Shown here: positions 1 through 64,000 of the stretch, piece after piece
Position numbering within the stretch: position 1 is the first letter of the stretch
How the letters are laid out: the number at the start of each line of letters is the position of its first letter
Source: Flavobacteriales bacterium UBA4466
Lineage (GTDB): Bacteria; Bacteroidota; Bacteroidia; Flavobacteriales_D; Crocinitomicaceae
Assembly (NCBI GenBank): GCA_905182335.1
Contig: CAJJBE010000002.1
Span: forward strand, 1-64,000
DNA length: 64,000 nucleotides
Direction of reading: 5' to 3'
Position numbers and translations under genes: made by a program
Notes under the pieces: generated by a model
Database searches by the model: none
What the model was told of the DNA's origin: nothing
What the model saw: the letters and a program-made list of their open reading frames with translations, nothing else

Positions 1-11
1 TTAATAGTCAA

Positions 12-47
12 AGGGTTACGGTCAAAACGACAGTAGCCCTTTTTTTA
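12..47 (+). terminator. Rho-independent terminator of a gene upstream of the window
   Basis: An 8 bp stem (AGGGTTAC paired with GTAGCCCT, one G-T wobble) is followed directly by seven T residues. It probably ends transcription entering from the left edge. Confidence 0.7.
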
Positions 48-114
48 TTTGCATACAATTTGCATAAAAAACTTCTCTTTTACTCAATAAATAGATATGC
101 CTAGGGTATAAAAA

Positions 115-142
115 AAGCCTTCCACATCGGAGGGCTTTTTTA
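115..142 (+). terminator. Terminator inside module copy 1
   Basis: A 9 bp stem (AAGCCTTCC with GGAGGGCTT, one wobble) and a 5-nt ACATC loop are followed by a T tract. Confidence 0.8.
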
Positions 143-167
143 TTACCCTTACCCTACTCACACACTA

Positions 168-197
168 TTGGTCTTTAGAGTATTAATATTACTTTTA
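168..197 (+). promoter_or_regulatory. Promoter in module copy 1
   Basis: TTG at 168-170, 19 nt spacer, then TACTTTTA at 190-197. This matches the Bacteroidota consensus TTG-N17-19-TAnnTTTG except for the last base. The predicted start leaves a leader of only about ten bases before the ATG at 214. Confidence 0.6.
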
Positions 198-213
198 GGG
201 AAAATTAACCACT

Positions 214-567
214 ATGAAAAATATATTACTTTTATTACTACTTTCGAGCTGTGCACCATTACTCGGCTATTCTCAAACAGTAAATGACATTCCTATTGAA
301 GATATCAACGTAGAATATATTCAAATCGTTGGGAGAGGAAAACTATTTAGTACAAAATTGACAATTGAAATTGATTTTGGACAACATGATAAAGTCTTCA
401 GTTTAAAAGATACTCAAGTCAAAGATAAAGACGGTAATAGAATGATCTTTAACTCTATGGTAGATGCTTTAAACTTCTTCAGTTCTAATGGGTATGATTT
501 TCAACAAGCTTATACAATTACGATTAGTAATCAAAACGTATATCACTTCCTAATGAAAAAACGCTAA
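214..567 (+). CDS. Small exported protein of unknown function (117 aa)
   Basis: I do not recognise the family. The N-terminus is a hydrophobic signal sequence (MKNILLLLLLSSC then up to SYSQ-like residues near 20). The LSSC segment could act as a lipobox with Cys13, or cleavage could fall after the later Gln, so lipoprotein versus soluble export is undecided. The mature part is short, has no Cys pairs or repeats, and reads as a single small beta-rich domain. The ATG at 214 is fixed by the upstream leader module, which ends at the base before it. The next gene is preceded by its own copy of that module, so this is probably a one-gene transcript. No sorting domain is visible. Confidence 0.7.
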   Translation: MKNILLLLLLSSCAPLLGYSQTVNDIPIEDINVEYIQIVGRGKLFSTKLTIEIDFGQHDKVFSLKDTQVKDKDGNRMIFNSMVDALNFFSSNGYDFQQAYTITISNQNVYHFLMKKR

Positions 568-596
568 TAACAGAGAGAAGATTAAATAAAAAATTA

Positions 597-623
597 AAGC
601 CTTCCACATCGGAGGGCTTTTTT
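597..623 (+). terminator. Terminator inside module copy 2
   Basis: The same 9 bp stem and ACATC loop as copy 1, followed by a T run. Confidence 0.8.
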
Positions 624-649
624 ATTACCCTATCCCTACTCACACACTA

Positions 650-679
650 TTGGTCTTTAGAGTATTAATATTACTTTTA
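650..679 (+). promoter_or_regulatory. Promoter in module copy 2
   Basis: TTG at 650-652, 19 nt spacer, TACTTTTA at 672-679. It drives the gene starting at 699. Confidence 0.6.
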
Positions 680-698
680 GGGGAAATTAAAAACCACT

Positions 699-2237
699 AT
701 GAAAACACTACTACTATCTACAATTCTATTATTTACTGTAAGCCTAAATGCTCAAGACGTAAACATCCCTGATGCTAATTTTAAAAGTTATCTAGTCAAT
801 AATTCTTCTATTAATACTAATGGGGATAGTGAGATACAAGTTAGTGAGGCAAGTGCGTTTACAGGGGCAATTAATTGCTCTTTCATAAACATTTCAGACT
901 TAACAGGCATTGAAGCTTTTACTGCTTTAACTCAACTGGATTGTTGGGGTAATGAACTAACTTCTTTAAATGTGTCTAGTAATACTGCTTTGACAGTCTT
1001 GTATTGTGATAATAATCAACTAACATCTTTAGATGTGTCTAGTAATACTGCTTTAACTTTATTGGGATGTTGGACTAACCAACTAATATCTTTGGATGTG
1101 TCTAGTAATACTGCTTTAAACCAATTGAGCTGTTTTACTAACCAACTAACATCTTTGGATGTATCTAGTAATACTGCTTTAACTCAATTGGATTGTGGTA
1201 ATAACCAAATAACATCTTTGGATGTGTCTAGTTGTACTGCTCTAACTGAATTGGATTGTTTTGGTAACCAACTAGAGTGCTTAAATGTTAAAAATGAAAA
1301 CAACACGGCTTTTGAAACCTTTCTTGCATATGATAACCAAAACCTTACTTGTATTGATGTAGATGATGTAAATTATTCAACGACTAATTGGACTATTATA
1401 GACCCTCAAACCTCTTTCAGTACAAATTGCAACAACAGCTGTTCTCCTCCTCCAATCGTAAATATACCTGATGCTAACTTTAAAGACTTTCTAGTCAATA
1501 ACACGTCTATTAATACTAATGGGGATACGGAGATACAGGTTAGTGAGGCAAGTGCTTTTACAGGAGAAATTGATTGCTCTTCTATAAATATTTCAGACTT
1601 AACAGGCATTGAAGCTTTTACTGCTTTAACGGTCTTGTATTGTGGTAATAACCAACTGACATCTTTAGATGTATCAAACAACACAGCTTTAACTCAATTG
1701 TATTGTTTAGAAAACAACCTAACATCTTTAGATGTATCAAACAACACGTCGTTATTAGAGTTGAATTGTAATTTTAACCAATTAATATCTTTAGATGTAT
1801 CTAGTAATACTGCTTTAACCGGATTGGGATGTGGTATAAATAACCTAACATCTTTGGATTTATCACAGAACACCAATTTAACACTATTGTATTGTGCGGA
1901 TAATAAACTTACTTGCCTTAACCTCGCAAATGGAAATAATACCAATATTATGCAGGGGTCTTTTGTAGCAACCAACAATCCAAATCTAACTTGTATTGAG
2001 GTAGATGATGTAAACTATTCAACAGCTAATTGGACTGATATTGACTCTCAAACCTCATTCAGCGTAGACTGTAATAATAGTGGATGTTCATTAAGTATAA
2101 GCGAACTAAATAACACCCCTAAACAACTAATAAAGATTGTTGATGTGCTAGGCAGAGAAACACCATTTAAGCCAAACACACCTCTTCTATACATCTATAA
2201 TGATGGTACAGTGGAGAGGAAAGTGGTATTGAAATAA
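699..2237 (+). CDS. Secreted leucine-rich-repeat protein with type IX sorting-like C-terminus (512 aa)
   Basis: A signal peptide (MKTLLLSTILL, cleavage near AQ at 18-19) leads into ~21-residue repeats of the form TALTxLxCxxNxLTSLDVSSN, which form a curved LRR solenoid rich in regularly spaced Cys. The protein consists of two copies of one block. Each begins with NIPDANFK and an INTNGD/EIQVSEASAFTG cap (residues ~20-60 and ~255-295), continues with several LRR units, and ends with a conserved LTCI.VDDVNYST.NWT segment. The last ~45 residues (from ISELNNTPKQ to KVVLK) resemble a type A sorting domain, so surface export by the type IX system is likely. LRR solenoids usually bind ligands or help adhesion; no ligand can be inferred. 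The gene has its own promoter and terminator modules on both sides. Confidence 0.88.
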   Translation: MKTLLLSTILLFTVSLNAQDVNIPDANFKSYLVNNSSINTNGDSEIQVSEASAFTGAINCSFINISDLTGIEAFTALTQLDCWGNELTSLNVSSNTALTVLYCDNNQLTSLDVSSNTALTLLGCWTNQLISLDVSSNTALNQLSCFTNQLTSLDVSSNTALTQLDCGNNQITSLDVSSCTALTELDCFGNQLECLNVKNENNTAFETFLAYDNQNLTCIDVDDVNYSTTNWTIIDPQTSFSTNCNNSCSPPPIVNIPDANFKDFLVNNTSINTNGDTEIQVSEASAFTGEIDCSSINISDLTGIEAFTALTVLYCGNNQLTSLDVSNNTALTQLYCLENNLTSLDVSNNTSLLELNCNFNQLISLDVSSNTALTGLGCGINNLTSLDLSQNTNLTLLYCADNKLTCLNLANGNNTNIMQGSFVATNNPNLTCIEVDDVNYSTANWTDIDSQTSFSVDCNNSGCSLSISELNNTPKQLIKIVDVLGRETPFKPNTPLLYIYNDGTVERKVVLK

Positions 2238-2244
2238 AACACTA

Positions 2245-2272
2245 AAGCCTTCCACATCGGAGGGCTTTTTTT
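2245..2272 (+). terminator. Terminator inside module copy 3
   Basis: Same stem and loop as copies 1 and 2, followed by a T tract. Confidence 0.8.
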
Positions 2273-2297
2273 ATACCCTTACCCTACTCACACACTA

Positions 2298-2327
2298 TTG
2301 GTCTTTAGAGTATTAATGTTACTTTTA
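2298..2327 (+). promoter_or_regulatory. Promoter in module copy 3
   Basis: TTG at 2298-2300, 19 nt spacer, TACTTTTA at 2320-2327. It drives the gene at 2344 and possibly the one at 2938. Confidence 0.6.
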
Positions 2328-2343
2328 GGGAAAATTAACCACT

Positions 2344-2928
2344 ATGAAAACACTACTACTTACTTTACTATTAGTCCCAATGATGAGCTTTGGGCAGAAT
2401 TACAATGTAAAAGAAATAGTTAACATTTCTTTAATGGATAATAAAGACTTTATTGATTATGTTCAACTTAAAGGTCTTTCTCTAGAGGAGGGAGAAGCAA
2501 GAGGAGATAGAGAAAAAGGTGAGGAATTTTCATTAGAAGCTATTGCACCTATGTATGAAGCCGTCGATGAAAAAGCAAAAGTTGGGTTTGTTTTTATACA
2601 GAATGAAGATCCCACTAAATCTTTAAAAGGTTTGGTAGTTCCGCGGGGGAGACTTTCGCAAATGGAAGCTTCATGTGTTGTCAGTTTATTTTACAAAATT
2701 TCAGATTCAGAAGAATCACGCCAAAGAGAAGAATCACGCCAAAGAGAAATTGATAAATGGACATTTGATTTAACCTCTAACGGCTTTTATTTTGATGGTA
2801 TAGAGAGAAGTCGTGCAATGGGAAAACGATATAAAGACAAAAATGGAAATGAGTTTTGGATATCAACAGATCCTAATGAGATGGAAATTAATTATATAAA
2901 ACTATCTCAAACTAATGCAAATAATTAA
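2344..2928 (+). CDS. Exported protein of unknown function (194 aa)
   Basis: The family is not recognised. An 18-residue signal peptide (MKTLLLTLLLVPMMSFGQ) is coded by 54 bases identical to those of the next gene, although the mature proteins are unrelated. The mature region is charged, with a predicted helical centre. A perfect 18 bp tandem duplication at 2713-2748 duplicates the peptide ESRQRE, giving a highly charged helix. The C-terminal third (FDLTSNGFYFDG, then DKNGNEFWIS) looks like a small globular domain. No sorting domain is visible, so it is probably periplasmic. The start is set by the leader module. The gap to the next gene is only 9 bp, so the two genes are probably co-transcribed. 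Confidence 0.72.
   Translation: MKTLLLTLLLVPMMSFGQNYNVKEIVNISLMDNKDFIDYVQLKGLSLEEGEARGDREKGEEFSLEAIAPMYEAVDEKAKVGFVFIQNEDPTKSLKGLVVPRGRLSQMEASCVVSLFYKISDSEESRQREESRQREIDKWTFDLTSNGFYFDGIERSRAMGKRYKDKNGNEFWISTDPNEMEINYIKLSQTNANN
2713..2748 (+). repeat. Perfect 18 bp tandem duplication inside a gene
   Basis: Two adjacent identical 18-base units, in frame, each coding ESRQRE in the 194 aa exported protein. Perfect identity suggests a recent slippage or duplication event. Confidence 0.9.
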
Positions 2929-2937
2929 AGAATAACT

Positions 2938-3396
2938 ATGAAAACACTACTACTTACTTTACTATTAGTCCCAATGATGAGCTTTGGGCAGGAAGTTGTC
3001 TCTACCCGAGGTGGCTCATACACCAATTCAAATGGAAGCGTTGACTTTACCATAGGTGAAGTAATCATTAACACGGCCACTGATGGAACAAATGACCTAA
3101 CCCAAGGTTTTCACCAAACCAATTGGAAGTTTGCTGGAATAGAGAACCACAATTCAGACTATGAAGCTATCATCTTCCCTAACCCTACTGAAGGGTTTTT
3201 AAACATAAAGACAAGTACATATGAAAATGTTGTGTACACGCTCTATGATGCTCAAGGGAAGCTAGTAATGCAGGATGAACTTTTTGAAGAACAGACTTCT
3301 CTTCAGGTAAGTCATTTAGCTCCAGGGAAATATTCTTTGGTACTCAACAATGAAGATGAAAAACTGAAAACATTTAAACTCATTAAACACAGATAA
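2938..3396 (+). CDS. Small secreted protein with type IX secretion sorting domain (152 aa)
   Basis: The signal peptide (MKTLLLTLLLVPMMSFGQ) is followed by a short segment with GGSYTNSNGSVDFTIGE and a QGFHQ motif, a module often found just before sorting domains in flavobacterial cell-surface proteins. A typical type A sorting domain follows: IFPNPTEG at about residue 78, then the YDAQGK strand and LAPGKYSLVL, ending KTFKLIKHR. It is a near-minimal type IX substrate with little cargo. It may be surface-anchored, a truncated remnant of a larger adhesin, or a stand-alone carrier; the sequence does not decide. It starts 9 bp after the preceding gene without a leader module of its own. Confidence 0.85.
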   Translation: MKTLLLTLLLVPMMSFGQEVVSTRGGSYTNSNGSVDFTIGEVIINTATDGTNDLTQGFHQTNWKFAGIENHNSDYEAIIFPNPTEGFLNIKTSTYENVVYTLYDAQGKLVMQDELFEEQTSLQVSHLAPGKYSLVLNNEDEKLKTFKLIKHR

Positions 3397-3397
3397 G

Positions 3398-3457
3398 ATG
3401 AAAAGAATTCTACTATCACTAGTTGCCATAGCAACCCTATCATTAAGCTCTAACTAG
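3398..3457 (+). pseudogene. Truncated signal-peptide gene start (19 codons)
   Basis: The ATG lies one base after the stop of the sorting-domain gene. It opens a frame coding MKRILLSLVAIATLSLSSN and then hits TAG. This is a complete n-region and h-region with no mature protein. The frame is cut exactly where the first copy of a 39 bp repeat (3443-3481) begins, so the rest of the gene was probably lost by rearrangement at that repeat. It could be a real tiny peptide, but the junction argues for a broken gene. Confidence 0.6.
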
Positions 3458-3481
3458 TTCACCTTTCGCTGACGTTACACA
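3443..3481 (+). repeat. 39 bp junction repeat, copy 1
   Basis: A perfect direct repeat of 3657-3695, starting TTAAGCTC, holding the palindrome AACTAGTT, and ending GACGTTACACA. Gene fragments on both strands stop inside it. On the - strand it supplies the ending CNVSER-stop, which two unrelated reading frames share. Origin unknown. Confidence 0.9.
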
Positions 3482-3602
3482 CTATGGCATCTTTATAGTT
3501 TCCTGATTTCGCATATGTCAACCCTCTGTTGAAGTACTCTTCAGCTGTCTGCCCAAAGCTCATCATTGGGACTAATAGTAAAGTAAGTAGTAGTGTTTTC
3601 AT
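3459..3602 (-). pseudogene. Truncated exported TPR-type protein (47 codons)
   Basis: Read on the - strand, it starts with the same 18-residue signal peptide (54 bases) found at 2344 and 2938. It continues TAEEYFNRGLTYAKSGNYKDA, which is the first helix pair of a tetratricopeptide repeat. It then runs into the 39 bp repeat and stops (CNVSER-stop). Upstream (3603-3656) is a degenerate copy of the module leader with the TACTTTTA element. TPR proteins are normally far longer, so this is a 5' fragment. A second remnant with the same QTAE.YFN start lies at 11144-11221. Confidence 0.75.
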
Positions 3603-3656
3603 AGTGGTTATTCTTTTCTCTAAAAGTAATATTAATATTAAACCTCTATCTTATTT

Positions 3657-3695
3657 TTAAGCTCTAACTAGTTCACCTTTCGCTGACGTTACACA
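3657..3695 (+). repeat. 39 bp junction repeat, copy 2
   Basis: Identical to 3443-3481 in the same orientation, 214 bp further on. The interval between the copies holds the inverted TPR gene start. Confidence 0.9.
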
Positions 3696-3828
3696 GTACA
3701 TCAACAATCTTCATTAGTTGTTTAGGGGTGTTGTTTAGTTCAGAGATATTTGCGTTGCAATTTTGAGGAGGTGTATCAGTATCATATATTGCACCACAAG
3801 CATCTATACTACAATAGTTTAATAGTTT
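3673..3828 (-). pseudogene. 3' fragment of a type IX sorting-domain gene
   Basis: On the - strand an open frame without a start codon codes a Cys-containing linker. It continues with NANISELNNTPKQLMKIVDVL, which matches the C-terminus of the LRR protein at 699-2237 (ISELNNTPKQLIKIVDVLG). After KIVDVL it enters the 39 bp repeat and ends CNVSER-stop, so the final ~25 residues of the sorting domain are missing. No intact copy of this gene lies in the window. It is a displaced gene end, in line with rearrangement at the repeat. Confidence 0.7.
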
Positions 3829-3832
3829 TTAG

Positions 3833-3840
3833 TATCTTTG
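3833..3840 (+). promoter_or_regulatory. -7 promoter element (TATCTTTG) of the 3868 gene cluster
   Basis: An exact match to TAnnTTTG, 27 nt before the ATG at 3868. No clear TTG is seen at the expected distance upstream. The leader ends AAAATTAACCACT just before the start region, like the modules at 114-2343. Confidence 0.5.
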
Positions 3841-3867
3841 GCTTTTATTTAAAAATTAACCACTATT

Positions 3868-5205
3868 ATGAAAAAAAAACTAGCCTTTAGCTTAGTTGTA
3901 ATACTAAGCGCCACTAATCTCTTCGCACAAGCAGAAGACGTAAAGTATTTACGAAGTTCACTTTCGATGATATTACTTGAGTCAGATGATTTCCCTAACA
4001 AAGATGCAGTTATGTCATCGTGGAATAATTACCCATTTCCAGATAAATATAATGAGCATAATATTGATACAAAAAATTTCAATGTTGATGCAATGGAATT
4101 AAGCAATCAAGATCTATTAGACGCAGGGTTTCTAAAAGATACATTAAACAATGCACTTCAAATAATGAAAGCTGCATCAGATTTAAGACCAGTTAAGTAT
4201 TTAAATGATGAAAAGACACTAGCTGTAGTTCTGCCAAGTGAGAAGCAAAAATATCAATTAAAAATTGATAAGGTAATTAAAGATAATGGCATAGCAAGAC
4301 AGCTTGTTTCATCATGGTTTACTAGAGATGGAAAGTTTTCAGTTGCTGCGATTCAAGAAAGAGGATCTTATAATGCATCAGCAATGGAGGCCGATATAGC
4401 AGCTGGAAATGTTATGTCAAACGCATCTCTTATGGATGCAGGAAAGCAATTAGTACAGAACACATTTGTTACTTTTTCAAAATTAAATTTCTTTAAAAAT
4501 GAACCAGCGGCAGCACTTACTCGTGATTTAGCAAAAGTACAATTGGCAAAAAGCATGAAAGAGAAAAAGAGTCCGCAGATGCTAATAGACAAAGCAATGC
4601 AAGGCCTTGATGTTGTGTATGAAGAAACAAAGGAAGGATATTCATTAGTGTCAAAAACGTGGCTGTATAAATTAGAATGGAATGATAGTATATATAAAAC
4701 GGTACTTTGTCCAATGTGGAATGATGTTGAAAAACTTAATTCTACAGATGCATTTAACCTTGAGTTTGTTGGTAATCAATATAATACAAGTTTAGTAACG
4801 TTTAAAATTGGTGAGCAAAGAACAGAAGAGCAGTTGATTGATATAGCTACAGTTCGTAATATGGATAATGCTTTTGCAAAACTTCAAAACAAAAACGATG
4901 TGTTTAAACCAATGATTCCAGTTTCTTCTTCAGGGCCTATTATGGCAAAAATTGGAATGAAAGAAGGGATTTCTGCTGGAGATAAATTTGAAGTTTTAGA
5001 GATGATTTGGGATGAAAAAGCTGGTCAAACTACATGGAAATCTGTTGGTAAATGTAGTGTAGATAAAAAAGCCCCAATTTGGGATAATAGATATAATTTG
5101 GGTGATGGGCCAGCAACAGATGTTGATGAAAACCCAGTGGCTGCAACTCAATTTAAAGGGTCTAAAAAGATTCAAGTTGGGATGCTGTTAAAGCAATTAA
5201 AATAA
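3868..5205 (+). CDS. Exported protein of unknown function, first gene of a seven-gene envelope cluster (445 aa)
   Basis: The signal peptide (MKKKLAFSLVVILSATNLFAQ) is cleaved near residue 21; the rest is soluble. The named family is not recognised. The C-terminal ~110 residues contain KIGMKEGISAGDKFEVLE, a later GKCSV strand and QVGMLLKQ. The same order of motifs (KIGTKEGI..NDRYF.YE, then GVLYV, then GMMIYEE) occurs in the 591 aa protein at 7814. The two proteins therefore share a domain whose KEGI..GD.F pattern resembles the FlgT C-terminal/OB-like fold; that fold link is inference. The N-terminal ~300 residues look mostly helical. It has its own -7 element and is followed by four close-spaced genes, so it heads an operon to the terminator at 7773. 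Confidence 0.75.
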   Translation: MKKKLAFSLVVILSATNLFAQAEDVKYLRSSLSMILLESDDFPNKDAVMSSWNNYPFPDKYNEHNIDTKNFNVDAMELSNQDLLDAGFLKDTLNNALQIMKAASDLRPVKYLNDEKTLAVVLPSEKQKYQLKIDKVIKDNGIARQLVSSWFTRDGKFSVAAIQERGSYNASAMEADIAAGNVMSNASLMDAGKQLVQNTFVTFSKLNFFKNEPAAALTRDLAKVQLAKSMKEKKSPQMLIDKAMQGLDVVYEETKEGYSLVSKTWLYKLEWNDSIYKTVLCPMWNDVEKLNSTDAFNLEFVGNQYNTSLVTFKIGEQRTEEQLIDIATVRNMDNAFAKLQNKNDVFKPMIPVSSSGPIMAKIGMKEGISAGDKFEVLEMIWDEKAGQTTWKSVGKCSVDKKAPIWDNRYNLGDGPATDVDENPVAATQFKGSKKIQVGMLLKQLK

Positions 5206-5230
5206 TATCAAAATAATAAATTGAGAAAAT

Positions 5231-5767
5231 ATGAGAATTAATACTTCACTTAAAGTAAGTAGCTTGTTGCTACTTACTTTAATTTGCTTCACTTTCAATA
5301 TTAATGCACAGAAAGGCAAGAAAAAAGCAGATAAAGAGACTGTAGCATGGCGCTATGAGTTAGAAGCAGTAGCAACAGGTAGTGCTGGCACGTATCAAGT
5401 AAAGGTTTGGTCGTATTCAAAAAATGTAGAGACTGCAATGGAGCAAGCAAAAAAGAATGCTGTTCATGGAATTATTTTTAAAGGATTCCCTAAAAAAGAT
5501 AGGGTTCAAGGTCAAAAGCCTATAGTTACAGATCCAACTATAGATATCCAAAATAAGGACTTTTTTGAGCAGTTCTTTAAGACAGGAGGCGGAGATTACA
5601 TGAGGTTTGTAACCTTAGCGAATAATGGACAAATTGGCCTAGGAGACAGAATAAAGATTAGTAAAAAAGAATATAAAATCGGTGTAGTAGTATCTGTTAA
5701 TAAATCAGAATTGAGAAAATATCTTGAAAAAGCAGGTATTATAAAAGGTTTATCAAACGGATTTTAA
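5231..5767 (+). CDS. Exported protein of the cluster's three-paralogue family, member 1 (178 aa)
   Basis: The signal peptide (residues 1-26, ending NINAQ) is followed by a Lys-rich stretch. One domain follows, shared with the products of 9607 and 10129. Shared motifs in order are WRYE.E..G.GS.GTY.VK.W.YS, A.EQAKKNAVHGIIFKG, a central FF....G.YM...V segment, GDRIKI..EYKIGVVVSV and LRK.LE.AGIIKGLSNGF. Member 2 at 9607 ends with the identical GLSNGF. The Ala-rich AKKNAV helix followed by a strand is reminiscent of LPP20/FlgT N-terminal domains, but this is a resemblance only. It is 25 bp from the previous gene and 18 bp from the next, in one operon. The copies lie at both ends of the cluster, suggesting duplication within it. 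Confidence 0.75.
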   Translation: MRINTSLKVSSLLLLTLICFTFNINAQKGKKKADKETVAWRYELEAVATGSAGTYQVKVWSYSKNVETAMEQAKKNAVHGIIFKGFPKKDRVQGQKPIVTDPTIDIQNKDFFEQFFKTGGGDYMRFVTLANNGQIGLGDRIKISKKEYKIGVVVSVNKSELRKYLEKAGIIKGLSNGF

Positions 5768-5785
5768 TAATTAATTTTAAGTAAG

Positions 5786-6748
5786 ATGAAAAAGAATATA
5801 ATTTTATTTTTAGCTGTTATCGCGTTTACCTCAAATGCTTTTTCACAGGCTAAAAAGCCAACTATTATGGTAGTTCCAAGTGATGTTTGGTGTAATACAA
5901 ATGGTTATATGATGGAATATGATAACCAAGGAACGAAAGTAAAAATCCCTAATTATAAAAAAGCATTTCAAGAGAATTCTGATGTACAGTTTGTTATTAG
6001 TACAATTGGTAACATGATGGCTGAGAGAGGGTTCCCATTAAAAAGAATGGATCAAGTAATTAAGACGTTAGAATCAAATAGTGCTGAAGATGCTATGATG
6101 TCATCTAAAGATTCTGGAATGGGAGCTAGTGAGAGTCCTAATGATAAATTAAAGGCTGTTGCTAAGGCTGATATAATTATGGGTTTAACATGGACAATTA
6201 ATCAAACGGGACCTGAGAAATCTGTGACATTCGTTTTGGATGGGATTGATGCTTATACAGATAAGCAAGTTGCAGGTGCTACAGGAACTGGTCCATCATC
6301 ATTCTCAGCTGAACTACCTGTTTTATTAGAAGAAGCAGTTCTAGCTCATATTGATAATTTTAACGCAGCTTTAATGACTCATTTTGAAGATTTATTTGCT
6401 AATGGTAGAGAGGTAATTGTTAGAGTGAAAAAATGGGATGATTGGTATGAAGATTTAGAGACAGAATATGGTGATGACGAAGAAGAGTTAGGTGTTCTTA
6501 TCGAAGATTGGATGGCTGATAATACTGTACAAGGTAGATTCAATACAACTGATGCAACAGAGAACATGATGTTGTTTGAACAAGTTAGAATTCCATTATA
6601 TTATGAGCGAAATGGAAAGCAAAGAGCGATGGATACAAGACGTTTTGCTAGAAATCTCAGTAAGTATTTAAAGGAAGAGTTTGAAATTGTTAGTAAAGTA
6701 ACGACTAAAGGTTTAGGTCGTGCAACTATATATCTTGGTGGTAAATAG
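5786..6748 (+). CDS. Exported protein, possibly DUF6175 family (320 aa)
   Basis: The signal peptide (to SQA near residue 21) is followed by KKPTIMVVPSDVWCNTNGYM, a strand then a conserved VPSD.WC motif. I associate this with the Bacteroidota family DUF6175, from memory and unverified. Further segments are an ISTIGNMMAERGFPLKRM helix, a DIIMGLTWTI strand and an acidic stretch (EYGDDEEELG). The C-terminus has RRFARNLSKYLKEE. The alternation of strands and amphipathic helices around TI..VPSD and DIIMGL resembles periplasmic CsgG/TolB N-terminal-like folds. It sits between member 1 of the paralogue family and the CsgG/LpoB-like protein with short gaps, so they are probably co-expressed and may form a complex. 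Catalytic residues are not evident. Confidence 0.72.
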   Translation: MKKNIILFLAVIAFTSNAFSQAKKPTIMVVPSDVWCNTNGYMMEYDNQGTKVKIPNYKKAFQENSDVQFVISTIGNMMAERGFPLKRMDQVIKTLESNSAEDAMMSSKDSGMGASESPNDKLKAVAKADIIMGLTWTINQTGPEKSVTFVLDGIDAYTDKQVAGATGTGPSSFSAELPVLLEEAVLAHIDNFNAALMTHFEDLFANGREVIVRVKKWDDWYEDLETEYGDDEEELGVLIEDWMADNTVQGRFNTTDATENMMLFEQVRIPLYYERNGKQRAMDTRRFARNLSKYLKEEFEIVSKVTTKGLGRATIYLGGK

Positions 6749-6772
6749 TAAACATTAAAAATAATAAAAGAT

Positions 6773-7747
6773 ATGTATAAATTAATTTTTTCACTTTTAT
6801 TTGTTGGATTTATAAGTACTAATATAAATGCACAAAATAAGAAAGGTAAATCAGATGATTTAGGACGAATAGTTCTTAATTCATATATTGCTCCTCAGGC
6901 AGAGGCAATTCCTTCACATGCAAAGAGAATGTTACTTAATAAGTTGTCACAGGTAACATCTTATAATGGTATGGGGGGAAGTTCATTAAATCCTCGATTT
7001 ATTTTGACTCCAAACATAACTGTTTTAACTAAAGATATAACACCAACTGCTCCTCCGATGCATGCTTTAACATTAGAAGTAACTTTTTATATTGGTGATG
7101 GAATAGATGGAAAATTATTTGCTAATTCATCGTTACAAATAAAAGGTGTAGGGCAAAATGAGAATAAGGCATATATTGCTGCTCTAAAAAGAATAAATCC
7201 TAAAAATCCTGCTTTAAAGGATCTTATTGTAGAAGGTAAAGAGAAGATTATAGAATTTTATAATTCTCAATGTGATTTCTTTATTAAAGAAGCTAAAACT
7301 TTAGAAGGGCAGAATAAATTTGAAGCAGCGATCTTAAAATTAACATCGGTTCCAGATGTTTGTAAAGAATGCTACGATAAATGTATGGATGCAGTTGCAC
7401 CAATTTATCAAAAACAAATTGATAGAGAGTGTAAAATGAAGCTAGCAGAGGCAAAAAATGCATGGAGTACTGGACAAGATGCAGCAGGAGCTGATAATGC
7501 AAGTGAATATCTTGCCGGAATAGATCCTAATGCTTCCTGTTTTGGTGAGGTAAAAAAACTTACTTCACAAATTGCAGCTCGTATTAAAGCTCTAGATCAA
7601 CGTGAGTGGAACTTTAAATTAAAACAGCAACAAGACGATGTTAATATTCAAAAGGCAACAATTAAGGCCGCTAGAGATATAGGCGTTGCTTATGGTAATA
7701 ATCAACCAGACGTAAATGTTACATATAATACTGTAGGTTGGTGGTAA
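6773..7747 (+). CDS. Exported CsgG/LpoB-like protein of unknown function (324 aa)
   Basis: The signal peptide ends near NINAQ (residue 21). The N-terminal ~150 residues follow the pattern of CsgG/LpoB-type domains: IVLNSYI, then IPSHAKRMLLNKLSQVTSYNG, RFILTPNITVLTKD, LTLEVTFYIGDG..GKLFA and a KGVGQNE.KA helix. This fold assignment is inferred from pattern. The second half is helical, with GKEKIIEFYNSQCDFFIKEA and TPR-like helix pairs carrying conserved Cys (CKECYDKC, then DRECK and NASCF). The C-terminus is a Gln/Lys-rich helix ending TVGWW. CsgG-like proteins often build or stabilise outer-membrane pores. It lacks a lipobox. The genes are tightly spaced upstream and the terminator at 7773 follows. 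Confidence 0.74.
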   Translation: MYKLIFSLLFVGFISTNINAQNKKGKSDDLGRIVLNSYIAPQAEAIPSHAKRMLLNKLSQVTSYNGMGGSSLNPRFILTPNITVLTKDITPTAPPMHALTLEVTFYIGDGIDGKLFANSSLQIKGVGQNENKAYIAALKRINPKNPALKDLIVEGKEKIIEFYNSQCDFFIKEAKTLEGQNKFEAAILKLTSVPDVCKECYDKCMDAVAPIYQKQIDRECKMKLAEAKNAWSTGQDAAGADNASEYLAGIDPNASCFGEVKKLTSQIAARIKALDQREWNFKLKQQQDDVNIQKATIKAARDIGVAYGNNQPDVNVTYNTVGWW

Positions 7748-7772
7748 AAAATTAAATTAATGTTTAAGAAAT

Positions 7773-7801
7773 GGTTGTCTATTTTAGATAACCGTTTTTT
7801 T
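7773..7801 (+). terminator. Terminator within the envelope gene cluster
   Basis: A 9 bp stem (GGTTGTCTA with TAGATAACC, one wobble) and a 3-nt loop, followed by seven T residues. It lies between the 324 aa and 591 aa genes with no obvious new promoter, so it may lower rather than stop expression of the last three genes. Confidence 0.75.
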
Positions 7802-7813
7802 AATAAATAAGAA

Positions 7814-9589
7814 ATGAAGTATTATATTTTTTTATCCTTTTTGATTTTATCTTGGTCTAGTAAAAGTCAAATTAGCACTTATGTTAGACCTTGCATGTCA
7901 ATTTCTGCAATTGAAAAAGAGGGTAACTTTTTTCAGGCTATAAATAATTCGATAGCAACATTCAATTTTTCAAATACATTAAAGAGGGTAAACATAATTC
8001 CAATTAAAAAACCGATAGCATCAGATACTATTTTCTCAGAATATGGTAAAGATATTACATCATATCTTTTCAATAAAGATTCAAATAATTTATTTAATGT
8101 TAGAAAAATTTTAGAATTTTCGGAATATGCATCCTCTGATGTTCAATCATTTATAAGTAATAATTCTGCAGATAAAGATCAAATACTTACTCAAATTGCA
8201 ACAGAGATGTTGGGTAAAGTTTACATTTTAACTATAGATTTAAAGAAAGTTGAAACATATAAAGATTATTACGATAGAAAGGAAGCAAAAAGAAAAGCAC
8301 GAAATGAAAGAACAAGAAAGTTAGGTGGTGAAGTTTCTGAATCAAATCAAAAACCTATAGAAAGAAAATTGTATGGCTATTTATGTGATTTTGGTTTTAA
8401 ATTAAGACAAGTTAATTGGACACCTGAAATGCTAGACTATTTCTATACAAATTGCTGGATTGATGAAAATACTCCAGAGAATGACAGAGCAAAAAAAATC
8501 GATAATTTTTCTAAGCTGCAATTATCTTCAAAAGTTGTATGGGAAGAATTACAATTAGGTGTATCTGATGGAAGGTCAAAATCAAAACGTAATGGAAGAT
8601 TTATAGAACCAACTCAAGAACAAATGAATAAAATTTTAACGTCATCTTTGCCCCTTGGAATTATTAATCAAACTAATAAATCAATCGTTGAAAATGTGCC
8701 TGAATTTAAAATATTTAATGTTTTGTCTTCTACATATCCATGTAAATCTAAAATTGGAACTAAAGAAGGAATTAGAAATAATGATAGATATTTTGCATAC
8801 GAAAAAATTCAAAAAAGAGATGGTGAAACACTATTAAGAAGAAAGGGTGTATTATATGTCAATTCAGTGGTGAATAATGAAAAAGATAATTCTCTAGCAT
8901 CAAACTTTTTGCAGAGAGGTGGTCGTTCATTATACAATGGAATGATGATTTATGAAGAATTAGATAAAAAAATTAATTTCGATTTTAATTACAATTATAG
9001 TACAGCTCCCTTAAATCTAAGTTCTTATAGTTTATCTCTTGGATTTGGTCCATTTGGAAAAAGAAGTGCATCCTATATAGGTTTGTCTCTTGGAGCATCT
9101 ACCTTTCAGGATTTAACTTATGTATATGATTCTACTGGAAATTATGGTGGAGGTACCGCAAGTTATGATACTATTACACCTAATGGATATTCATTATCGG
9201 TTGGTTTAGAATTTGCTAGAGCTATATATTTAACAAAAAGAGGGAATATTTTTCTTTATCCTAATTTTTCAGTTAATGCTGGCTTTCTATCCTTTTCAAA
9301 TAAGGATGGTGAAGATCAAGATTTTGAAGATCAGGAGTATAAACCATCTCTCACAATTTTTGATGCTAGATTTGGTGTTGGTTTAGGTTTTCATATTGTA
9401 CCAAGTGTATCAATTTTTTATAAACCTTCTATAGGATTTAATATGTATGCATTTGAAAGTAATGCAAATGATGATGATGATGATGATGATGATGAATCTG
9501 AATCTAGGAATTGGAACGACATGGGAGAAGATCTAAAAAAATCACGTTTTAATTTTATTAATACTATTTCTTTAAGAATTCACATATAA
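7814..9589 (+). CDS. Exported protein with N-terminal soluble domain and C-terminal outer-membrane beta-barrel (591 aa)
   Basis: The signal peptide (to KSQ near residue 19) is followed by ~370 residues of soluble domain. Its end carries KIGTKEGIRNNDRYFAYE and GMMIYEE, homologous to the C-terminus of the 445 aa protein at 3868. From about residue 390 the sequence becomes alternating Gly/aromatic strands (FDFNYNYS, SLSLGFGPFG, YSLSVGLEFAR, ARFGVGLGFH) and ends ISLRIHI, as expected for a barrel of roughly 8-10 strands in the outer membrane. A loop near residues 552-563 is a run of eight Asp coded by consecutive GAT triplets, then ESES. The protein could join periplasmic partners of the cluster to the outer membrane. 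No sorting domain is present. Confidence 0.78.
   Translation: MKYYIFLSFLILSWSSKSQISTYVRPCMSISAIEKEGNFFQAINNSIATFNFSNTLKRVNIIPIKKPIASDTIFSEYGKDITSYLFNKDSNNLFNVRKILEFSEYASSDVQSFISNNSADKDQILTQIATEMLGKVYILTIDLKKVETYKDYYDRKEAKRKARNERTRKLGGEVSESNQKPIERKLYGYLCDFGFKLRQVNWTPEMLDYFYTNCWIDENTPENDRAKKIDNFSKLQLSSKVVWEELQLGVSDGRSKSKRNGRFIEPTQEQMNKILTSSLPLGIINQTNKSIVENVPEFKIFNVLSSTYPCKSKIGTKEGIRNNDRYFAYEKIQKRDGETLLRRKGVLYVNSVVNNEKDNSLASNFLQRGGRSLYNGMMIYEELDKKINFDFNYNYSTAPLNLSSYSLSLGFGPFGKRSASYIGLSLGASTFQDLTYVYDSTGNYGGGTASYDTITPNGYSLSVGLEFARAIYLTKRGNIFLYPNFSVNAGFLSFSNKDGEDQDFEDQEYKPSLTIFDARFGVGLGFHIVPSVSIFYKPSIGFNMYAFESNANDDDDDDDDESESRNWNDMGEDLKKSRFNFINTISLRIHI
9469..9495 (+). repeat. GAT trinucleotide run in coding sequence
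   Basis: About eight GAT triplets in a row code poly-Asp in a predicted surface loop of the barrel protein. Changes in copy number would alter loop length without a frameshift. Confidence 0.85.
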
Positions 9590-9606
9590 ATATTTATTTT
9601 TAATAC

Positions 9607-10110
9607 ATGAAACATTTTATTCTTCCACTTTGTTTGATTTTCACTTTTCTATCTTTTTCTCAAGCTAGAAAAAAAGCTAATAAGGACACTAAAAATTGGA
9701 GGTACGAAATAGAAGGAGTTGGTCAAGGTTCTATGGGTACTTATTTAGTAAAGTCATGGCAATATTCAAAAAAGCCAAGAATAGCTCTTGAGCAAAGTAA
9801 AAAAAATGCTGTACATGGTATAATATTTAAGGGTTATCCATCCAGTAAAGGTGTAATAGGACAACCACCATTAGCAAGGAACCCTATTTTAGATGAGCAA
9901 CAAAAAGTATTTTTTGATAATTTCTTTGCTAACAATGGACAATATATGAAGTATGTTAATCTTACGGCAGATGGTACAATTTTGCCAGGAGACAGAATAA
10001 AAATAGGCAGAGAATATAAGATTGGAGTTGTTGTTTCTGTTAGAGTTGCAGCATTAAGAAAAGATTTAGAACAAGCTGGAATTATAAAAGGCTTGTCCAA
10101 TGGCTTTTAG
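9607..10110 (+). CDS. Exported protein of the cluster's three-paralogue family, member 2 (167 aa)
   Basis: The signal peptide ends at FSQ (residue 19). The mature domain aligns over its full length with the product of 5231: WRYEIEGVGQGSMGTYLVK, KKNAVHGIIFKG, then GDRIKI, YKIGVVVSV, LRKDLE and the identical ending AGIIKGLSNGF. The middle region (residues ~80-115) diverges most. It starts 17 bp after the barrel gene and is followed 18 bp later by member 3, so the three are co-transcribed. Retention of two very similar copies in one cluster suggests either non-redundant partners or a hetero-oligomer. No enzyme motif is seen. The function is unknown. Confidence 0.75.
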   Translation: MKHFILPLCLIFTFLSFSQARKKANKDTKNWRYEIEGVGQGSMGTYLVKSWQYSKKPRIALEQSKKNAVHGIIFKGYPSSKGVIGQPPLARNPILDEQQKVFFDNFFANNGQYMKYVNLTADGTILPGDRIKIGREYKIGVVVSVRVAALRKDLEQAGIIKGLSNGF

Positions 10111-10128
10111 TTTAAATTAATATAAATT

Positions 10129-10632
10129 ATGGTTATGAATAGAATAAAATACTACTCAGTTTTTACATTGATGGTTTCATCTTTTATGTTTCTTTCATGT
10201 GGTACTCAAAATAAGGTTGCTGGAAATTTCACTTATAACACTGAATGTTATGGTACTGAACTTGATGGATCATTTACATTAAAAGCATGGGGAAATGGAA
10301 GACATAGATTAGATGCTGTAGAACAAGCAAAGAAAAATGGAATCCGAGATGTAATATTTAAAGGTATAAGTCATGGTAGAGGCGAATGTGATAGAAGGCC
10401 ACTAATTTCAGAACCAAATGCACTTGATAAATATAGTGATTATTTCAATTCATTTTTTGCAGATGAAGGACCATATTTAGATTTTGTTAATCTTAAAGAT
10501 GAGAGAATATTATTTGCAAAGATTTGGAGAAGTAGAAAAAGAGGATCACAAAGTGTTACTCATGGTGTTGTGATTAGAGTCCTTCGAAGTGAATTAAAAA
10601 AGAAATTACTTCAAGATGGTATAATGAGGTAA
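10129..10632 (+). CDS. Lipoprotein of the cluster's three-paralogue family, member 3 (167 aa)
   Basis: A signal peptide with a clear lipobox (MFLSC, Cys near residue 24) marks this as the only evident lipoprotein of the cluster. The mature domain is a divergent paralogue of the products of 5231 and 9607: GSFTLKAWG, A.EQAKKNGIRDVIFKGI, SFFADEGPYLDFVNL, HGVVIRVLRSELKKKLLQDGI. It lacks the GLSNGF ending. Cys residues in the ECYG and GECDRR segments are absent from the paralogues and may form a disulfide. An alternative start at 10135 (MNRIKYY) is equally plausible and does not change the mature protein. It is the last gene before the terminator at 10825. Confidence 0.75.
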   Translation: MVMNRIKYYSVFTLMVSSFMFLSCGTQNKVAGNFTYNTECYGTELDGSFTLKAWGNGRHRLDAVEQAKKNGIRDVIFKGISHGRGECDRRPLISEPNALDKYSDYFNSFFADEGPYLDFVNLKDERILFAKIWRSRKRGSQSVTHGVVIRVLRSELKKKLLQDGIMR

Positions 10633-10824
10633 ATATATAAAAACCACCACTTTAGTTAATAAAAGCATAGTTTATTTTTATAAACTCTAGGCACTATATG
10701 TTTATAGTCTTGATTTAAGGCCTTATGAAATAGAGGATAATGGCTTTTAGACTTTGAGTAAAGAGACAGCCTACAATAATTATTGATGGTTCTTGGCGTC
10801 TTTTAAAAGCTAAAGAATAGAGAC

Positions 10825-10861
10825 AAAAAAGAGGGCTAGCAATACGCTAGTCCTCTTTTTT
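10825..10861. terminator. Bidirectional terminator after the envelope cluster
   Basis: A long stem (GAGGGCTAGC with GCTAGTCCTC, one wobble) and AATAC loop, flanked by A residues on the left and T residues on the right. It can therefore terminate in both directions. Confidence 0.85.
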
Positions 10862-10951
10862 GATATGTTATAAATGGAATACTATTCACTTATTTTTTCA
10901 TTAATCTATTAAAAAGGCATTAGGAGATATTATTTCAATTAAAAGGATAAT

Positions 10952-11099
10952 TAATGATTGATGAAAAGAAGTAACTCACCTGTTTCAAATTTAATTTTCA
11001 CGTCTTCTTCTATTGCTTTGTTTCGTGTTCCAATTTTTACCCCGAAGGTTAAGTCTTGATTTTTTAATGGGTATAGCAATCCTTTAGTAGTTACTTTCT
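10952..11099 (-). pseudogene. Partial duplicate of the thiamine pyrophosphokinase gene 3' end
   Basis: On the - strand this codes about 45 residues (GLLYPLKNQDLTFG, KIGTRNKAIEE, ending FINH-stop) that match the C-terminus of the intact gene at 12497-13108. Similarity also covers ~20 bp past the stop (10931 onward against 12476 onward). The copies differ at scattered bases, so the duplication is not recent. No start or N-terminal domain is present. The pair forms degenerate direct repeats 1,545 bp apart that flank the lipoprotein gene at 11325, suggesting that DNA was inserted next to, or duplicated with, the gene end. Confidence 0.85.
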
Positions 11100-11143
11100 C
11101 ATTTAGATAGATTATAGATATATAACTCTTTAATTCTCTAAAT

Positions 11144-11221
11144 ATGAAAATACTACTGTTTACATTAATATTAGTCCCAATGATGAGCTTTGGGCAGACC
11201 GCTGAAGACTATTTTAATTGA
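11144..11221 (+). pseudogene. Degenerate signal-peptide gene start related to the 2344/2938/3602 genes
   Basis: A 25-codon frame coding MKILLFTLILVPMMSFGQ and then TAEDYFN-stop. Its signal peptide is a diverged copy of the one shared at 2344, 2938 and 3602. The first mature residues match the TPR start at 3602. The frame ends in a 7 bp hairpin (CTATTTT with AAAATAG) followed by T residues. It is a broken 5' end with no downstream mature sequence. Confidence 0.65.
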
Positions 11222-11324
11222 AAATAGTTTTTGGTGGTCTTTTAACACTACTTGGGCTAACTTTTATTATTATTCATGTGGTGATGAGCAACTTTTGACG
11301 AGTCAGGGCCATAAATCAAATCAA

Positions 11325-12122
11325 TTATGGCAAGTTTTCGGTGTCTATTTCCTTACCACGAACAAAATAAACTTTACTTGATGAATTAAGACGCTGCCCA
11401 TAATTTATTTTAATAGTATCATTTCCAATAAATCTCATGGACCCTCTCTTACTAAAGTATTGCTTAGAATTTTTAAATATTCTGGGGTGTACGTCATAAA
11501 CACCTTCTTTATTATAGGAAATGTTTTTGTAAATAGCGCCATTTTTTCTCCAACCATTTCTGCTTTTAGCACTTTTACCGTGTATCTTTAAGCCTTCGTC
11601 ATTACCTCGGTAATCCTTAATTATTTCACGTAAAAAGTATAATTTGTTGCCTCTAAACGACTTTATTCCCTCCCAATAATAACCTAAAAGCATTTTATCT
11701 TCATACTTGTTAAGTGAAGCGTTGATTGCGCTATTTGGCAGATCATCTCTATGCTCATCAATTACCCTGTAAAGCATGTCCATGCTATCTTTACCCCAAA
11801 TTGATGTAAGTGCTTTCTCTAAGCTAATAGCCCCTTCAGCTATTAGAGCCGTATCTGCGCTGAAAGTTACATTAGCTAATCCAAGCATTTCCCATTTTTG
11901 GTTTTGTGCCATACCGCTAAAACACATTATTTTCATTGCTTTTACTGAATCAAGCCATACTTCGTTCTCAGATGAAACCCGGTCAAAATAATAAAGGGAG
12001 CTATCATAATTCTTATTAGTAAAGAACTCATAGCCTTTATTAAAATCATTTGGAGTAAGATTGCAGCTTTGGATCAGGACTATTAGTAAAAGAGGGAATG
12101 CGAATTTTAGTGTCAGTTTCAT
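11325..12122 (-). CDS. Lipoprotein with a TPR-like N-terminus, unknown function (265 aa)
   Basis: The N-terminal signal has a lipobox (LIQSC, Cys20), so the protein is probably lipid-anchored. Residues ~25-50 (FNKGYEFFTNKNYDSSLYYFDRV) look like one tetratricopeptide helix pair. The middle is helical and charged. The C-terminal ~80 residues (from GKSAKSRNGWRKNGAIYKN to RFIGNDTIKINYGQR) are basic and probably beta-rich. The family is not recognised. A TACTTTTA element lies just upstream of the start on the - strand. The gene is flanked by the two partial copies of the thiamine pyrophosphokinase gene end, so it may have arrived by insertion or segmental duplication. Confidence 0.68.
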   Translation of the reverse strand: MKLTLKFAFPLLLIVLIQSCNLTPNDFNKGYEFFTNKNYDSSLYYFDRVSSENEVWLDSVKAMKIMCFSGMAQNQKWEMLGLANVTFSADTALIAEGAISLEKALTSIWGKDSMDMLYRVIDEHRDDLPNSAINASLNKYEDKMLLGYYWEGIKSFRGNKLYFLREIIKDYRGNDEGLKIHGKSAKSRNGWRKNGAIYKNISYNKEGVYDVHPRIFKNSKQYFSKRGSMRFIGNDTIKINYGQRLNSSSKVYFVRGKEIDTENLP

Positions 12123-12496
12123 GTTTTTTTTTATAAAAGTACAATTTTGGTTTAAACAGTAATGTTAAAACAAAATATGTCAATAATTTATATCCTTAAA
12201 TATAATAATTTAATTATCAGCAACTTATATTCGGAATGAGAATATACAGAAAGAGATCAATTCAACTAATTTTCAAAAAGGCACCTCAGAAAATAAGAGA
12301 CCTTTTTTAATACACAGAACACCACTTAAAAAGCATAAGGAAATTGTTCCTCATGACGAATTAAGGTGCCATTTTCTGTTTTCTCTTAGAGCGACTTCTC
12401 TGATTATAAATTAGATACTGTACGCTTATTTTTACAATGTAAAATGAGTAGCACTATTTAAGCTTACTTCGATAATTTTTTCAATTAAAAAGATAA
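12123..12496. other. 374 bp gap between the lipoprotein and thiamine pyrophosphokinase genes
   Basis: AT-rich DNA with no convincing reading frame. It holds the presumed - strand promoter of the 11325 gene near 12125-12145, and a 7 bp inverted repeat (GGCACCT near 12281, AGGTGCC near 12364) separated by ~75 nt. The right end, from 12476, belongs to the repeat shared with 10931 onward. Confidence 0.5.
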
Positions 12497-13108
12497 TTAA
12501 TGATTAATGAAAATAAGTAACGCACCTGTTTCAAATCTAATTTTCACTTCTTCTTCTATTGCTTTGTTTCGTGTTCCAATTTTTATACCGAAGGTTAAGT
12601 CTTTATTTTTTAATGGGTATAGCAATCCTCTAGTATTTACTCTTGTAGCTTTTGGAAATGGGATTAGCGAGATTGTTTTTTCGAAACAATTTGATAATGT
12701 AAGTTCATTCCTCCCAAAAAAGTAGGTTCCAAAGTCATCGAAAAAAGTAATTTTCAACTTGTCCTTCCATAGGATTGCAGTATGTAAATTCCCTAAAAAA
12801 TGATCTTGTTCCTTTCCGCTTCCAGCAAAAACATCAATAGAATGATATTTTTTTTGATGTAAAAGGTGAAGTATTTTTTCGAAATCTGTGAAATCTTGAT
12901 TTGGTGTATGTATGGTTTCTATGCTTATTGGTATGTCTTCTAAAGAATCAAAGTCCCCACTTATAAAATCAGGTTTTATATTGTTTTCTTTTAAATATTG
13001 GTATGCGCCATCTGTTGCACAAACGAGATCATAATTAGAACTGTTTGGAAGTTTTTTAGGCTTTTCACCATTTAATAACAAAAAAACTTTTTTGGTTTTC
13101 ATAAACAC
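12497..13108 (-). CDS. Thiamine pyrophosphokinase (203 aa)
   Basis: It transfers pyrophosphate from ATP to thiamine to make thiamine diphosphate in the cytoplasm. Family signatures are ATDGAYQYL near residue 31 and PDFISGDFDS near 46, the Asp-rich active site of TPK, followed by the DFEKIL helix. GLLYPLKN and the GTRNKA segment match the C-terminal thiamine-binding beta domain. The length fits bacterial TPKs (200-220 aa). The start could be 13108 or 13102 (second Met). A partial, diverged copy of its last 45 codons lies at 10952-11099. A small broken secreted-protein frame sits 8 bp upstream. Confidence 0.85.
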   Translation of the reverse strand: MFMKTKKVFLLLNGEKPKKLPNSSNYDLVCATDGAYQYLKENNIKPDFISGDFDSLEDIPISIETIHTPNQDFTDFEKILHLLHQKKYHSIDVFAGSGKEQDHFLGNLHTAILWKDKLKITFFDDFGTYFFGRNELTLSNCFEKTISLIPFPKATRVNTRGLLYPLKNKDLTFGIKIGTRNKAIEEEVKIRFETGALLIFINH

Positions 13109-13116
13109 AAAATTAC

Positions 13117-13293
13117 CTAAAATGTAGGGAGAATATTTTCTCCTTTTTTTAGTATGTTAATTCCGATTTGAGATGCAACACTATTTTTATAAGCAACCAT
13201 GGTATTTTTTTCGTGTGTTTGCCCAAAGCTCATATTGTAAAGCCACATAAAAGCGAAAAATACTGAAAAGAAAATATTGATTATTTGACCCAT
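13117..13293 (-). pseudogene. Small exported frame, probably the broken 5' end of a membrane protein gene (58 codons)
   Basis: From ATG at 13293 the - strand codes a signal peptide (MGQIINIFFSVFFAFMW up to NMSFGQ). About 33 residues follow, including SVASQIGINIL, before a stop 8 bp from the kinase gene. The NMSFGQ cleavage region resembles the shared signal-peptide cassette of this window. The mature part looks like the first strand of an outer-membrane protein but ends abruptly. It could be a genuine micro-protein; truncation is the simpler reading. Confidence 0.45.
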
Positions 13294-13307
13294 AGGACTA
13301 CTGCTTT

Positions 13308-14243
13308 TTATTCTAAAATAGAAATACCATCTGTTTTACAGTCAAAGTTTGAATTGGTTATACCCAGAAAGTCTAAAATACTAGCTGATAAGTCAGTTTG
13401 ATTACTCGTATAATTTTTTCTAAAACTCAATATTGGGTGCTCAGCGAAAAAAATCGTCTTATTTATGTTAGGATTACTTGAGTCCCCATGACCTGTGCCT
13501 TCTCCGCCATGATCAGAAACAATAAAACAGATCCAATCTTCCCCATCTACCCTTTTAGTCTCAATCAGATTAAACAATTCATTTACATAAGAATCTAAGG
13601 TATTTAACGTATTTGCATATTCTTGCACACTAGGGCTGAATCCATAGTTATGTCCTGCTACGTCTAACTCATCAAAATGCAAGAAAACAACATCTGGAGA
13701 GACTGGGTTGGAGTTGATAAGTAGGTCTTTTGCCTTCTCAAAAACTAGAGAATCATTGATTGGTTCCGTAGGAGAAAAATCAGAGCAAGACGATAAAATA
13801 TGATCATTTATAGGAGTCCAGTTTACAATAGATATAGTATTAATATTTTTACTAATACCCTCTATATAACTGAAAAAAGAAGGATATCTATCAAAGGTAT
13901 TTCCTTCAAAACTATTATCTGTGACAGTATGTTTGTCATAGTGTACCCCTGTTAAAAGACTTGACCAATTTGGACCGCTGTATGTATCTCCTTCAACAGA
14001 ATTAGCGGGTGTAAAATAAACATTGTTATTTAAGGAGAGGCTATGCATAAATGGGGTAATGTCTACTTGCATAGCATCACTCCTAAAACCATCGATACCA
14101 ATAATAAGGACTTTACGTTTGATTTTGAGAGAATCTACGCTCGTTGAATTAGCATAATCATCACAATCAGGGACTTGGTCTTTTTTACATCCAATATGAA
14201 AAAAAAAGATGAAAAAAGTTAAAGCTGGGAATAGTTTTTTCAT
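13308..14243 (-). CDS. Lipoprotein of the alkaline phosphatase superfamily, phosphodiesterase/nucleotide pyrophosphatase type (311 aa)
   Basis: The signal peptide ends in a lipobox (HIGC, Cys19), indicating a lipid-anchored enzyme. The metal-binding signatures of the superfamily are present in order: GIDGFRSDAM near residue 49, a SGPNWSSLLTG nucleophile-region segment near 92, DELDVAGHNYG near 192, and SDHGGEGTGHG near 243. These fit the type I phosphodiesterase/nucleotide pyrophosphatase branch. The substrate (nucleotide, phospholipid or phosphate ester) cannot be told from sequence. It is 49 bp downstream of the CotH-like gene on the same strand, so they may be co-transcribed. Its length of 311 aa is at the short end but the catalytic set appears complete. 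Confidence 0.8.
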   Translation of the reverse strand: MKKLFPALTFFIFFFHIGCKKDQVPDCDDYANSTSVDSLKIKRKVLIIGIDGFRSDAMQVDITPFMHSLSLNNNVYFTPANSVEGDTYSGPNWSSLLTGVHYDKHTVTDNSFEGNTFDRYPSFFSYIEGISKNINTISIVNWTPINDHILSSCSDFSPTEPINDSLVFEKAKDLLINSNPVSPDVVFLHFDELDVAGHNYGFSPSVQEYANTLNTLDSYVNELFNLIETKRVDGEDWICFIVSDHGGEGTGHGDSSNPNINKTIFFAEHPILSFRKNYTSNQTDLSASILDFLGITNSNFDCKTDGISILE

Positions 14244-14291
14244 AATGCTTAAAATTAATAGCAGTAAGTTAAATGCGAGTAGATTCCGTAA

Positions 14292-16202
14292 TTATTGTTT
14301 TTTTATAATTTTTAAGTTTTCCCCATTTGCTTTCAAAATATACATTCCGTCAGGTTGATTACTCAAATCGATACTAGTCTTGTTGGATAGCGTCGTTTTT
14401 CTTAAAACAATTTGACCATACAGATTCAATACCTCGCAATTAATTTCTGAAGCGTTTTTGCTGACAAGATAAAATTGAGAAGAACTAGGGTTTGGATATA
14501 CTTTAACCGATTTTAGTTCTTCAACTTCTATTAGCTGAGCATTTGGTTGAAAAGTATAAAATTCATATTCAGCTCTTTCTGGAGAAAGAAAAACAGAGTT
14601 ACTATTATGAGATCTGACATAAAACTTAATCTCTTCTCCACTTACTAGATAAGGGAGTTCAGCAGTATAGATTCCGTCATTTGCAAGAGCATCACCAAAA
14701 GACCCGTCATCGTGCATTGGGAATGAATTAAATTTTGAATTGTGTGGGCTTATGGTTGCCATTAACTCTACCTGGGTTGGGTTTGAAACCATTGCTTCTA
14801 CAAAATAACCATTCATACTTACTTGACTTATGACAGGGTTTGTCTGTGCTATTTCTGACAGATTTGATAGGTAAGAGTTACGTGCATTTATACTAGATAT
14901 TATACCTCCAAACCCCCAATTAGACCAAATAGCATTGTCTACATTTTCGTAAAATTGATTGATGTTAAAAAGTTTATATGGATCAGCTATAACTGATTGT
15001 TCAGCAATACTTTGGAGCTGATCTATCTCATTATTAATTGCTGAAGTATTGCTCATCGTCTCATTAAGAACGGTTCGAAGATGCGCCGTATATATTTTTC
15101 GGTATAAAGGATGATTCAATAGATAATCTAATAGAGGTCTTTCACCTATTGAAAATTGTGTTCCATATGGGTCATAGTTATATACTGGATCAGGGTTCCA
15201 GAAGTCGAATCCAAGAATTGCTCCTGTAAAGCTTTCGCTTAAATCCCAAGGAATCATTTGAAAAAGCCCATCTTCTGTTTGATATAGGTAATAGTTATGT
15301 ATGTAATATCCGTTATAAGTATCCAGGTTTAATGTTGCAGTGTTTACCGCAAAAGCCCATAAAGCTCTATCAATATTTAAAATACTATCTAATTCTGTAG
15401 TATTAAATTTTAGTGTATAAACAAGTCGCATAAGCTGCTCCCAACCATGTTCAGATTTTAAGTTATAACTATTGTAGTAAAGAGTACTATCCGCTCCAAG
15501 CCAACGAAGACTTGGTGGAGGACCTGACGCAGGGGTAGGGCTAGGGTCGCAAAACATGTCTATTGGGTCGCACTTGAACAATACTCCTTCTTTTTCTCCA
15601 AAATGCTTTTCACAAAATTGTTTGTTAATAGATTCAGTATTTACATAAAGCCCTAGGTAATCGTCTTGTACATGAAGTTTCAATAAATTAGCCTCTGGTG
15701 TTGGAAGATACTTCCTATAAATTTTACTAGCTATAAATTCTTTTGAAAATGTTGGGTCAAGCCAAGCATTAGCAAGCTTTATTTTTTTTTTACCCATTAA
15801 GGTTTGTCCAGATAGCCAATAGTTCATGTCTATATTGTATGGAACTTTAGGGTTCTGAACGTCATTCGGCAAACAAAATGTTGAATTTCCTTTATATCGA
15901 ACCCCAACAAAATCATGAAGAATTCCACTTAGATTAACTGTTGCAGGAATCCTATAAGACGGGTTGTTGAAAAATGATTCAACCAAAGTATCATGGTAAT
16001 TAGCTTCATAAAAATTGATGTAAAGATCTCTAATAGAGTCTTTGTCAAAAAGCCCCCCCTGTGCTTCGTAAAGGTTTTGGGGGTTGTAAATACTTTGTGT
16101 GTTTCCAGACAGCGAAATGAAAAGAGTAATAAAAAGTACTTTTAAGCTTAAAAAACAGCTAACATCATTGATGTTACGGAGTGGGGGTATAAATTTATTC
16201 AT
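14292..16202 (-). CDS. Secreted CotH-like protein with type IX sorting domain (636 aa)
   Basis: After a signal peptide (hydrophobic to GNTQS near residue 37), the body resembles the CotH family. Matching segments are VGVRYKGNSTF near residue 100, KKIKLANAWLDPTFSKEF, YLGLYVNTESI, EGVLFKCDP and the MIPWDLSESF active-site-like segment. CotH of Bacillus spores is a secreted protein kinase; bacterial homologues elsewhere are extracellular and mostly uncharacterised. A region with a chaplet of strands (PHNSKFNSFPMHDDGSFGD..NDGIYTAELP) follows. The last ~70 residues are a type A sorting domain (VYPNPSSSQFYL near 568, LYGQIV, QPDGMYILKA), so it is exported by the type IX system. A purely structural role is possible. 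Confidence 0.85.
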   Translation of the reverse strand: MNKFIPPLRNINDVSCFLSLKVLFITLFISLSGNTQSIYNPQNLYEAQGGLFDKDSIRDLYINFYEANYHDTLVESFFNNPSYRIPATVNLSGILHDFVGVRYKGNSTFCLPNDVQNPKVPYNIDMNYWLSGQTLMGKKKIKLANAWLDPTFSKEFIASKIYRKYLPTPEANLLKLHVQDDYLGLYVNTESINKQFCEKHFGEKEGVLFKCDPIDMFCDPSPTPASGPPPSLRWLGADSTLYYNSYNLKSEHGWEQLMRLVYTLKFNTTELDSILNIDRALWAFAVNTATLNLDTYNGYYIHNYYLYQTEDGLFQMIPWDLSESFTGAILGFDFWNPDPVYNYDPYGTQFSIGERPLLDYLLNHPLYRKIYTAHLRTVLNETMSNTSAINNEIDQLQSIAEQSVIADPYKLFNINQFYENVDNAIWSNWGFGGIISSINARNSYLSNLSEIAQTNPVISQVSMNGYFVEAMVSNPTQVELMATISPHNSKFNSFPMHDDGSFGDALANDGIYTAELPYLVSGEEIKFYVRSHNSNSVFLSPERAEYEFYTFQPNAQLIEVEELKSVKVYPNPSSSQFYLVSKNASEINCEVLNLYGQIVLRKTTLSNKTSIDLSNQPDGMYILKANGENLKIIKKQ

Positions 16203-16501
16203 GACTGGCTAAGTTACACTATTTATGATTAATGGTTGAAAAAAACACATCATATTGAGATATGAAAAAAGAGTCTTCTCCTTTCAGTGTTTGTTTTTTT
16301 GTCAAATATTGACATGTAAATAGGCAGGGATAACCAAGGAGATGAGAGTCATCGAGAGAGTAAATAAATAGTGGATTTAATGATAGATAGGAGGGAATTC
16401 TAGTATTGTGTAAAGCTTTTTTAACAAAGGAATTAATATCTAATTTGTATATTTATACACTCAAAATGATGATTCCAATAAAATTTAAAAAAATAAAAAA
16501 G

Positions 16502-17950
16502 ATGATTAGGATTGCAATTTCTTTACTTATAGTGGTCTCTTCATGTGTTTATAGCGCTCCTGTAACTACAACGAATGGAGCTACTAATACTAAAGTTTCA
16601 GCTTCTACCTCAGAATCTTTAGTCCTAACAGAAGGCATTTCTCCACGATATAAAGACGGAACTAACGAGCAAAACAAGGGTGATAAGTCAGGTATAGTTA
16701 GGCTTCATGGAAATATTATAGCAGCAGAAGGGTCAATTATTTACATCTATGAAACTGAAGCTAGAAATAAAGCTCTTCTTGATAGTACTGAGATACAAGG
16801 GGGGATGTTCGACTTTAAGAAAATTAAAGCCAACCGTGGAGTTTATGAGCTTGTTCTGGGCGCAGATGCAAACAACAAAACTCAAATCATCTTAAATCCT
16901 GACGAAAGTGATGTCTACATTGAGTTTCAGTCAAACAAATTATCAGGAACTAAACTTTCCAACAGCTCTAGTGAAAACACAGCATGGTTTAAATACATAA
17001 AGCTAGAGAACAAGAATAATAAAGAGATTAAAAATCTCAGAAAAGTGATGAGAGGCAGCGCATACAAATATAGAATAGAGGAACAAATCAAAGTGAAAGA
17101 GCTAGAGCTAGTTATGAGTCAGCACGAAATGATGGATACATATGCTGGGACATACTTCGCTAAAATGATATCTTGGAAAAACCCAAAGTACAGTAATTCT
17201 ATAGGGCGTTACTTCGAGGATTTAGACCCTCTTGATAACAGTCTTATTCACACAATGGCTATTAGTGAACGTATTCAGGCAATGATGATTAAATTTAGCA
17301 AGGGTGAAGAGAATGGCTTCCTAGCATGTGTCGACATCATTAAAGCTCACTTTGAACCTAATCCTGAAACTCTAGAAAGTGCACTTTATGCAATGCTTGA
17401 CGGGTTTTATAACACAGGGAAAGAAGATATCTGCCAGTATATTCTAGATAATTATATTTTCGATGAAGACTGTGGAGCTGACTTAAGTGATGTCATCAGA
17501 TCAAGAGCTCAAGGTATAATTAATCTTCAAATAGGAAAAACGCCTCCTAACTTCAATATAGAAGCTTATGGCGGAGGTAGAGTTAACTTGATGGAGACTG
17601 CCTCTAAAAACCAGTATACCCTTGTAATGTTTTGGGCATCATGGTGTCACAAATGTGAACAAGAAATACCAGCATTAGTTAAACTGCAGACTAAATGCGG
17701 AGCAAAAGGTTTTGAAGCTATCGGGGTTTCTATAGACCAAGTGCGCAAAAGTTGGACAGATATTATCGAAAATAGAGGTATGCAATACTTAAATGTTAGT
17801 CAACTTCAAGGATGGGATAGTCCTATTGTGAAAGACTATAAGATTACGGCAACTCCAACTTATTTCCTTTTAGACAATAAAGGTGAAATCGTTCTTAAGC
17901 CTAAACGTATTTATGAAGTTGAGGCATACTTAACTCAGAATCTTAAGTAA
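16502..17950 (+). CDS. Exported TlpA-like thiol-disulfide oxidoreductase with N-terminal DUF4369-like region (~482 aa)
   Basis: I chose ATG 16502 because MIRIAISLLIVVSSCVYSAP is a good signal peptide; ATG 16466 or an upstream TTG would only lengthen the n-region. Residues ~50-140 (VRLHGNIIAAEGSIIYIYE, LDSTEI..GMFDFKKI) fit the DUF4369 domain common in Bacteroidota periplasmic thioredoxins. A long helical linker follows. A thioredoxin fold near residues 355-480 has the active site WCHKC (Cys382 and Cys385), VMFWASWC and TPTYFLLDNKG with cis-Pro. The role would be reduction or isomerisation of disulfides in exported proteins or cytochrome maturation. It stands alone with no cytochrome genes nearby. 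Confidence 0.82.
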   Translation: MIRIAISLLIVVSSCVYSAPVTTTNGATNTKVSASTSESLVLTEGISPRYKDGTNEQNKGDKSGIVRLHGNIIAAEGSIIYIYETEARNKALLDSTEIQGGMFDFKKIKANRGVYELVLGADANNKTQIILNPDESDVYIEFQSNKLSGTKLSNSSSENTAWFKYIKLENKNNKEIKNLRKVMRGSAYKYRIEEQIKVKELELVMSQHEMMDTYAGTYFAKMISWKNPKYSNSIGRYFEDLDPLDNSLIHTMAISERIQAMMIKFSKGEENGFLACVDIIKAHFEPNPETLESALYAMLDGFYNTGKEDICQYILDNYIFDEDCGADLSDVIRSRAQGIINLQIGKTPPNFNIEAYGGGRVNLMETASKNQYTLVMFWASWCHKCEQEIPALVKLQTKCGAKGFEAIGVSIDQVRKSWTDIIENRGMQYLNVSQLQGWDSPIVKDYKITATPTYFLLDNKGEIVLKPKRIYEVEAYLTQNLK

Positions 17951-18136
17951 ATCCTGTTTTATCAACTTTCTAAGTTGTCTTGAAGTTCATGCCCTCAACA
18001 CCCTTTTTTATAGAGATATGATTTTATTTCCGCAGTGATTCCTCCGATTTTTGAGATAGGATTCCCTGTGAACAATTAGATGATAAAAGAGCAATTTTAA
18101 ATTGCTTATATTTAAAGAGTAATTAAGACAGCTGCT

Positions 18137-18478
18137 ATGAAAAAAGAAATGAAAATTCTATTTATACTATTAGCACTATTTGTATTTAATTCACATTCTC
18201 AAAAAGTGTTTTCTGTTGACTACGCTAGTCAAGCAGATATTAAAGTGTTTGTTGTTGACTATTCTAGTCAAGCAGATCTGAAAGTTTTTAAAGTAGACTA
18301 TTCTAGTCAAGCAGGTAAAAATGATGGGGCCTGGTTTTTTGTCGACTATGCTAGTCAGTCGGATAAAAAGATATTTTTTGTTGACTATGCTAGTCAAGCA
18401 GATATTAAAGTTTTTTTTGTCGATTATAAAAGTCAATGTGGATGGGAACGGTCATCAAAAAAGCCATTTTTTTACTAA
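18137..18478 (+). CDS. Small secreted repeat protein, DUF6150-like (113 aa)
   Basis: The signal peptide (to SHSQ near residue 22) is followed by six imperfect repeats of about 12 residues with consensus KVFxVDYxSQADI. The third has an insertion (GKNDGAW) and the last ends in SQCGW. This pattern matches what I recall of the family DUF6150, whose role is unknown. Such short Tyr/Asp/Gln repeats with alternating beta strands could form a small beta-solenoid or propeller-like wrap. The 36 bp DNA repeat at 18205-18435 is only its coding consequence. An alternative start is the ATG at 18149 (MKILFIL). No sorting domain is visible. It stands alone between the thioredoxin-like and endonuclease genes. 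Confidence 0.78.
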   Translation: MKKEMKILFILLALFVFNSHSQKVFSVDYASQADIKVFVVDYSSQADLKVFKVDYSSQAGKNDGAWFFVDYASQSDKKIFFVDYASQADIKVFFVDYKSQCGWERSSKKPFFY

Positions 18479-18557
18479 AGAAAAAAGCAACAAGAACACA
18501 TTTAGGGCATTGAAATAAGGATATGTTAAAGTTTAGAATGTTGAACAGATCGTAAAT

Positions 18558-18565
18558 TATATTTG
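18558..18565 (+). promoter_or_regulatory. -7 element TATATTTG before the endonuclease gene
   Basis: A perfect TAnnTTTG match 4 nt before the ATG at 18570. A TTG at 18541 gives only 14 nt spacing, so the upstream element is uncertain. The transcript would be leaderless or nearly so. Confidence 0.4.
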
Positions 18566-18569
18566 CCAC

Positions 18570-19454
18570 ATGAAATTAATTCTTTCATCTTTTTTCGTTT
18601 TAACACTCCTTACGTGTATTCATCCAAATGAGAAGTTTTTTGTACAAAGTAATGTTCCAGTTTTTCAAGAAGATACTGAAGATACATGGACTATCGAAAA
18701 AGAATCTCAATTAAAAATTCCTATCGGATACTATGACCCAGCTATTGGATTTAAAGGGGAGCCACTTAAAACCCAACTAAACCTCATAATTAAAGACCAT
18801 GTAGAATTTCCATATACTAGCAAGCGCACGGATGTTTGGGATATCCTTAAAGAAACAGACAGAGATACTTTAAACCCCAATAATGTTCTTTTGATTTATT
18901 CAGGGTGGTCTAAAGATGCCAATCTAGAGTATGATTCCGGTAGGGGCTGGTCAAGAGAACATGTTTGGGCTAAATCTCATGGTAATTTTGGAACAGTTTC
19001 AGGAGCAGGAACTGATGTACATGCCTTAAGGCCATGTGATGTAAGTGTTAATAGTGCTAGAAACAATCGTTGGTTTGCTGAATGCTCAGCAGAATATATT
19101 GACAGAGATGGACCAACAGGAAGTTATACAAGCAAATCGTTATGGGTTTGGAAGCCAAATAATGATGTAAAAGGAGATGTCGCTAGAATGATATTCTACA
19201 TGGCTACTCGGTATGAAGGTTTTGGAACAGAACCAGACTTAGAAGTTGTTGATTATATTCCTGCTAAATCTAAATATAATGAGCCAGTTCATGCAAAATT
19301 ATCAGATTTGATTCAGTGGCATTTAGATGACCCAGTTGATGATTGGGAAAGAAACAGAAATAACATCATTTATGGCAAATATCAGAAGAATAGAAATCCA
19401 TTTATTGACCATCCTGAATATGCTGAACTTATTTGGGGTGCTATTCATGATTAA
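18570..19454 (+). CDS. Secreted endonuclease I family nuclease (294 aa)
   Basis: A putative lipobox (LTLLTC, Cys16) or signal peptide precedes a domain typical of endonuclease I: YYDPAIGFKGEPLKTQL, IYSGWSKDANLEYDSGRGW, the beta-beta-alpha-metal active site WSREHVWAKSHG, DVHALRPCDV.VNSARNN, and a late RMIFYMATRYEG. The His of EHVW and the Asn of ARNN fit the metal-binding site of this superfamily. The enzymes degrade extracellular or periplasmic DNA and RNA for nutrition or protection. The length is a little above the ~230-250 aa bare domain. No type IX sorting domain is present at its C-terminus (IWGAIHD). A -7 element lies just upstream and a terminator candidate downstream. Confidence 0.88.
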   Translation: MKLILSSFFVLTLLTCIHPNEKFFVQSNVPVFQEDTEDTWTIEKESQLKIPIGYYDPAIGFKGEPLKTQLNLIIKDHVEFPYTSKRTDVWDILKETDRDTLNPNNVLLIYSGWSKDANLEYDSGRGWSREHVWAKSHGNFGTVSGAGTDVHALRPCDVSVNSARNNRWFAECSAEYIDRDGPTGSYTSKSLWVWKPNNDVKGDVARMIFYMATRYEGFGTEPDLEVVDYIPAKSKYNEPVHAKLSDLIQWHLDDPVDDWERNRNNIIYGKYQKNRNPFIDHPEYAELIWGAIHD

Positions 19455-19572
19455 ACAACAACTATAAGGTTTTTTATTCTATCCTAGGTTTATTTAAGGG
19501 AGATAGCCAATCTAATGGCAGGTGTTTTTGCACAAATAAAAAGCACTGCCTTTGATGTTTCGATAAATTAAA

Positions 19573-19600
19573 AACCGCTAGCATAAGCGGTAAAATTTTT
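19573..19600 (+). terminator. Terminator candidate after the endonuclease gene
   Basis: A stem of ACCGCT with AGCGGT, AGCATA loop, then AAAATTTTT. The T tract is delayed by four A residues, so efficiency is uncertain. Confidence 0.5.
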
Positions 19601-19689
19601 CATTATTAACTAATTATTATGAAATAATTTACGCTTCTGTTAGCGGCTCTTATATGGGTTTAGTTTCTAATGAAACCGGATATACTTCT

Positions 19690-20136
19690 TTAGTTATTTA
19701 ATAAGGTTTTAACTGTATTTGCAATTATTTTCCCATCAGCTTTTCCAGCGAGCTTCCCTGACAAAACGCCCATTACTTTCCCCATATCTTGAAGGCCAGA
19801 TGCACCAGTAGCAGATATAGCCGTTTCAACTTCTTTTTTTATTTCTTCTTCAGACATCATTTCTGGCATATATGCGTTAATAATCTCAGCTTCAAATTTT
19901 TCATCAGCTGCCAAGTCTTCACGGCCTTCTTTTATATACAGGTTGTAGGTCTCAACACGTTGTTTATGAAGCTTCATTACTATTTTCATAGCGGTAGCAT
20001 CAGAGACCTCGCCTGTCCCTGCAGTTGCTTCTAAAAGAAGTTTGGATTTGATGTCCCTAAGAGCTGAAAGCTTCTCTTTTTCTCTGGCTAACATCGCTTT
20101 TTTAATGTCAGTATTAATTGTATCAATGAATGCCAT
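19690..20136 (-). CDS. GatB/YqeY domain protein (148 aa)
   Basis: A stand-alone YqeY-type protein, which is the tail domain of GatB amidotransferase subunits. The length (~148 aa) and motifs fit: LSALRDIKSKLLLE near residue 23, KLHKQRVETYNLYIKEGREDLAADEK, YMPEMMSEEEI and a C-terminal GKVMGVLSGKLAGKADGK. These proteins are thought to bind tRNA-like ligands and may aid amidation of misacylated tRNA, but the role is not settled. It starts 2 bp after ftsZ and is likely co-transcribed with it, a common arrangement in Bacteroidota. It is the last gene of the dcw cluster here. Confidence 0.9.
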   Translation of the reverse strand: MAFIDTINTDIKKAMLAREKEKLSALRDIKSKLLLEATAGTGEVSDATAMKIVMKLHKQRVETYNLYIKEGREDLAADEKFEAEIINAYMPEMMSEEEIKKEVETAISATGASGLQDMGKVMGVLSGKLAGKADGKIIANTVKTLLNN

Positions 20137-20138
20137 TA

Positions 20139-21701
20139 CTAATCTACGTTATCGTGTAAAAATGAATTATTACTGTTTAGCGAGGTGCCATTTTCGTCTT
20201 TTGATATACTAAACCTGCTATTATTGTCTGATTCACTTGGAGTAGAGTCGTCTAATTGGATGTTTCTTCTAACATATGCCGGTTCATTTTCAAATTCTTG
20301 AATACCGTCTGCTTTTTTCAAGCGTTGAGTATACTGTTGAATACGAGATATTCTTTCTTGAGAACGCTTTTGTTGTTCTTCTGGTGAAAGTGTATGTTTA
20401 GCTTCACTAGCTTCACTAGCTTCTAAATTCATTGACTCTTCAGCCTTGTCATCTAAAACAACACGAGTAATTATCGTTTCTTCCTCTTTAGCATTTTCAA
20501 TAGTAGGTGTTGGTTCCCAAACTAAATCAATTTCTTCTTGTTTTTCAACAGTTTCTTTTGGTTCAGAAACAAGAGTTTCTCTAATTTCTTTAGCTTTTAA
20601 GAAAGGTTCTTCTTCAACTTCGTTATTATCATTCCACTGGGGGTCCTGCGTTGGAGATTCAAGTGGAGTTGTAAATTCATTGACCTTTTCTTCAGCTAAT
20701 TTCGTCACTTGTCTTTCAGGTGCTTTTTCAAAACCTGTTAATGGAGAAGAGGAGAATCCTGTTGCTATAACAGTAACACTAATCTTATCTCCTAATGTAT
20801 CGTCTTTAGCATGTCCAAAGATTACATCTGCAGTTGATCCGGCAGCTTCTTGAATATAGTCAGTGATTTCAGTAATTTCATCCATCAATACTTCCTTATC
20901 TCCGTATGTGATGTTCAATAATACATATTCAGCTCCACTGATATCATTATCATTTAATAATGGGGATTCTAATGCTTCTTGAACTGCTTTTACTGCTCTG
21001 TTGTCACCTTCTCCGGTTGCACTTCCCATAATAGCAACGCCACTATCTTTCATAACCGTGCTAACATCGTTGAAATCGACATTAATTGCTCCAGTTACAG
21101 CAATCACTTCAGCGATACCTTTTGCGGCAGTAGCTAAAATATTATCTGCTTGTGAAAATGCCTCACCTATTGAAAGGTTCCCCGTGATTTCACGTAAACG
21201 TTCGTTGTTAATTACAAGGAGTGTATCAACATTTTGGCGCATTGACTCTAATCCCTCTTCAGCTTGCATACGTCTTTTTCGACCTTCAAAATTGAAAGGA
21301 ACAGTAACTATGCCAACAGTTAAGATCCCCATTTCTTTAGCTACCTGAGCAATTACAGGAGCAGCACCAGTTCCGGTTCCACCACCCATACCTGCAGTAA
21401 CGAAAACCATTTTGGCATCTTTTCCTAAATAATCTCTAATTTCTTCAATGTTCTCAACTGCAGCATTTTTACCAATCTCTGGCAATGATCCTGCGCCTCT
21501 TCCTTCGGTTAATGAAGGGCCAAGTTGAATTTTGTGAGGAACGGGAGAAATTTCTAATGCTTGTAAATCTGTATTACAAACTAAAAACTCTACACCTTTA
21601 ATTCCTTCACTGTACATATGGTTCACGGCATTTCCACCTCCGCCTCCTACACCAATAACTTTGATAATTGATGATGTTTCTTTTGGTAATTCAAAATCCA
21701 T
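20139..21701 (-). CDS. ftsZ: Cell division GTPase FtsZ (520 aa)
   Basis: FtsZ polymerises into the cytokinetic ring. The tubulin signature GGGTGTG is at residues 106-112, with VIGVGGGGGNAVNHM at 15-29 and the NNERLREI/ADNIL segments. The GTPase core ends near residue 325. A long acidic linker (TLVSEPKETVEKQEEI and so on) follows, and the conserved tail EPAYVRRNIQLDD near residue 477 fits the Bacteroidota-type C-terminal peptide that binds FtsA. About 35 residues follow that peptide, an extra tail. The gene is preceded by ftsA (37 bp) and followed by yqeY. It is the canonical end of the dcw cluster. Confidence 0.98.
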   Translation of the reverse strand: MDFELPKETSSIIKVIGVGGGGGNAVNHMYSEGIKGVEFLVCNTDLQALEISPVPHKIQLGPSLTEGRGAGSLPEIGKNAAVENIEEIRDYLGKDAKMVFVTAGMGGGTGTGAAPVIAQVAKEMGILTVGIVTVPFNFEGRKRRMQAEEGLESMRQNVDTLLVINNERLREITGNLSIGEAFSQADNILATAAKGIAEVIAVTGAINVDFNDVSTVMKDSGVAIMGSATGEGDNRAVKAVQEALESPLLNDNDISGAEYVLLNITYGDKEVLMDEITEITDYIQEAAGSTADVIFGHAKDDTLGDKISVTVIATGFSSSPLTGFEKAPERQVTKLAEEKVNEFTTPLESPTQDPQWNDNNEVEEEPFLKAKEIRETLVSEPKETVEKQEEIDLVWEPTPTIENAKEEETIITRVVLDDKAEESMNLEASEASEAKHTLSPEEQQKRSQERISRIQQYTQRLKKADGIQEFENEPAYVRRNIQLDDSTPSESDNNSRFSISKDENGTSLNSNNSFLHDNVD

Positions 21702-21738
21702 GGCAATTATATTTAATAGTTGTGTTGTCTAATATCTA

Positions 21739-23016
21739 TTAATCTTCTTCAGCAAACCAATCTTTACTCTTTTTAACAATTGAGTCAAAGAAAGATCCTC
21801 TTGTTTTTTCTGAATGCGTTTTTACTTCTCCTGTAGCTGCGGGCTTTGAAATAGTAGCTTTTTCCAGATCCTCAAATCCTTTAAGTACAAGTCCAATACC
21901 CGTTGCATACATTGGGCTTTTAATTGTTTCGTTGTTTGTGTTTGATAAATGTTCTGTAGGATATCCAATTCGGGTATCCATACCAGTGACGTACTCAAAC
22001 AACTGTGTTATGTGATCTAATTGAGCCCCACCTCCCGTAACAACGATTCCACCGATTAGTTTCTTTTCAAAACCAGAATTTTTGATTTCAAAATGCACTA
22101 ATTCAATGATTTCTTCCATTCGTGCTTGGATGATGCTTGAAAGATTTCGTAATGTGATTTCTCTTGCCGGCCGTCCTTTCAGTCCAGGGATAGATACAAC
22201 AACATTTTCTTGACTCTCGCTTGCTACAGCAGAACCGAATTGTTGTTTTACCATTTCCGCTTTTCGCTTCATAATTGTACAGCCCTCTTTAATATCTTCA
22301 GTAATTGCATTACCTCCAAATGGAATAACAGCTGTATGACGAATAATACCCTCATGGAAAATGGCAACATCTGTTGTTCCACCTCCGATGTCAACAAGTA
22401 CTACACCTGCTTCTTTTTCTTCTTCAGTTAAAACTGCATCAGCAGAAGCTATCGGCTCAAGAATGATATTTTTCACTTTCAATCCAGCGCGTTCAACACA
22501 TTTATGAATATTCATTGATGCACCAACGTTTCCTGTAATAATGTGGAAATTGGCTTCTAGGCGAACTCCTGACATTCCAATTGGATCTTTGATTCCTTGT
22601 TCGTTGTCAATAATATACTCTTGTGGTAAAACAGTAATTATTTGTTCACCTGGAGGCATTGCCATTTTATACATGTCGTCAACTAAGCGGTCAATGTCTA
22701 GTTGTGCAATTTCATTCTCAAGGTTTGTTCTTGTAAGAATACCTCTGTGCTGAATGCTCTTAATGTGCTGTCCAGCGATACCAACATTTACGGTGTTTAT
22801 TGTTAATTCACCTTCAACACGCTCTTCCGCTTCAGCAACAGCTCCACGAATCGAAAGTATTGTTTTGTCAATATTTGAGACCATTCCACGAGTAACACCA
22901 AGGGAGTCTGTTTTTCCCATAGATAAAATTTCAATTTTACCGTGCTCGTCCATTTGACCAACAAAACATGCAATTTTTGTTGTTCCAATATCTAATCCTA
23001 CAATTATTTTACTCAT
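21739..23016 (-). CDS. ftsA: Cell division protein FtsA (425 aa)
   Basis: An actin-like ATPase that anchors FtsZ to the inner membrane. GLDIGTTKIACFVGQ at the N-terminus is the phosphate-1 motif; the second is VVLVDIGGGTTDVAIF near residue 203, and GGIVVTGGGAQLDH near 338 is the adenosine motif. The end (RGSFFDSIVKKSKDWFAEED) is an amphipathic helix that fits the usual membrane-targeting sequence. The length is normal. It overlaps ftsQ by 8 bp, indicating translational coupling. Confidence 0.97.
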   Translation of the reverse strand: MSKIIVGLDIGTTKIACFVGQMDEHGKIEILSMGKTDSLGVTRGMVSNIDKTILSIRGAVAEAEERVEGELTINTVNVGIAGQHIKSIQHRGILTRTNLENEIAQLDIDRLVDDMYKMAMPPGEQIITVLPQEYIIDNEQGIKDPIGMSGVRLEANFHIITGNVGASMNIHKCVERAGLKVKNIILEPIASADAVLTEEEKEAGVVLVDIGGGTTDVAIFHEGIIRHTAVIPFGGNAITEDIKEGCTIMKRKAEMVKQQFGSAVASESQENVVVSIPGLKGRPAREITLRNLSSIIQARMEEIIELVHFEIKNSGFEKKLIGGIVVTGGGAQLDHITQLFEYVTGMDTRIGYPTEHLSNTNNETIKSPMYATGIGLVLKGFEDLEKATISKPAATGEVKTHSEKTRGSFFDSIVKKSKDWFAEED

Positions 23017-23815
23017 TTATATTCTTTTTCTTGCAAACTATTTGGTCTTCATATTTGAGGCTAATCTCTGCATATTTGGTCCAGCCCTCGTATGCTATTG
23101 CCTCGGTATAAAATATTCTTAACTTATCAAACTTGGACTCAACTTCTTGAATTGAATGAGCAGCTCCAAATATTATTTTTTGATCCCCAACCAAAGGAAC
23201 TAGGATAAAATCACCGTTCGTTTCTAAGTGGATTTGTCCCACCATTGAATGGAACAAAGGGTCATTACAAACATAATCGGAAATACGGTAGATGTCATCT
23301 AGTTTTCGAATACTTATTAAGGAATCATTGTTAATAATTTCACTGACTGAAACACTGTTAATTTTATCATCTATTTCCCCTGTAAAGACGAGTATTCTAG
23401 CCGTATGAGAAGGGGTCGTAGACATTGTGTTTCCTTCTGAATCTAAGTAGAATGTTTCACCAGATTTATTAAAAATTCGCGCAATCGGCTTTCTTACGCG
23501 CACATCAACCTGCCATTCACCATTAATTTCTTGGAAAACATCAACAGATTTAACTTGTGATATAGAGCCTATAAACTGCTCCACAGACTCAGGGTCAAGC
23601 TCTTCCCTTGTCTGTCCTTTAAAGAGAAAACCTTTTAGTTTTAAACGTTCTAAGAGCTCATGTTCTGTAATAAAAGCATTCTCATCATTCATGTGAATAA
23701 TGACTTTTGGCTCTAGCAAAAGATGAGTGTCTAAATCTGATTTTATTTTAATACTTAATGCAATTATCGAAATTCCAAAAAGAGACCAAAGCACTATTTT
23801 TATCCAATTTTTCAT
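23009..23815 (-). CDS. ftsQ: Cell division protein FtsQ (268 aa)
   Basis: Identified by location between murC and ftsA and by architecture: a short cytoplasmic N-terminus, one transmembrane helix (IKIVLWSLFGISIIALSIKI at ~5-24), then a periplasmic region. The segment VEQFIGSISQVKSVDVFQEINGEW...RVRKPIARI resembles the POTRA and beta domain of FtsQ. FtsQ recruits later division proteins such as FtsL and FtsB. Overlaps with murC (4 bp) and ftsA (8 bp) support coupled translation. Sequence identity to other FtsQ proteins is expected to be low. Confidence 0.88.
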   Translation of the reverse strand: MKNWIKIVLWSLFGISIIALSIKIKSDLDTHLLLEPKVIIHMNDENAFITEHELLERLKLKGFLFKGQTREELDPESVEQFIGSISQVKSVDVFQEINGEWQVDVRVRKPIARIFNKSGETFYLDSEGNTMSTTPSHTARILVFTGEIDDKINSVSVSEIINNDSLISIRKLDDIYRISDYVCNDPLFHSMVGQIHLETNGDFILVPLVGDQKIIFGAAHSIQEVESKFDKLRIFYTEAIAYEGWTKYAEISLKYEDQIVCKKKNINE

Positions 23816-25188
23816 TGTTCTAGGAGCTTCGTTTTAATGGGTTTTATTATTCGATCAATATCTCCAGCACCTATTGTTAGTAAAACACCTGAAGTAGATT
23901 TTGTCACGTATTCTATGGCCTCTTTTGGGGATAAAAGGTGTTTATTTTTACTCGAAATTTTTTCGAGTAATTTTTCGCTAGTAACGTCTAGGATTGGTTC
24001 TTCTCTTGCGGCATAGATTGGAAGTAATATCAAGTCATCAGTTTTGCTTAGTTCTTTACAGAAATCGATCATAAAATCTCTTGTTCTTGAGAATAGATGA
24101 GGCTGAAAAATTGCTGTGATTTTTTTGCCCGGATAAAGTAATCGTATAGAAGAGATAAGTGCATTTATTTCTGTTGGATGGTGTGCATAATCGTCTATGT
24201 AGACCAGTTTTTCTGTTTTTACATGATATTCAAATCTACGTTTAACCCCAGTAAAGCTATTTAAGCTATTCCTGATTTCATCTTCCTTAAGACCTAGTTC
24301 AGAGCAGAGGGCAATACATGAGATTGCATTCTCGGCATTGTGAATTCCTGGGATACCTAATACTACATCTTTCCATACTCCAGAAGGAGTGTGGACATCA
24401 AACATGAATGTAGCATTTTCAAACCGGAGGTTTTCTCCAGTATAATCAGCGCCAGAATTTAATCCGTAGCTAATCGTATTTGCATGATTCAAGGGCACGT
24501 CTTTGTGTCTTACAAGAAATCCGTTAGGATCAATTAATTCAACATAGTGTTGGAACCCTTCTTGAAATGTGTCATTGTTTCTGTAAACATCCAAGTGATC
24601 TACGTCTGTAGATGTAACGATAGAGGCAAAGGGGGTAAGTTCTAAAAAAGACCGGTCAAATTCATCAGCCTCAATCACGGTATATTCACTTGTTTTTGAA
24701 CCTACAAAATTTGAATTAAAATTTGTTGCTATCCCCCCAAGGAAGGCATTACATTTATACACAGACTGATCCAATATATGTGCAAGCATTGTACTAGTTG
24801 TTGTTTTCCCATGAGTTCCTGCGACGCCTAGTGCTTTTGAATTTCGTGTAATCATCCCGAGTACCTGTGCTCGTTTAAATAACGTGAAACCTTTCTGTTT
24901 TACATGGGATAATTCCCCCATGTTGGCAGGGATGGCAGGGGTGTAAATGACAAGGGTTTTTTCAGTGTTCTGAAAGTATTCAGGAATTGAATTGTTTAGG
25001 TCTTCGTAATGAATCTCTATACCTTCTTGTTCTAATGTTTGAGTTAGTGGAGTAGAGGTTTTATCGTACCCAGCAACTTTCCACCCAAGCGAATTGAAAT
25101 ATCTTGCCAAAGCTGACATACCAATTCCTCCCGCTCCAATGAAGTAAGCTCGATCGAATTGATTGATCTTTGTCTCAAATGGATTCAT
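23812..25188 (-). CDS. murC: UDP-N-acetylmuramate--L-alanine ligase MurC (458 aa)
   Basis: Adds L-Ala to UDP-MurNAc in the cytoplasm, the first stem-peptide step. YFIGAGGIGMSALA near residue 15 is the nucleotide-sugar fold. GTHGKTT at 124-130 is the ATP P-loop. VIEADEFDRSFLEL and the DDYAHHPTEI segment near 333 are typical of MurC. The length is standard. It lies 1 bp from murG and overlaps ftsQ by 4 bp. Confidence 0.97.
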   Translation of the reverse strand: MNPFETKINQFDRAYFIGAGGIGMSALARYFNSLGWKVAGYDKTSTPLTQTLEQEGIEIHYEDLNNSIPEYFQNTEKTLVIYTPAIPANMGELSHVKQKGFTLFKRAQVLGMITRNSKALGVAGTHGKTTTSTMLAHILDQSVYKCNAFLGGIATNFNSNFVGSKTSEYTVIEADEFDRSFLELTPFASIVTSTDVDHLDVYRNNDTFQEGFQHYVELIDPNGFLVRHKDVPLNHANTISYGLNSGADYTGENLRFENATFMFDVHTPSGVWKDVVLGIPGIHNAENAISCIALCSELGLKEDEIRNSLNSFTGVKRRFEYHVKTEKLVYIDDYAHHPTEINALISSIRLLYPGKKITAIFQPHLFSRTRDFMIDFCKELSKTDDLILLPIYAAREEPILDVTSEKLLEKISSKNKHLLSPKEAIEYVTKSTSGVLLTIGAGDIDRIIKPIKTKLLEQ

Positions 25189-25189
25189 A

Positions 25190-26287
25190 TTATATTAATT
25201 TTTCGAGTACGTCAACGATATCAGAAGTGGCATTAGGCTTCCCCATTGATCCTATCTGATTGATTAGTGTTTTAGATTCGGAATCGTCAGCAAGAAGTTT
25301 TATTACACGCGGAATTAAAGTTTCTTTTGCTTCTATGTCCTTTATTAAAATTGCAGCGCGATTCTTCACAAGCGCCATAGCATTTTTTGTTTGATGGTCT
25401 TCAGCTACATTTGGTGACGGAACTAAAACTGTTGGCTTTTTCACCAAGCATAATTCGGATACTGAAATTGCACCTGCTCTTGAAATTACAACGTCTGCTA
25501 TAGCATATGCAAAGTCCATTCGATTGATGAATTGAACCATCTTAACATTACCAAGTGCTGTATTTTTTAATTCAGTACTTAGTTTTTCGTGATACAATTT
25601 TCCACATTGCCATAAGACTTGTGCTCCTGAAGCTTTTAGTTCTTCTAGTCTATGGATTACACTTTCGTTTAATGTTCTGGCACCTAAACTCCCTCCTATA
25701 ATTAAAATGGTTTTCTTCGTTGAATCAAATCCGTAAAATTCATATCCTTCAGCTTCTTTACCAGCTGTTTCAATCATGTCTTTGCGTGTAGGGTTTCCTG
25801 TGAGGGTAATCTTTTCCTTTGGAAAGAAACGCTCAAGACCCTCATAGGCCACACAGATTTTAGAAACACTTTTAGAAAGGATTTTATTTGTTTTCCCAGG
25901 GAAAGAATTCTGTTCTTGAATAGCAGAAGGTACTTTTAGCATTGTTGCTGCTTTAAGTGTTGGACCACTTGCATAGCCTCCAACACCAACTGCAATTTGA
26001 GGATTAAACTCTTTCACAATTTTGCGTGCTTTAAGTAAGCTCTTAATTATTTTAAAGGGCAACAAAAAATTAGAAAATGATAACTTTCTTTGAAAACCAA
26101 TAATTTGTAATCCTTTGATTTCGTATCCTGCAGCGGGAACTTTTTCCATTTCCATTTTACCTTCAGCACCAACAAATAATATCTTTACATCAGCATTTCT
26201 TCGTTTAATTTCATCAGCAATCGCGATTGCTGGAAAGACATGTCCCCCGCTTCCACCACCTGTTATTATTACGCGTTCTATTTTCAT
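25190..26287 (-). CDS. murG: Undecaprenyl-PP-MurNAc-pentapeptide GlcNAc transferase MurG (365 aa)
   Basis: Makes lipid II from lipid I at the inner face of the membrane. GGGSGGHVFPA near residue 10 is the family's G loop, GVGGYASGP near 101, TGNPTRKDM near 163, LIIGGSLGARTLN near 194 and ISRAGAISVSELC near 267 form the UDP-GlcNAc site. The length is typical. It lies 3 bp after ftsW. Confidence 0.97.
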   Translation of the reverse strand: MKIERVIITGGGSGGHVFPAIAIADEIKRRNADVKILFVGAEGKMEMEKVPAAGYEIKGLQIIGFQRKLSFSNFLLPFKIIKSLLKARKIVKEFNPQIAVGVGGYASGPTLKAATMLKVPSAIQEQNSFPGKTNKILSKSVSKICVAYEGLERFFPKEKITLTGNPTRKDMIETAGKEAEGYEFYGFDSTKKTILIIGGSLGARTLNESVIHRLEELKASGAQVLWQCGKLYHEKLSTELKNTALGNVKMVQFINRMDFAYAIADVVISRAGAISVSELCLVKKPTVLVPSPNVAEDHQTKNAMALVKNRAAILIKDIEAKETLIPRVIKLLADDSESKTLINQIGSMGKPNATSDIVDVLEKLI

Positions 26288-26290
26288 GAT

Positions 26291-27472
26291 TTACTGGATA
26301 CTAGCTAGATTTTCTTCATTTTTGGAACTCCTTGTTAGGGTTTTCTCTTGTTTAAAGGCGATTCCTTGAACAATTCCGAGTCCAAGGCATGTAATCATTA
26401 AAGCTGATCCTCCCATCGCAAGAAGCGGCATGTTTTGCCCGGTCACAGGGAATATACCCGTACAGACAAGCATGTTTACCGAGGCTTGACTTAACATTAA
26501 GATTCCAATTCCAATACATACGTATGTATCGAATAGATTGTCTGAGTTTAGCCCAATACGCATTATACGGTAAAGTAAGATCAAGTAGAGTAGTATCAGA
26601 ATCACAGCAGAAAGCAGCCCGAATTCTTCTACAAAACTGGAGTAGTAGAAATCGGCATATGCCTCAGGTAAGTATTCTTTCAGCTCTCCATCACCAACAC
26701 CTTTTCCAATAAATGACCCTGAATAGATTGCCAATTGAGCATTCAACACTTGTGCATTCGCAATGACATTTTTATCATCATCAATTTGGTTCAAAATTCT
26801 ATTTTCCCATGTTTCATAGCGCGGTAATAGATTGAAATCGGGTACTGCTTTATGGATAAGTACAATAAAGAAGAGTAATGCGATACTTCCTCCAATAAGA
26901 CTGCAGATTTTCATTATGGGCACGCGGCCTAAGAATAGGAGGGTTAAACTTATAGAAAAAAGAATGGCAGCGGTCGAGAAGTTATCTTTCAAAATCAATC
27001 CACAAATAACAATAATTGGGATAACTACCGGCCAAAAGCCTTCTTTCCAGTTGTTTAGTAATTCTTTCTTTTTAACGAGTAACCTTGATACATAGATAAT
27101 TAGCGCGAGTCTTGCAAAATCTGAAGATTGGAATGTAAGTCCAACAAACGGAATACGAACCCATCTGCCAGCATCATTCACTTTTGTCCCAAAGAAAAAC
27201 GTAAATATCAGTAGTGCAACAGCAAGGTAAAACCCGAATTTAGATAATTGAGAGATATATTTCGCATCTTTTTTATGGACCCAATACATCACGCCTAAAC
27301 TGATACCAACATATATAATGTGTTTGAATAGATATTTAAAAGGTGTACCTCCTTCCATCTTTATTAAGATTGGCACGAAGCTATAAACACTAACAAGTGA
27401 GAACGCTAACATAAGTAGTGTTATTATCCAAATAACACCGTCGCCTTTTAAATATTTTAAAATATTCTGCAT
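26291..27472 (-). CDS. ftsW: SEDS peptidoglycan glycosyltransferase FtsW (393 aa)
   Basis: A polytopic membrane protein of the SEDS family (about ten helices), placed in the dcw cluster between the unknown 155 aa gene and murG. Visible signatures are GGTPFKYLFKHIIY, GRWVRIPFVGLTFQSSDFARLALIIYVSRL near residue 110 and a C-terminal NMLVCTGIFPVTGQNMPLLAMGGSALM segment. FtsW polymerises septal glycan together with the class B PBP. The start is directly after the preceding gene's stop. RodA is a sister family, but context favours FtsW. Confidence 0.95.
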   Translation of the reverse strand: MQNILKYLKGDGVIWIITLLMLAFSLVSVYSFVPILIKMEGGTPFKYLFKHIIYVGISLGVMYWVHKKDAKYISQLSKFGFYLAVALLIFTFFFGTKVNDAGRWVRIPFVGLTFQSSDFARLALIIYVSRLLVKKKELLNNWKEGFWPVVIPIIVICGLILKDNFSTAAILFSISLTLLFLGRVPIMKICSLIGGSIALLFFIVLIHKAVPDFNLLPRYETWENRILNQIDDDKNVIANAQVLNAQLAIYSGSFIGKGVGDGELKEYLPEAYADFYYSSFVEEFGLLSAVILILLYLILLYRIMRIGLNSDNLFDTYVCIGIGILMLSQASVNMLVCTGIFPVTGQNMPLLAMGGSALMITCLGLGIVQGIAFKQEKTLTRSSKNEENLASIQ

Positions 27473-27940
27473 CTATTTAAATAGTGAGATGAATTGTTCA
27501 AATATTTCTTTTGTTCCTTTGTGTTTGTTCCTTCTGTTGTAAATAAGAACGCGCTTTTTAATTGTTTTAACAAAATCTAATGCTGCTAATGTTCCTTTTA
27601 TACAAGTGATGGTTTGTATTACATCAATGATGTCTCGATATACATTTAGTAATGTGTCATCTTGTACAATTAGCGCCTGAATATTGTTAATTGTATTTGG
27701 GTGAGTTTCCAGGCATGTTTTTATTTGTGCGTGATTACCAACCCATATAAGGTTGAACGGCAAAGACTCAATAATAGTCGCGAGCATGTCAACATGAGGA
27801 TTGATCCATAAAAAGGTATCCATACCTAAGACTTTGCCATGAGCATTCATGGCTTTGACTTGCCGTGCTTCCTGAAGTCCGCGCTCTCTTGTCTCGAGAA
27901 GTTGTTCTTCAGTAATTAGTTTAGTTCTTTGCTTTTCCAT
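27473..27940 (-). CDS. Unknown 155 aa protein embedded in the dcw cluster
   Basis: It sits between murD and ftsW with a 1-base overlap with murD (TAATG) and no gap to ftsW, so it is co-transcribed and probably coupled. I do not recognise it. The N-terminal ~35 residues are charged (EEQLLETRERGLQEAR) and likely helical. The rest alternates strands and helices (DMLATIIESLPFNLIWVG, IQALIVQDDTLL, GTLAALDFVKTIKKRVLIYN), suggesting a small alpha/beta domain. The last part faintly recalls the C-terminal domain of Mur ligases; no P-loop or catalytic motif supports that. It has no signal peptide or membrane helix and should be cytoplasmic. Confidence 0.8.
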   Translation of the reverse strand: MEKQRTKLITEEQLLETRERGLQEARQVKAMNAHGKVLGMDTFLWINPHVDMLATIIESLPFNLIWVGNHAQIKTCLETHPNTINNIQALIVQDDTLLNVYRDIIDVIQTITCIKGTLAALDFVKTIKKRVLIYNRRNKHKGTKEIFEQFISLFK

Positions 27941-29286
27941 TAAAGAGACCGAACAGCTTTCTTAAATTTATTTCCACGCTCCTCGTAATTTTCGAATAAA
28001 TCGAAACTTGCACAAGCTGGGGATAATAAGACTGTTTCACCTTTTTTAGCAAAACTATACCCATAAGCAACAGCTTCTAGCGCAGACGCAGCCTCAACAA
28101 TACTTTCTACTTTGCCTTGGAATGCCTCAATGATTTTATGATTGTCTTTTCCTAAACAAATGATTGCCTTTACCTTATCGTTTACTAAGGCAGCCAGTTC
28201 TTCATAGTCGTTTCCTTTGTCCACACCTCCAACGATCCAGACTGTTGGGTTTTCCATACTTTCAAGCGCAAACCATGTTGAGTTTATGTTTGTTGCTTTA
28301 GAGTCGTTGATAAACTCGATTCCGTGAACCTTGGCTACAAATTCCAACCTGTGCTCTACGTTTACGAAATCGCCTAAGCTTTCTCTAACGGCATCTTTTC
28401 TAATCTCTAAAATTCTAGAAGCGATTCCTGATGCTAATGAATTTTGGGTGTTGTGCTTACCCTTTAATGCTAAATCGTGAATTGACATAGTGAAGTTTTC
28501 GTTTATGTTTATTGTTATTTGTTGTTTACTGTTTAAATATCCCCCAGAGTTAATTTTTGAAGTGAGGGAGAATGGTGCCTGTCTAGCGTTAATGGTTCTT
28601 TTTTCTAGTTCTCTCTGAATGATTGGATCATCGTAATTGTAGATGAACCAATCATTTTCAGTTTGATTTTGGATGACGCGAAACTTTGAATCCACATAAT
28701 TCTGCATATCATAACCGTAGCGATCTAAGTGATCGGGTGTAATATTCATAATCATCGCGATATCAGCTTTGAATTCATGCATATCATCCAACTGGAAACT
28801 GCTTAATTCAAGTACGTACCACTCGTGTTTTTCTTCTGCAACTTGCTTCGCGAAACTGTCTCCTATGTTTCCGGCTAAACCTACATTTACACCTGCTTTT
28901 TTAAGAATGTGATAAGTAAGCATTGCGGTAGTTGTTTTGCCGTTACTTCCAGTAATACAAATTGTTTTTGCGTTGTTATACTGCCCGGCAAATTCAATTT
29001 CGGAGATCACTGGGACTCCCGCTTCTTTTATTTTAAGAACACTTTTTACTGTGTCAGCTATGCCAGGTGATTTAACAACCATGTCGGACTTAAGAATACG
29101 GTCCATACTGTGTTGACCTTCTTCCCACTCAACGTTAATAGCCTCTAAAGTATTCTTGAATTTGATGTTGATTTTTCCAAAATCTGAAACAAACACATTC
29201 CAACCCTGCTTTTGTGCAAGGATTGCAGCGCCGATACCACTTTCGCCAGCACCCAATATTGAGATATATTTATTTGTTCCGTTCAA
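27940..29286 (-). CDS. murD: UDP-N-acetylmuramoylalanine--D-glutamate ligase MurD (448 aa)
   Basis: Adds D-Glu to UDP-MurNAc-L-Ala. ISILGAGESGIGAA near residue 9 is the N-terminal nucleotide-sugar fold. GSNGKTTT at 113-120 is the ATP P-loop. NITPDHLDRYG near 182, FINDSKATN near 309 and LLSPACASFDLFENYEERG near 420 are MurD-specific. The gene starts 1 bp after mraY. Length and motifs are standard. Confidence 0.97.
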   Translation of the reverse strand: MNGTNKYISILGAGESGIGAAILAQKQGWNVFVSDFGKINIKFKNTLEAINVEWEEGQHSMDRILKSDMVVKSPGIADTVKSVLKIKEAGVPVISEIEFAGQYNNAKTICITGSNGKTTTAMLTYHILKKAGVNVGLAGNIGDSFAKQVAEEKHEWYVLELSSFQLDDMHEFKADIAMIMNITPDHLDRYGYDMQNYVDSKFRVIQNQTENDWFIYNYDDPIIQRELEKRTINARQAPFSLTSKINSGGYLNSKQQITININENFTMSIHDLALKGKHNTQNSLASGIASRILEIRKDAVRESLGDFVNVEHRLEFVAKVHGIEFINDSKATNINSTWFALESMENPTVWIVGGVDKGNDYEELAALVNDKVKAIICLGKDNHKIIEAFQGKVESIVEAASALEAVAYGYSFAKKGETVLLSPACASFDLFENYEERGNKFKKAVRSL

Positions 29287-29287
29287 G

Positions 29288-30535
29288 TTATCTTACTTTA
29301 AGCGTTACGATTGTTACTACTGCGAATAGGATTGCTACAATCCAAAAGCGGGCAACAATTTTTGCTTCATGAATTCCTTTTTTCTGATAATGATGATGGA
29401 TTGGAGCCATGAGGAAAACCCGCCTGCCTTCGCCATAGAGCCTCTTGGTTATTTTAAACCATCCAACTTGGAGAATCACAGAGGCATTTTCAATAATGAA
29501 AACACCACATAGAATAGGAATCAATAATTCTTTTCTAATTGAGATTGCAAATACTGCAATGATTCCACCCAATGCCAAACTTCCTGTATCTCCCATGAAT
29601 ACCTGTGCAGGGAATGAATTATACCATAAGAAACCAATACATGCCCCGACAAACGCAGCGATGAAAATCACGAGTTCTTCAGCGAGTGGGATATACATGA
29701 CGTCTAGATAATCTGCAAATTTCACATTAGAACTTACATAGGCTAATACTGCTAGTGCAATACCAATAATTGCGGAACTTCCTGTAGCGAGACCATCGAG
29801 ACCATCGGTAAGGTTGGCACCATTTGAAATGAATACAACAATAAAGATTACAACCGGAATGAAGATAAGCCAACCCCATGCTTTACCATTGTCACCAAGT
29901 AACCAATTGTAGTTGAATTCATTACTTTTCAAGAACGGAATTGTCGTTGTCATGTCATCCGTTTTAATCCATTTTGAATTATCTCCAGCTTCAAGCGTCA
30001 TGTGCCTGTCAGTAACTAACTCCTCATCATCGCTTAATGCATACTCTGCTGAAACTTTCTTATGAACTTTAACATCATCACTGAAGTAAAGCATAGAACC
30101 AACAATTATTCCTACGCCAACTTGACCAATAACTTTAAACTTACCTGCCAAGCCTGCTTTGTTCTTTTTAAAAACTTTGATGTAGTCATCGACAAATCCA
30201 ATCGTCCCTAGCCATACTGTAGAAATTAGCATTGTTATGATATAGATGTTATCTAATTTGGCGAATAACAATGTTGGAATTAGAATAGCAGCAAGAATGA
30301 TTAATCCACCCATTGTAGGCGTGCCTGTTTTTGATAATTGCCCTTCAAGCCCTAAGTCACGAATAGATTCCCCAATTTGTTGTTTTTTAAGATGTCCGAT
30401 TAAACGCTTTCCAAAAAGAATGGATACGATTAAAGAAGTAATCAAAGCCATAGCGGCCCTGAATGAAATGTAATCGAACAATCCTGCTCCAGGGAAGTTC
30501 ATTGTCTCTAAATAATTGAATAAGTATGTTAGCAT
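29288..30535 (-). CDS. mraY: Phospho-MurNAc-pentapeptide translocase MraY (415 aa)
   Basis: Transfers phospho-MurNAc-pentapeptide to undecaprenyl phosphate, forming lipid I. The enzyme has about ten membrane helices. [11 protein letters not shown] near residue 72, [12 protein letters not shown] near 113, and [12 protein letters not shown] near 241 hold the catalytic Asp residues. The His-rich segment [11 protein letters not shown] near 377 is diagnostic. The protein is longer than the E. coli enzyme (360 aa) because of a ~45-residue insertion around 160-205, common in this phylum. It overlaps murE by one base. Confidence 0.97.
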
Positions 30536-32004
30536 TATTTATTGAATTTATTGAATAGTTCGAGTAATATCGCCATGTCGTCAAAGGCGTGCTTTACACC
30601 CTTGATTTCTTGGTAAGTTTCATGTCCTTTTCCTGCGACTAAGATTATATCATCCTTCTCGGCCATGGATATCGCAGTTTTTATTGCTTGAGCTCTATCT
30701 AATATCGAAAGTGCCTTTTTGAAATTTACTGCGTCAACTCCCACCATCATATCCTCAATGATTGCTTCAGGTTCTTCGGATCTTGGGTTATCTGAAGTTA
30801 AAATCACTTTATCTGAAAGATTACAAGCTATTTTTGCCATTTCTGGTCGTTTTGCTTTATCTCTATCTCCTCCACATCCAAAAACCGTATAAATAGTTTC
30901 GTTTTTAGTGCGAATATTTCTGATTGTTTTCAGTACATTTTCTAAGGCGTCAGGCGTGTGCGCATAATCTACTATCGCTGTGACACCTGAGTTTGACCTG
31001 ATGTGTTGAAATCTTCCAGTAACCGAATCTAATTGACTCAAAACCGTTAGTACTTCTGTTTCGTCTTCTCCTAATTCTTGGCTAATACCGAATACAACAA
31101 GCAAGTTATATGCGTTGAAGTCTCCGATTAGTTTTGTCCAAAGTTCTTTATTATTAATGTTCAACACGAGCCCTGAAAATTCATTTTCAAGAACTTTAGC
31201 GTGATAATCAGACATTGATTTTAGAGCGTAACTTCGTTTCTTCGCTACTGTGTTTTGCAACATTACTTCACCATTTTTATCATCAAGATTGGTTAAAGCA
31301 AATGCTGTTTTTGGAAGGTGGTCAAAAAAGGCTTTCTTTACATTGATGTATTCCTTGAACGTCTTGTGGTAGTCTAAGTGATCGTGTGTTACATTTGTAA
31401 AAGCTCCTCCAGAAAAATGAAGTCCTCCGATTCTATCTTGATGAATAGAATGAGAACTGACTTCCATAAAGCAATGAGAGCAACCTTCCTCAACCATTTC
31501 GCGCAATAGTTCGTTTAATGATATTGGGTCAGGAGTAGTATGCGTTGACGGAATGTCGCGATCACAAATTTTATTTATTATAGTTGAAATTAATCCAGTT
31601 TGAAACCCCATTAAGTTATACAAATTGAAAAGAAGTGTAGCAATTGTAGTTTTACCGTTAGTCCCAGTGATTCCAATTAATTTCAATTCTTTTGAAGGCT
31701 CTCCATAAAAAGTACTTGCTGATAATGCGAGTGCTTTTTTCGTGTTTTCTACTTGAATAATATTGACGCCTTCAACCTCATTAATTTCCTTATTTACGAC
31801 AATTGATTTACATCCTGACGCGAGGACTTGCTTGATGTAATCATGGCCATCACTCGATACACCTTTAATAGCAAAGAAGACAGATTCAGGCGTGACTGCT
31901 CTTGAATCAAAAGTCAAGTGATTCACGGTGGCTTTCATGTCTCCGTTAACACTTATAATATTAACGCCGTATAATATGTCTTTTAATTCTTGCATATTAA
32001 TCAA
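30535..32004 (-). CDS. murE: UDP-MurNAc-tripeptide synthetase MurE (489 aa)
   Basis: Adds the third stem-peptide residue. GTNGKTT at 114-120 is the ATP P-loop, TTPDPISL near 176 and [10 protein letters not shown] follow. [14 protein letters not shown] near 346 and the specificity motif DNPR (within [13 protein letters not shown] near 400) point to meso-diaminopimelate rather than lysine. It overlaps the upstream PBP gene by 8 bp and mraY by 1 bp. Start is the ATG at 32004; a second Met three residues later is also possible. Confidence 0.96.
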
Positions 32005-34108
32005 GTGTAATTTTAATTAGGACACCACGTTGTACTACGGTTCCTGGGGTTATTGACTGTTTTATTACTGAACCATATCCTTTGATCTTTACAGACATCC
32101 CTTCGTTTTCAAGTAAGAAAACGGCATCCTTTGCTGTCATCCCTATTACACTAGGAACTTTATCACTAACTACTTTTCGATTAGAAATAGAAACACGTTT
32201 ACCTGCGCTATGTGTATTGATCCATGGGCTACTTATTGTAGAGGCGAATGGGATATTTAACATGCGATAAGTAGATAGTATATCATATCGATTCCCATCC
32301 TTAGAAATTGGCAGAGCAGAAATAGTTGCTGATTGCGAGTTGATAGGTCTGTGGTACTTTAAACTCGAAGCATATACTTTGTTCGCGATTGCCGTAAAGA
32401 CAGTTCCTGAAACCGTTGCTCCGTATATATCTCTAGTTGGTGCTGATACAACAACGATACATGAGTAGATTGGGTCTTGAGCAGGGAAATACCCAGCAAA
32501 TGAAGCTTGGTATTTTTGTTCACCTTTCTTTCCGTACGTTAAGTCATCATTTAAAACTCTTGCCGTTCCAGTTTTACCTGCGATATCGAAGAAGGCTGAT
32601 TTTAACGCTGAACCAGTCCCTCGTTTTACAACACCTTCTAAGCATGATTGAACGTCAGCTAAAGTGCTGCCTGAACAGATTTTATCTTTTATAATATATG
32701 GGGGATATATCTTAATCACTTCGTTTCCTCTTCTTATTTCCCGAACAAATTGTGGTTTTACTAATGTTCCTTTATTAGCCACTGCATTATACAGCGCCAG
32801 AGTTTGAAGGGGTGTTTGTAGGAATTCATAACCAATGGCCATCCAAGGCAATGATGTCCCATACCAGTTTTTAGACCCTGGTTCATATAGTGTTGGCTTC
32901 GGCTCACCGACAAGGTCAATCCCAAGTGGGTCACTAATACCAAATTCTTTTAAGCGGTCAATAAATCTGTGAGGCTCATCTTTATACGCATCATTCACCA
33001 TTTTAGAGAAAACGTTCGATGATTTCTCAAAAGCTTCTTGAACAGTAATTAACCCATAACCCTTCCCGTTGTTAGAGTCTTCTAACTTTCGGTCGTAGAA
33101 TTTGTAGACTCCAGAAGCGTTAACCTTATCTGTTAATTTTAATTTCTCATCTTCTAATAAGGCCATTAAAGAGGCCAGTTTGAATGTTGAACCAGGAACT
33201 TCTTTTGTACCAATTGCCTGGTTGTATGCCTCATTGTAATCCCCGTTTTTATCTCGTCGAAGATTTACGATAGCTTTAATGTATCCTGTTTTAACATCCA
33301 TTACGATGACGCAACCGTTTTTGGCGGATTGGTTTTTTAACTGACGAAGTAATTCTGTATGAGCAACTTCTTGAATCTCCTTGTCTATTGTGGTCACCAC
33401 ATTCGCGCCCTCAAGAGCTTCACGCGTGATTGGCCCAATTTTTTTCCAGCCGGTAGAAATTTTTTGTTCAACTTGTTCGCCATCTACACCTTTCAAATAT
33501 TCATTATAAGCACCTTCAATTCCAACGAGAAGTGTGTCTTTCTTTCCTTCACGAATATAACCTAGAGTACGTTTCATTAATTCGCCATGCGGGCGTTTTC
33601 GAATGATTGTTTCTTGATTAGCTATAAGTCCACCCTTTAATTGCCCAAGCTTAAAAATTGGCATTTCTTTCAATTTTTTACGTTCTTCGTTTGTGGCGTT
33701 TTTTCTAATTAATAGGTAGCGTGATTTTCGTTTTTTTCCTTCACGAATAATTCTTTCGTATTCTTTTGCGCTTTTCACAGGATATAAATGTGAAAGCTCT
33801 ACGCACAAATCCCTAACTTCTTCATTGAAAATTTTATCATTGACAACTGTTGGGTCCATATGGATATTAAAGAAGGAAACTGAAGTTACTAATGGAGTAT
33901 ATTTTGCATCAAGAATTTGCCCTCTTCGTGGGGTTCTTTTAACTGTGCGGGTTGGCATTTTCGTATTGCCATCATTGGAAGACATAAAAATAGGCTGACC
34001 TCCTTCGAATTGAATACTGATCGTTTTAATTAATACGATTAGCATCAACACAACAAACCCGAAGTAAATTAGGTAAGCTCTCCAGAATATGTCTTTTTTA
34101 ATACTCAA
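31997..34108 (-). CDS. ftsI: Class B penicillin-binding protein (FtsI/PBP3 type) with PASTA domain (703 aa)
   Basis: Septal transpeptidase. One N-terminal membrane helix (residues ~9-27) is followed by a pedestal domain (RRGQILDAKYTPLV). In the transpeptidase domain, SxxK is STFKLA near residue 306, the SSN segment lies near 360, and KTGTAR is near 511. A C-terminal PASTA domain covers ~640-703 (VPSVIGMTAKDAVFLLENEGMSV), a layout typical of division PBPs in this phylum and of Firmicutes. It overlaps the FtsL-like gene by 11 bp and murE by 8 bp. Named ftsI here by context; some annotations use pbpB. Confidence 0.95.
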   Translation of the reverse strand: MSIKKDIFWRAYLIYFGFVVLMLIVLIKTISIQFEGGQPIFMSSNDGNTKMPTRTVKRTPRRGQILDAKYTPLVTSVSFFNIHMDPTVVNDKIFNEEVRDLCVELSHLYPVKSAKEYERIIREGKKRKSRYLLIRKNATNEERKKLKEMPIFKLGQLKGGLIANQETIIRKRPHGELMKRTLGYIREGKKDTLLVGIEGAYNEYLKGVDGEQVEQKISTGWKKIGPITREALEGANVVTTIDKEIQEVAHTELLRQLKNQSAKNGCVIVMDVKTGYIKAIVNLRRDKNGDYNEAYNQAIGTKEVPGSTFKLASLMALLEDEKLKLTDKVNASGVYKFYDRKLEDSNNGKGYGLITVQEAFEKSSNVFSKMVNDAYKDEPHRFIDRLKEFGISDPLGIDLVGEPKPTLYEPGSKNWYGTSLPWMAIGYEFLQTPLQTLALYNAVANKGTLVKPQFVREIRRGNEVIKIYPPYIIKDKICSGSTLADVQSCLEGVVKRGTGSALKSAFFDIAGKTGTARVLNDDLTYGKKGEQKYQASFAGYFPAQDPIYSCIVVVSAPTRDIYGATVSGTVFTAIANKVYASSLKYHRPINSQSATISALPISKDGNRYDILSTYRMLNIPFASTISSPWINTHSAGKRVSISNRKVVSDKVPSVIGMTAKDAVFLLENEGMSVKIKGYGSVIKQSITPGTVVQRGVLIKITLD

Positions 34109-34535
34109 TGTGCGTGTCTTCTTTTTTTATTTTAATCACCTTCGTTGGGTTAATTGTCTCTTTTAAACCAGTCTCTTTTAGTTTCTGAACTAACTCTGAC
34201 CTACGCGTTTTCTCTTCAAGTGTTGCTTTGGCTTCAAAGTAATCAGAAGTCAATTCGTCCACCTCTTTTTGAGTATTCATTACATCACTCGACAACCGCT
34301 TCCCATAGTACCCCTTCCCAACGATCATTAGAAGTAAAAGCATAATGAAGAAAATGAAGTTCAAGTTCTTAATCATGAATTCTTTCGTTAAAAAGTCGCC
34401 ATTCAAGATTTGAACAAACGAACTCGGCTTTTTATTTCCCCCCTCTGTTGCTTTAGCTTTCCTGCTAGACCATTTTGCTTCATCATCAGCTTGTTTTTGA
34501 TCGAGCTGATCTTTGTTTAAAAAGTCATTCTCCAT
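34098..34535 (-). CDS. FtsL-like cell division protein (145 aa)
   Basis: Assigned by position between rsmH and the division PBP, and by architecture: a ~55-residue cytoplasmic N-terminus, one transmembrane helix (NFIFFIMLLLLMIVGKGYY near 58-76) and a periplasmic coiled coil (MNTQKEVDELTSDYFEAKATLEEKTRR). FtsL forms a complex with FtsB and FtsQ that activates FtsW and the PBP. The sequence is poorly conserved across bacteria, so the name rests on context. It overlaps both neighbours by 11 bp. Confidence 0.8.
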   Translation of the reverse strand: MENDFLNKDQLDQKQADDEAKWSSRKAKATEGGNKKPSSFVQILNGDFLTKEFMIKNLNFIFFIMLLLLMIVGKGYYGKRLSSDVMNTQKEVDELTSDYFEAKATLEEKTRRSELVQKLKETGLKETINPTKVIKIKKEDTHIEY

Positions 34536-35442
34536 CTCGTCCTGCTATTCTGAGCTTCGCGCTTCGTGCTCTATTGTTTCTTTCTAATTCCTCTTCGCTT
34601 GCTGTAATTGGGTGCCTAACGATTTCAATGAACGGCTTCAGCACATTTCCGAAAAAATCTTTTTCAATTTCACCAGAAAGTGACCCACGTTTCATATAGT
34701 TCTTAACCAATCTATCTTCCAATGAGTGATAAGACATTACAACTAATCTGCCGCCTGGCTTTATAGCACCTTCACACTGAAGTAAGAAATCCTCAAGGAC
34801 TTTCATTTCGTCGTTGGCCTCTATACGAATGGCTTGAAAAACTTGCGCGAAGTACTTGTGTTCTTTATATCTTGGCGCGCAACATTCAATAATCTGAAGC
34901 AGGTCCCCTGTTGTATTTATTTTTTTAGAGCTTCGAGCTGATTCAATTGTATTTACTAGTTTTCTCGCGTTAGAAATTTCACCGTAACTTCTAAATATTC
35001 TTAGTAATTCTTTTTCGGTATAATCGTTAATGATTTCTTCTGCTGACAGCTCGCCACTTTGATTCATTCTCATGTCCAATAAAGCTTCGCCTCGAATAGA
35101 GAACCCTCTTTCTTCTTTATCAAACTGATGAGATGAAACACCTAAGTCGGCAAGAATACCATCTACTTTTTTTATTCCAAGCAATCTTAAATGATTACTG
35201 AGGTAAGCGAAATTCGCCGAAACAAATTCGAAGTTTGGTGATTCCCATATGTTTTTCTTAGCGTCTTGATCTTGGTCGAAAGCGATTAATTTACCTTCAG
35301 GCCCAAGCCTATCAAAAATTGCACGAGAATGACTTCCGCCACCAAAAGTTACGTCAATATAAACTCCAGAGGGATTGATGTTTAATGCATCAATACACTC
35401 AGGAAGCATTACCGGTACGTGATATGATTCGTTATTCACCAT
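34525..35442 (-). CDS. rsmH: 16S rRNA (cytosine1402-N4)-methyltransferase RsmH (305 aa)
   Basis: Methylates C1402 at the ribosomal P site using S-adenosylmethionine. HVPVMLPECIDAL at the N-terminus, the SAM motif DVTFGGGSHSRAI near residue 29, ILADLGVSSHQFD near 95 and VMSYHSLEDRLVKNYMKR near 240 are family hallmarks. The length is normal. It overlaps mraZ by 11 bp and the FtsL-like gene by 11 bp. Confidence 0.97.
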   Translation of the reverse strand: MVNNESYHVPVMLPECIDALNINPSGVYIDVTFGGGSHSRAIFDRLGPEGKLIAFDQDQDAKKNIWESPNFEFVSANFAYLSNHLRLLGIKKVDGILADLGVSSHQFDKEERGFSIRGEALLDMRMNQSGELSAEEIINDYTEKELLRIFRSYGEISNARKLVNTIESARSSKKINTTGDLLQIIECCAPRYKEHKYFAQVFQAIRIEANDEMKVLEDFLLQCEGAIKPGGRLVVMSYHSLEDRLVKNYMKRGSLSGEIEKDFFGNVLKPFIEIVRHPITASEEELERNNRARSAKLRIAGRDGE

Positions 35443-35890
35443 TGTCCAAGTCTCCCATTACTTCATCTGCCAAATCAGCAAAATCTGTCATGGAGCCTTC
35501 GATCATTCCGAAGTACTTCGACTTGTCCCAAATCTCTATCCTGTCGTTGTATGCGATAAGCATCGCTTCTTGACCTAGGCCTACGCGTTCCATATGTGCA
35601 GTGGGAACTAAAACACGACCAGCTTTGTCTAGGCTGATCAATTTTGCTCCTTGATGGAATAAACGGTAAAACATTCTGTTTTTAGGCTTGAATAGATTCA
35701 TCTTAGAAAGCTTCTCACTTACTTTTTCCCATTCGTAAAGTGGGAAAAGTGTTAGGCAATCCTCAAATCCTTTGTTCAACATGAAATCTCGCTGGGCCGC
35801 AGGAGGAAGTTGCTTCCGTAAACCGGAAGGCAGCATGAAACGCCCTTTAGCGTCCATTTTAACCTCAAATTCTCCTACTAAGCCTGCCAT
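35432..35890 (-). CDS. mraZ: Transcriptional regulator MraZ (152 aa)
   Basis: First gene of the dcw cluster. It has the two AbrB-like half domains of MraZ: GEFEVKMDAKGRFMLPSGLR at residues 5-24 and LISLDKAGRVLVPTAHMERVGL near 84, each with the DxxGR-type motif. In E. coli and Mycoplasma, MraZ represses its own operon by binding repeated boxes next to the promoter. Tandem 10 bp repeats fitting such a site lie 32-51 bp upstream here (35922-35941), and a second pair lies at 36048-36067. It overlaps rsmH by 11 bp. Confidence 0.96.
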   Translation of the reverse strand: MAGLVGEFEVKMDAKGRFMLPSGLRKQLPPAAQRDFMLNKGFEDCLTLFPLYEWEKVSEKLSKMNLFKPKNRMFYRLFHQGAKLISLDKAGRVLVPTAHMERVGLGQEAMLIAYNDRIEIWDKSKYFGMIEGSMTDFADLADEVMGDLDNGE

Positions 35891-35908
35891 GACAATTAAT
35901 TAATGAAG

Positions 35909-35916
35909 TAAAAATA
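35909..35916 (-). promoter_or_regulatory. -7-like element of the mraZ promoter
   Basis: On the - strand TATTTTTA, one base off TAnnTTTG, 19 nt before the mraZ start. The tandem repeats at 35922-35941 lie immediately upstream and would cover the rest of the core promoter. Confidence 0.4.
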
Positions 35917-35921
35917 CTTGA

Positions 35922-35941
35922 TTTTTACCACTTTTTACCAC
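35922..35941 (-). promoter_or_regulatory. Putative MraZ operator, mraZ-proximal pair
   Basis: On the - strand two perfect tandem 10 bp units GTGGTAAAAA. The 10 bp period and GTGG core fit known MraZ sites (TGGGN boxes at 10 bp spacing in E. coli, AAAGTG[T/G] boxes in Mycoplasma). The position next to the -7-like element suggests autorepression. Confidence 0.65.
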
Positions 35942-36047
35942 CTGATTTCACATTGTTGATAATTATGAACGCAAGTTAGTAAAAAAGGTTACAAAATAAA
36001 ATTTATATCAATCAATATACTAAGGGCTTTAGAGCAATTTTGTATAA

Positions 36048-36067
36048 GTGGTAGAAAGTGGTATCTA
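36048..36067 (+). promoter_or_regulatory. Putative MraZ operator, distal pair in opposite orientation
   Basis: On the + strand GTGGTAGAAA then GTGGTATCTA, the same 10 bp repeat with slight decay, pointing toward the EamA gene at 36152. It may be a distal site for the mraZ operon or control the transporter. Confidence 0.55.
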
Positions 36068-36139
36068 AAAGTTGTTATGTTGAAAACTATTGAGTTTATC
36101 AACATTTAGGAGAATTGAAGACTATTCTATTTTTTCCAG

Positions 36140-36147
36140 TATTTTTG
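36140..36147 (+). promoter_or_regulatory. -7 element TATTTTTG before the EamA gene
   Basis: A perfect TAnnTTTG match 4 nt before the ATG at 36152. A TTG at 36115 is spaced 22 nt, slightly long. The transcript would be leaderless or nearly so. Confidence 0.5.
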
Positions 36148-36151
36148 TACG

Positions 36152-37078
36152 ATGAAAAGTGAAACGAAAGGTTGGGGTATGTTAGTTGTTCTGGCTTGTA
36201 TCTGGGGAAGTTCCTTCATTTTGATGAAAAAGGCGATGTTTACTTCTTCCGGTGACACAATTTTTTCAGATGTTCAAGTTGCTTCATTGAGAATGTTATT
36301 TGCCTCGGTGGCTTTATTGCCGATGGCGATTCGTGGGTTTAAAAGAATTCAATCAAGTAAGCATATTTTCCTTTTCATGATTGTTGGGTTTTTTGGGAAT
36401 TATTTCCCTTCGTATTTATTTACGTATGCAGAGACGGGATTATCTTCGGGTTACGCTGGGATGTTGAATAGTTGCACCCCTATTTTTGCTTTATTGATTG
36501 GTTTTTTGATTTTTAAGGATTATTTAACTAAAATCCAATTAATTGGAGTGCTGATAGGCACGGTTGGTATCGTTTCACTTTCAATTACTGGTCAGGATTT
36601 TGAAATTCACGGTGATTGGCGACATATTTTAGCAATAGTTATTGCAACAGTGTGTTATGGGGTTAGCCTGAATACAATTAAGCATACGCTGCAGAGCTAT
36701 AGGAGTATTGATATTACATCGATTGCGTTTCTTACGGTGATTTTACCAAGTGGCATTGTAACGTTTACTTCAGGAGCAGTAATAACTATTCAGACGAATG
36801 AGTTTGCTTTTTCAGGCTTAGTTTACATTCTAGTGTTGAGTGTCATCGGTACGGCTTTTGCTGTGATTTTATTTAATCAATTGATATCAATGTCTTCGGT
36901 CTTATTTGCGAGTAGTGTAACCTATTTAATTCCAATCGTAGCAGTAATTATAGGTGTCTCGCTTGGGGAGGAAATGGGGTTTCAGCAAGTTCTGTCGATG
37001 GTTGTGATTCTTCTTGGTGTTTTTGTCGCTAATTATTTCCCGAAATTGAAATGGTATAAGGATCGTTTTAGCCTTTAA
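36152..37078 (+). CDS. EamA/DMT-family inner-membrane transporter (308 aa)
   Basis: Ten predicted membrane helices in two five-helix halves, with the family opening WGMLVVLACIWGSSFILMKKA at residues 8-28 and SGYAGMLNSCTPIFALLIG near 97 (end of the first repeat). The second half repeats this with SSVLFASSVTYLIPIVAVIIG near 248. DMT transporters export or import metabolites; the substrate cannot be predicted. The gene is divergent from mraZ across a 261 bp region with paired MraZ-like boxes, and its -7 element abuts the start codon. Confidence 0.9.
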   Translation: MKSETKGWGMLVVLACIWGSSFILMKKAMFTSSGDTIFSDVQVASLRMLFASVALLPMAIRGFKRIQSSKHIFLFMIVGFFGNYFPSYLFTYAETGLSSGYAGMLNSCTPIFALLIGFLIFKDYLTKIQLIGVLIGTVGIVSLSITGQDFEIHGDWRHILAIVIATVCYGVSLNTIKHTLQSYRSIDITSIAFLTVILPSGIVTFTSGAVITIQTNEFAFSGLVYILVLSVIGTAFAVILFNQLISMSSVLFASSVTYLIPIVAVIIGVSLGEEMGFQQVLSMVVILLGVFVANYFPKLKWYKDRFSL

Positions 37079-37289
37079 CTCTTCTCTGCTTCTCACTTGA
37101 TGTTGCTTCCTGATATGATTATCACGAGTTAAAACATTTCTTTTGATCCTTCGACATAAAGAAAGAAGAAGCCGCTAGGAGCATCATTCTTGACAGATAA
37201 AGTCTAGGTGTAAAGCATTCTGGATACTGAACAGTTTTAATATGTCGTGTGTATGGAGTTTTTTATTTTCAATAAAAGTGAGTTAACAC

Positions 37290-37319
37290 TTGTTTGTTCA
37301 GAACAAACGAGTACCTTTG
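37290..37319 (+). promoter_or_regulatory. Promoter of rplU-rpmA
   Basis: TTG at 37290-37292, 19 nt spacer, TACCTTTG at 37312-37319: a full consensus Bacteroidota promoter. The leader is about 28 nt to the rplU ATG. Confidence 0.8.
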
Positions 37320-37353
37320 TCATCCAATTTTTATAACAAATAAATAATTAGCT

Positions 37354-37665
37354 ATGTACGCAATAGTAGAGATAGCAGGGCAGCAATTTAAAGTGCAAAA
37401 AGACCAAAAGATCTTTGTACATCGTTTAGATGCTGAAGCAGGGAAGAAAGTGAATTTCGACAAAGTGCTTCTAGTTGAGAACGATGGTAAAGTGTCATTA
37501 GGCGCCCCGGCTATAAAAGGTGCGAAAGTTTCAGCGAAAGTTGAAGAGCACGTGAAAGGTGATAAAGTAATCGTTTTTAGAAAGAAACGAAGAAAAGGTT
37601 ACAAGAAAAAGAACGGACATCGTCAGTGCTTTACAGCAATTACGATTACAGATATTAAAGGGTAA
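37354..37665 (+). CDS. rplU: 50S ribosomal protein L21 (103 aa)
   Basis: [18 protein letters not shown] at the start and [17 protein letters not shown] near residue 76 are the L21 signatures; the length is exactly typical. L21 binds 23S rRNA together with L20. It is the first gene of the rplU-rpmA operon and has a consensus promoter. The gap to rpmA is 41 bp. The short leader has no obvious L21-binding structure. Confidence 0.97.
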
Positions 37666-37706
37666 GAACTTCTTCCAATTTAAATTGGAGAATAAAATTT
37701 AAGACA

Positions 37707-37976
37707 ATGGCACATAAGAAAGGAGCTGGTAGTTCGAAAAATGGTCGTGAATCAGAGAGTAAACGATTAGGAGTTAAAATTTTTGGTGGACAAGCAGCAA
37801 TCGCTGGGAACATTATTATCCGTCAAAGGGGGACGCAACATCACCCGGGAACAAATGTAGGTATTGGTAAAGACCATACTTTATTTGCTTTAACTGATGG
37901 TGTAGTAGAATTCCGTAAAAAGAAAAACAATCGTTCATTCGTATCAGTAGTTCCTTTTGAAACTACAGAGGCTTAA
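37707..37976 (+). CDS. rpmA: 50S ribosomal protein L27 (89 aa)
   Basis: [20 protein letters not shown] is the classical N-terminus that reaches the peptidyl-transferase centre; [18 protein letters not shown] near residue 34 completes the signature. There is no Firmicutes-type N-terminal extension requiring cleavage. It is followed by a strong terminator. Confidence 0.97.
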
Positions 37977-37997
37977 TTGAATGTCAAAACATTTTTG

Positions 37998-38027
37998 AAA
38001 GGCGGGCAGTAATGTTCGCCTTTTTTT
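37998..38027 (+). terminator. Terminator of the rplU-rpmA operon
   Basis: A stem AAAGGCGGGC with GTTCGCCTTT (wobbles) and loop AGTAAT-like, followed by seven T residues. Confidence 0.8.
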
Positions 38028-38076
38028 CGTTTAATCTTTACCAATTAACTAGATTCGTAATATAAATATTGAAGAG

Positions 38077-39345
38077 ATGCTAGAGATACAACGCATTAGA
38101 AACGAGGAAGAAGCAATTATTGAAGGGTTGAAAAAACGTCATTTCGACGCGAGACCAATCGTAGAAGAAGTTTTATCTGTTGATGAACAGTGGAGAGCTA
38201 AGAAAGGAGCGCTAGAAAAAACCGCTTCGCAAATGAATCAGATTTCAAAACAAATCGGTATTCTCTTCGGCCAAGGTAAGCAAGAGGAGGCGAATAAGGC
38301 AAAAGCACAAACTGCAGATTTAAAAGCACAAGAATCAGCCTTGAAAGTTGAAGTGGATGAACTTGATAAAAAGATTATAAACCTGATGTATCAGTTACCA
38401 AATGTGCCAAATGCATTAGTGAAATCGGGGGGAAGTGAATTGGATAATGAAATTATAGAAGAATTTGGTGAAATGCCAGTCTTTGGTTTTAGAGCTCTTC
38501 CTCATTGGGAGATTACCGACAAGTTTAATTTAATCGATTTCGAATTAGGGGTTAAAATTACGGGAGCTGGGTTCCCTGTATACAAAGGTAAAGGAGCAAA
38601 GCTTCAGCGCGCTTTAATCAGCTTCTTTCTAGACGAAGCAGATAAAGCAGGTTATGAAGAGTACATCCCACCATTGGTTGTTAATGAGGCTTCAGGGTAT
38701 GGCACAGGTCAACTTCCAGACAAGGAGGGACAGATGTATTATATTCAAGAAGATGATTTATACTTGATTCCAACGGCTGAGGTTCCTCTTACGAATATTT
38801 ATAGGAATGTAATGTTGCCAGATGAGAATTTCTCTATAAAGTTAACGGGGTTCACACCTTGTTTTAGAAGAGAGGCTGGTTCTTATGGGAAAGATGTTCG
38901 AGGTTTAAACCGTTTGCATCAGTTTGATAAAGTAGAGATTGTTCGGATTGAGCACCCTTCAAATTCGGATAAAGCATTGAACGAAATGATTGGTCACGTA
39001 AAAGGGTTATTAGAGAAGCTTGGACTTCAGTACAGAGTTTTAAGATTGTGTGGTGGTGATACTGGATTCGCTGCTTCAATGACATACGATTTTGAAGTTT
39101 ACTCTGCCGCTCAAGAAAAATGGTTAGAAGTAAGCTCTATTTCTAGGTTCGATACGTTCCAATCAACACGATTGAAGTTACGGTTTAAAAACACAGATAA
39201 GAAATCTCAGTTGTGTCACACATTAAATGGATCAGCATTAGCTCTTCCAAGAATTGTCGCTGCATTACTTGAGAACCACCAAACAGAAGAAGGTGTGAAT
39301 ATTCCAGAGGCACTTCATAAGTTTACGGGATTTGAGAAGATATAA
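38077..39345 (+). CDS. serS: Seryl-tRNA synthetase (422 aa)
   Basis: Class II synthetase that charges tRNA-Ser (and tRNA-Sec where present). The N-terminal ~110 residues are the long antiparallel coiled-coil arm (LKKRHFDARPIVEEVLSVDEQWR...KAQTADLKAQESALK). Motif 2 is FRREAGSYGKDVRGLNRLHQFDKVE near residue 264, with TAEVPLTN near 231. Motif 3 contains LNGSALALPRIVAALLENHQ near 386. The length is normal. Confidence 0.97.
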   Translation: MLEIQRIRNEEEAIIEGLKKRHFDARPIVEEVLSVDEQWRAKKGALEKTASQMNQISKQIGILFGQGKQEEANKAKAQTADLKAQESALKVEVDELDKKIINLMYQLPNVPNALVKSGGSELDNEIIEEFGEMPVFGFRALPHWEITDKFNLIDFELGVKITGAGFPVYKGKGAKLQRALISFFLDEADKAGYEEYIPPLVVNEASGYGTGQLPDKEGQMYYIQEDDLYLIPTAEVPLTNIYRNVMLPDENFSIKLTGFTPCFRREAGSYGKDVRGLNRLHQFDKVEIVRIEHPSNSDKALNEMIGHVKGLLEKLGLQYRVLRLCGGDTGFAASMTYDFEVYSAAQEKWLEVSSISRFDTFQSTRLKLRFKNTDKKSQLCHTLNGSALALPRIVAALLENHQTEEGVNIPEALHKFTGFEKI

Positions 39346-39473
39346 ATAGAGAAAGGCGTTGCTTCGTGCTTCTACTCCCTCCAATTAAGTATCAATTTAA
39401 CAAATATTGAATAGATGGTTTTTTTATACTTTCATGCGGAAATTATTCAGAAAAAAAAGCGCTGATTTAGAAG

Positions 39474-39481
39474 TAACTTTG
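39474..39481 (+). promoter_or_regulatory. -7 element TAACTTTG before the 39489 lipoprotein gene
   Basis: A perfect TAnnTTTG match, 7 nt before the ATG at 39489 and 13 nt before the ATG at 39495, implying a very short leader. Confidence 0.5.
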
Positions 39482-39488
39482 TATTTTT

Positions 39489-40043
39489 ATGAATATGAAA
39501 CTCAGCGTGTTTTTAGTTATATTGGCATTATTCTCTTCATGCGTGGATTTTAAAAAGTCTGAGCAGTTAGAATTGATTGATGCACTTTCATTGAAGCTTT
39601 CAGAAATTCAAGAAATTAAATCAGGCTCAATTGATTCTGTTCAGAGCTATATGGCGAAGGTTGTGGGATTGGACAGCCTATTAAAGCATTCGTATCAAAA
39701 TGACACTTTGAGTTTTTATGATGCTGAAAACATTGATTTATTTATCAATCTTAAAGTTGTTTTACCAGATTTGAATACGGCCATGGTAGAAATAGATTCG
39801 GTAATAATGATTAAGAGCAATTCAATTGAACGTTTAAGGAAGGATGTTGAAAATAGTACGGGAGTTCGATCAAAGTACCCTGAGTTTATAGCCTTTGAAA
39901 AAGAAGAAATATTGAAAATTAAGAATCAATTAATAGAGAATCAGTTGCTATTAATAGAATTAATGGAGGCATTTAATAGCTTGTTTCCGAAACTCAATGA
40001 TTATCTTTCGTCCTTTGTAAAAGGAGAAATAATAATTGAATAA
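39489..40043 (+). CDS. Lipoprotein with coiled-coil character, unknown function (184 aa)
   Basis: A signal peptide with lipobox (LFSSC, Cys18 from the 39489 start). ATG 39495 (MKLSVFL) is equally plausible. The mature region is helical and acidic, with heptad-like stretches (ELIDALSLKLSEIQEIKSG and the EILKIKNQLIENQLLLIELMEAF segment), so it may be an elongated helical hairpin. The family is not recognised. It lies immediately upstream of the TPR protein with a gap of about 10 bp and the two are probably translated from one mRNA, suggesting a shared envelope role. No metal or catalytic motif was seen. Confidence 0.75.
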   Translation: MNMKLSVFLVILALFSSCVDFKKSEQLELIDALSLKLSEIQEIKSGSIDSVQSYMAKVVGLDSLLKHSYQNDTLSFYDAENIDLFINLKVVLPDLNTAMVEIDSVIMIKSNSIERLRKDVENSTGVRSKYPEFIAFEKEEILKIKNQLIENQLLLIELMEAFNSLFPKLNDYLSSFVKGEIIIE

Positions 40044-40053
40044 AACATACTTA

Positions 40054-41886
40054 ATGAAGTATATATTTTTTTTCTGGATAGCACTTTTTCCCATTTTTGG
40101 GTTTTCCCAAACAACAGATCAACAATTGGCGCAGTATTATTATTCTAATGAAGAGTATGATAAGGCATTGGGGTACTATGAGAAATTTTACGATAAAGAT
40201 GTCTCAAAATTTAATCTCGATCGATACGTAGATTGCCTTATTCAAACAGGCGATGATAAATCTGCTGAGAAAACACTTAAAAAAGCAGTTGATAGCAAAA
40301 AAGAAAATCAAGAGTATTCAATTGCTTTAGGTTCTTTTTATGAAGAGCGAAACGAAGGTGAAAAAGCAGCGAAAATATATGAACGACTCATAAGTGAACT
40401 GCGGCCAAACTCTGGGCGTATCATTGCGTTATATAATGCGTTTAAAACGAAAGGGAAAAGTGATTTGAGTTTTGAAACTTTGGAGCAGGGAAGGAAACTT
40501 TTAAAAAAGGGTTACCCATTGAATTTTCAGTATGCTGAGTATTACGGTTCAGTTGGGGAAACGAAGAAAATGATAGAAGAGTATTTGGGAATGATTGATT
40601 ATCACATAAGCCATATGGCAACCGTTAAGCGTGTCCTTGGTGCTCAAATTGATTTTACAAATGAAGAATCTGAAGAGTACTACTTATTGCGTGAAGCACT
40701 GATTCAAGGAACTCAAAAGAATCCAGATGATTTGAATTATTCAGAAATGTTGACGTGGTTATTCATTCAACGAAAGAACTTTTCTGCAGCTTTAGTTCAT
40801 ATTAAAGCACTTGACAAACTCAGTTTAAAAAAAGGTCAGCACGTGTATGATTTCGGTTTAATTTGTGTTGAGAATAAAGATTTTGGAACAGCGCGTAGAG
40901 CATACAAATATGTTTTGGGCCTTGGAGAAGAATCACCTTATTTCTTTCAATCTCAGAATGCGTTACTAAATGTGAACTTCCTAGAAGTTACTTCCAATCG
41001 GAGTTTTAATCAATCGGAATTAAATGAGATTGTTGGAGAATATCAAAATGTGTTGAATTTATACGGGAAGGAAAAATCAACATTACCTGTGATGATCGAG
41101 TTGGCTCACATTCAAGCTTTCTATGCGAATAAAGGACAAGATGCTTTAAATTTACTGAATGAAGCGTTGTTGATTCGAGGATTAACAGTGAAAGAATTGG
41201 CAAGGGTTAAAATGGCACTTTCAGATACTCATGTATTACATGGAGATGTTTGGGAAGCATCTTTATTGTATATGCAGGTAGATAGTGATTTTAAGTTTGA
41301 GCCAATTGGGCACGAAGCGAAGTTCAAGAATGCACGTATTTTTTATTATGATGGTGAATTTGAATTTGCGCAATCACAGCTGGATGTTTTAAAGCAATCG
41401 ACGACAAAACTGATTGCAAATGATGCGTTGAAATTATCGCTCTTTATTCTGGATAATTACGGATTAGATAGCAATTACATTGCTATGTCGCTATTTGCTA
41501 ATGCAGATTTATTAATTGAGCAACATCGTTACGACGAAGCGTTTAAATTATTTGACAGTATTGTGAAGGAGTATCCTGCGCACAGTTTAGGAGATGAAAT
41601 GTTATTAAAGAAGTCGTACTCGTATCAATTACGAGGACAATGGAATAAAGCAATTTCTAGTTTAGAAGACTTAATGAAGTATTATCCAGATGATATATTG
41701 GCCGATGATGCTTTGTATCAGTTAGGAGATATTTATGAAAACCACTTACTGAATAATGAAAAGGCAGCGGAGTATTATCGTCGTTTACTGTTTGACTATA
41801 AAGGTAGCCTGTATACAACCGAGGCAAGAAAGCGTTTTCAAGAAATCCGCACAGAAGAAATTTTGGTTCCGGAAGAAGTTGATTAG
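40054..41886 (+). CDS. Exported tetratricopeptide-repeat protein (610 aa)
   Basis: I chose ATG 40054 (MKYIFFFWIALFPIFGFSQ) because it gives a clean signal peptide; a TTG at 40036 would overlap the preceding gene. The mature protein is almost entirely TPR-like helix pairs: QLAQYYYSNEEYDKALGYYEKF near residue 23, EYSIALGSFYEERNEGEKAAKIYERL, RYDEAFKLFDSIVKEYPAHSLGDEM, GQWNKAISSLEDLMKYYPDDILADDALYQLGDIYEN and a final NNEKAAEYYRRLLFDYKGS. The C-terminal half resembles the outer-membrane lipoprotein YfgL/BamD type TPR arrangement (TPR_6 style). TPR solenoids hold protein complexes together. No enzyme domain. It pairs with the 184 aa lipoprotein upstream. Confidence 0.85.
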   Translation: MKYIFFFWIALFPIFGFSQTTDQQLAQYYYSNEEYDKALGYYEKFYDKDVSKFNLDRYVDCLIQTGDDKSAEKTLKKAVDSKKENQEYSIALGSFYEERNEGEKAAKIYERLISELRPNSGRIIALYNAFKTKGKSDLSFETLEQGRKLLKKGYPLNFQYAEYYGSVGETKKMIEEYLGMIDYHISHMATVKRVLGAQIDFTNEESEEYYLLREALIQGTQKNPDDLNYSEMLTWLFIQRKNFSAALVHIKALDKLSLKKGQHVYDFGLICVENKDFGTARRAYKYVLGLGEESPYFFQSQNALLNVNFLEVTSNRSFNQSELNEIVGEYQNVLNLYGKEKSTLPVMIELAHIQAFYANKGQDALNLLNEALLIRGLTVKELARVKMALSDTHVLHGDVWEASLLYMQVDSDFKFEPIGHEAKFKNARIFYYDGEFEFAQSQLDVLKQSTTKLIANDALKLSLFILDNYGLDSNYIAMSLFANADLLIEQHRYDEAFKLFDSIVKEYPAHSLGDEMLLKKSYSYQLRGQWNKAISSLEDLMKYYPDDILADDALYQLGDIYENHLLNNEKAAEYYRRLLFDYKGSLYTTEARKRFQEIRTEEILVPEEVD

Positions 41887-41959
41887 ACTTTAACATTTGT
41901 TTAGAATTCCAGTGTAAGTTGTACTCGTTCAAATTCATCTAAGTTTAAAATAAAGCCTT

Positions 41960-42598
41960 ATGAAAAAGCTCCTGTTTATTTTTGCAACATCTTTCACATT
42001 ATTTTCTTGCGCTCATGAGGTTTCCGAACAACAAGATAATGCTAAGGGTGGGGGGGAGAAAGATTTATCTCAATTATCTAAAGCTTACTTTGCTAGTGGT
42101 TGTTTTTGGTGTGTCGAAGCTGTGTTCGAATCTGTACGAGGTGTTGAAGAGGCCGTCTCAGGTTATGCGGGAGGTAAAATTAAAGACCCAACGTATTATC
42201 AAGTTAGTTCCGGAAAGATAAAGCATGCTGAGGCTGTAATGGTTTATTATGACCCCTTAGTTGTGAGCTATGCAACCTTAGTTGATGTTTTCTTTAATTC
42301 TCATAACCCTTCAACATTAAATCGCCAAGGTCCTGATAGTGGCCCTCAATACCGATCAATCGCATTTTATGAAAATGACGGGGAAAGAAAGATCATTGAA
42401 TCGAAAATAGCAGGTATTTTAGAGCGAGGAGAATATACACGTGTGACCACTCAAGTAATTCCGTTTGATGTGTTTTACGACGCAGAAGATTATCATCAGG
42501 ATTACGAAAGAAACAATCCAAATAATGGCTATGTGAAAGCAGTTTCTATTCCACGGTTAAATGCATTTAAAGCTAAAATGTCTGAGGTGTTGAAGTAA
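41960..42598 (+). CDS. msrA: Peptide-methionine (S)-S-oxide reductase MsrA, lipoprotein form (212 aa)
   Basis: Repairs S-form methionine sulfoxide in proteins. The catalytic motif GCFWC is at residues 47-51 (Cys48 and Cys51). EAVFESVRGVEEAVSGYAGG, PTYYQVSSGKIKHAEAV, FFNSHNPSTLNRQG.D.GPQYRS and DAEDYHQDYERNNPNNGY are family signatures. A signal peptide with lipobox (TLFSC, Cys17) places this copy in the envelope rather than the cytoplasm, which makes sense for repair of exported proteins. Not fused to MsrB. Confidence 0.94.
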   Translation: MKKLLFIFATSFTLFSCAHEVSEQQDNAKGGGEKDLSQLSKAYFASGCFWCVEAVFESVRGVEEAVSGYAGGKIKDPTYYQVSSGKIKHAEAVMVYYDPLVVSYATLVDVFFNSHNPSTLNRQGPDSGPQYRSIAFYENDGERKIIESKIAGILERGEYTRVTTQVIPFDVFYDAEDYHQDYERNNPNNGYVKAVSIPRLNAFKAKMSEVLK

Positions 42599-42781
42599 TT
42601 TAGGCAGCTGAGTGTACTCATCTTTATTTATGGGAGGATCATCATTTTGTTTTAACTACAAGATTATAATCGGTGATACCTTTCATGAAAAGCAATCAAC
42701 AATTATTCAGTCTATTTTGAAGCCTTAACTGACGTTCTGTCATAAGGTTCGTTTTGGCTTGATATTAGACAAGGTTGAACA

Positions 42782-44530
42782 ATGAGTAAATCTGAAAATA
42801 AATCTAGTGTCTCCTTTAGCTGGGCCTTCAAAGAATATATTTGGCCAAGAAAGAAAATTGTTTTTTTAGGCTTATTTTTAATTGTATTGAGAAGTTTAGC
42901 GGGGTTGATTTTACCTTTTGCTACTCAATCATTGATTGATGATATTATCCCAAACAAGAATATCAGTTTTTTAATCACTTTAGTTTTAATTGTTTCAGGC
43001 TCAATTTTGGTACAAGCGATTAGTTCGTTTTCTCTAACAAGATTATTGAGTGTTGAGGCGCAGCGGCTAATTTCAATTTTACGTGCTCAAGTTCAGCGTA
43101 AATTATTGCGTTTACCAATTAGTTTTTTTGATAATAATAAATCTGGGGCACTCGTTTCTCGTGTCATGACAGATGTTGAAGGTGTTCGAAATCTTTTAGG
43201 AACGGGCTTAGTTCAATTGATTGGGGGCACATTTACTGCAATTATTTCATTGATTTTATTGATTTGTATCAATGGGTGGATGACATTATTCGTATTAGTC
43301 CCTGTTGCGCTATTCGCCTTTGTAGCGATGAAGGCGTTCGGACACATTAGACCCATATTTAGAGCAAGGGGTAAGATTAATGCAGAAGTGACAGGTCGAT
43401 TAACTGAAATGTTAAATGGTGTTCGTGTTATTAAAGGGTTCAATGCGGAAGAGCAAGAAAGTCAAACATTCGAGCTAGGTGTAGATGAATTATTTCAAAA
43501 TATAAAGAAGAGTCTAACTGCAACAGCCATAATAACAAGTTCTTCAACCTTTTTATTGGGGCTAGCTTCGGCTGGAATTATGGGTATTGGAGGATATTTT
43601 ATTGTAGAAGGAAGTATGTCTGTTGGAGATTTCTTTGCATTTACATTGTTATTAGGGTTCATGATTGCACCTATTGTTCAGATGAGTAATATCGGTAGTC
43701 AGCTAACTGAAGCAATGGCAGGACTAGACCGTACTCAGGAACTCATGAATATGGTAGAGGAGGATAATCCAGAAGTACGAACAATAGTGTTAGATGAGGT
43801 TAAAGGCGACATTAAATTTGATGCTGTTTCATTTAGCTATGAACAGGATAAAGAAGTTTTACAAAACATTTCATTTGATGCTCCATCAGGTAGTGTGACA
43901 GCTCTTGTTGGTTCCTCAGGGTCCGGAAAGTCTACTATTGCAGGCTTAGCAGCAACGTTTTTAAGTCCTTCAGAGGGCAAGGTGTCAATAGACGGGATAG
44001 ATTTAAGTAAAGTTAACTTAAGTAGCTACAGAAGTTTGTTAGGGGTTGTCTTGCAGGATGATTTTTTATATGAAGGAACAATCCGTGAGAATATTTTATT
44101 CCCAAGACCTGACGCAAGTGAAAGAGCCTTAATCTCCGCTGTAGAAGGGGCATACGTCAATGAGTTTACAGATCGATTTGAAGATGGATTAGATACTGTT
44201 ATCGGAGAACGAGGAGTTAAGTTGTCTGGCGGACAACGTCAGCGAATCTCAATTGCACGCGCCTTACTCGCAGATCCTAAAATTATTATTTTGGATGAAG
44301 CAACTTCAAATCTTGATACAGAAAGTGAATCGTTTATTCAAAAAAGTTTGAATGTGTTAATGAAGAACAGGACAACGTTTGTTATTGCACATAGACTTAG
44401 TACAATTCAGCAAGCAAATCAAATTCTAGTTATAGAAGAAGGTAGAATTGCAGAGCGTGGAATTCACACGGAACTTATCGAAAGTAAAGGGAGGTACTAC
44501 GAACTATTTACCTATCAGAGTAGAATCTAA
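42782..44530 (+). CDS. ABC transporter, fused membrane and ATPase domains (582 aa)
   Basis: Half-transporter of the MsbA/multidrug exporter type. The N-terminal ~320 residues hold six membrane helices, with the RLPISFFDNNKSGALVSRVMTDVEGVRNLL motif near residue 115 and a VTGRLTEMLNGVRVIKGFNAE coupling helix near 205. The ATPase has Walker A GSSGSGKST near residue 379, Q-loop LGVVLQDDF, signature LSGGQRQR near 480, Walker B IIILDEATSNLD and switch AHRLSTI. It should work as a homodimer. The substrate is unknown; lipids or hydrophobic compounds are usual. It is a single-gene unit. Confidence 0.93.
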   Translation: MSKSENKSSVSFSWAFKEYIWPRKKIVFLGLFLIVLRSLAGLILPFATQSLIDDIIPNKNISFLITLVLIVSGSILVQAISSFSLTRLLSVEAQRLISILRAQVQRKLLRLPISFFDNNKSGALVSRVMTDVEGVRNLLGTGLVQLIGGTFTAIISLILLICINGWMTLFVLVPVALFAFVAMKAFGHIRPIFRARGKINAEVTGRLTEMLNGVRVIKGFNAEEQESQTFELGVDELFQNIKKSLTATAIITSSSTFLLGLASAGIMGIGGYFIVEGSMSVGDFFAFTLLLGFMIAPIVQMSNIGSQLTEAMAGLDRTQELMNMVEEDNPEVRTIVLDEVKGDIKFDAVSFSYEQDKEVLQNISFDAPSGSVTALVGSSGSGKSTIAGLAATFLSPSEGKVSIDGIDLSKVNLSSYRSLLGVVLQDDFLYEGTIRENILFPRPDASERALISAVEGAYVNEFTDRFEDGLDTVIGERGVKLSGGQRQRISIARALLADPKIIILDEATSNLDTESESFIQKSLNVLMKNRTTFVIAHRLSTIQQANQILVIEEGRIAERGIHTELIESKGRYYELFTYQSRI

Positions 44531-44684
44531 TTCGTGATTAAAATGTTAGCAATTAAAATTCCTGTTCTCGGGATTATTGTGACTCAAAAAAATTAGATAA
44601 ATCTCAAACTTATTTTTATAGTCTTTCACTAATTTTAAAATGTAATAAGCGTTTTCCTTAGAAGACGAGATAACCTTATAGTTT

Positions 44685-44948
44685 TCAACTATAATAAACA
44701 CTATCATATGAATAGTTTATCACTATTTCGCTTTTACTAGTATTGGCATAAAGCCAAGATACATCAATTACTTTTTCTCCTGAAAGCCTGACATTCATTA
44801 ACACCTCACCAAAGTCAAAGTTAATGTGTTCATTTTCGATATTGTTGTGTATTAAACGTGAAAAACCACAAACATATTCATCTTTATTAGGCGTTGAGCC
44901 AGACATATCAGCATCTCCGAATCCTGTTCTTAAAATATTCTGTGTCAC
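44685..44948 (-). pseudogene. Conserved-looking fragment lacking a proper start (87 codons)
   Basis: A GTG at 44948 opens 87 codons (MTQNILRTGFGDADM to SYDSVYYS). The same frame stays open upstream for about 16 codons (HSFYWGLVTQNILRTG reads smoothly) back to a stop near 44995, with no ATG. Normal-looking residues on both sides of the candidate start suggest that the true N-terminus was lost. It is downstream of the 45011 gene on the same strand. No known domain is recognised. It may instead be a real gene with a GTG or other non-ATG start. Confidence 0.45.
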
Positions 44949-45010
44949 AAGACCCCAGTAAAATGAGTGATAATTTACAGAAAAGTAAGTTTTTTAACAT
45001 AACGGGTATT

Positions 45011-45622
45011 CTACTCAGGAATAACCTGAGCTTTTAATTCTATTATAGATGATTTTGTTGGACTTAAATCTTCATCAAACAATTCAAAAAAAGCAATATT
45101 AGAAATATCAGAGATTAGAATTTCTTCACCTAATTCATTTATGATAAAAGCAGTGATTGCATTCTCGATTGCTTCAGAATGTTTCTTTGCCAGTGAACCA
45201 ATTTCAAAAATCAATTCAATTGAACCATCCTCTTCTTCAAACGCATTATAGTGCCATTTTGAAGTATCAACAGTAAAGATATCTAATAATTCATCATATA
45301 CTTCCAGTTGATAGTCCCAGGTTTTCGTTTGTTTACTGCTGTAGAAAAACCAATTTAAATGATTTGGTGCTAACGCTATAACAGACTTACTCGTTTGGAG
45401 CAAGTCACCGTTTAAATTTGGCGAAATTGTAAAGAACCATTGGTCTTCTTCATTTTGACCAATATCCCAAGAAAAAGCACCGAAACCAAGAACGAATTCA
45501 TTTAAGGAATGAACTATTTTTTCTTGTTCTTTCGAATCTTTAGTTAGAATACACTTTTGAATACGCGATTCATTTTTAACAAACCACCTCCAAAAATCAA
45601 GTATATTTTCTTCATTTATCAT
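45011..45622 (-). CDS. Cytoplasmic protein of unknown function (~203 aa)
   Basis: An open frame extends to 45721, but MINEENILDFWRWFVKNESRIQ (start 45622) looks like a true N-terminus because an FW.WF..NE opening is familiar from small uncharacterised proteins. The upstream 33 codons are less convincing. No signal peptide. The sequence is acidic and mixed alpha/beta (GFGAFSWDIG, FFTISPNLNGD, VIALAPNHLNWFFYSSKQ, ELIFEIG). No catalytic motif identified. The C-terminal segment (FFELFDEDLSPTKSS) is acidic. It is divergent from the histidine kinase at 45767. Confidence 0.6.
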   Translation of the reverse strand: MINEENILDFWRWFVKNESRIQKCILTKDSKEQEKIVHSLNEFVLGFGAFSWDIGQNEEDQWFFTISPNLNGDLLQTSKSVIALAPNHLNWFFYSSKQTKTWDYQLEVYDELLDIFTVDTSKWHYNAFEEEDGSIELIFEIGSLAKKHSEAIENAITAFIINELGEEILISDISNIAFFELFDEDLSPTKSSIIELKAQVIPE

Positions 45623-45766
45623 AGCTCTATTATTGAATGCTAAAATACAATTTATGTACTCGCTTTTGTCTAAAAAGTTCTTTTGAATTATAATTTCAGA
45701 ATTCAAAAGGCGACAACGCAATAAATTATCCGTAAAACTGATTATAAAATAGTTACTTTTAGAATA

Positions 45767-46957
45767 ATGACGTTACATAATAAACTGAATGACCGTTTTA
45801 AGCAAGCGGTCCTTCCCTCAATATTAATGGGGGTAATTACAAACGTTTATATACTTATTCTCTTTGCTTTTTTGGGTATTTTTGAGGCGGTTTTTAGCCC
45901 TATATTAGGGATTATGTGTTTTTTAGGAGGATACGCAATTTTAAAACTTAATCGTATTTCATTAAAATTACTTTTTGTAATTATGGGATATATAGTTGCA
46001 TCAGAAGTCTTCTTAAATACATATTTTTTGGGATGGCATAGTGGCTTTTTCTATTTTTTATTTCTTTTACCTACTGTGTTCTTGTTAAATGCTACTTGGA
46101 AAACTAGCGCAATAATCTTATACTCTCTTACAGTCATTATTATTATTGGCGTACTTCGTTACCTATTCCTTTTTTCTGAGCCAGAAGTTCAAGTAGGCGA
46201 GAGTACAATTGCAAATATTCGATTGTTAAATGCAAGTGTAACCGGAACAGTAGTGTTAGTCGTCATCTACTATTTTGGTCGTAAAATAGCAGCTAAAGAT
46301 GAGGCGTTAATGGTCGCGAATGCTGAGCTTGAAAAACGGAATAGCGAAATTTTAAATCAACATAGTCACCTGCAAATTTTATTAAAAGAAGTACATCATC
46401 GTGTCAAGAATAATCTTCAGATTATCTCTTCATTAATGTCTTTACAAGAAAGAGCGATTAAAGATAAAGAGGGTGCAGCTGTACTTAACGATAGTAGGCT
46501 TAGAGTTGAAGCGATTGCTTTGATTCATCAAAAACTATATAAAGGAGAAAAAATAAACCGGGTGAATTTTAATTCGTATTTACACGAATTTATCGAGACA
46601 AAAAAAGTATTAAGTCCACATGTATCTTATTTACTGAAATTGGTAGAGTTAGAGTTAAGCCTTGATACTTCTGTTCCTTTAGGATTAATTCTATCTGAAG
46701 TAATAACGAATTCACTTAAACATGCTTTCACTGGGATAGAATATCCAAAAATTGAGGTAGAATTGAATTTGAATGAGAGTAAATACATTTTAATTATACG
46801 AGATAATGGTATTGGACTACCTGAAGATTTTGATTTGAATGATCAAAAATCATTAGGGGTAGAAATAATAGTGGCATTAATTGAACAGATAGATGCAACT
46901 ATTGAAATCAATACTCAAGAGGGGACTAGCTTCACGATTACATTTGAAGATTCTTAG
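45767..46957 (+). CDS. Membrane-bound sensor histidine kinase, HisKA_2 type (396 aa)
   Basis: The N-terminal ~180 residues are hydrophobic with about six membrane helices (LPSILMGVITNVYILILFAF and so on). A coiled coil (AKDEALMVANAELEKRNSEI) follows. The dimerisation and phosphoacceptor box EVHHRVKNNLQIISSLM has its His near residue 210, typical of HisKA_2 kinases. The ATPase domain shows LGLILSEVITNSLKHAF (N box) and RDNGIGLPEDF (G1), ending EGTSFTITFED. No dedicated periplasmic sensor domain is visible, so signalling may be through the membrane region. No response regulator lies nearby, so its partner is elsewhere. Confidence 0.88.
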   Translation: MTLHNKLNDRFKQAVLPSILMGVITNVYILILFAFLGIFEAVFSPILGIMCFLGGYAILKLNRISLKLLFVIMGYIVASEVFLNTYFLGWHSGFFYFLFLLPTVFLLNATWKTSAIILYSLTVIIIIGVLRYLFLFSEPEVQVGESTIANIRLLNASVTGTVVLVVIYYFGRKIAAKDEALMVANAELEKRNSEILNQHSHLQILLKEVHHRVKNNLQIISSLMSLQERAIKDKEGAAVLNDSRLRVEAIALIHQKLYKGEKINRVNFNSYLHEFIETKKVLSPHVSYLLKLVELELSLDTSVPLGLILSEVITNSLKHAFTGIEYPKIEVELNLNESKYILIIRDNGIGLPEDFDLNDQKSLGVEIIVALIEQIDATIEINTQEGTSFTITFEDS

Positions 46958-47166
46958 AAGAGTTAAGTGTAGAGCTAACAGGGCGAAGGTCGAACGAGTT
47001 TGAAAAGGATTTGTGTTCCGTTATCAAACATTTATATGTGATTGATTAAATTAAGGAGGACTCTCCATTGTTTTGGGTTTCAGAATGACCAACGTAATGA
47101 ACTTAATTTATTACACACTACCCTGCGGGATAGCTACGACACCATACATTAATCGTTGTGCTTCAT

Positions 47167-47400
47167 TTAGAGAAACCAAAATAATCGATGATAAAATTCT
47201 TGAGTTACATCCTCTGCATCTTCCTTATTTCTAAGTAGGTTTATGCATGTGTTAAAGACCTTTTTATAGTATGCATGAATAAGTAAAATAAAGGCTTTAT
47301 CCTTATTATATTTTGCCAATGTAACCAATGATATGTCATCTAATTCTAACAATGTGTTGTAATATAGCAGAATACTTTTGAATTGATTTAACGGATGCAT
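47167..47400 (-). pseudogene. N-terminal fragment of an ECF sigma factor (77 codons)
   Basis: The frame codes residues typical of ECF sigma region 2: KAFILLIHAYYKKVFNTCINLLRNKEDAEDVTQEF, where the NLLRNKEDAEDVTQE stretch is the core-binding helix. It then ends FYHRLFWFL-stop before the -10-binding part and the whole of region 4. Intact ECF factors are 160-200 aa. The DNA beyond the stop (46958-47166) does not continue the family in the frames I read. It is therefore probably a truncated pseudogene; an in-frame restart downstream was not seen. Confidence 0.65.
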
Positions 47401-47411
47401 CTTTGAATTGT

Positions 47412-47419
47412 TACTTTTG
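47412..47419 (+). promoter_or_regulatory. -7 element TACTTTTG before the 47424 lipoprotein gene
   Basis: A perfect TAnnTTTG match 4 nt before the chosen ATG. No TTG at standard spacing. The transcript would be leaderless. Confidence 0.45.
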
Positions 47420-47423
47420 TTTT

Positions 47424-48758
47424 ATGAAAAATATCAGTCACTTAATTTTTGTTCTTTTATTCGTAACCTCTTGCTCATCTGACTCGGAGACTCAACTTCA
47501 TAAAAGTATAGAGTCAGTTTATATTGCAAGCTTAACAGAGCTGTCAGATCAAGAATATCCAGATAACCCCGACATTTCAGTACGGCATAATAAGTACATT
47601 CATACAAATATGAGTTCAATTGAATTCATCAAATCTGAGGGTGCTTTTAATATTGTTATTACTCCTAAAAATGATGGGGATGATACGGTGAAAATGATGG
47701 GTATTCGCTTAATGGAGTTTATCCCAACAATACCTGAATGTTCAAAAGGAGATGAATATATGTCCTTAATTTCTATTGTGAATCAAGAGTGGAATCGAAA
47801 TCAAGTGAAGTGGGTAGGAGAAGACCTTAAACGGATATCACCAGTACACTATAGCGTCAATAATGAGGAGATTACAAGGATTGATTTAGCAAGAAATTGC
47901 CTAAACTCATATTTATGGGAGTTGTTTTTTTACGCTGAGGTAGACGGAATCGATAAAGTATTTTATCATGGTTGGTTTGATTTTCCATCAGAATTATATA
48001 AAGAGCTTTTTTATGAGCGAAATAACGATGACTTCATAAAGTACACGAAGTACATGGAAGATTGGAAAGACCCTGAGAATTTACCTTTAGAACTATCTAA
48101 AATTAGACATCAATTATCAGAGGTAGTTGTCCCTTATTCGAACGAGTCTGATGAAATGTATCCATTGAAGGGAGAGCGAAAAAAAAAGCAGATTGCGATA
48201 ATATATCCAGAGAAATATACTAAAATGTCTGATTTTCATACGGACTCTTCGCTATTCGCAACGTTTTCACAGCCAGGGTTTTATAATAGAGAAGACCCTA
48301 GAGCTACAGAGTTAGGAAGGTTTAAGCAGTTAAATAATGTGCGCTACAGATCAACGGGGTCGAATAAGGCTAAGTATGATGAATTGAGTTTTGAGTTCTC
48401 AAGAGATAATGGGGAAGTAACTAAATTTGTTTTTGGAGGAGTTCAGTTCAATAATCTACCAGAATTAACATCAGAAAATGCAAATTTAGGAAGTCAATTT
48501 TCTATGGGTATTGGCAATCATCCGTTTTATGAAGATTGCATAGCACATGAAAAATTGTGTAGCAAAAATAATCCTTATTTCGGTGTGTTGATGGATGAAA
48601 AAAATAACTGGTTAGACAGTCATAAGATTGGTATTGATGGCCCCTTATTACATCGTGACCTGAGTAATCCAAATTTGATTCACGTTTGGCTACTTTCCTT
48701 TGAAAGACATGCTTTAGTTGGTCATTATATCATTGACTTATCTAAAGTGAAAAATTAA
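47424..48758 (+). CDS. Large lipoprotein of unknown function (444 aa)
   Basis: ATG 47424 gives MKNISHLIFVLLFVTSC, a clean lipoprotein signal (Cys17) followed by SSDSE; a TTG at 47403 would only add seven residues. The mature protein shows no known domain. It is rich in aromatic and charged residues (VDGIDKVFYHGWFDFPSELYKELFYER) and contains DNPYFGVLMDEKNNWLDSHKIG-like segments near the end. A long beta-rich C-terminal half (FSRDNGEVTKFVFGGVQF) is likely. It is a single gene with its own -7 element. It is divergent from the ECF sigma fragment, which might once have controlled it, though no evidence supports regulation. Confidence 0.75.
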   Translation: MKNISHLIFVLLFVTSCSSDSETQLHKSIESVYIASLTELSDQEYPDNPDISVRHNKYIHTNMSSIEFIKSEGAFNIVITPKNDGDDTVKMMGIRLMEFIPTIPECSKGDEYMSLISIVNQEWNRNQVKWVGEDLKRISPVHYSVNNEEITRIDLARNCLNSYLWELFFYAEVDGIDKVFYHGWFDFPSELYKELFYERNNDDFIKYTKYMEDWKDPENLPLELSKIRHQLSEVVVPYSNESDEMYPLKGERKKKQIAIIYPEKYTKMSDFHTDSSLFATFSQPGFYNREDPRATELGRFKQLNNVRYRSTGSNKAKYDELSFEFSRDNGEVTKFVFGGVQFNNLPELTSENANLGSQFSMGIGNHPFYEDCIAHEKLCSKNNPYFGVLMDEKNNWLDSHKIGIDGPLLHRDLSNPNLIHVWLLSFERHALVGHYIIDLSKVKN

Positions 48759-48796
48759 TCACGCCGAACACAAAATGTACAGTTGCTCGGAGAGGC

Positions 48797-49768
48797 TTAG
48801 ACTTCTCGTTCCATCAGGTAACTGGCAAGTGAAAGAAGCGCCGCCTTATTTTCAGTTGAGACACTGATTTTATCTATTGCTTCTTTGGCAAGTTTATAAT
48901 GTGAATTCATACGTTCTTGGCAATCTTCTTTAGTTTTTAAATGATCAAATAATTGACGTGTACGGCTTATTTTTAAATCAATATTGGATTCATATTGAAG
49001 TTGTTTGACAATTTCTAATTGTTCCTTTGTTGCCTTATTTATTGCTGTTAAGTGAAGTATCGTCTTCTTGTTTGCCATGACATCACCACCAACTTGTTTA
49101 CCAAATTTTTCAGGATCTGCATATAGATCTAATATATCGTCTTTAATTTGAAATGCGAGCCCGATATGTAAGCCAAAGTCGTAAATAGCATCCTTATCAC
49201 TTTCCGAAGCCCCAGCTATAATTGCTCCAGTTCTCAGAGCGCTTCCTAATAAAACAGAAGTTTTTTGGCTAATCATTTTTATATACTCATGGATGGTGAC
49301 ATCATCGCGTTGCTCAAAATCCATATCGTGCTGTTGTCCTTCGCATACTTGAATCGCAGTACTATTAAATAAGTTTAATGTTTCTGGTAAGATTTTCGGG
49401 TCAATGTTTTTACACAATAATTGATACGCTTTAATCACCATAACATCACCAGAAAGAATACCGGTGTTATTGTTCCATTTTTCATGAACGGTTGTTTTAT
49501 TTCTTCTCAATGGTGCGTCATCCATTATGTCATCATGCACAAGTGTGAAATTGTGAAATACTTCAACCGCTAATGCTTGATAAAGTGCTTTTTCTTTTTG
49601 AGCTCCGAAAAGTTCAGCTCCCAAAAGAGTTAGTATCGGTCGAATTCTCTTTCCTCCAATAGTTAGAAAATAACGCAATGGATCATAGAGGTTAACCGGA
49701 CCTTCAGGAAGTTCCACTTGGTCAATGTTTTCTTCGATATATTCTGTATAGTCGCTTAACTTGAACAT
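48797..49768 (-). CDS. Polyprenyl (trans-isoprenyl) diphosphate synthase (323 aa)
   Basis: Makes long-chain isoprenoid diphosphate, for example for menaquinone or carrier lipids. LTLLGAELFGAQ and GGKRIRP (near residue 32) bind isopentenyl diphosphate. The first Asp-rich motif is DDIMDDAPLRR near 80, the second DDILDLYAD near 213. The length is normal for octaprenyl or hexaprenyl synthases; the residues before the first motif (TLVH) allow a medium to long product, but length cannot be fixed here. It has its own consensus promoter. Confidence 0.92.
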   Translation of the reverse strand: MFKLSDYTEYIEENIDQVELPEGPVNLYDPLRYFLTIGGKRIRPILTLLGAELFGAQKEKALYQALAVEVFHNFTLVHDDIMDDAPLRRNKTTVHEKWNNNTGILSGDVMVIKAYQLLCKNIDPKILPETLNLFNSTAIQVCEGQQHDMDFEQRDDVTIHEYIKMISQKTSVLLGSALRTGAIIAGASESDKDAIYDFGLHIGLAFQIKDDILDLYADPEKFGKQVGGDVMANKKTILHLTAINKATKEQLEIVKQLQYESNIDLKISRTRQLFDHLKTKEDCQERMNSHYKLAKEAIDKISVSTENKAALLSLASYLMEREV

Positions 49769-49779
49769 TATTGATTAAT

Positions 49780-49808
49780 CAAATTTATTAAATATGCACG
49801 GCAGCCAA
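49780..49808 (-). promoter_or_regulatory. Promoter of the polyprenyl synthase gene
   Basis: On the - strand TTG (49806-49808), 18 nt spacer, TAAATTTG (49780-49787), a near-perfect consensus, 11 nt before the ATG. Confidence 0.7.
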
Positions 49809-49870
49809 TTTAAATCAATGGCTTCGTAAGTTTTAGATTTCTTAAGACTAAATCAAAGCGCCGGGAAAAA

Positions 49871-52528
49871 TTATGGATTCTCTTCGATTTTGGAATATTC
49901 ATCATCATCCGGCAAATCTAAATTATCCCAATTAAGATCACTTTCTTCGGCATAAGCATCGAAATAAGGCTCTTCGAATGATTTAGTTGTAAGTCTTCTT
50001 TCTAAAGTTAATAATAGTGTCGGTAAAATAACAAGATTGGTAATCATCGCAACCAGTAGCGTTAACGAAACCAATAACCCAAGCGCTTTTGTTCCGCCAA
50101 ATTGAGAAAATGAAAACATTGAAAACCCACAGAACAATATAATGGATGTATAAAACATTCCAAGGCCGGCTTCCCGGATAGCCATAATAGCACACTGCTT
50201 CAAGTCCCATTGTTTAGTTGCAAGTTCTTGCCTGTATTTCGCAAGGTAATGGATTGTGTCATCTACTGAGATGCCAAAGGCAATACTAAACACAAGTAAT
50301 GTCGATGGTTTTAAAGGAATTCCAAACCATCCCATGACACCTGCTGTGAATAATAAAGGAATGAAGTTAGGGATCAAGGAGACCAAAACCATTCTCCACG
50401 ATCTAAATAGAATTGCCATTAATATTGAAATAGCAATAATAGCAAAGATTAAACTAGTAAATAAATTCAACACCATGTATTGTGTACCGTTCGATGCAAT
50501 AATTGAAGTTCCAGTTAACGTAATGTCGAAATATTCGTGATCAATTGCTTTGCGCAGAGACGGTTTAAAGTCATCTTGAGAATAGTATGATTTAATTAAT
50601 TCTGAATCCATGTCGAATTCAAATTGTTTTTCTTCACTGCCTTCAGAGTAATGCTTGATTAATGCATTATAGACTGAAGGATAGCCATAGATTATAGAAT
50701 CTACATAAGCAGAGCTATTATTCTTTTCGTATTGCGCATAATAACGCTCAATTGATTTTCTGCTAGGATTCAAAATTGAATCAATCTCAACTTTCATTAG
50801 TTGTGATTTATCTTCAATCTCATATGCGCCCAAATCTTTCAGTTGAGAACGGATTCTTAATACGCAATGGGTGGTGTCAATAAGCTCATTCAATGCAATG
50901 CCAACACCCTTTGAATTAGTTACAATTGAACTGTCTATGTATCGCTTTAAAGCACCAAGCTTTCTTTTACTTGTAATTAATTTAAATTGAGTAGAATCAT
51001 TATCATTAAAGGCCATATTGGCTGCTTTCAAGAAGTCGATATAAGAGATGTTTCTTGAGAATAAAGAATCATTCTTATATAAGTTTTGAACGGCTTCAAC
51101 TCGTTTCAGCGTACTTGTCTTAGCGAGTCTACTTGGTTCCTTGTAATCGACCATTATTTCAAAAGGAATAGATCCTCCGAAATTGTCTTGAATGAAGTTG
51201 AAATCGTTCAGGATTTGATGATTCTTGGGTAAGTCACCAGTTAAGTTTCCAGTTGCTTTAATTTGCATTAATCCAACAATACTTAATCCAACAATTGAAA
51301 CGGTCACAATGTATACCCATTTTCGGTGGTTTAGAGTAATGTTAACTAGTGTGTTTAAAAGGCCTACGGCAAATTTCCGCTCTAGGTGCTTTAAGTGACG
51401 CTTTCTAGGGGGCTTTGATAATGAAAGGATAATTGGTAAAATCGTAATTGAAATTACGAATACAAGAATAATATTGATTGAAGCACAGACTCCAAATTCA
51501 ACAAGTTTTGGAGAGTTTGTACTTATAAAGGTTAAGAAACCCAAAGACGTTGTCAAATTCGTTAATAAAGTTGCAGTTCCAATTTTTTTAATAACACGTG
51601 TAAGCGCTTTTACTTTGTTTCCGTGCTGAACAATTTCTTGATGGTATTTCGTTATTAGAAAGATACAGTTTGGTATAACGATCACAATCATTAAAGGTGG
51701 AATTAATGCCATGATCACAGTTATATTGAAGTCTAATACTCCAATAGTACCAATGGCCCAAATAACAGCGATGACTACAACTAGCATGCAAATTAAGACG
51801 ACACGCATTGATCTAAAGAAGAGGTAGAGTAGAAGGGAGGTGACTCCGATCAGCAATGCAATAAAGATGTACATCTCCTTCATTACTTGCTTCCCGATTA
51901 CAACACGTAAATGAGGTAGTCCTGCAAATTTAGGAATTCCAAAATATTCTGAATATGTTTCCGATAAGCGCTCTACATCAAGAACAACATCAGCCTTTTT
52001 TTGATCTGTAATAAATCGTTCCTCAACACCAATCATCATTAACGATACGTTTGAGGTATCATTATAAAGAAGCCCATTATACATTGGGTTATTCTTTATT
52101 TCATTTTTAATTGAATCAATTGATTTCTCTCTAAATTTTGTGTCAGAAAACACCCGATTAGCTTCAAATTTTTGACCTTCTTTATTATTTGAAATAGTAA
52201 TTAGTGTTGCTTCTGAAGTAACAGACTTAATACCATCATATTTTAAAATAGAGTCACCTAATTCTTTCCATTTTAAAAAGTTTCGCTCTGTATATAATGA
52301 GTCTGTTTGAATAGCAATGACCAATGTGCCTCCATCTTCTCCAAAGATTGAGGTAAAGCGATCGTAATCTTTTTTTGCCTGAGCATTTTCTGGTAAAAGG
52401 ATACCGTATTTGTTATCAAGCTTTAAGCCTGAAAGCACATTGTACCCAAAAAAGATGGTTAACAACGTTAACACACCAATTATGATGAAACGGTTTCTTA
52501 ATATAATATTAGCAATTGATTGCCACAT
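49871..52528 (-). CDS. RND/MMPL-family exporter (885 aa)
   Basis: Two homologous halves, each with one N-terminal membrane helix, a large periplasmic loop and five further helices. The first half starts FIIIGVLTLLTIFFGYNVLSGLKL near residue 12 and has the helix cluster IFIALLIGVTSLLLYLFF and VIVIPNCIFLITKYHQE near 285. The second half ends with FSIAFGISVDDTIHYLAKYRQEL near 757, the conserved GxxxD segment used for proton coupling. This resembles the MMPL/HpnN-like branch that exports lipids or hydrophobic compounds. The C-terminal tail (residues ~855-885) is very acidic. Consensus promoter upstream. Confidence 0.9.
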   Translation of the reverse strand: MWQSIANIILRNRFIIIGVLTLLTIFFGYNVLSGLKLDNKYGILLPENAQAKKDYDRFTSIFGEDGGTLVIAIQTDSLYTERNFLKWKELGDSILKYDGIKSVTSEATLITISNNKEGQKFEANRVFSDTKFREKSIDSIKNEIKNNPMYNGLLYNDTSNVSLMMIGVEERFITDQKKADVVLDVERLSETYSEYFGIPKFAGLPHLRVVIGKQVMKEMYIFIALLIGVTSLLLYLFFRSMRVVLICMLVVVIAVIWAIGTIGVLDFNITVIMALIPPLMIVIVIPNCIFLITKYHQEIVQHGNKVKALTRVIKKIGTATLLTNLTTSLGFLTFISTNSPKLVEFGVCASINIILVFVISITILPIILSLSKPPRKRHLKHLERKFAVGLLNTLVNITLNHRKWVYIVTVSIVGLSIVGLMQIKATGNLTGDLPKNHQILNDFNFIQDNFGGSIPFEIMVDYKEPSRLAKTSTLKRVEAVQNLYKNDSLFSRNISYIDFLKAANMAFNDNDSTQFKLITSKRKLGALKRYIDSSIVTNSKGVGIALNELIDTTHCVLRIRSQLKDLGAYEIEDKSQLMKVEIDSILNPSRKSIERYYAQYEKNNSSAYVDSIIYGYPSVYNALIKHYSEGSEEKQFEFDMDSELIKSYYSQDDFKPSLRKAIDHEYFDITLTGTSIIASNGTQYMVLNLFTSLIFAIIAISILMAILFRSWRMVLVSLIPNFIPLLFTAGVMGWFGIPLKPSTLLVFSIAFGISVDDTIHYLAKYRQELATKQWDLKQCAIMAIREAGLGMFYTSIILFCGFSMFSFSQFGGTKALGLLVSLTLLVAMITNLVILPTLLLTLERRLTTKSFEEPYFDAYAEESDLNWDNLDLPDDDEYSKIEENP

Positions 52529-52556
52529 TGCGTGTGCTTACCTTAAAGTGAAGAAT

Positions 52557-52586
52557 CAAAAGTAAGGTTAATTAATGACTGAGCAA
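52557..52586 (-). promoter_or_regulatory. Promoter of the MMPL exporter gene
   Basis: On the - strand TTG (52584-52586), 19 nt spacer, TACTTTTG (52557-52564): an exact consensus. The leader to the ATG at 52528 is about 25 nt. Confidence 0.8.
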
Positions 52587-52638
52587 AGAAATCAGGAGCT
52601 CAATACAAGCCTGGTGAGCTCAAAAGTAGTTAATGAGA

Positions 52639-53457
52639 TTAAAATTTCTTCGAATCTAGAATGTTTGCCATCTTAGACTGAATTTTCTTCGCTGCGAATC
52701 CTGCTTTTTCAGTAAAATCAATTCCATTGGAAGCATAAATTATTCCTCGAGATGAATTGACTAATAATCCACAGTCTTTGTTCCATCCATAGTTTGCAAC
52801 ATCTTCCAAAGAGCCACCTTGCGCACCAACACCAGGGACTAAAAAGAAGTTTTTTGGTGCCATCTTTCTAACCTCTCCAATGGCTTCTGCTCGTGTTGCT
52901 CCAACAACATACATCAAATTCTCGTCCGTTCCCCATTCTTGAGACTTACGGAGTACTTTCTTGTAAAGTTCTTCGCTATGCACATCTGTCATGAATTGAA
53001 AATCTAACGCACCTTTGTTTGATGTTAGTGCAAGTAGAATAACCCATTTATTTTCATGCTCGAAGAACGGCGTAATACTATCTTCCCCCATGTAGGGTGA
53101 TATTGTCACCGAGTCCGCATCTAAGTAATTGAAAAAAGTGTCTGCATAATATCTCGAAGTGTTTCCAATATCTCCTCGTTTGGCATCAGCAATAGTAAAT
53201 ATATTTTTAGGAATATAATCCAATGTTTTCTTTAATGAATCCCATCCTTTTGGACCGTGACATTCATAAAAAGCGATGTTTGGTTTGTACGCAACACAGT
53301 AATCTTTGGTTGCATCGATAATCGCCTTGTTAAACTCAAATATTGGATCTTCAGTCTCTAGTAAAAACGAAGGCACTTTTTTTAGGTCGGTATCTAAGCC
53401 AACACATAAAAAAGAACGTTTAATTTTGATTTGTTCTATGAGTTCTGCTCTTGTCAT
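52639..53457 (-). CDS. pyrF: Orotidine 5'-phosphate decarboxylase PyrF (272 aa)
   Basis: Last step of UMP synthesis. It belongs to the longer group 2 type. [14 protein letters not shown] near residue 16, [16 protein letters not shown] near 98, [21 protein letters not shown] near 131 with the catalytic Lys-Asp pair, and a VPGVGAQGG phosphate-binding turn near 210 are the hallmarks. It lies 40 bp after prfA on the same strand, so a purM-prfA-pyrF operon is likely. Confidence 0.95.
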
Positions 53458-53497
53458 TTTAGTTTAATATTTAGTTGTCATGAGGTAATGAAAATGC

Positions 53498-54577
53498 TTA
53501 CATTTCTTCACCTTTCAACTTCTCAGCGTTTTCTGCCATTTTCAATGAGTCAATCATTTCTTGAATGTCACCATTCATAAATGAACTTAGATTGTACATG
53601 GTTTTGCCAATTCTGTGATCTGTAATACGTCCTTGTGGATAATTGTATGTACGAATCTTTGCAGACCTATCTCCAGTAGAAACTAATGATTTTCTGTGCT
53701 CTGCGCGTTCATTTTGGATTTTATCTAATTCAATTTGGTATAAACGAGATCTTAAAATTGATAATGCTTTGTCAAAGTTTTTGTGCTGAGACCGCCCATC
53801 TTGACACTCAGAAACAACACCTGTTGGAATATGCGTTAAACGAATTGCAGATTCAGTTTTGTTTACGTGCTGCCCACCCGCACCAGAAGCACGATATGTA
53901 TCTCTACGAACATCAGACAGATTCAATTCAAAATCAACTTCTTCAGCTTCAGGTAAAACAGCAATTGTTATTGCAGATGTATGAACTCTCCCTTGAGATT
54001 CCGTTTCTGGAACACGTTGAACACGGTGTACTCCTGATTCAAATTTTAACACTCCGTATGCTGCCGGAGCATCAATATTTATTGAGATTTCACGGTATCC
54101 CTTTGTTGTGCCTTCATTCGAATTAACTACCTCGTAGCTCCATCCTCTTTCTTTGAAGAACATAGTGTACATACGGAAACAATCTTCAACAAAAATACAT
54201 GCTTCATCCCCACCTGTACCAGCACGAAATTCCATAATAGCTCTCTTTTCATCTTCAGGATCTTTTGGGATCAACATGAATCTGATTTCTTCTTCTATTT
54301 CTGGACGAACACCTTCAAGATCATCGATTTCCATCTTCGCCATTTCACGCATTTCTGGATCCGTTTCTTCTTTTAAAAGTGCCTTTGAATTTGCTAAGTT
54401 TTCTATTAAGTTTTTATATTTTTTATAAATAATGACAAGTTCTTCAAGTTCTTTATATTCTTTATTCAACTTGATGTAGCGCTTCATGTCTGCAATAATG
54501 TCTGGATCGACAATAAGCGTTCCGACTTCAATGAACCGGATATTGATGGCCTCAAGTTTTTGTAGTAAATCGTTCAT
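53498..54577 (-). CDS. prfA: Peptide chain release factor 1 (359 aa)
   Basis: Recognises UAA and UAG. The catalytic GGQ is in ASGAGGQHVNKTESA near residue 231, FESGVHRVQRVPETESQGRVHTSA near 178 and RAGTGGDEACIFVED near 116. The stop-codon-recognition segment is near 190 with the PxT-like motif (PETE). The length is standard for RF1. It begins 2 bp after purM, which indicates co-transcription with nucleotide biosynthesis genes. Confidence 0.96.
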   Translation of the reverse strand: MNDLLQKLEAINIRFIEVGTLIVDPDIIADMKRYIKLNKEYKELEELVIIYKKYKNLIENLANSKALLKEETDPEMREMAKMEIDDLEGVRPEIEEEIRFMLIPKDPEDEKRAIMEFRAGTGGDEACIFVEDCFRMYTMFFKERGWSYEVVNSNEGTTKGYREISINIDAPAAYGVLKFESGVHRVQRVPETESQGRVHTSAITIAVLPEAEEVDFELNLSDVRRDTYRASGAGGQHVNKTESAIRLTHIPTGVVSECQDGRSQHKNFDKALSILRSRLYQIELDKIQNERAEHRKSLVSTGDRSAKIRTYNYPQGRITDHRIGKTMYNLSSFMNGDIQEMIDSLKMAENAEKLKGEEM

Positions 54578-54579
54578 TA

Positions 54580-55743
54580 TTAATATATAAATTCTCCGTA
54601 AGGTGAATTAATCGTTAGTTTTTTGCCAGCGTGCGCTTCAACACGACCAACAATTTTTGCATCAATATTGAATGACTTCGAAATTTCGATTATATCATTC
54701 GCGACTTCTTGCGGCACATAAATTTCCATGCGATGCCCCATATTGAAGACCTTGTACATTTCTTTCCATTCCGTTCCAGATTCTTTTTGAATCATATCGA
54801 AAAGAGGAGGGATAGGGAATAAGTTATCTTTAATTACATGTACATTCTCTACGAAGTGTAATACTTTCGTTTGAGCGCCACCTGAGCAGTGTACCATGCC
54901 GTGAATGCTAACTCTTTGCTCGTCTAAAATCTTTTTTATTACTGGTGCGTATGTTCTCGTTGGAGACAACACCATTTTACCAGCATCCAAAGGAGCGTTT
55001 ATATCTTCTGTTAATTTCTTTGTGCCTGAATAAACCAATTTACTTGGTACAGAAGGGTCGAAGCTTTCTGGATATTTTGTCGCTAATTCTTTATCGAAGA
55101 CATCATGTCTAGCCGAAGTCAGACCATTTGATCCCATTCCACCATTATATTCTGTTTCATATGTTGCTTGACCAAAAGATGAAAGTCCAACAATTACATC
55201 ACCATCTTGAATGTTATGGTTTGAAATTACATCAGATCGCTTCATGCGACAAACAACTGTTGAATCAACAATAATTGTTCGTACTAAATCTCCAACATCT
55301 GCAGTTTCTCCGCCTGTTGAGTGAATTCCAATCCCCTGAGATCTTAAGTCTGCAAGTAACTCCTCTGTTCCATTGATGATTACAGAAAGCACTTCACCTG
55401 TAATCAAGTTTTTATTACGACCGATTGTGGAAGAAAGTAAGATGTTATTTGTTGCTCCAACACATAATAAATCATCAATATTCATTATTAATGCATCTTG
55501 AGCAATTCCCTTCCATACAGAAGTGTCACCCGTTTCTTTCCAGTATATGTATGCTAAAGAAGACTTTGTTCCGGCCCCATCAGCATGCATAACTACACAG
55601 TAATCCTCATCACCAGTTAAGTGATCCGGAACGATTTTACAAAATGCCTGTGGAAATAGACCCTTGTCTACGTTCTTAATTGCATTGTGTACGTCCTCTT
55701 TTCCAGCGGAAACGCCACGTAAATTGTATCTAGTGTCTGCCAT
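54580..55743 (-). CDS. purM: Phosphoribosylformylglycinamidine cyclo-ligase PurM (387 aa)
   Basis: Makes aminoimidazole ribotide in purine synthesis. The opening MADTRYNLRGVSAGKEDVH differs from the classic YKDAGVD but is common in this phylum's longer PurM. HADGAGTKS near residue 53, NIDDLLCVGA near 88, STGGETADVGDLVRT near 143 and NMGHRMEIYVP near 342 give the ATP/formylglycinamidine sites. It is ~40 residues longer than the E. coli enzyme. Heads the purM-prfA-pyrF set. Confidence 0.94.
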   Translation of the reverse strand: MADTRYNLRGVSAGKEDVHNAIKNVDKGLFPQAFCKIVPDHLTGDEDYCVVMHADGAGTKSSLAYIYWKETGDTSVWKGIAQDALIMNIDDLLCVGATNNILLSSTIGRNKNLITGEVLSVIINGTEELLADLRSQGIGIHSTGGETADVGDLVRTIIVDSTVVCRMKRSDVISNHNIQDGDVIVGLSSFGQATYETEYNGGMGSNGLTSARHDVFDKELATKYPESFDPSVPSKLVYSGTKKLTEDINAPLDAGKMVLSPTRTYAPVIKKILDEQRVSIHGMVHCSGGAQTKVLHFVENVHVIKDNLFPIPPLFDMIQKESGTEWKEMYKVFNMGHRMEIYVPQEVANDIIEISKSFNIDAKIVGRVEAHAGKKLTINSPYGEFIY

Positions 55744-55759
55744 AATGAAATGTAAGGTG

Positions 55760-55767
55760 CAAAATTA
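55760..55767 (-). promoter_or_regulatory. -7 element of the purM promoter
   Basis: On the - strand TAATTTTG, a perfect TAnnTTTG, 16 nt before the purM ATG. A TTG upstream is spaced only 13 nt, so the second element is unclear. Confidence 0.45.
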
Positions 55768-56008
55768 GCAAATCTAAGCGCAAAGGCAGAATTTATAGGG
55801 TAAAAGATTTGTCTTGAAAAGAATACTGAGTTCAATTAAATCACCAGTTTAAATCTAACCTTGTCCCTTTTAACATGCTATTGGTGCTATCTTTTTGAAA
55901 AATGGATGTGGCGGCTATCTTTAACCCAATTTATTTGTTGTTTATTACCTGTATTGATTTTAATTCGTTTACTAATCCTAGTTTTTAGTAATTATTCGTT
56001 TAATTGGG

Positions 56009-58126
56009 TCAGTTGCTATGTTCAAATTGAATATTAAATGCGCTGTCCATTATGAATTTACCTTCAGTTTGACTTTGGATTCCAGGGGGGGTAATTCCTT
56101 TAATTAAAGAAGTTTCCCCTTTTTCAATTAAGTCACTGAGTTGTATGTCGGTGAGTTTTTTCCCCATTAATTCAAAAGGAACTTTAAAACCACAGGTATT
56201 GAAGTTCTTGCAGCCAGTTGCGTTTTTCCCTTTGATTAGGTTGAATTTTTTGCATTTAGGGCAACCCATATCTTCAAAATAAATGATTTTTTTAACACGC
56301 TTTTTTTTAGGGATATCTTCTTTCTCAGGTCTTCGCTCTTGAAAGAATTGAATGCTATTAGGGGTATTGAAAATAACCTCATCTGTCAATTCACGAACCA
56401 TTTTATATAATTCTTGTTTAAATACGTCTAGGTTATATTCACCTTTTTCTATGAGCCGAATTTTACGTTCCCAATTCCCGGTAAGCTCTGCACTTTTGAG
56501 TAGTTCGTTTTGAATGGTATCTATTAAGGCTGTGCCAGTAGCTGTAGCTATGATGTTTTTACGTTTTTTTTCAATGTATTTTCTTCTAAAAAGCGTTTCA
56601 ATAATGTTAGCGCGAGTAGAGGGGCGGCCGATTCCATTATCTTTCATTATCTCGCGCATCTCTTCATCTTCAACCTGGCGTCCAGCAGATTCCATCGAAC
56701 GTAATAAAGTTGCCTCTGAAAAATGCTTTGGTGGCGTTGTTTTTCCTTTATGTACTAGAGGTTTGTGTGGCCCTTTTTCACCTTCTTCAAAATTAGGCAT
56801 AATTGCCACTTCATTTTTCGATGTTTGAGGTGCTTCTTTCTTCGAAGCGTAAAGTACTCTCCAGCCTAGCTCTAAGATTTGTTTCCCAGTAGCTTTAAAT
56901 CCCAAGGATTCAACTTTTCCAAGAACGGTTGTATTTGAAACAACACAAGGTGGGTAGAATACAGCGATGAATCTGCGGCAAATAAGATCGTAAACGTTTT
57001 GTTCTGCAGGAGTGATTCCCGAAGGGGTAACCCCTGTAGGGATAATCGCGTGATGATCAGTAACTTTTTTATCGTCGAAAACTGTTTTTGATTTCGGGAT
57101 AGGTTTAAGTAAAACGCTCTCAGTAAATCTTGAGTAGTATTGAAGACCTTTTAATATGTTTGGAATCTTTGGGTGTAAATCTCCAGTCAGGTATGTGGTA
57201 TCAACTCTTGGATAGGTGACCAATTTCTTTTCATATAACCCTTGAATCAACTTTAAGGTGTCATCAGCAGAAAGCCCATATTTTTTATTGGCATCAACTT
57301 GTAACGATGTCAAATCATACATACGAGGGTTGCCTTCTTTCCCTTCTTTTTGTTCAAAACAAGTGATTTCGAATTCCTTATCTACTAGATATTCGAGCCC
57401 CTTTTCCACTTTTTCTTTAGAGTTAAGTCTGTCTATCTGACAATTAAACTCCTGTCCTTTATAGGTTGTTTTTAATTCCCAATATTCAGCAATTGAAAAG
57501 GCATCAATTTCTTTTTGACGTGTCACAATCATCGCGAGGGTAGGAGTCTGCACTCTACCTATCGATAGTGTCGATTTCCCCATTCCAAATTTCTTAGTGA
57601 AAAGGCGCGTTCCATTAATACCTAGCATCCAATCACCAATTGCGCGTGCGCTTCCGGCGGCATATAGGTTGTCGTATTTTTTCGAGTCATGTAGTTTCTC
57701 AAATCCTTCTTTAATTGCTTCTTCTGTTAGAGAAGAAATCCAAAGTCGCTTAATCGGGACATTACACTTGGCCTTTAAAAGGACCCATCTTTGTATCAAC
57801 TCTCCTTCTTGGCCAGCATCGCCACAGTTTATTACTTCATCACAGTTTTTTACTAGTCGTGCGATGGTGTTGAATTGTTTCTCTACACCTTTGTTTTTAA
57901 TTAATTTAATCCCAAAATTAGGAGGAATGATAGGTAAATCTTCTAATTTCCAGTATTTCCAATTTTCATTGTAGTCGTGTGGCTCCTTCAGAGTACATAA
58001 GTGACCGAAAGTCCAAGTGATTTGATATCCATTACCTTCAAAATAACCATCGTTTCGTTGCTTAGCACCAAGAACTTCAGCAATATCTTTAGCAACGGAT
58101 GGCTTTTCTGCAATACAGACTATCAT
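56009..58126 (-). CDS. topB: DNA topoisomerase III TopB (705 aa)
   Basis: Type IA enzyme that decatenates single-stranded and recombination intermediates. MIVCIAEKPSVAKDIAEVLGA is the Toprim start; the metal-binding segment is NCGDAGQEGELIQRW near residue 97. The active-site Tyr lies in KLVTYPRVDTTYL near residue 306 (most relatives have YPRTDS, here YPRVDT). GIGRPSTRANIIETL near 496. C-terminal CPKCKKFNL..NATGCKNFNTCGF near 626 is a zinc ribbon for DNA binding. It ends the thyA-capA-folA-topB operon. Confidence 0.94.
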   Translation of the reverse strand: MIVCIAEKPSVAKDIAEVLGAKQRNDGYFEGNGYQITWTFGHLCTLKEPHDYNENWKYWKLEDLPIIPPNFGIKLIKNKGVEKQFNTIARLVKNCDEVINCGDAGQEGELIQRWVLLKAKCNVPIKRLWISSLTEEAIKEGFEKLHDSKKYDNLYAAGSARAIGDWMLGINGTRLFTKKFGMGKSTLSIGRVQTPTLAMIVTRQKEIDAFSIAEYWELKTTYKGQEFNCQIDRLNSKEKVEKGLEYLVDKEFEITCFEQKEGKEGNPRMYDLTSLQVDANKKYGLSADDTLKLIQGLYEKKLVTYPRVDTTYLTGDLHPKIPNILKGLQYYSRFTESVLLKPIPKSKTVFDDKKVTDHHAIIPTGVTPSGITPAEQNVYDLICRRFIAVFYPPCVVSNTTVLGKVESLGFKATGKQILELGWRVLYASKKEAPQTSKNEVAIMPNFEEGEKGPHKPLVHKGKTTPPKHFSEATLLRSMESAGRQVEDEEMREIMKDNGIGRPSTRANIIETLFRRKYIEKKRKNIIATATGTALIDTIQNELLKSAELTGNWERKIRLIEKGEYNLDVFKQELYKMVRELTDEVIFNTPNSIQFFQERRPEKEDIPKKKRVKKIIYFEDMGCPKCKKFNLIKGKNATGCKNFNTCGFKVPFELMGKKLTDIQLSDLIEKGETSLIKGITPPGIQSQTEGKFIMDSAFNIQFEHSN

Positions 58127-58129
58127 GAT

Positions 58130-58639
58130 TTATTTACGTGTATATTTTAAGACTGCGAAGCTTGCTTCATTTTCCTCATCTTTTTCATATGTTTTTATCG
58201 TCTTAACATTCCATTGGGCTAAATCAAAATCAGGGAAAAATGTATCTGGGCGGTAATTATCATTTACATGAGTTATGTACATTTCGTCAACATAACCCTC
58301 GTCTAATGCAATTTTATAGATCTCACCTCCGCCAATAATGAAAACAGTGCGTTCAGTTTCAGCTTTGTAAGCGTCCATGCATTCTTTTATCGAATTAAAC
58401 GCGACACACCCCTTCTCAGCGTTGTAATTCTTGTTCCTAGTTAAAATTACATTTTCTCGTTTCGGTAATGGACGGTATTTTGTTGGGATTGAATCGTAAT
58501 TCTTCCTTCCCATGACAACAACTTGGCCTAGTGTAGTTTCTTTAAAGAATTTCATATCTTCAGGAAGGTGCCACATTAAGTCATTGTCTTTGCCAATACC
58601 CCTCTCGATATCCATTGCTACAATTAATGCTACTTTCAT
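58130..58639 (-). CDS. folA: Dihydrofolate reductase (169 aa)
   Basis: Reduces dihydrofolate to tetrahydrofolate with [37 protein letters not shown] holds the conserved Trp-His-Leu-Pro-Glu-Asp and folate contacts; VVMGRKNYDSIP and FIIGGGEIYKIAL bind NADPH; RPDTFFPDFD closes the pocket. The length is typical. The preceding capA-like gene overlaps it by one base, so folA follows thyA in one operon, metabolically sensible because ThyA yields dihydrofolate. Confidence 0.95.
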   Translation of the reverse strand: MKVALIVAMDIERGIGKDNDLMWHLPEDMKFFKETTLGQVVVMGRKNYDSIPTKYRPLPKRENVILTRNKNYNAEKGCVAFNSIKECMDAYKAETERTVFIIGGGEIYKIALDEGYVDEMYITHVNDNYRPDTFFPDFDLAQWNVKTIKTYEKDEENEASFAVLKYTRK

Positions 58640-60045
58640 TATTCTATTCTTGTTACCGATGTTGGTGTTACTCTTACTATATAAGCTTCGCTTGATAACT
58701 TACAGTCGTTAATGAATTGTAGATTTCCTCTGGCCTGTTCTAATTTAGTGCAAACTCCTGATAAAATATAATTTTTCCCTGCTTGATCTACGGTCTCGTG
58801 AATGAAGGGACTAATTTTTTTATCTAAGAGTAATTCATCCTTCCCGTCAGGAATTAGAACTGCCAAGTAATAGGTTAAGTAGTGCTTGTATAATTCTCCT
58901 ATTGTTGAGCTTTCATCAATCGTCTTTGTGTCAATTCCTATATTATGTTCTGAAAATAACTTTTTGCTATCAGCAAAAAAACCGTCCATTTTAAGTTGAA
59001 TCCCAGCGGAGATAAACTCAGGGCGATATTTATTGTAATTAAACTCTGGTAGAATATAGTATTTTTTGATTACCCCTTCTTGTTTTTTGTGAACATAAAC
59101 CAAGCATTGTTCTGTTTTTCCAAGGGTAACTTTGTTATTCTCTTTTTTAATGCTAGCCCCAATCATTACACCGCCTCGTGTGTAACGAACGGACATATTA
59201 GAAACAAAATTCCCCATTGACCAAACCGTTAAGTGCTCTTCATTATTTATGTTTTTCCGAACGATGGGCTGAACAGTGTGAGGGTGTCCACCAATAACCA
59301 TATCTGCACCTACTTTATAACAAAATGCTTCCCATTTTTTCTGATAGCTATCAGGAAGATGCAAGTATTCTTTACCCCAGTGCATATTACAAATAATGTA
59401 ATCTACATTCATAGATTTTGCTTTCTCAACATCTTTACGGATTATGGCACTATCAATATAATTTATGATTAGCGGGGCGTTAACTTTTAAACCATTGGTT
59501 CCATAGGTGTAATTAAGCATTGCGACTTTCATGCCATTTTTCTCAATTATCAACGGGTAATATTTGTCACGTTCTTCTTTGTTTCTAAATGTTCCAGTAT
59601 GTTTTACACCAAGGCCATCTAAAACATCTAAAGTACGAATAACTCCCTTTGATCCACGGTCACAGGAGTGATTGTTCGAAGTTAGTATTACATTAAACCC
59701 ATTAGAAACAACGGCTTGTGCCAACTCGTCTGGAGCTGAGAATTGAGGGTAACCTTTGTATGGTCTACCAGCTAGTGTTACTTCAAGATTGACAACTTTA
59801 ATGTCATATTCATTAATGACAGGCTTGATGAATTTGAATCCATCTTCATAGTCGTAACTCTGCGTGTTCTTATTGTATGCAGCGCTTATTTGACCATCAT
59901 GTTGCATAACGTCCCCAGCAAACAAAAATGACAATTCATCTTGTGAATATGTTGTAATTGAAAGAAATAAAATAATAAAACTAGACAGCCACTGCACCTT
60001 TGATGTGCGGGTGTGGATCATAGTTTGTAAGTTCAAAATCTTCAT
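58639..60045 (-). CDS. Exported CapA/PgsA-type metallophosphoesterase-like protein (468 aa)
   Basis: A CapA family protein: [19 protein letters not shown] near residue 40, [26 protein letters not shown] near 93, [23 protein letters not shown] near 125 and [40 protein letters not shown] near 220. This is a calcineurin-like metal-site set (Asp, Asn, His, GGHPH). In Bacillus, CapA joins poly-gamma-glutamate synthesis at the cell surface; here no capB or capC lies nearby. The start region overlaps the thyA end by up to ~65 bp; an ATG at 60021 would shorten the overlap. A signal sequence ([15 protein letters not shown]) follows either start, so the product should be exported. Confidence 0.87.
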
Positions 60046-60775
60046 ATGTAAAACTAAATATGTCTTTTACTTGTGGGTTGATTTTCATCGTTGGCAATTC
60101 ACGAAAATCTCTACTTAATTGCAAATCAACTTGCTCCATGTGGTTACTGTAAACATGAGCGTCACCAAAGGTATGCACAAAATCACCAACCTCTAATTCA
60201 CACACTTGTGCTAGCATCATCGTTAATAAAGCGTATGATGCAATATTGAACGGGACACCTAAAAATGTATCAGCACTTCGTTGATATAATTGGCAACTTA
60301 ATTTACCATCTGCAACGTAGAATTGAAACATGGTATGACAAGGCGGTAGTGCCATATTGTCAACATCTGCAACATTCCAAGCCGAGACTAGGTGTCTTCT
60401 TGAATTAGGATTATTTTTTATGGAATCAACCAATTTCGTTATTTGATCAATAGTCCCTCCTTTACCGTCAGGCCATGATCTCCATTGATGCCCATAGACC
60501 GGACCAAGATTTCCTTGTTCATCCGCCCATTCATCCCATATTCTGACATTATTTTCTTTCAAATACTTGATATTAGTATCTCCTTGTAGAAACCACAGTA
60601 ACTCGATGATAATTGATCTTAAATGTAGCTTCTTTGTAGTGATGCATGGAAAGCCTTTGGAGAGGTCAAAACGCATTTGATATCCAAAAATAGATGTTGT
60701 TCCTGTTCCTGTACGATCTTCTTTTTTTGTTCCGTTGTCTTTAATGTGCTGTAATAAATCGTGATATTGCTTCAT
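59981..60775 (-). CDS. thyA: Thymidylate synthase ThyA (264 aa)
   Basis: Methylates dUMP to dTMP using methylene-tetrahydrofolate. The catalytic Cys146 lies in [13 protein letters not shown], the same position as in E. coli ThyA (also 264 aa). [13 protein letters not shown] near 21, [21 protein letters not shown] near 81, and [25 protein letters not shown] near 160 are standard. It is the first gene of the thyA-capA-folA-topB operon. A -7 element (TAAATTTG at 60803-60810, - strand) lies 27 nt before the start. Confidence 0.97.
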
Positions 60776-60802
60776 CGTTGTTAGGTCTTAGCTTTTCAAA
60801 AA

Positions 60803-60810
60803 CAAATTTA
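60803..60810 (-). promoter_or_regulatory. -7 element of the thyA operon
   Basis: On the - strand TAAATTTG, a perfect TAnnTTTG, 27 nt before the ATG at 60775. No clear TTG at the right spacing. Confidence 0.45.
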
Positions 60811-60918
60811 ATCCTTTTGAAGAGAATTAAAAAGGAATGTTCGTAAGTGGTGTAAAAGGTTAATAAATTCTCATTTTATTCACTTCAATTAATTATTATA
60901 TTCGTTTTATAGGAAAGA

Positions 60919-61289
60919 GTGCCATTATTCTTACCAATTATGAGCCTTGGGCAAAAGGAGATTTCGTTGAAAAAGAAATACTTCGGAAGTATATTGGTGA
61001 AGTACCTTCTTATACTTATAAGATAGACATTGGTTCAGGAATTGTTCAAATTTCTTCCTCTTCCATCTATGTCTTTATCGATAAGGATGTTATTGTGTTA
61101 GAGGTGGGTAACAATAAACTAACAGGTTCTTACGATGTTCTCTTTAAAGCAAGGGCCTATTATTTGTTGGAGGCTAAAATGGAAGGGCAGATTGCTACAG
61201 AACGTATCATGGTATATAAACGTGGAAAACATCTCTCAAGAGAAGGTATGTTCCCGCAGCCCTTTTCTGATTTGATAAAGTCTAAGTAA
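60919..61289 (+). pseudogene. Frameshifted small secreted-protein gene (~123 codons)
   Basis: The 5' part is read in one frame as PLFLPIMSLGQKEISLKKKYFG, a signal-peptide end and mature start. At about 60987 the reading jumps to another frame that codes KYIGEVPSYTYKIDIGSG and onward to KRGKHLSREGMFPQPFSDLI-stop. Adding one A in GGAAG at 60985-60989 restores KKYFGKYIGE, a motif I recognise from small exported proteins of flavobacteria (KKxYFGKYxG...VYKRGK..SREG). The start is also damaged: upstream is TAG (60910), and the ATG is missing. The likely cause is a single-base deletion in an A run. It could be an assembly error. Confidence 0.7.
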
Positions 61290-62630
61290 TTACAGAGGTA
61301 GCCTAATCGAGAATGTGGTTCCCTTTCCAGGTATACTTTTAACTTGAATTGTTCCTTTATGCTCTTCGATGATTAGTTTCACATAGTACAGTCCCAACCC
61401 AAACCCTTTAACGTCATGCAGGTTTCCAGTCGGGACACGATAAAATTTATCAAAAATCATCTTGGTGTCTTCACGCTTTATTCCGATTCCATTATCCTGA
61501 AATTCCATAAAGAAGTAGCGCTTTTCTGAATGTGTTTTTATAGTTATAAAAGGCTCTTTATCACAATATTTAATTGCGTTGTCAAGAAGGTTATAAACGA
61601 CATTTGAGAAATGGACAGGGTCAACAATGATAGATTCTATGGGGGCATTTTTATTAAGGATAATGTTTAGACCTTTAGCTTTTTGGCTGAAGTAAAGATT
61701 GTCTTTGACCTCATCAAGAAGCTCGTTAATGTTCAGTATTTCTTTTGATAGTGCAATTTTGTTCTTATCCAATTTCGCAATATTGAGAACGCGCTCTACT
61801 TGATTCTCAAGGCGCTTATTCTCTTTGAATATAATATGTGCATATTTTTCTATTTTTTCTCGTTCATCAGGAGAGGTTCTTAATATCATTTCTGAGGAAA
61901 GGCCAATCGTTGAAATAGGCGTTTTTAACTCATGTGTCATGTTATTAATGAAATCATTTTTGACTTCAGAGAGTTTTTTTTGTTTTAGGATTATCATGAC
62001 AGTGTATCCAAAAAATAACAGTACTAATGCGCCAATTATAAAGACAAAAGTGTATGGCGAGTAGTTGCTTGTATTTTGATCTGAATTCATTTCAGAATCA
62101 ATGCCCGGGAAGTAAACGGTAAAGTAATGTCCGTCTTTTTTCCATTTCATACTTTCGGATGTTATGGCTGTCAAGGAGTCGGATGATTGTCTAAACTGTT
62201 CTTCTTCCGTATATCGAATTAAGTTTCCAAATACAATTGAATCTGTAAAACAGTCATATATTCCATATTGAAAATTTTGATGAACATTCTGATCATAGAA
62301 CTCCCGTTTTAATAGGTTTTCAAGATAATATGGGTGTAATTCTTCATTGATGTCTACCGAAAAGTAATTGGAGTTAATTTGTTTTACTGCACCGTATAAA
62401 TCTGAGCTATCCTCTTTTACGGAAGAAAGATCTTTCAGTACATTTCTTAAAGCAATATGTGTTTGTTCGCTAAAATGAATAATGTTTAGACTGTCTTCTT
62501 TTTCTTGAATAGCAATTTTCACCTCTTGCATACTCGCAGTTTGTTTTATCCAAACAATTTGAACTAGTAATATGCTTATTACAGAGATGACACCGAGAAT
62601 GATAACGGCGCTTACAGTTTTTCTATTCAT
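61290..62630 (-). CDS. Two-helix sensor histidine kinase, HisKA type (446 aa)
   Basis: An N-terminal membrane helix (ILGVISVISILLVQIVWI near residues 12-29), a ~165-residue periplasmic sensor, a second helix (FVFIIGALVLLFFGYTVMIILK near 198-219), then the phosphoacceptor FINNMTHELKTPIS with His near 235, N box NVVYNLLDNAIKY near 345, QDNGIG near 378, and GFGLGLYYVKLIIEEHKG near 405. The periplasmic part (HIALRNVLKDLSSVKEDSS) suggests a helical sensor domain. It resembles Bacteroidota kinases that pair with an OmpR-type regulator, but no regulator gene is adjacent in this window, so its partner is elsewhere. Confidence 0.9.
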   Translation of the reverse strand: MNRKTVSAVIILGVISVISILLVQIVWIKQTASMQEVKIAIQEKEDSLNIIHFSEQTHIALRNVLKDLSSVKEDSSDLYGAVKQINSNYFSVDINEELHPYYLENLLKREFYDQNVHQNFQYGIYDCFTDSIVFGNLIRYTEEEQFRQSSDSLTAITSESMKWKKDGHYFTVYFPGIDSEMNSDQNTSNYSPYTFVFIIGALVLLFFGYTVMIILKQKKLSEVKNDFINNMTHELKTPISTIGLSSEMILRTSPDEREKIEKYAHIIFKENKRLENQVERVLNIAKLDKNKIALSKEILNINELLDEVKDNLYFSQKAKGLNIILNKNAPIESIIVDPVHFSNVVYNLLDNAIKYCDKEPFITIKTHSEKRYFFMEFQDNGIGIKREDTKMIFDKFYRVPTGNLHDVKGFGLGLYYVKLIIEEHKGTIQVKSIPGKGTTFSIRLPL

Positions 62631-62856
62631 AAGTTAAAAGTACAAAATCCTACTCTGATTTTATATCTCGCATCGGAAGTCTTATGGATGATATCGCTTC
62701 ACTACTTATGGAATTCTATTTTGAAGTGTGGGCAGAGATATATTTAAGCTACCCAGTTAGTAGTATATTTAATTTATGTGTGCCTTTTTAGATGAGACAA
62801 GTGCGTTAGCTATTTTGGTTGTGATGAAATAGAGTATATTTTTTCGTGATAAACAC

Positions 62857-62888
62857 AAAAAAAAGGCCGCTGATTCAGCGACTTTTTA
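62857..62888. terminator. Bidirectional terminator between the kinase and flavoenzyme genes
   Basis: A near-perfect palindrome (CGCTGA then TTCAGCG) framed by AAAAAGGC on the left and ACTTTTT on the right, so it works in both directions. It lies just after the stop side of the 62909 gene (- strand) and would end its transcript. Confidence 0.75.
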
Positions 62889-62908
62889 ATAGTAAAATCT
62901 AAAATAGA

Positions 62909-63919
62909 TTAAAATCCAGTCACTCCATTTACCGTAGTATACTTCAATACATTTTTCTTTTCTGGGTGAATTCTAGCAAATGCAGATTGCACTGCCATTG
63001 TTCCTTCGTGGAACCCACACAATATAAGCTTTAATTTGTTCTCGTATGTATTCACATCGCCTATCGCGTAGATGCCAGGGACATTTGTTGAGTAGTCTAA
63101 TGTATCAACTTTAATAGCGTTCTTTTCGATTTCTAACCCCCAATCAGCAATCGGACCTAAACTAGGCTTCAATCCAAATAATGGAATAAAGTGATCCGCC
63201 TCAACTATTGATTCGCCATTGCGCTTATGTTTAATCGTTATTTTTTCGATTTTCCCTTCTCCGCTCAGGCCAACAACCTCTGCTTCAGTGACTAGATTTA
63301 TTTTCCCGGTGTCAGCCAAATCAATTACTTTTTGAACAGAGTCTAAGTGTCCTCTAAATGAAGCCCCACGATGTACTAGGCTAACTTTACTAGCAATTTT
63401 TTGCTCCGTTAGGTGAATCGCCCAGTCTAAGGCAGAATCTCCTCCTCCGGCGATGACACATTCCTTATCTTGATAAAATGCTGGATCTTTAATGATGTAT
63501 TCAACTCCTTTATCTTCGTAATCTTCTATATTTGAAATGGGTGGCTTACGTGGTTCAAAGACACCAAGCCCACCAGCAATTATCACAATTGGTGCTTCAT
63601 GCTTCGTTCCTTTAATGGTTGTAACAATGAATTTGTCATCTGCTGTTTTCTCAATCCTCATTGCCGCTTCTCCAAACGTAAACCCTGGTTTGAAAGGTGC
63701 TACTTGTTTCATTAAGTTATCAACGAGTTCTCCTGCAAGAATAGAAGGGAAACCCGGAATATCATAGATAGGCTTCTTTGGATATATCTCAGAGCATTGT
63801 CCTCCTGGCTGAGCCAAGGAGTCAATGAGGTGGCATCTTAATTTAAGCAGACCTGCTTCAAATATTGTAAACAATCCAACGGGGCCTGCTCCAATAATTA
63901 TAATATCTGTTTTAATCAT
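62909..63919 (-). CDS. Ferredoxin--NADP reductase-type flavoenzyme, thioredoxin-reductase-like (336 aa)
   Basis: The FAD site GAGPVGLFTIFEAG is near residue 10. The NAD(P)H site AGGGDSALDWAIHLTE is near 157. LIDSLAQPGGQCSEIYPKKPIYDIPGFP near 33 lacks the CxxC redox pair of thioredoxin reductase. IYAIGDVNTYENKLKLILCGFHEGTMAVQ near 277 is the FAD closing motif. The length and the missing Cys pair fit the YumC-type ferredoxin/flavodoxin-NADP reductase (FNR2). It is a single gene with a -7-like TAAATTTG near 63946-63953 (- strand) and a terminator after it. Confidence 0.92.
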   Translation of the reverse strand: MIKTDIIIIGAGPVGLFTIFEAGLLKLRCHLIDSLAQPGGQCSEIYPKKPIYDIPGFPSILAGELVDNLMKQVAPFKPGFTFGEAAMRIEKTADDKFIVTTIKGTKHEAPIVIIAGGLGVFEPRKPPISNIEDYEDKGVEYIIKDPAFYQDKECVIAGGGDSALDWAIHLTEQKIASKVSLVHRGASFRGHLDSVQKVIDLADTGKINLVTEAEVVGLSGEGKIEKITIKHKRNGESIVEADHFIPLFGLKPSLGPIADWGLEIEKNAIKVDTLDYSTNVPGIYAIGDVNTYENKLKLILCGFHEGTMAVQSAFARIHPEKKNVLKYTTVNGVTGF

Positions 63920-64000
63920 TTTTTTATTCGTTTAAAAACGGTACAAATTTAACCAAACTTTAGAAAAGATTAAACTTAAATAAAAGGATTTTTGTGTTTA

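Follow-up and report, generated by a model that had tools for sequence, protein, structure and literature searches.

The window, meaning the whole stretch of 64,000 nucleotides that was analysed, carries at positions 3868-10632 a cluster of seven co-directional + strand ORFs with intergenic gaps of 18-66 bp. All seven products have export signals at their N-terminus, as read by eye from the sequence, in agreement with an earlier note on this DNA which described seven adjacent + strand genes for exported proteins. The cluster is composed of a core operon (A445-P178-DUF6175-C324) followed by a second set (B591-P167-L167), and it contains two sets of paralogues, A445/B591 and P178/P167/L167:

3868-5205, + strand: A445, 445 aa, exported, heads the core operon, no Pfam match
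5231-5767, + strand: P178, 178 aa, exported, P family (three paralogues in the cluster)
5786-6748, + strand: DUF6175 protein, 320 aa, PF19672 over its full length
6773-7747, + strand: C324, 324 aa, exported
7814-9589, + strand: B591, 591 aa, paralogue of A445, tail from about residue 386 with an outer-membrane-barrel pattern
9607-10110, + strand: P167, 167 aa, exported, second P-family member
10129-10632, + strand: L167, 167 aa, P-family lipoprotein, lipobox ...FLSC read from the sequence
10824-10862, + strand: terminator-like hairpin of 17 pairs, 3′ of the last gene (L167)

Terminator-like sites numbered 5 by scan compared to 2.6 (sd 1.6) in shuffles.

The DUF6175 protein alone matches Pfam over the cut-off (PF19672, E 8.9e-124, 412.8 bits against a cut-off of 23, model positions 1-293 of 293). 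It is the protein with a VPSD.WC motif for which this family had been tentatively proposed. The other six products have no Pfam match over the cut-off, and NCBIfam gave none for any of the seven. The earlier statement that no member has a recognised function therefore holds for these six, while the seventh belongs to a named family, itself without assigned function; the profile searches made assigned no member to a known pathway. For anti-phage defence, PADLOC gave one weak and unconvincing match (Cyclase on DUF6175, E 0.0061), and a search for a plasmid origin found no match among 72,556 plasmid records. Our literature search, which covered mainly papers outside subscription journals so that an account elsewhere is possible, found no paper naming DUF6175 or PF19672, none combining LPP20, CsgG and Bacteroidetes, and none bringing three of LpoB, CsgG, TolB and FlgT together.

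Conservation of the core gene order

A scan of named genomes returned 493 stretches encoding DUF6175 relatives, and we compared the window with the best 80 of these 493 by DUF6175 similarity. Of these loci, 79 of 81 have a P gene immediately 5′ of DUF6175, all 80 with a downstream gene have C immediately 3′, and 77 of 79 have an A gene two or three places upstream (-2 or -3). The genes are tightly packed (median intergenic gap 17 bp, n = 277 gaps). One P gene precedes DUF6175 in 40 loci, two in 39 and none in 2. The flanks are mostly not common to the loci: among 73 loci from the same set, the largest family shared on the upstream side is found in 9, and the largest on the downstream side in 13. 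Distances co-vary between the families, with Mantel r of 0.60-0.73 over 75 loci compared to 0.16 for the largest shuffle. Two loci, L084 and L100, are exceptions to the gene-order rule.

Gene order thus recurs beyond close relatives, and conservation of the core as one unit, kept across many Bacteroidota loci, is well supported. This agrees with the earlier view of the cluster as one machine as far as the genes go; the complex itself we infer, since linkage and co-occurrence establish a functional unit rather than a stable complex.

Within the window and the best 80 of 493, the complete seven-gene form is found only in the window and in L033, whose DUF6175 is 88% identical to that of the window. 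None of the 14 remaining ORFs of L033 matches any ORF of window positions 1-16000. The cluster is accordingly self-contained, the same seven genes lying in unrelated surroundings. Between window and L033, dN/dS is 0.06-0.19 for all seven genes, which are thus conserved coding sequence. Values of dS are uneven (0.26 for B591, 0.37 for P167 and 0.83-1.33 for the remaining genes), suggesting recombination or different histories within the cluster. A related genome (L185) has a barrel-type B-P-L order immediately before DUF6175-C.

As an independent sample we took 395 genomes from the phylum, without regard to their similarity to the window. DUF6175 is present in 19 of them. By profile search the C family is found in 9, exactly those with unfused DUF6175, the P family in 12 (the same nine plus three with a fused form) and the A family in 6, five of which have DUF6175; the searches scored 5 candidates per genome for C, 9 for P and 4 for A, so that remote copies could be missed, and only 3 of 10 fused P domains were found that way. 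The A match without DUF6175, in genome G280, is partial, short and C-terminal. Neighbourhoods were inspected in 12 of the 19 DUF6175 genomes, the window's own being treated separately. In the eight unfused loci of this sample besides the window, C lies directly 3′ of DUF6175 in 8 of 8 and P directly 5′ in 7 of 8, with P further away in L024. Within the window's family, 8 of 60 genomes have the module, and none of the three other genomes of its genus does; so patchy a distribution indicates that the group can live without it. Family labels are mixed in places in the DUF6175 tree. We make no claim of transfer from this tree because many labels come from metagenome bins, and loci labelled 'Cellvibrionales' (L035) and 'Chlorobiota' (L059) may be mis-binned.

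Remote loci show what can vary around the core. In three remote unfused clusters (L025, L026 and L027), other exported proteins stand ahead of P-DUF6175-C. The L027 protein matches LpoB (2.9e-9) and CsgG (1.9e-8), both over the cut-off; the L025 protein matches CsgG just over (2.2e-4) and LpoB just under it (1.9e-4); and the L026 protein has a weak LpoB match (0.025). In L028, a 566-aa protein ahead of the core carries the C-terminal motif domain of the A family (E 3.6e-4); of 1422 ORFs it is the only one not in that family to match the domain.

A remote lineage of ten genomes, from families f29 and f31, has P and DUF6175 as one fused gene. A P profile that excludes the fused loci matches the N-terminal part of the fusion in 9 of 10, with E of 7e-7 to 6e-3. 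An LPP20 ORF adjoins the fused gene in all ten loci (L011-L020, some of whose genomes contributed sequences to the profile), and the LPP20 protein of this lineage also bears a C324-like domain. P, DUF6175 and C, three of the four parts of the core, thus recur rearranged and fused, which argues that their products meet. A single A-P ORF in L101 and L183 was not counted as a true fusion because the join lies inside the P signal peptide and the contigs are metagenome-derived.

Relationships of the protein families

The paralogy of A445 and B591, absent from the earlier note, is seen with an A-family profile built without B591, which matches positions 8051-8863 (E 3.6e-17); pairwise BLASTP between the two is not significant (E 0.16). 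A445 ends in a domain with the motif KIG.KEG..GDKFEVLE near residues 343-445. As to the FlgT-C likeness that the earlier note proposed for single members, the A family gave one sub-threshold FlgT_C match (E 0.093) among 38 members, and in the form proposed the likeness is so far not supported. A CsgF match on the A protein of L185 (E 0.0054) is under the cut-off and was set aside.

The earlier note gave B591 a C-terminal outer-membrane barrel, which we regard as plausible. It is suggested by the alternating hydrophobic pattern of the tail and by a neighbour protein in L032, which B591 matches at E 3.7e-8 and whose own tail matches OMP_b-brl_2 at 5.2e-4, under the cut-off. Against it, the B591 tail reaches E 0.25 with Pfam OMP_b-brl (11.9 bits, cut-off 28.7), and profile comparison with neighbouring barrels is no better than background. 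Barrel-type tails are found on 3 of 84 A proteins (window, L033 and L111; six A proteins without the motif used were unscored), so a barrel of its own is not part of most clusters. Barrel genes also lie beside the operon elsewhere: a protein in L112 matches OMP_b-brl_2 at 2.8e-28, one in L024 matches OMP_b-brl at 8.1e-6 (under the cut-off), and a family of about 215 aa follows C in 13 of 73 loci from the best 80 of 493 and the window, one scanned member matching DUF3575 (E 6.2e-8). Judging from these neighbouring genes together with the lipobox, the export signals and the B591 tail, the module is likely located at the outer membrane.

The DUF6175 proteins are 58-88% identical to that of the window, with a mean column identity of 66% over 55 aligned sequences, which is unusually high for a periplasmic protein without known role. 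Their apparent resemblance to CsgG is moderate and method dependent. The hhalign score is 45-48 where the background goes up to 25, falls to 29.7 against 24.8 without leaders, and reaches 26.2 against 25.6 in the strictest comparison, which uses close DUF6175 sequences only. Such a resemblance would suit curli-like (type VIII-like) export, with DUF6175 as a remote CsgG relative that helps a small secreted protein across the outer membrane, the substrate being a secreted helical protein of about 161 aa. Of 73 loci (from the best 80 of 493 and the window), 9 have the family of this candidate substrate as their immediate upstream neighbour, and the CsgG/LpoB-family proteins of L025 and L027 point the same way. 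Nonetheless, we consider curli-like export improbable: none of the seven window proteins matches CsgG at E <= 10, DUF6175 lacks a lipobox and its similarity to CsgG fades with a strict profile. In addition, the window's own genome (91.92% complete) gave 0 CsgF matches while an E. coli control was positive, and the candidate substrate is missing from the window cluster and from 64 of the 73 loci.

C324 had been described as CsgG/LpoB-like. This description fails, as C324 has no match to CsgG or LpoB in Pfam at E <= 10 and its CsgG profile score of 14.5 is no better than background. Its N-terminal domain instead resembles the C-terminal domain of the LPP20 proteins that adjoin the fused P-DUF6175 genes (score 47-55, compared to a background maximum of 28 over 20 neighbour families). 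Four cysteines are invariant over 40 aligned C324-family sequences. They would suit a stable periplasmic factor and, together with the LpoB matches in L027 and just under the cut-off in L025, they could indicate an envelope housekeeping or stress module that serves outer-membrane integrity, or activates a peptidoglycan synthase in the manner of LpoB, with no large assembly. To this reading we give a low probability, given that the distribution is patchy, that none of the seven window proteins matches LpoB (PF13036) at E <= 10, and that multi-copy paralogous P and A genes fit an assembly better.

The three-paralogue family of the earlier note is recovered by a single P profile (which includes window members) matching positions 5246-5749, 9610-10092 and 10141-10629. 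Its proposed LPP20/FlgT-N likeness was rejected at the sequence level only: none of 45 P members matches PF02169 (LPP20) at E <= 0.1 in a Pfam scan, and profile comparison with LPP20/FlgT scores below background. Alignments for structure prediction comprised 45 P, 56 A and 55 DUF6175 sequences, and the model obtained is that of P178. This AlphaFold2 model (pLDDT 87.8, pTM 0.76) has a predicted order of strand-strand-helix-(insert)-strand-helix (E43-49, E54-61, H66-83, E148-157 and H158-167). SHS2 proteins have a strand-helix-strand-strand order, from which the predicted strand-strand-helix-strand-helix order of P178 differs. Of the 395 PDB matches that Foldseek returned for the model at E <= 10, not one reached E <= 0.001, and trigger factor, which came first, has TM-scores near 0.2; the absent PDB match does not prove the predicted fold to be new.

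Flagellar ring proteins offer a further alternative, in which the genes would encode a structural collar or ring like those of FlgT, FlgP and FlgO, independent of a flagellum and possibly encircling some other trans-envelope machine. According to PMC12222027, the SHS2 fold is common to FlgP, Lpp20 and FlgT, of which FlgP and FlgT form rings. The fused lineage's LPP20 proteins, with their C324-like domain, and the sub-threshold FlgT_C match in the A family lean in the same direction. On the other side, P has no LPP20 sequence match, its predicted strand order is unlike that of SHS2, and FlgP, Lpp20 and FlgT are absent from the 50 Foldseek matches listed of 395. We therefore hold a ring or collar of this kind to be unlikely, though somewhat less so than curli-like export or a housekeeping role. 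Searches of the window's own genome (91.92% complete) did not find FlgI or Flg_bb_rod, with positive controls. This bears out the non-flagellar context of the earlier note, whose analogy to a flagellar outer ring or curli pore we retain as conjecture. The CsgG/LPP20 likeness goes undetected in P and C324 and finds an echo in DUF6175 (moderate, in some comparisons), in L025 and L027 and in the LPP20 proteins of the fused lineage.

PDB profile searches gave best matches of E 0.0067 for A (ribosomal eL14), 0.043 for C and 0.31 for DUF6175, all taken as chance, and nothing for P. The strict profiles comprise sequences within length limits (78 of 81 for C, 58 for A, 123 for P and 81 for DUF6175). 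Scattered Pfam hits of single members are small, some with E < 0.001. These hits, such as HTH_CodY in the P family (E 0.00015) and ARM_TT21 (2.4e-5) and MYG1_exonuc (7.7e-5) in the C family, were put down to chance, since they fall below the cut-off wherever one is shown, differ from member to member or make little biological sense here.

A putative outer-membrane module and its relation to known systems

What the seven genes encode is probably an outer-membrane structure that has yet to be described. We give about an even chance to a reading in which they form one accessory, non-flagellar envelope module, with a core complex that scaffolds or assembles something at the outer membrane. This core would consist of the A, P, DUF6175 and C proteins and form a periplasmic complex on the inner face of the outer membrane, with P in direct contact with DUF6175. 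It would be anchored by the lipoprotein L167 and by a beta-barrel, putatively the B591 tail here and separate small barrel proteins in some other genomes; in the second A-P-L set of the window, it is the A copy that would bear the barrel tail. The assembled object may be a ring, a collar or an export/assembly platform, and in its mode of working it would resemble, in broad terms, CsgG, LpoB or FlgO/P/T-type proteins while standing outside those systems. The unit of genes, the paralogy, the co-occurrence and the fusion are directly shown; complex formation, location (from the signals, the lipobox and the barrels) and job are what we infer, a scaffold or assembly platform being our best guess.

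A bolder version, which we put forward tentatively as rather doubtful, is an undescribed and possibly horizontally moving Bacteroidota outer-membrane machine. A fixed P-DUF6175-C core would serve as ring or export platform, the outer-membrane parts would be interchangeable, be it a barrel, fused or separate, or a subunit of the CsgG/LpoB type, and P at least would have a predicted fold with no clear PDB match.

A tightly conserved multi-gene envelope unit without assigned function provides a defined, testable gene set, and 493 matching stretches encode DUF6175 relatives. Should it prove to be an outer-membrane assembly, the many lineage-specific systems already known in this envelope would be joined by a new machine. 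Which interactions are worth testing first can be read from the P-DUF6175 fusion and from the families that co-occur.

Among known systems, the scaffold or assembly module proposed here resembles CsgG/curli (PF03783) in its exported operon, in the method-dependent similarity of DUF6175 and in the protein of the CsgG family that precedes P in L025 and L027. It differs in that the window proteins have no CsgG match, the genome has no CsgF and DUF6175 has no lipobox. LpoB (PF13036) is matched by the corresponding L027 protein, with that of L025 just under the cut-off, and by none of the window's seven. For DUF6175 itself (PF19672), the 320-aa window protein is a full-length member of a family with no assigned function. 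P differs from LPP20/FlgP/FlgT by having no PF02169 match and a model with no PDB match at E <= 0.001, in a genome where no FlgI or rod family was found; the likeness lies in the LPP20 ORF that all ten fused loci have close to their P-DUF6175 gene. Finally, genes for DUF3575/OMP_b-brl barrels adjoin the operon in some lineages, whereas the putative barrel tail of B591 goes undetected by those models and is joined to an A-family protein.

Uneven divergence within the cluster

Synonymous divergence between the window and L033, a compared locus with the same seven genes, is unevenly distributed along the cluster. For B591, the A445 paralogue with a barrel-pattern tail, dS is 0.26 and for the P-family member P167 it is 0.37 (window 7814-10110), far below the 0.83-1.33 of the other five cluster genes.

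Repeats around the cluster

A coding stretch of 57-75 bp, corresponding to a signal-peptide start, is repeated either side of the seven-gene cluster. Its copies and an upstream repeat protein are as follows:

Window 699-2237: exported repeat protein, 512 aa, with 63-bp DNA repeats
Window 2341-2397: signal-peptide-start repeat
Window 2935-2991: signal-peptide-start repeat
Window 3529-3612: signal-peptide-start repeat, inverted
Window 11141-11217: signal-peptide-start repeat

Inverted repeats (88%) bracket the cluster, with arms at window 3529-3603 and 11143-11217. Upstream of the cluster we also found a 47-bp direct repeat (window 3438-3484 and 3652-3698), whose 36-bp core occurs nowhere else in the genome. 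Finally, a 265-aa lipoprotein gene sits between the copies of a 167-bp direct repeat (93%; window 10929-11095 and 12475-12641), the second of which overlaps the 3′ end of a minus-strand gene (12497-13108).

Proteins at other loci

At the compared locus L186, the gene of the C324 family adjoins one for an exported protein of 446 aa (5547-6887, minus strand). This protein carries a repeat-like N-terminal motif, GQGKTKDEAKYSALRNAIE, and gave nothing over the cut-off against Pfam.

In the window's own genome, away from the cluster, a CsgG-family protein (reading frame of 462 aa) adjoins an LPP20 protein (reading frame of 471 aa) at C4:35599-36670 (L001, L115). Judged by eye, the N-domain of C324, the fourth cluster product, resembles the C-terminus of this LPP20 protein.
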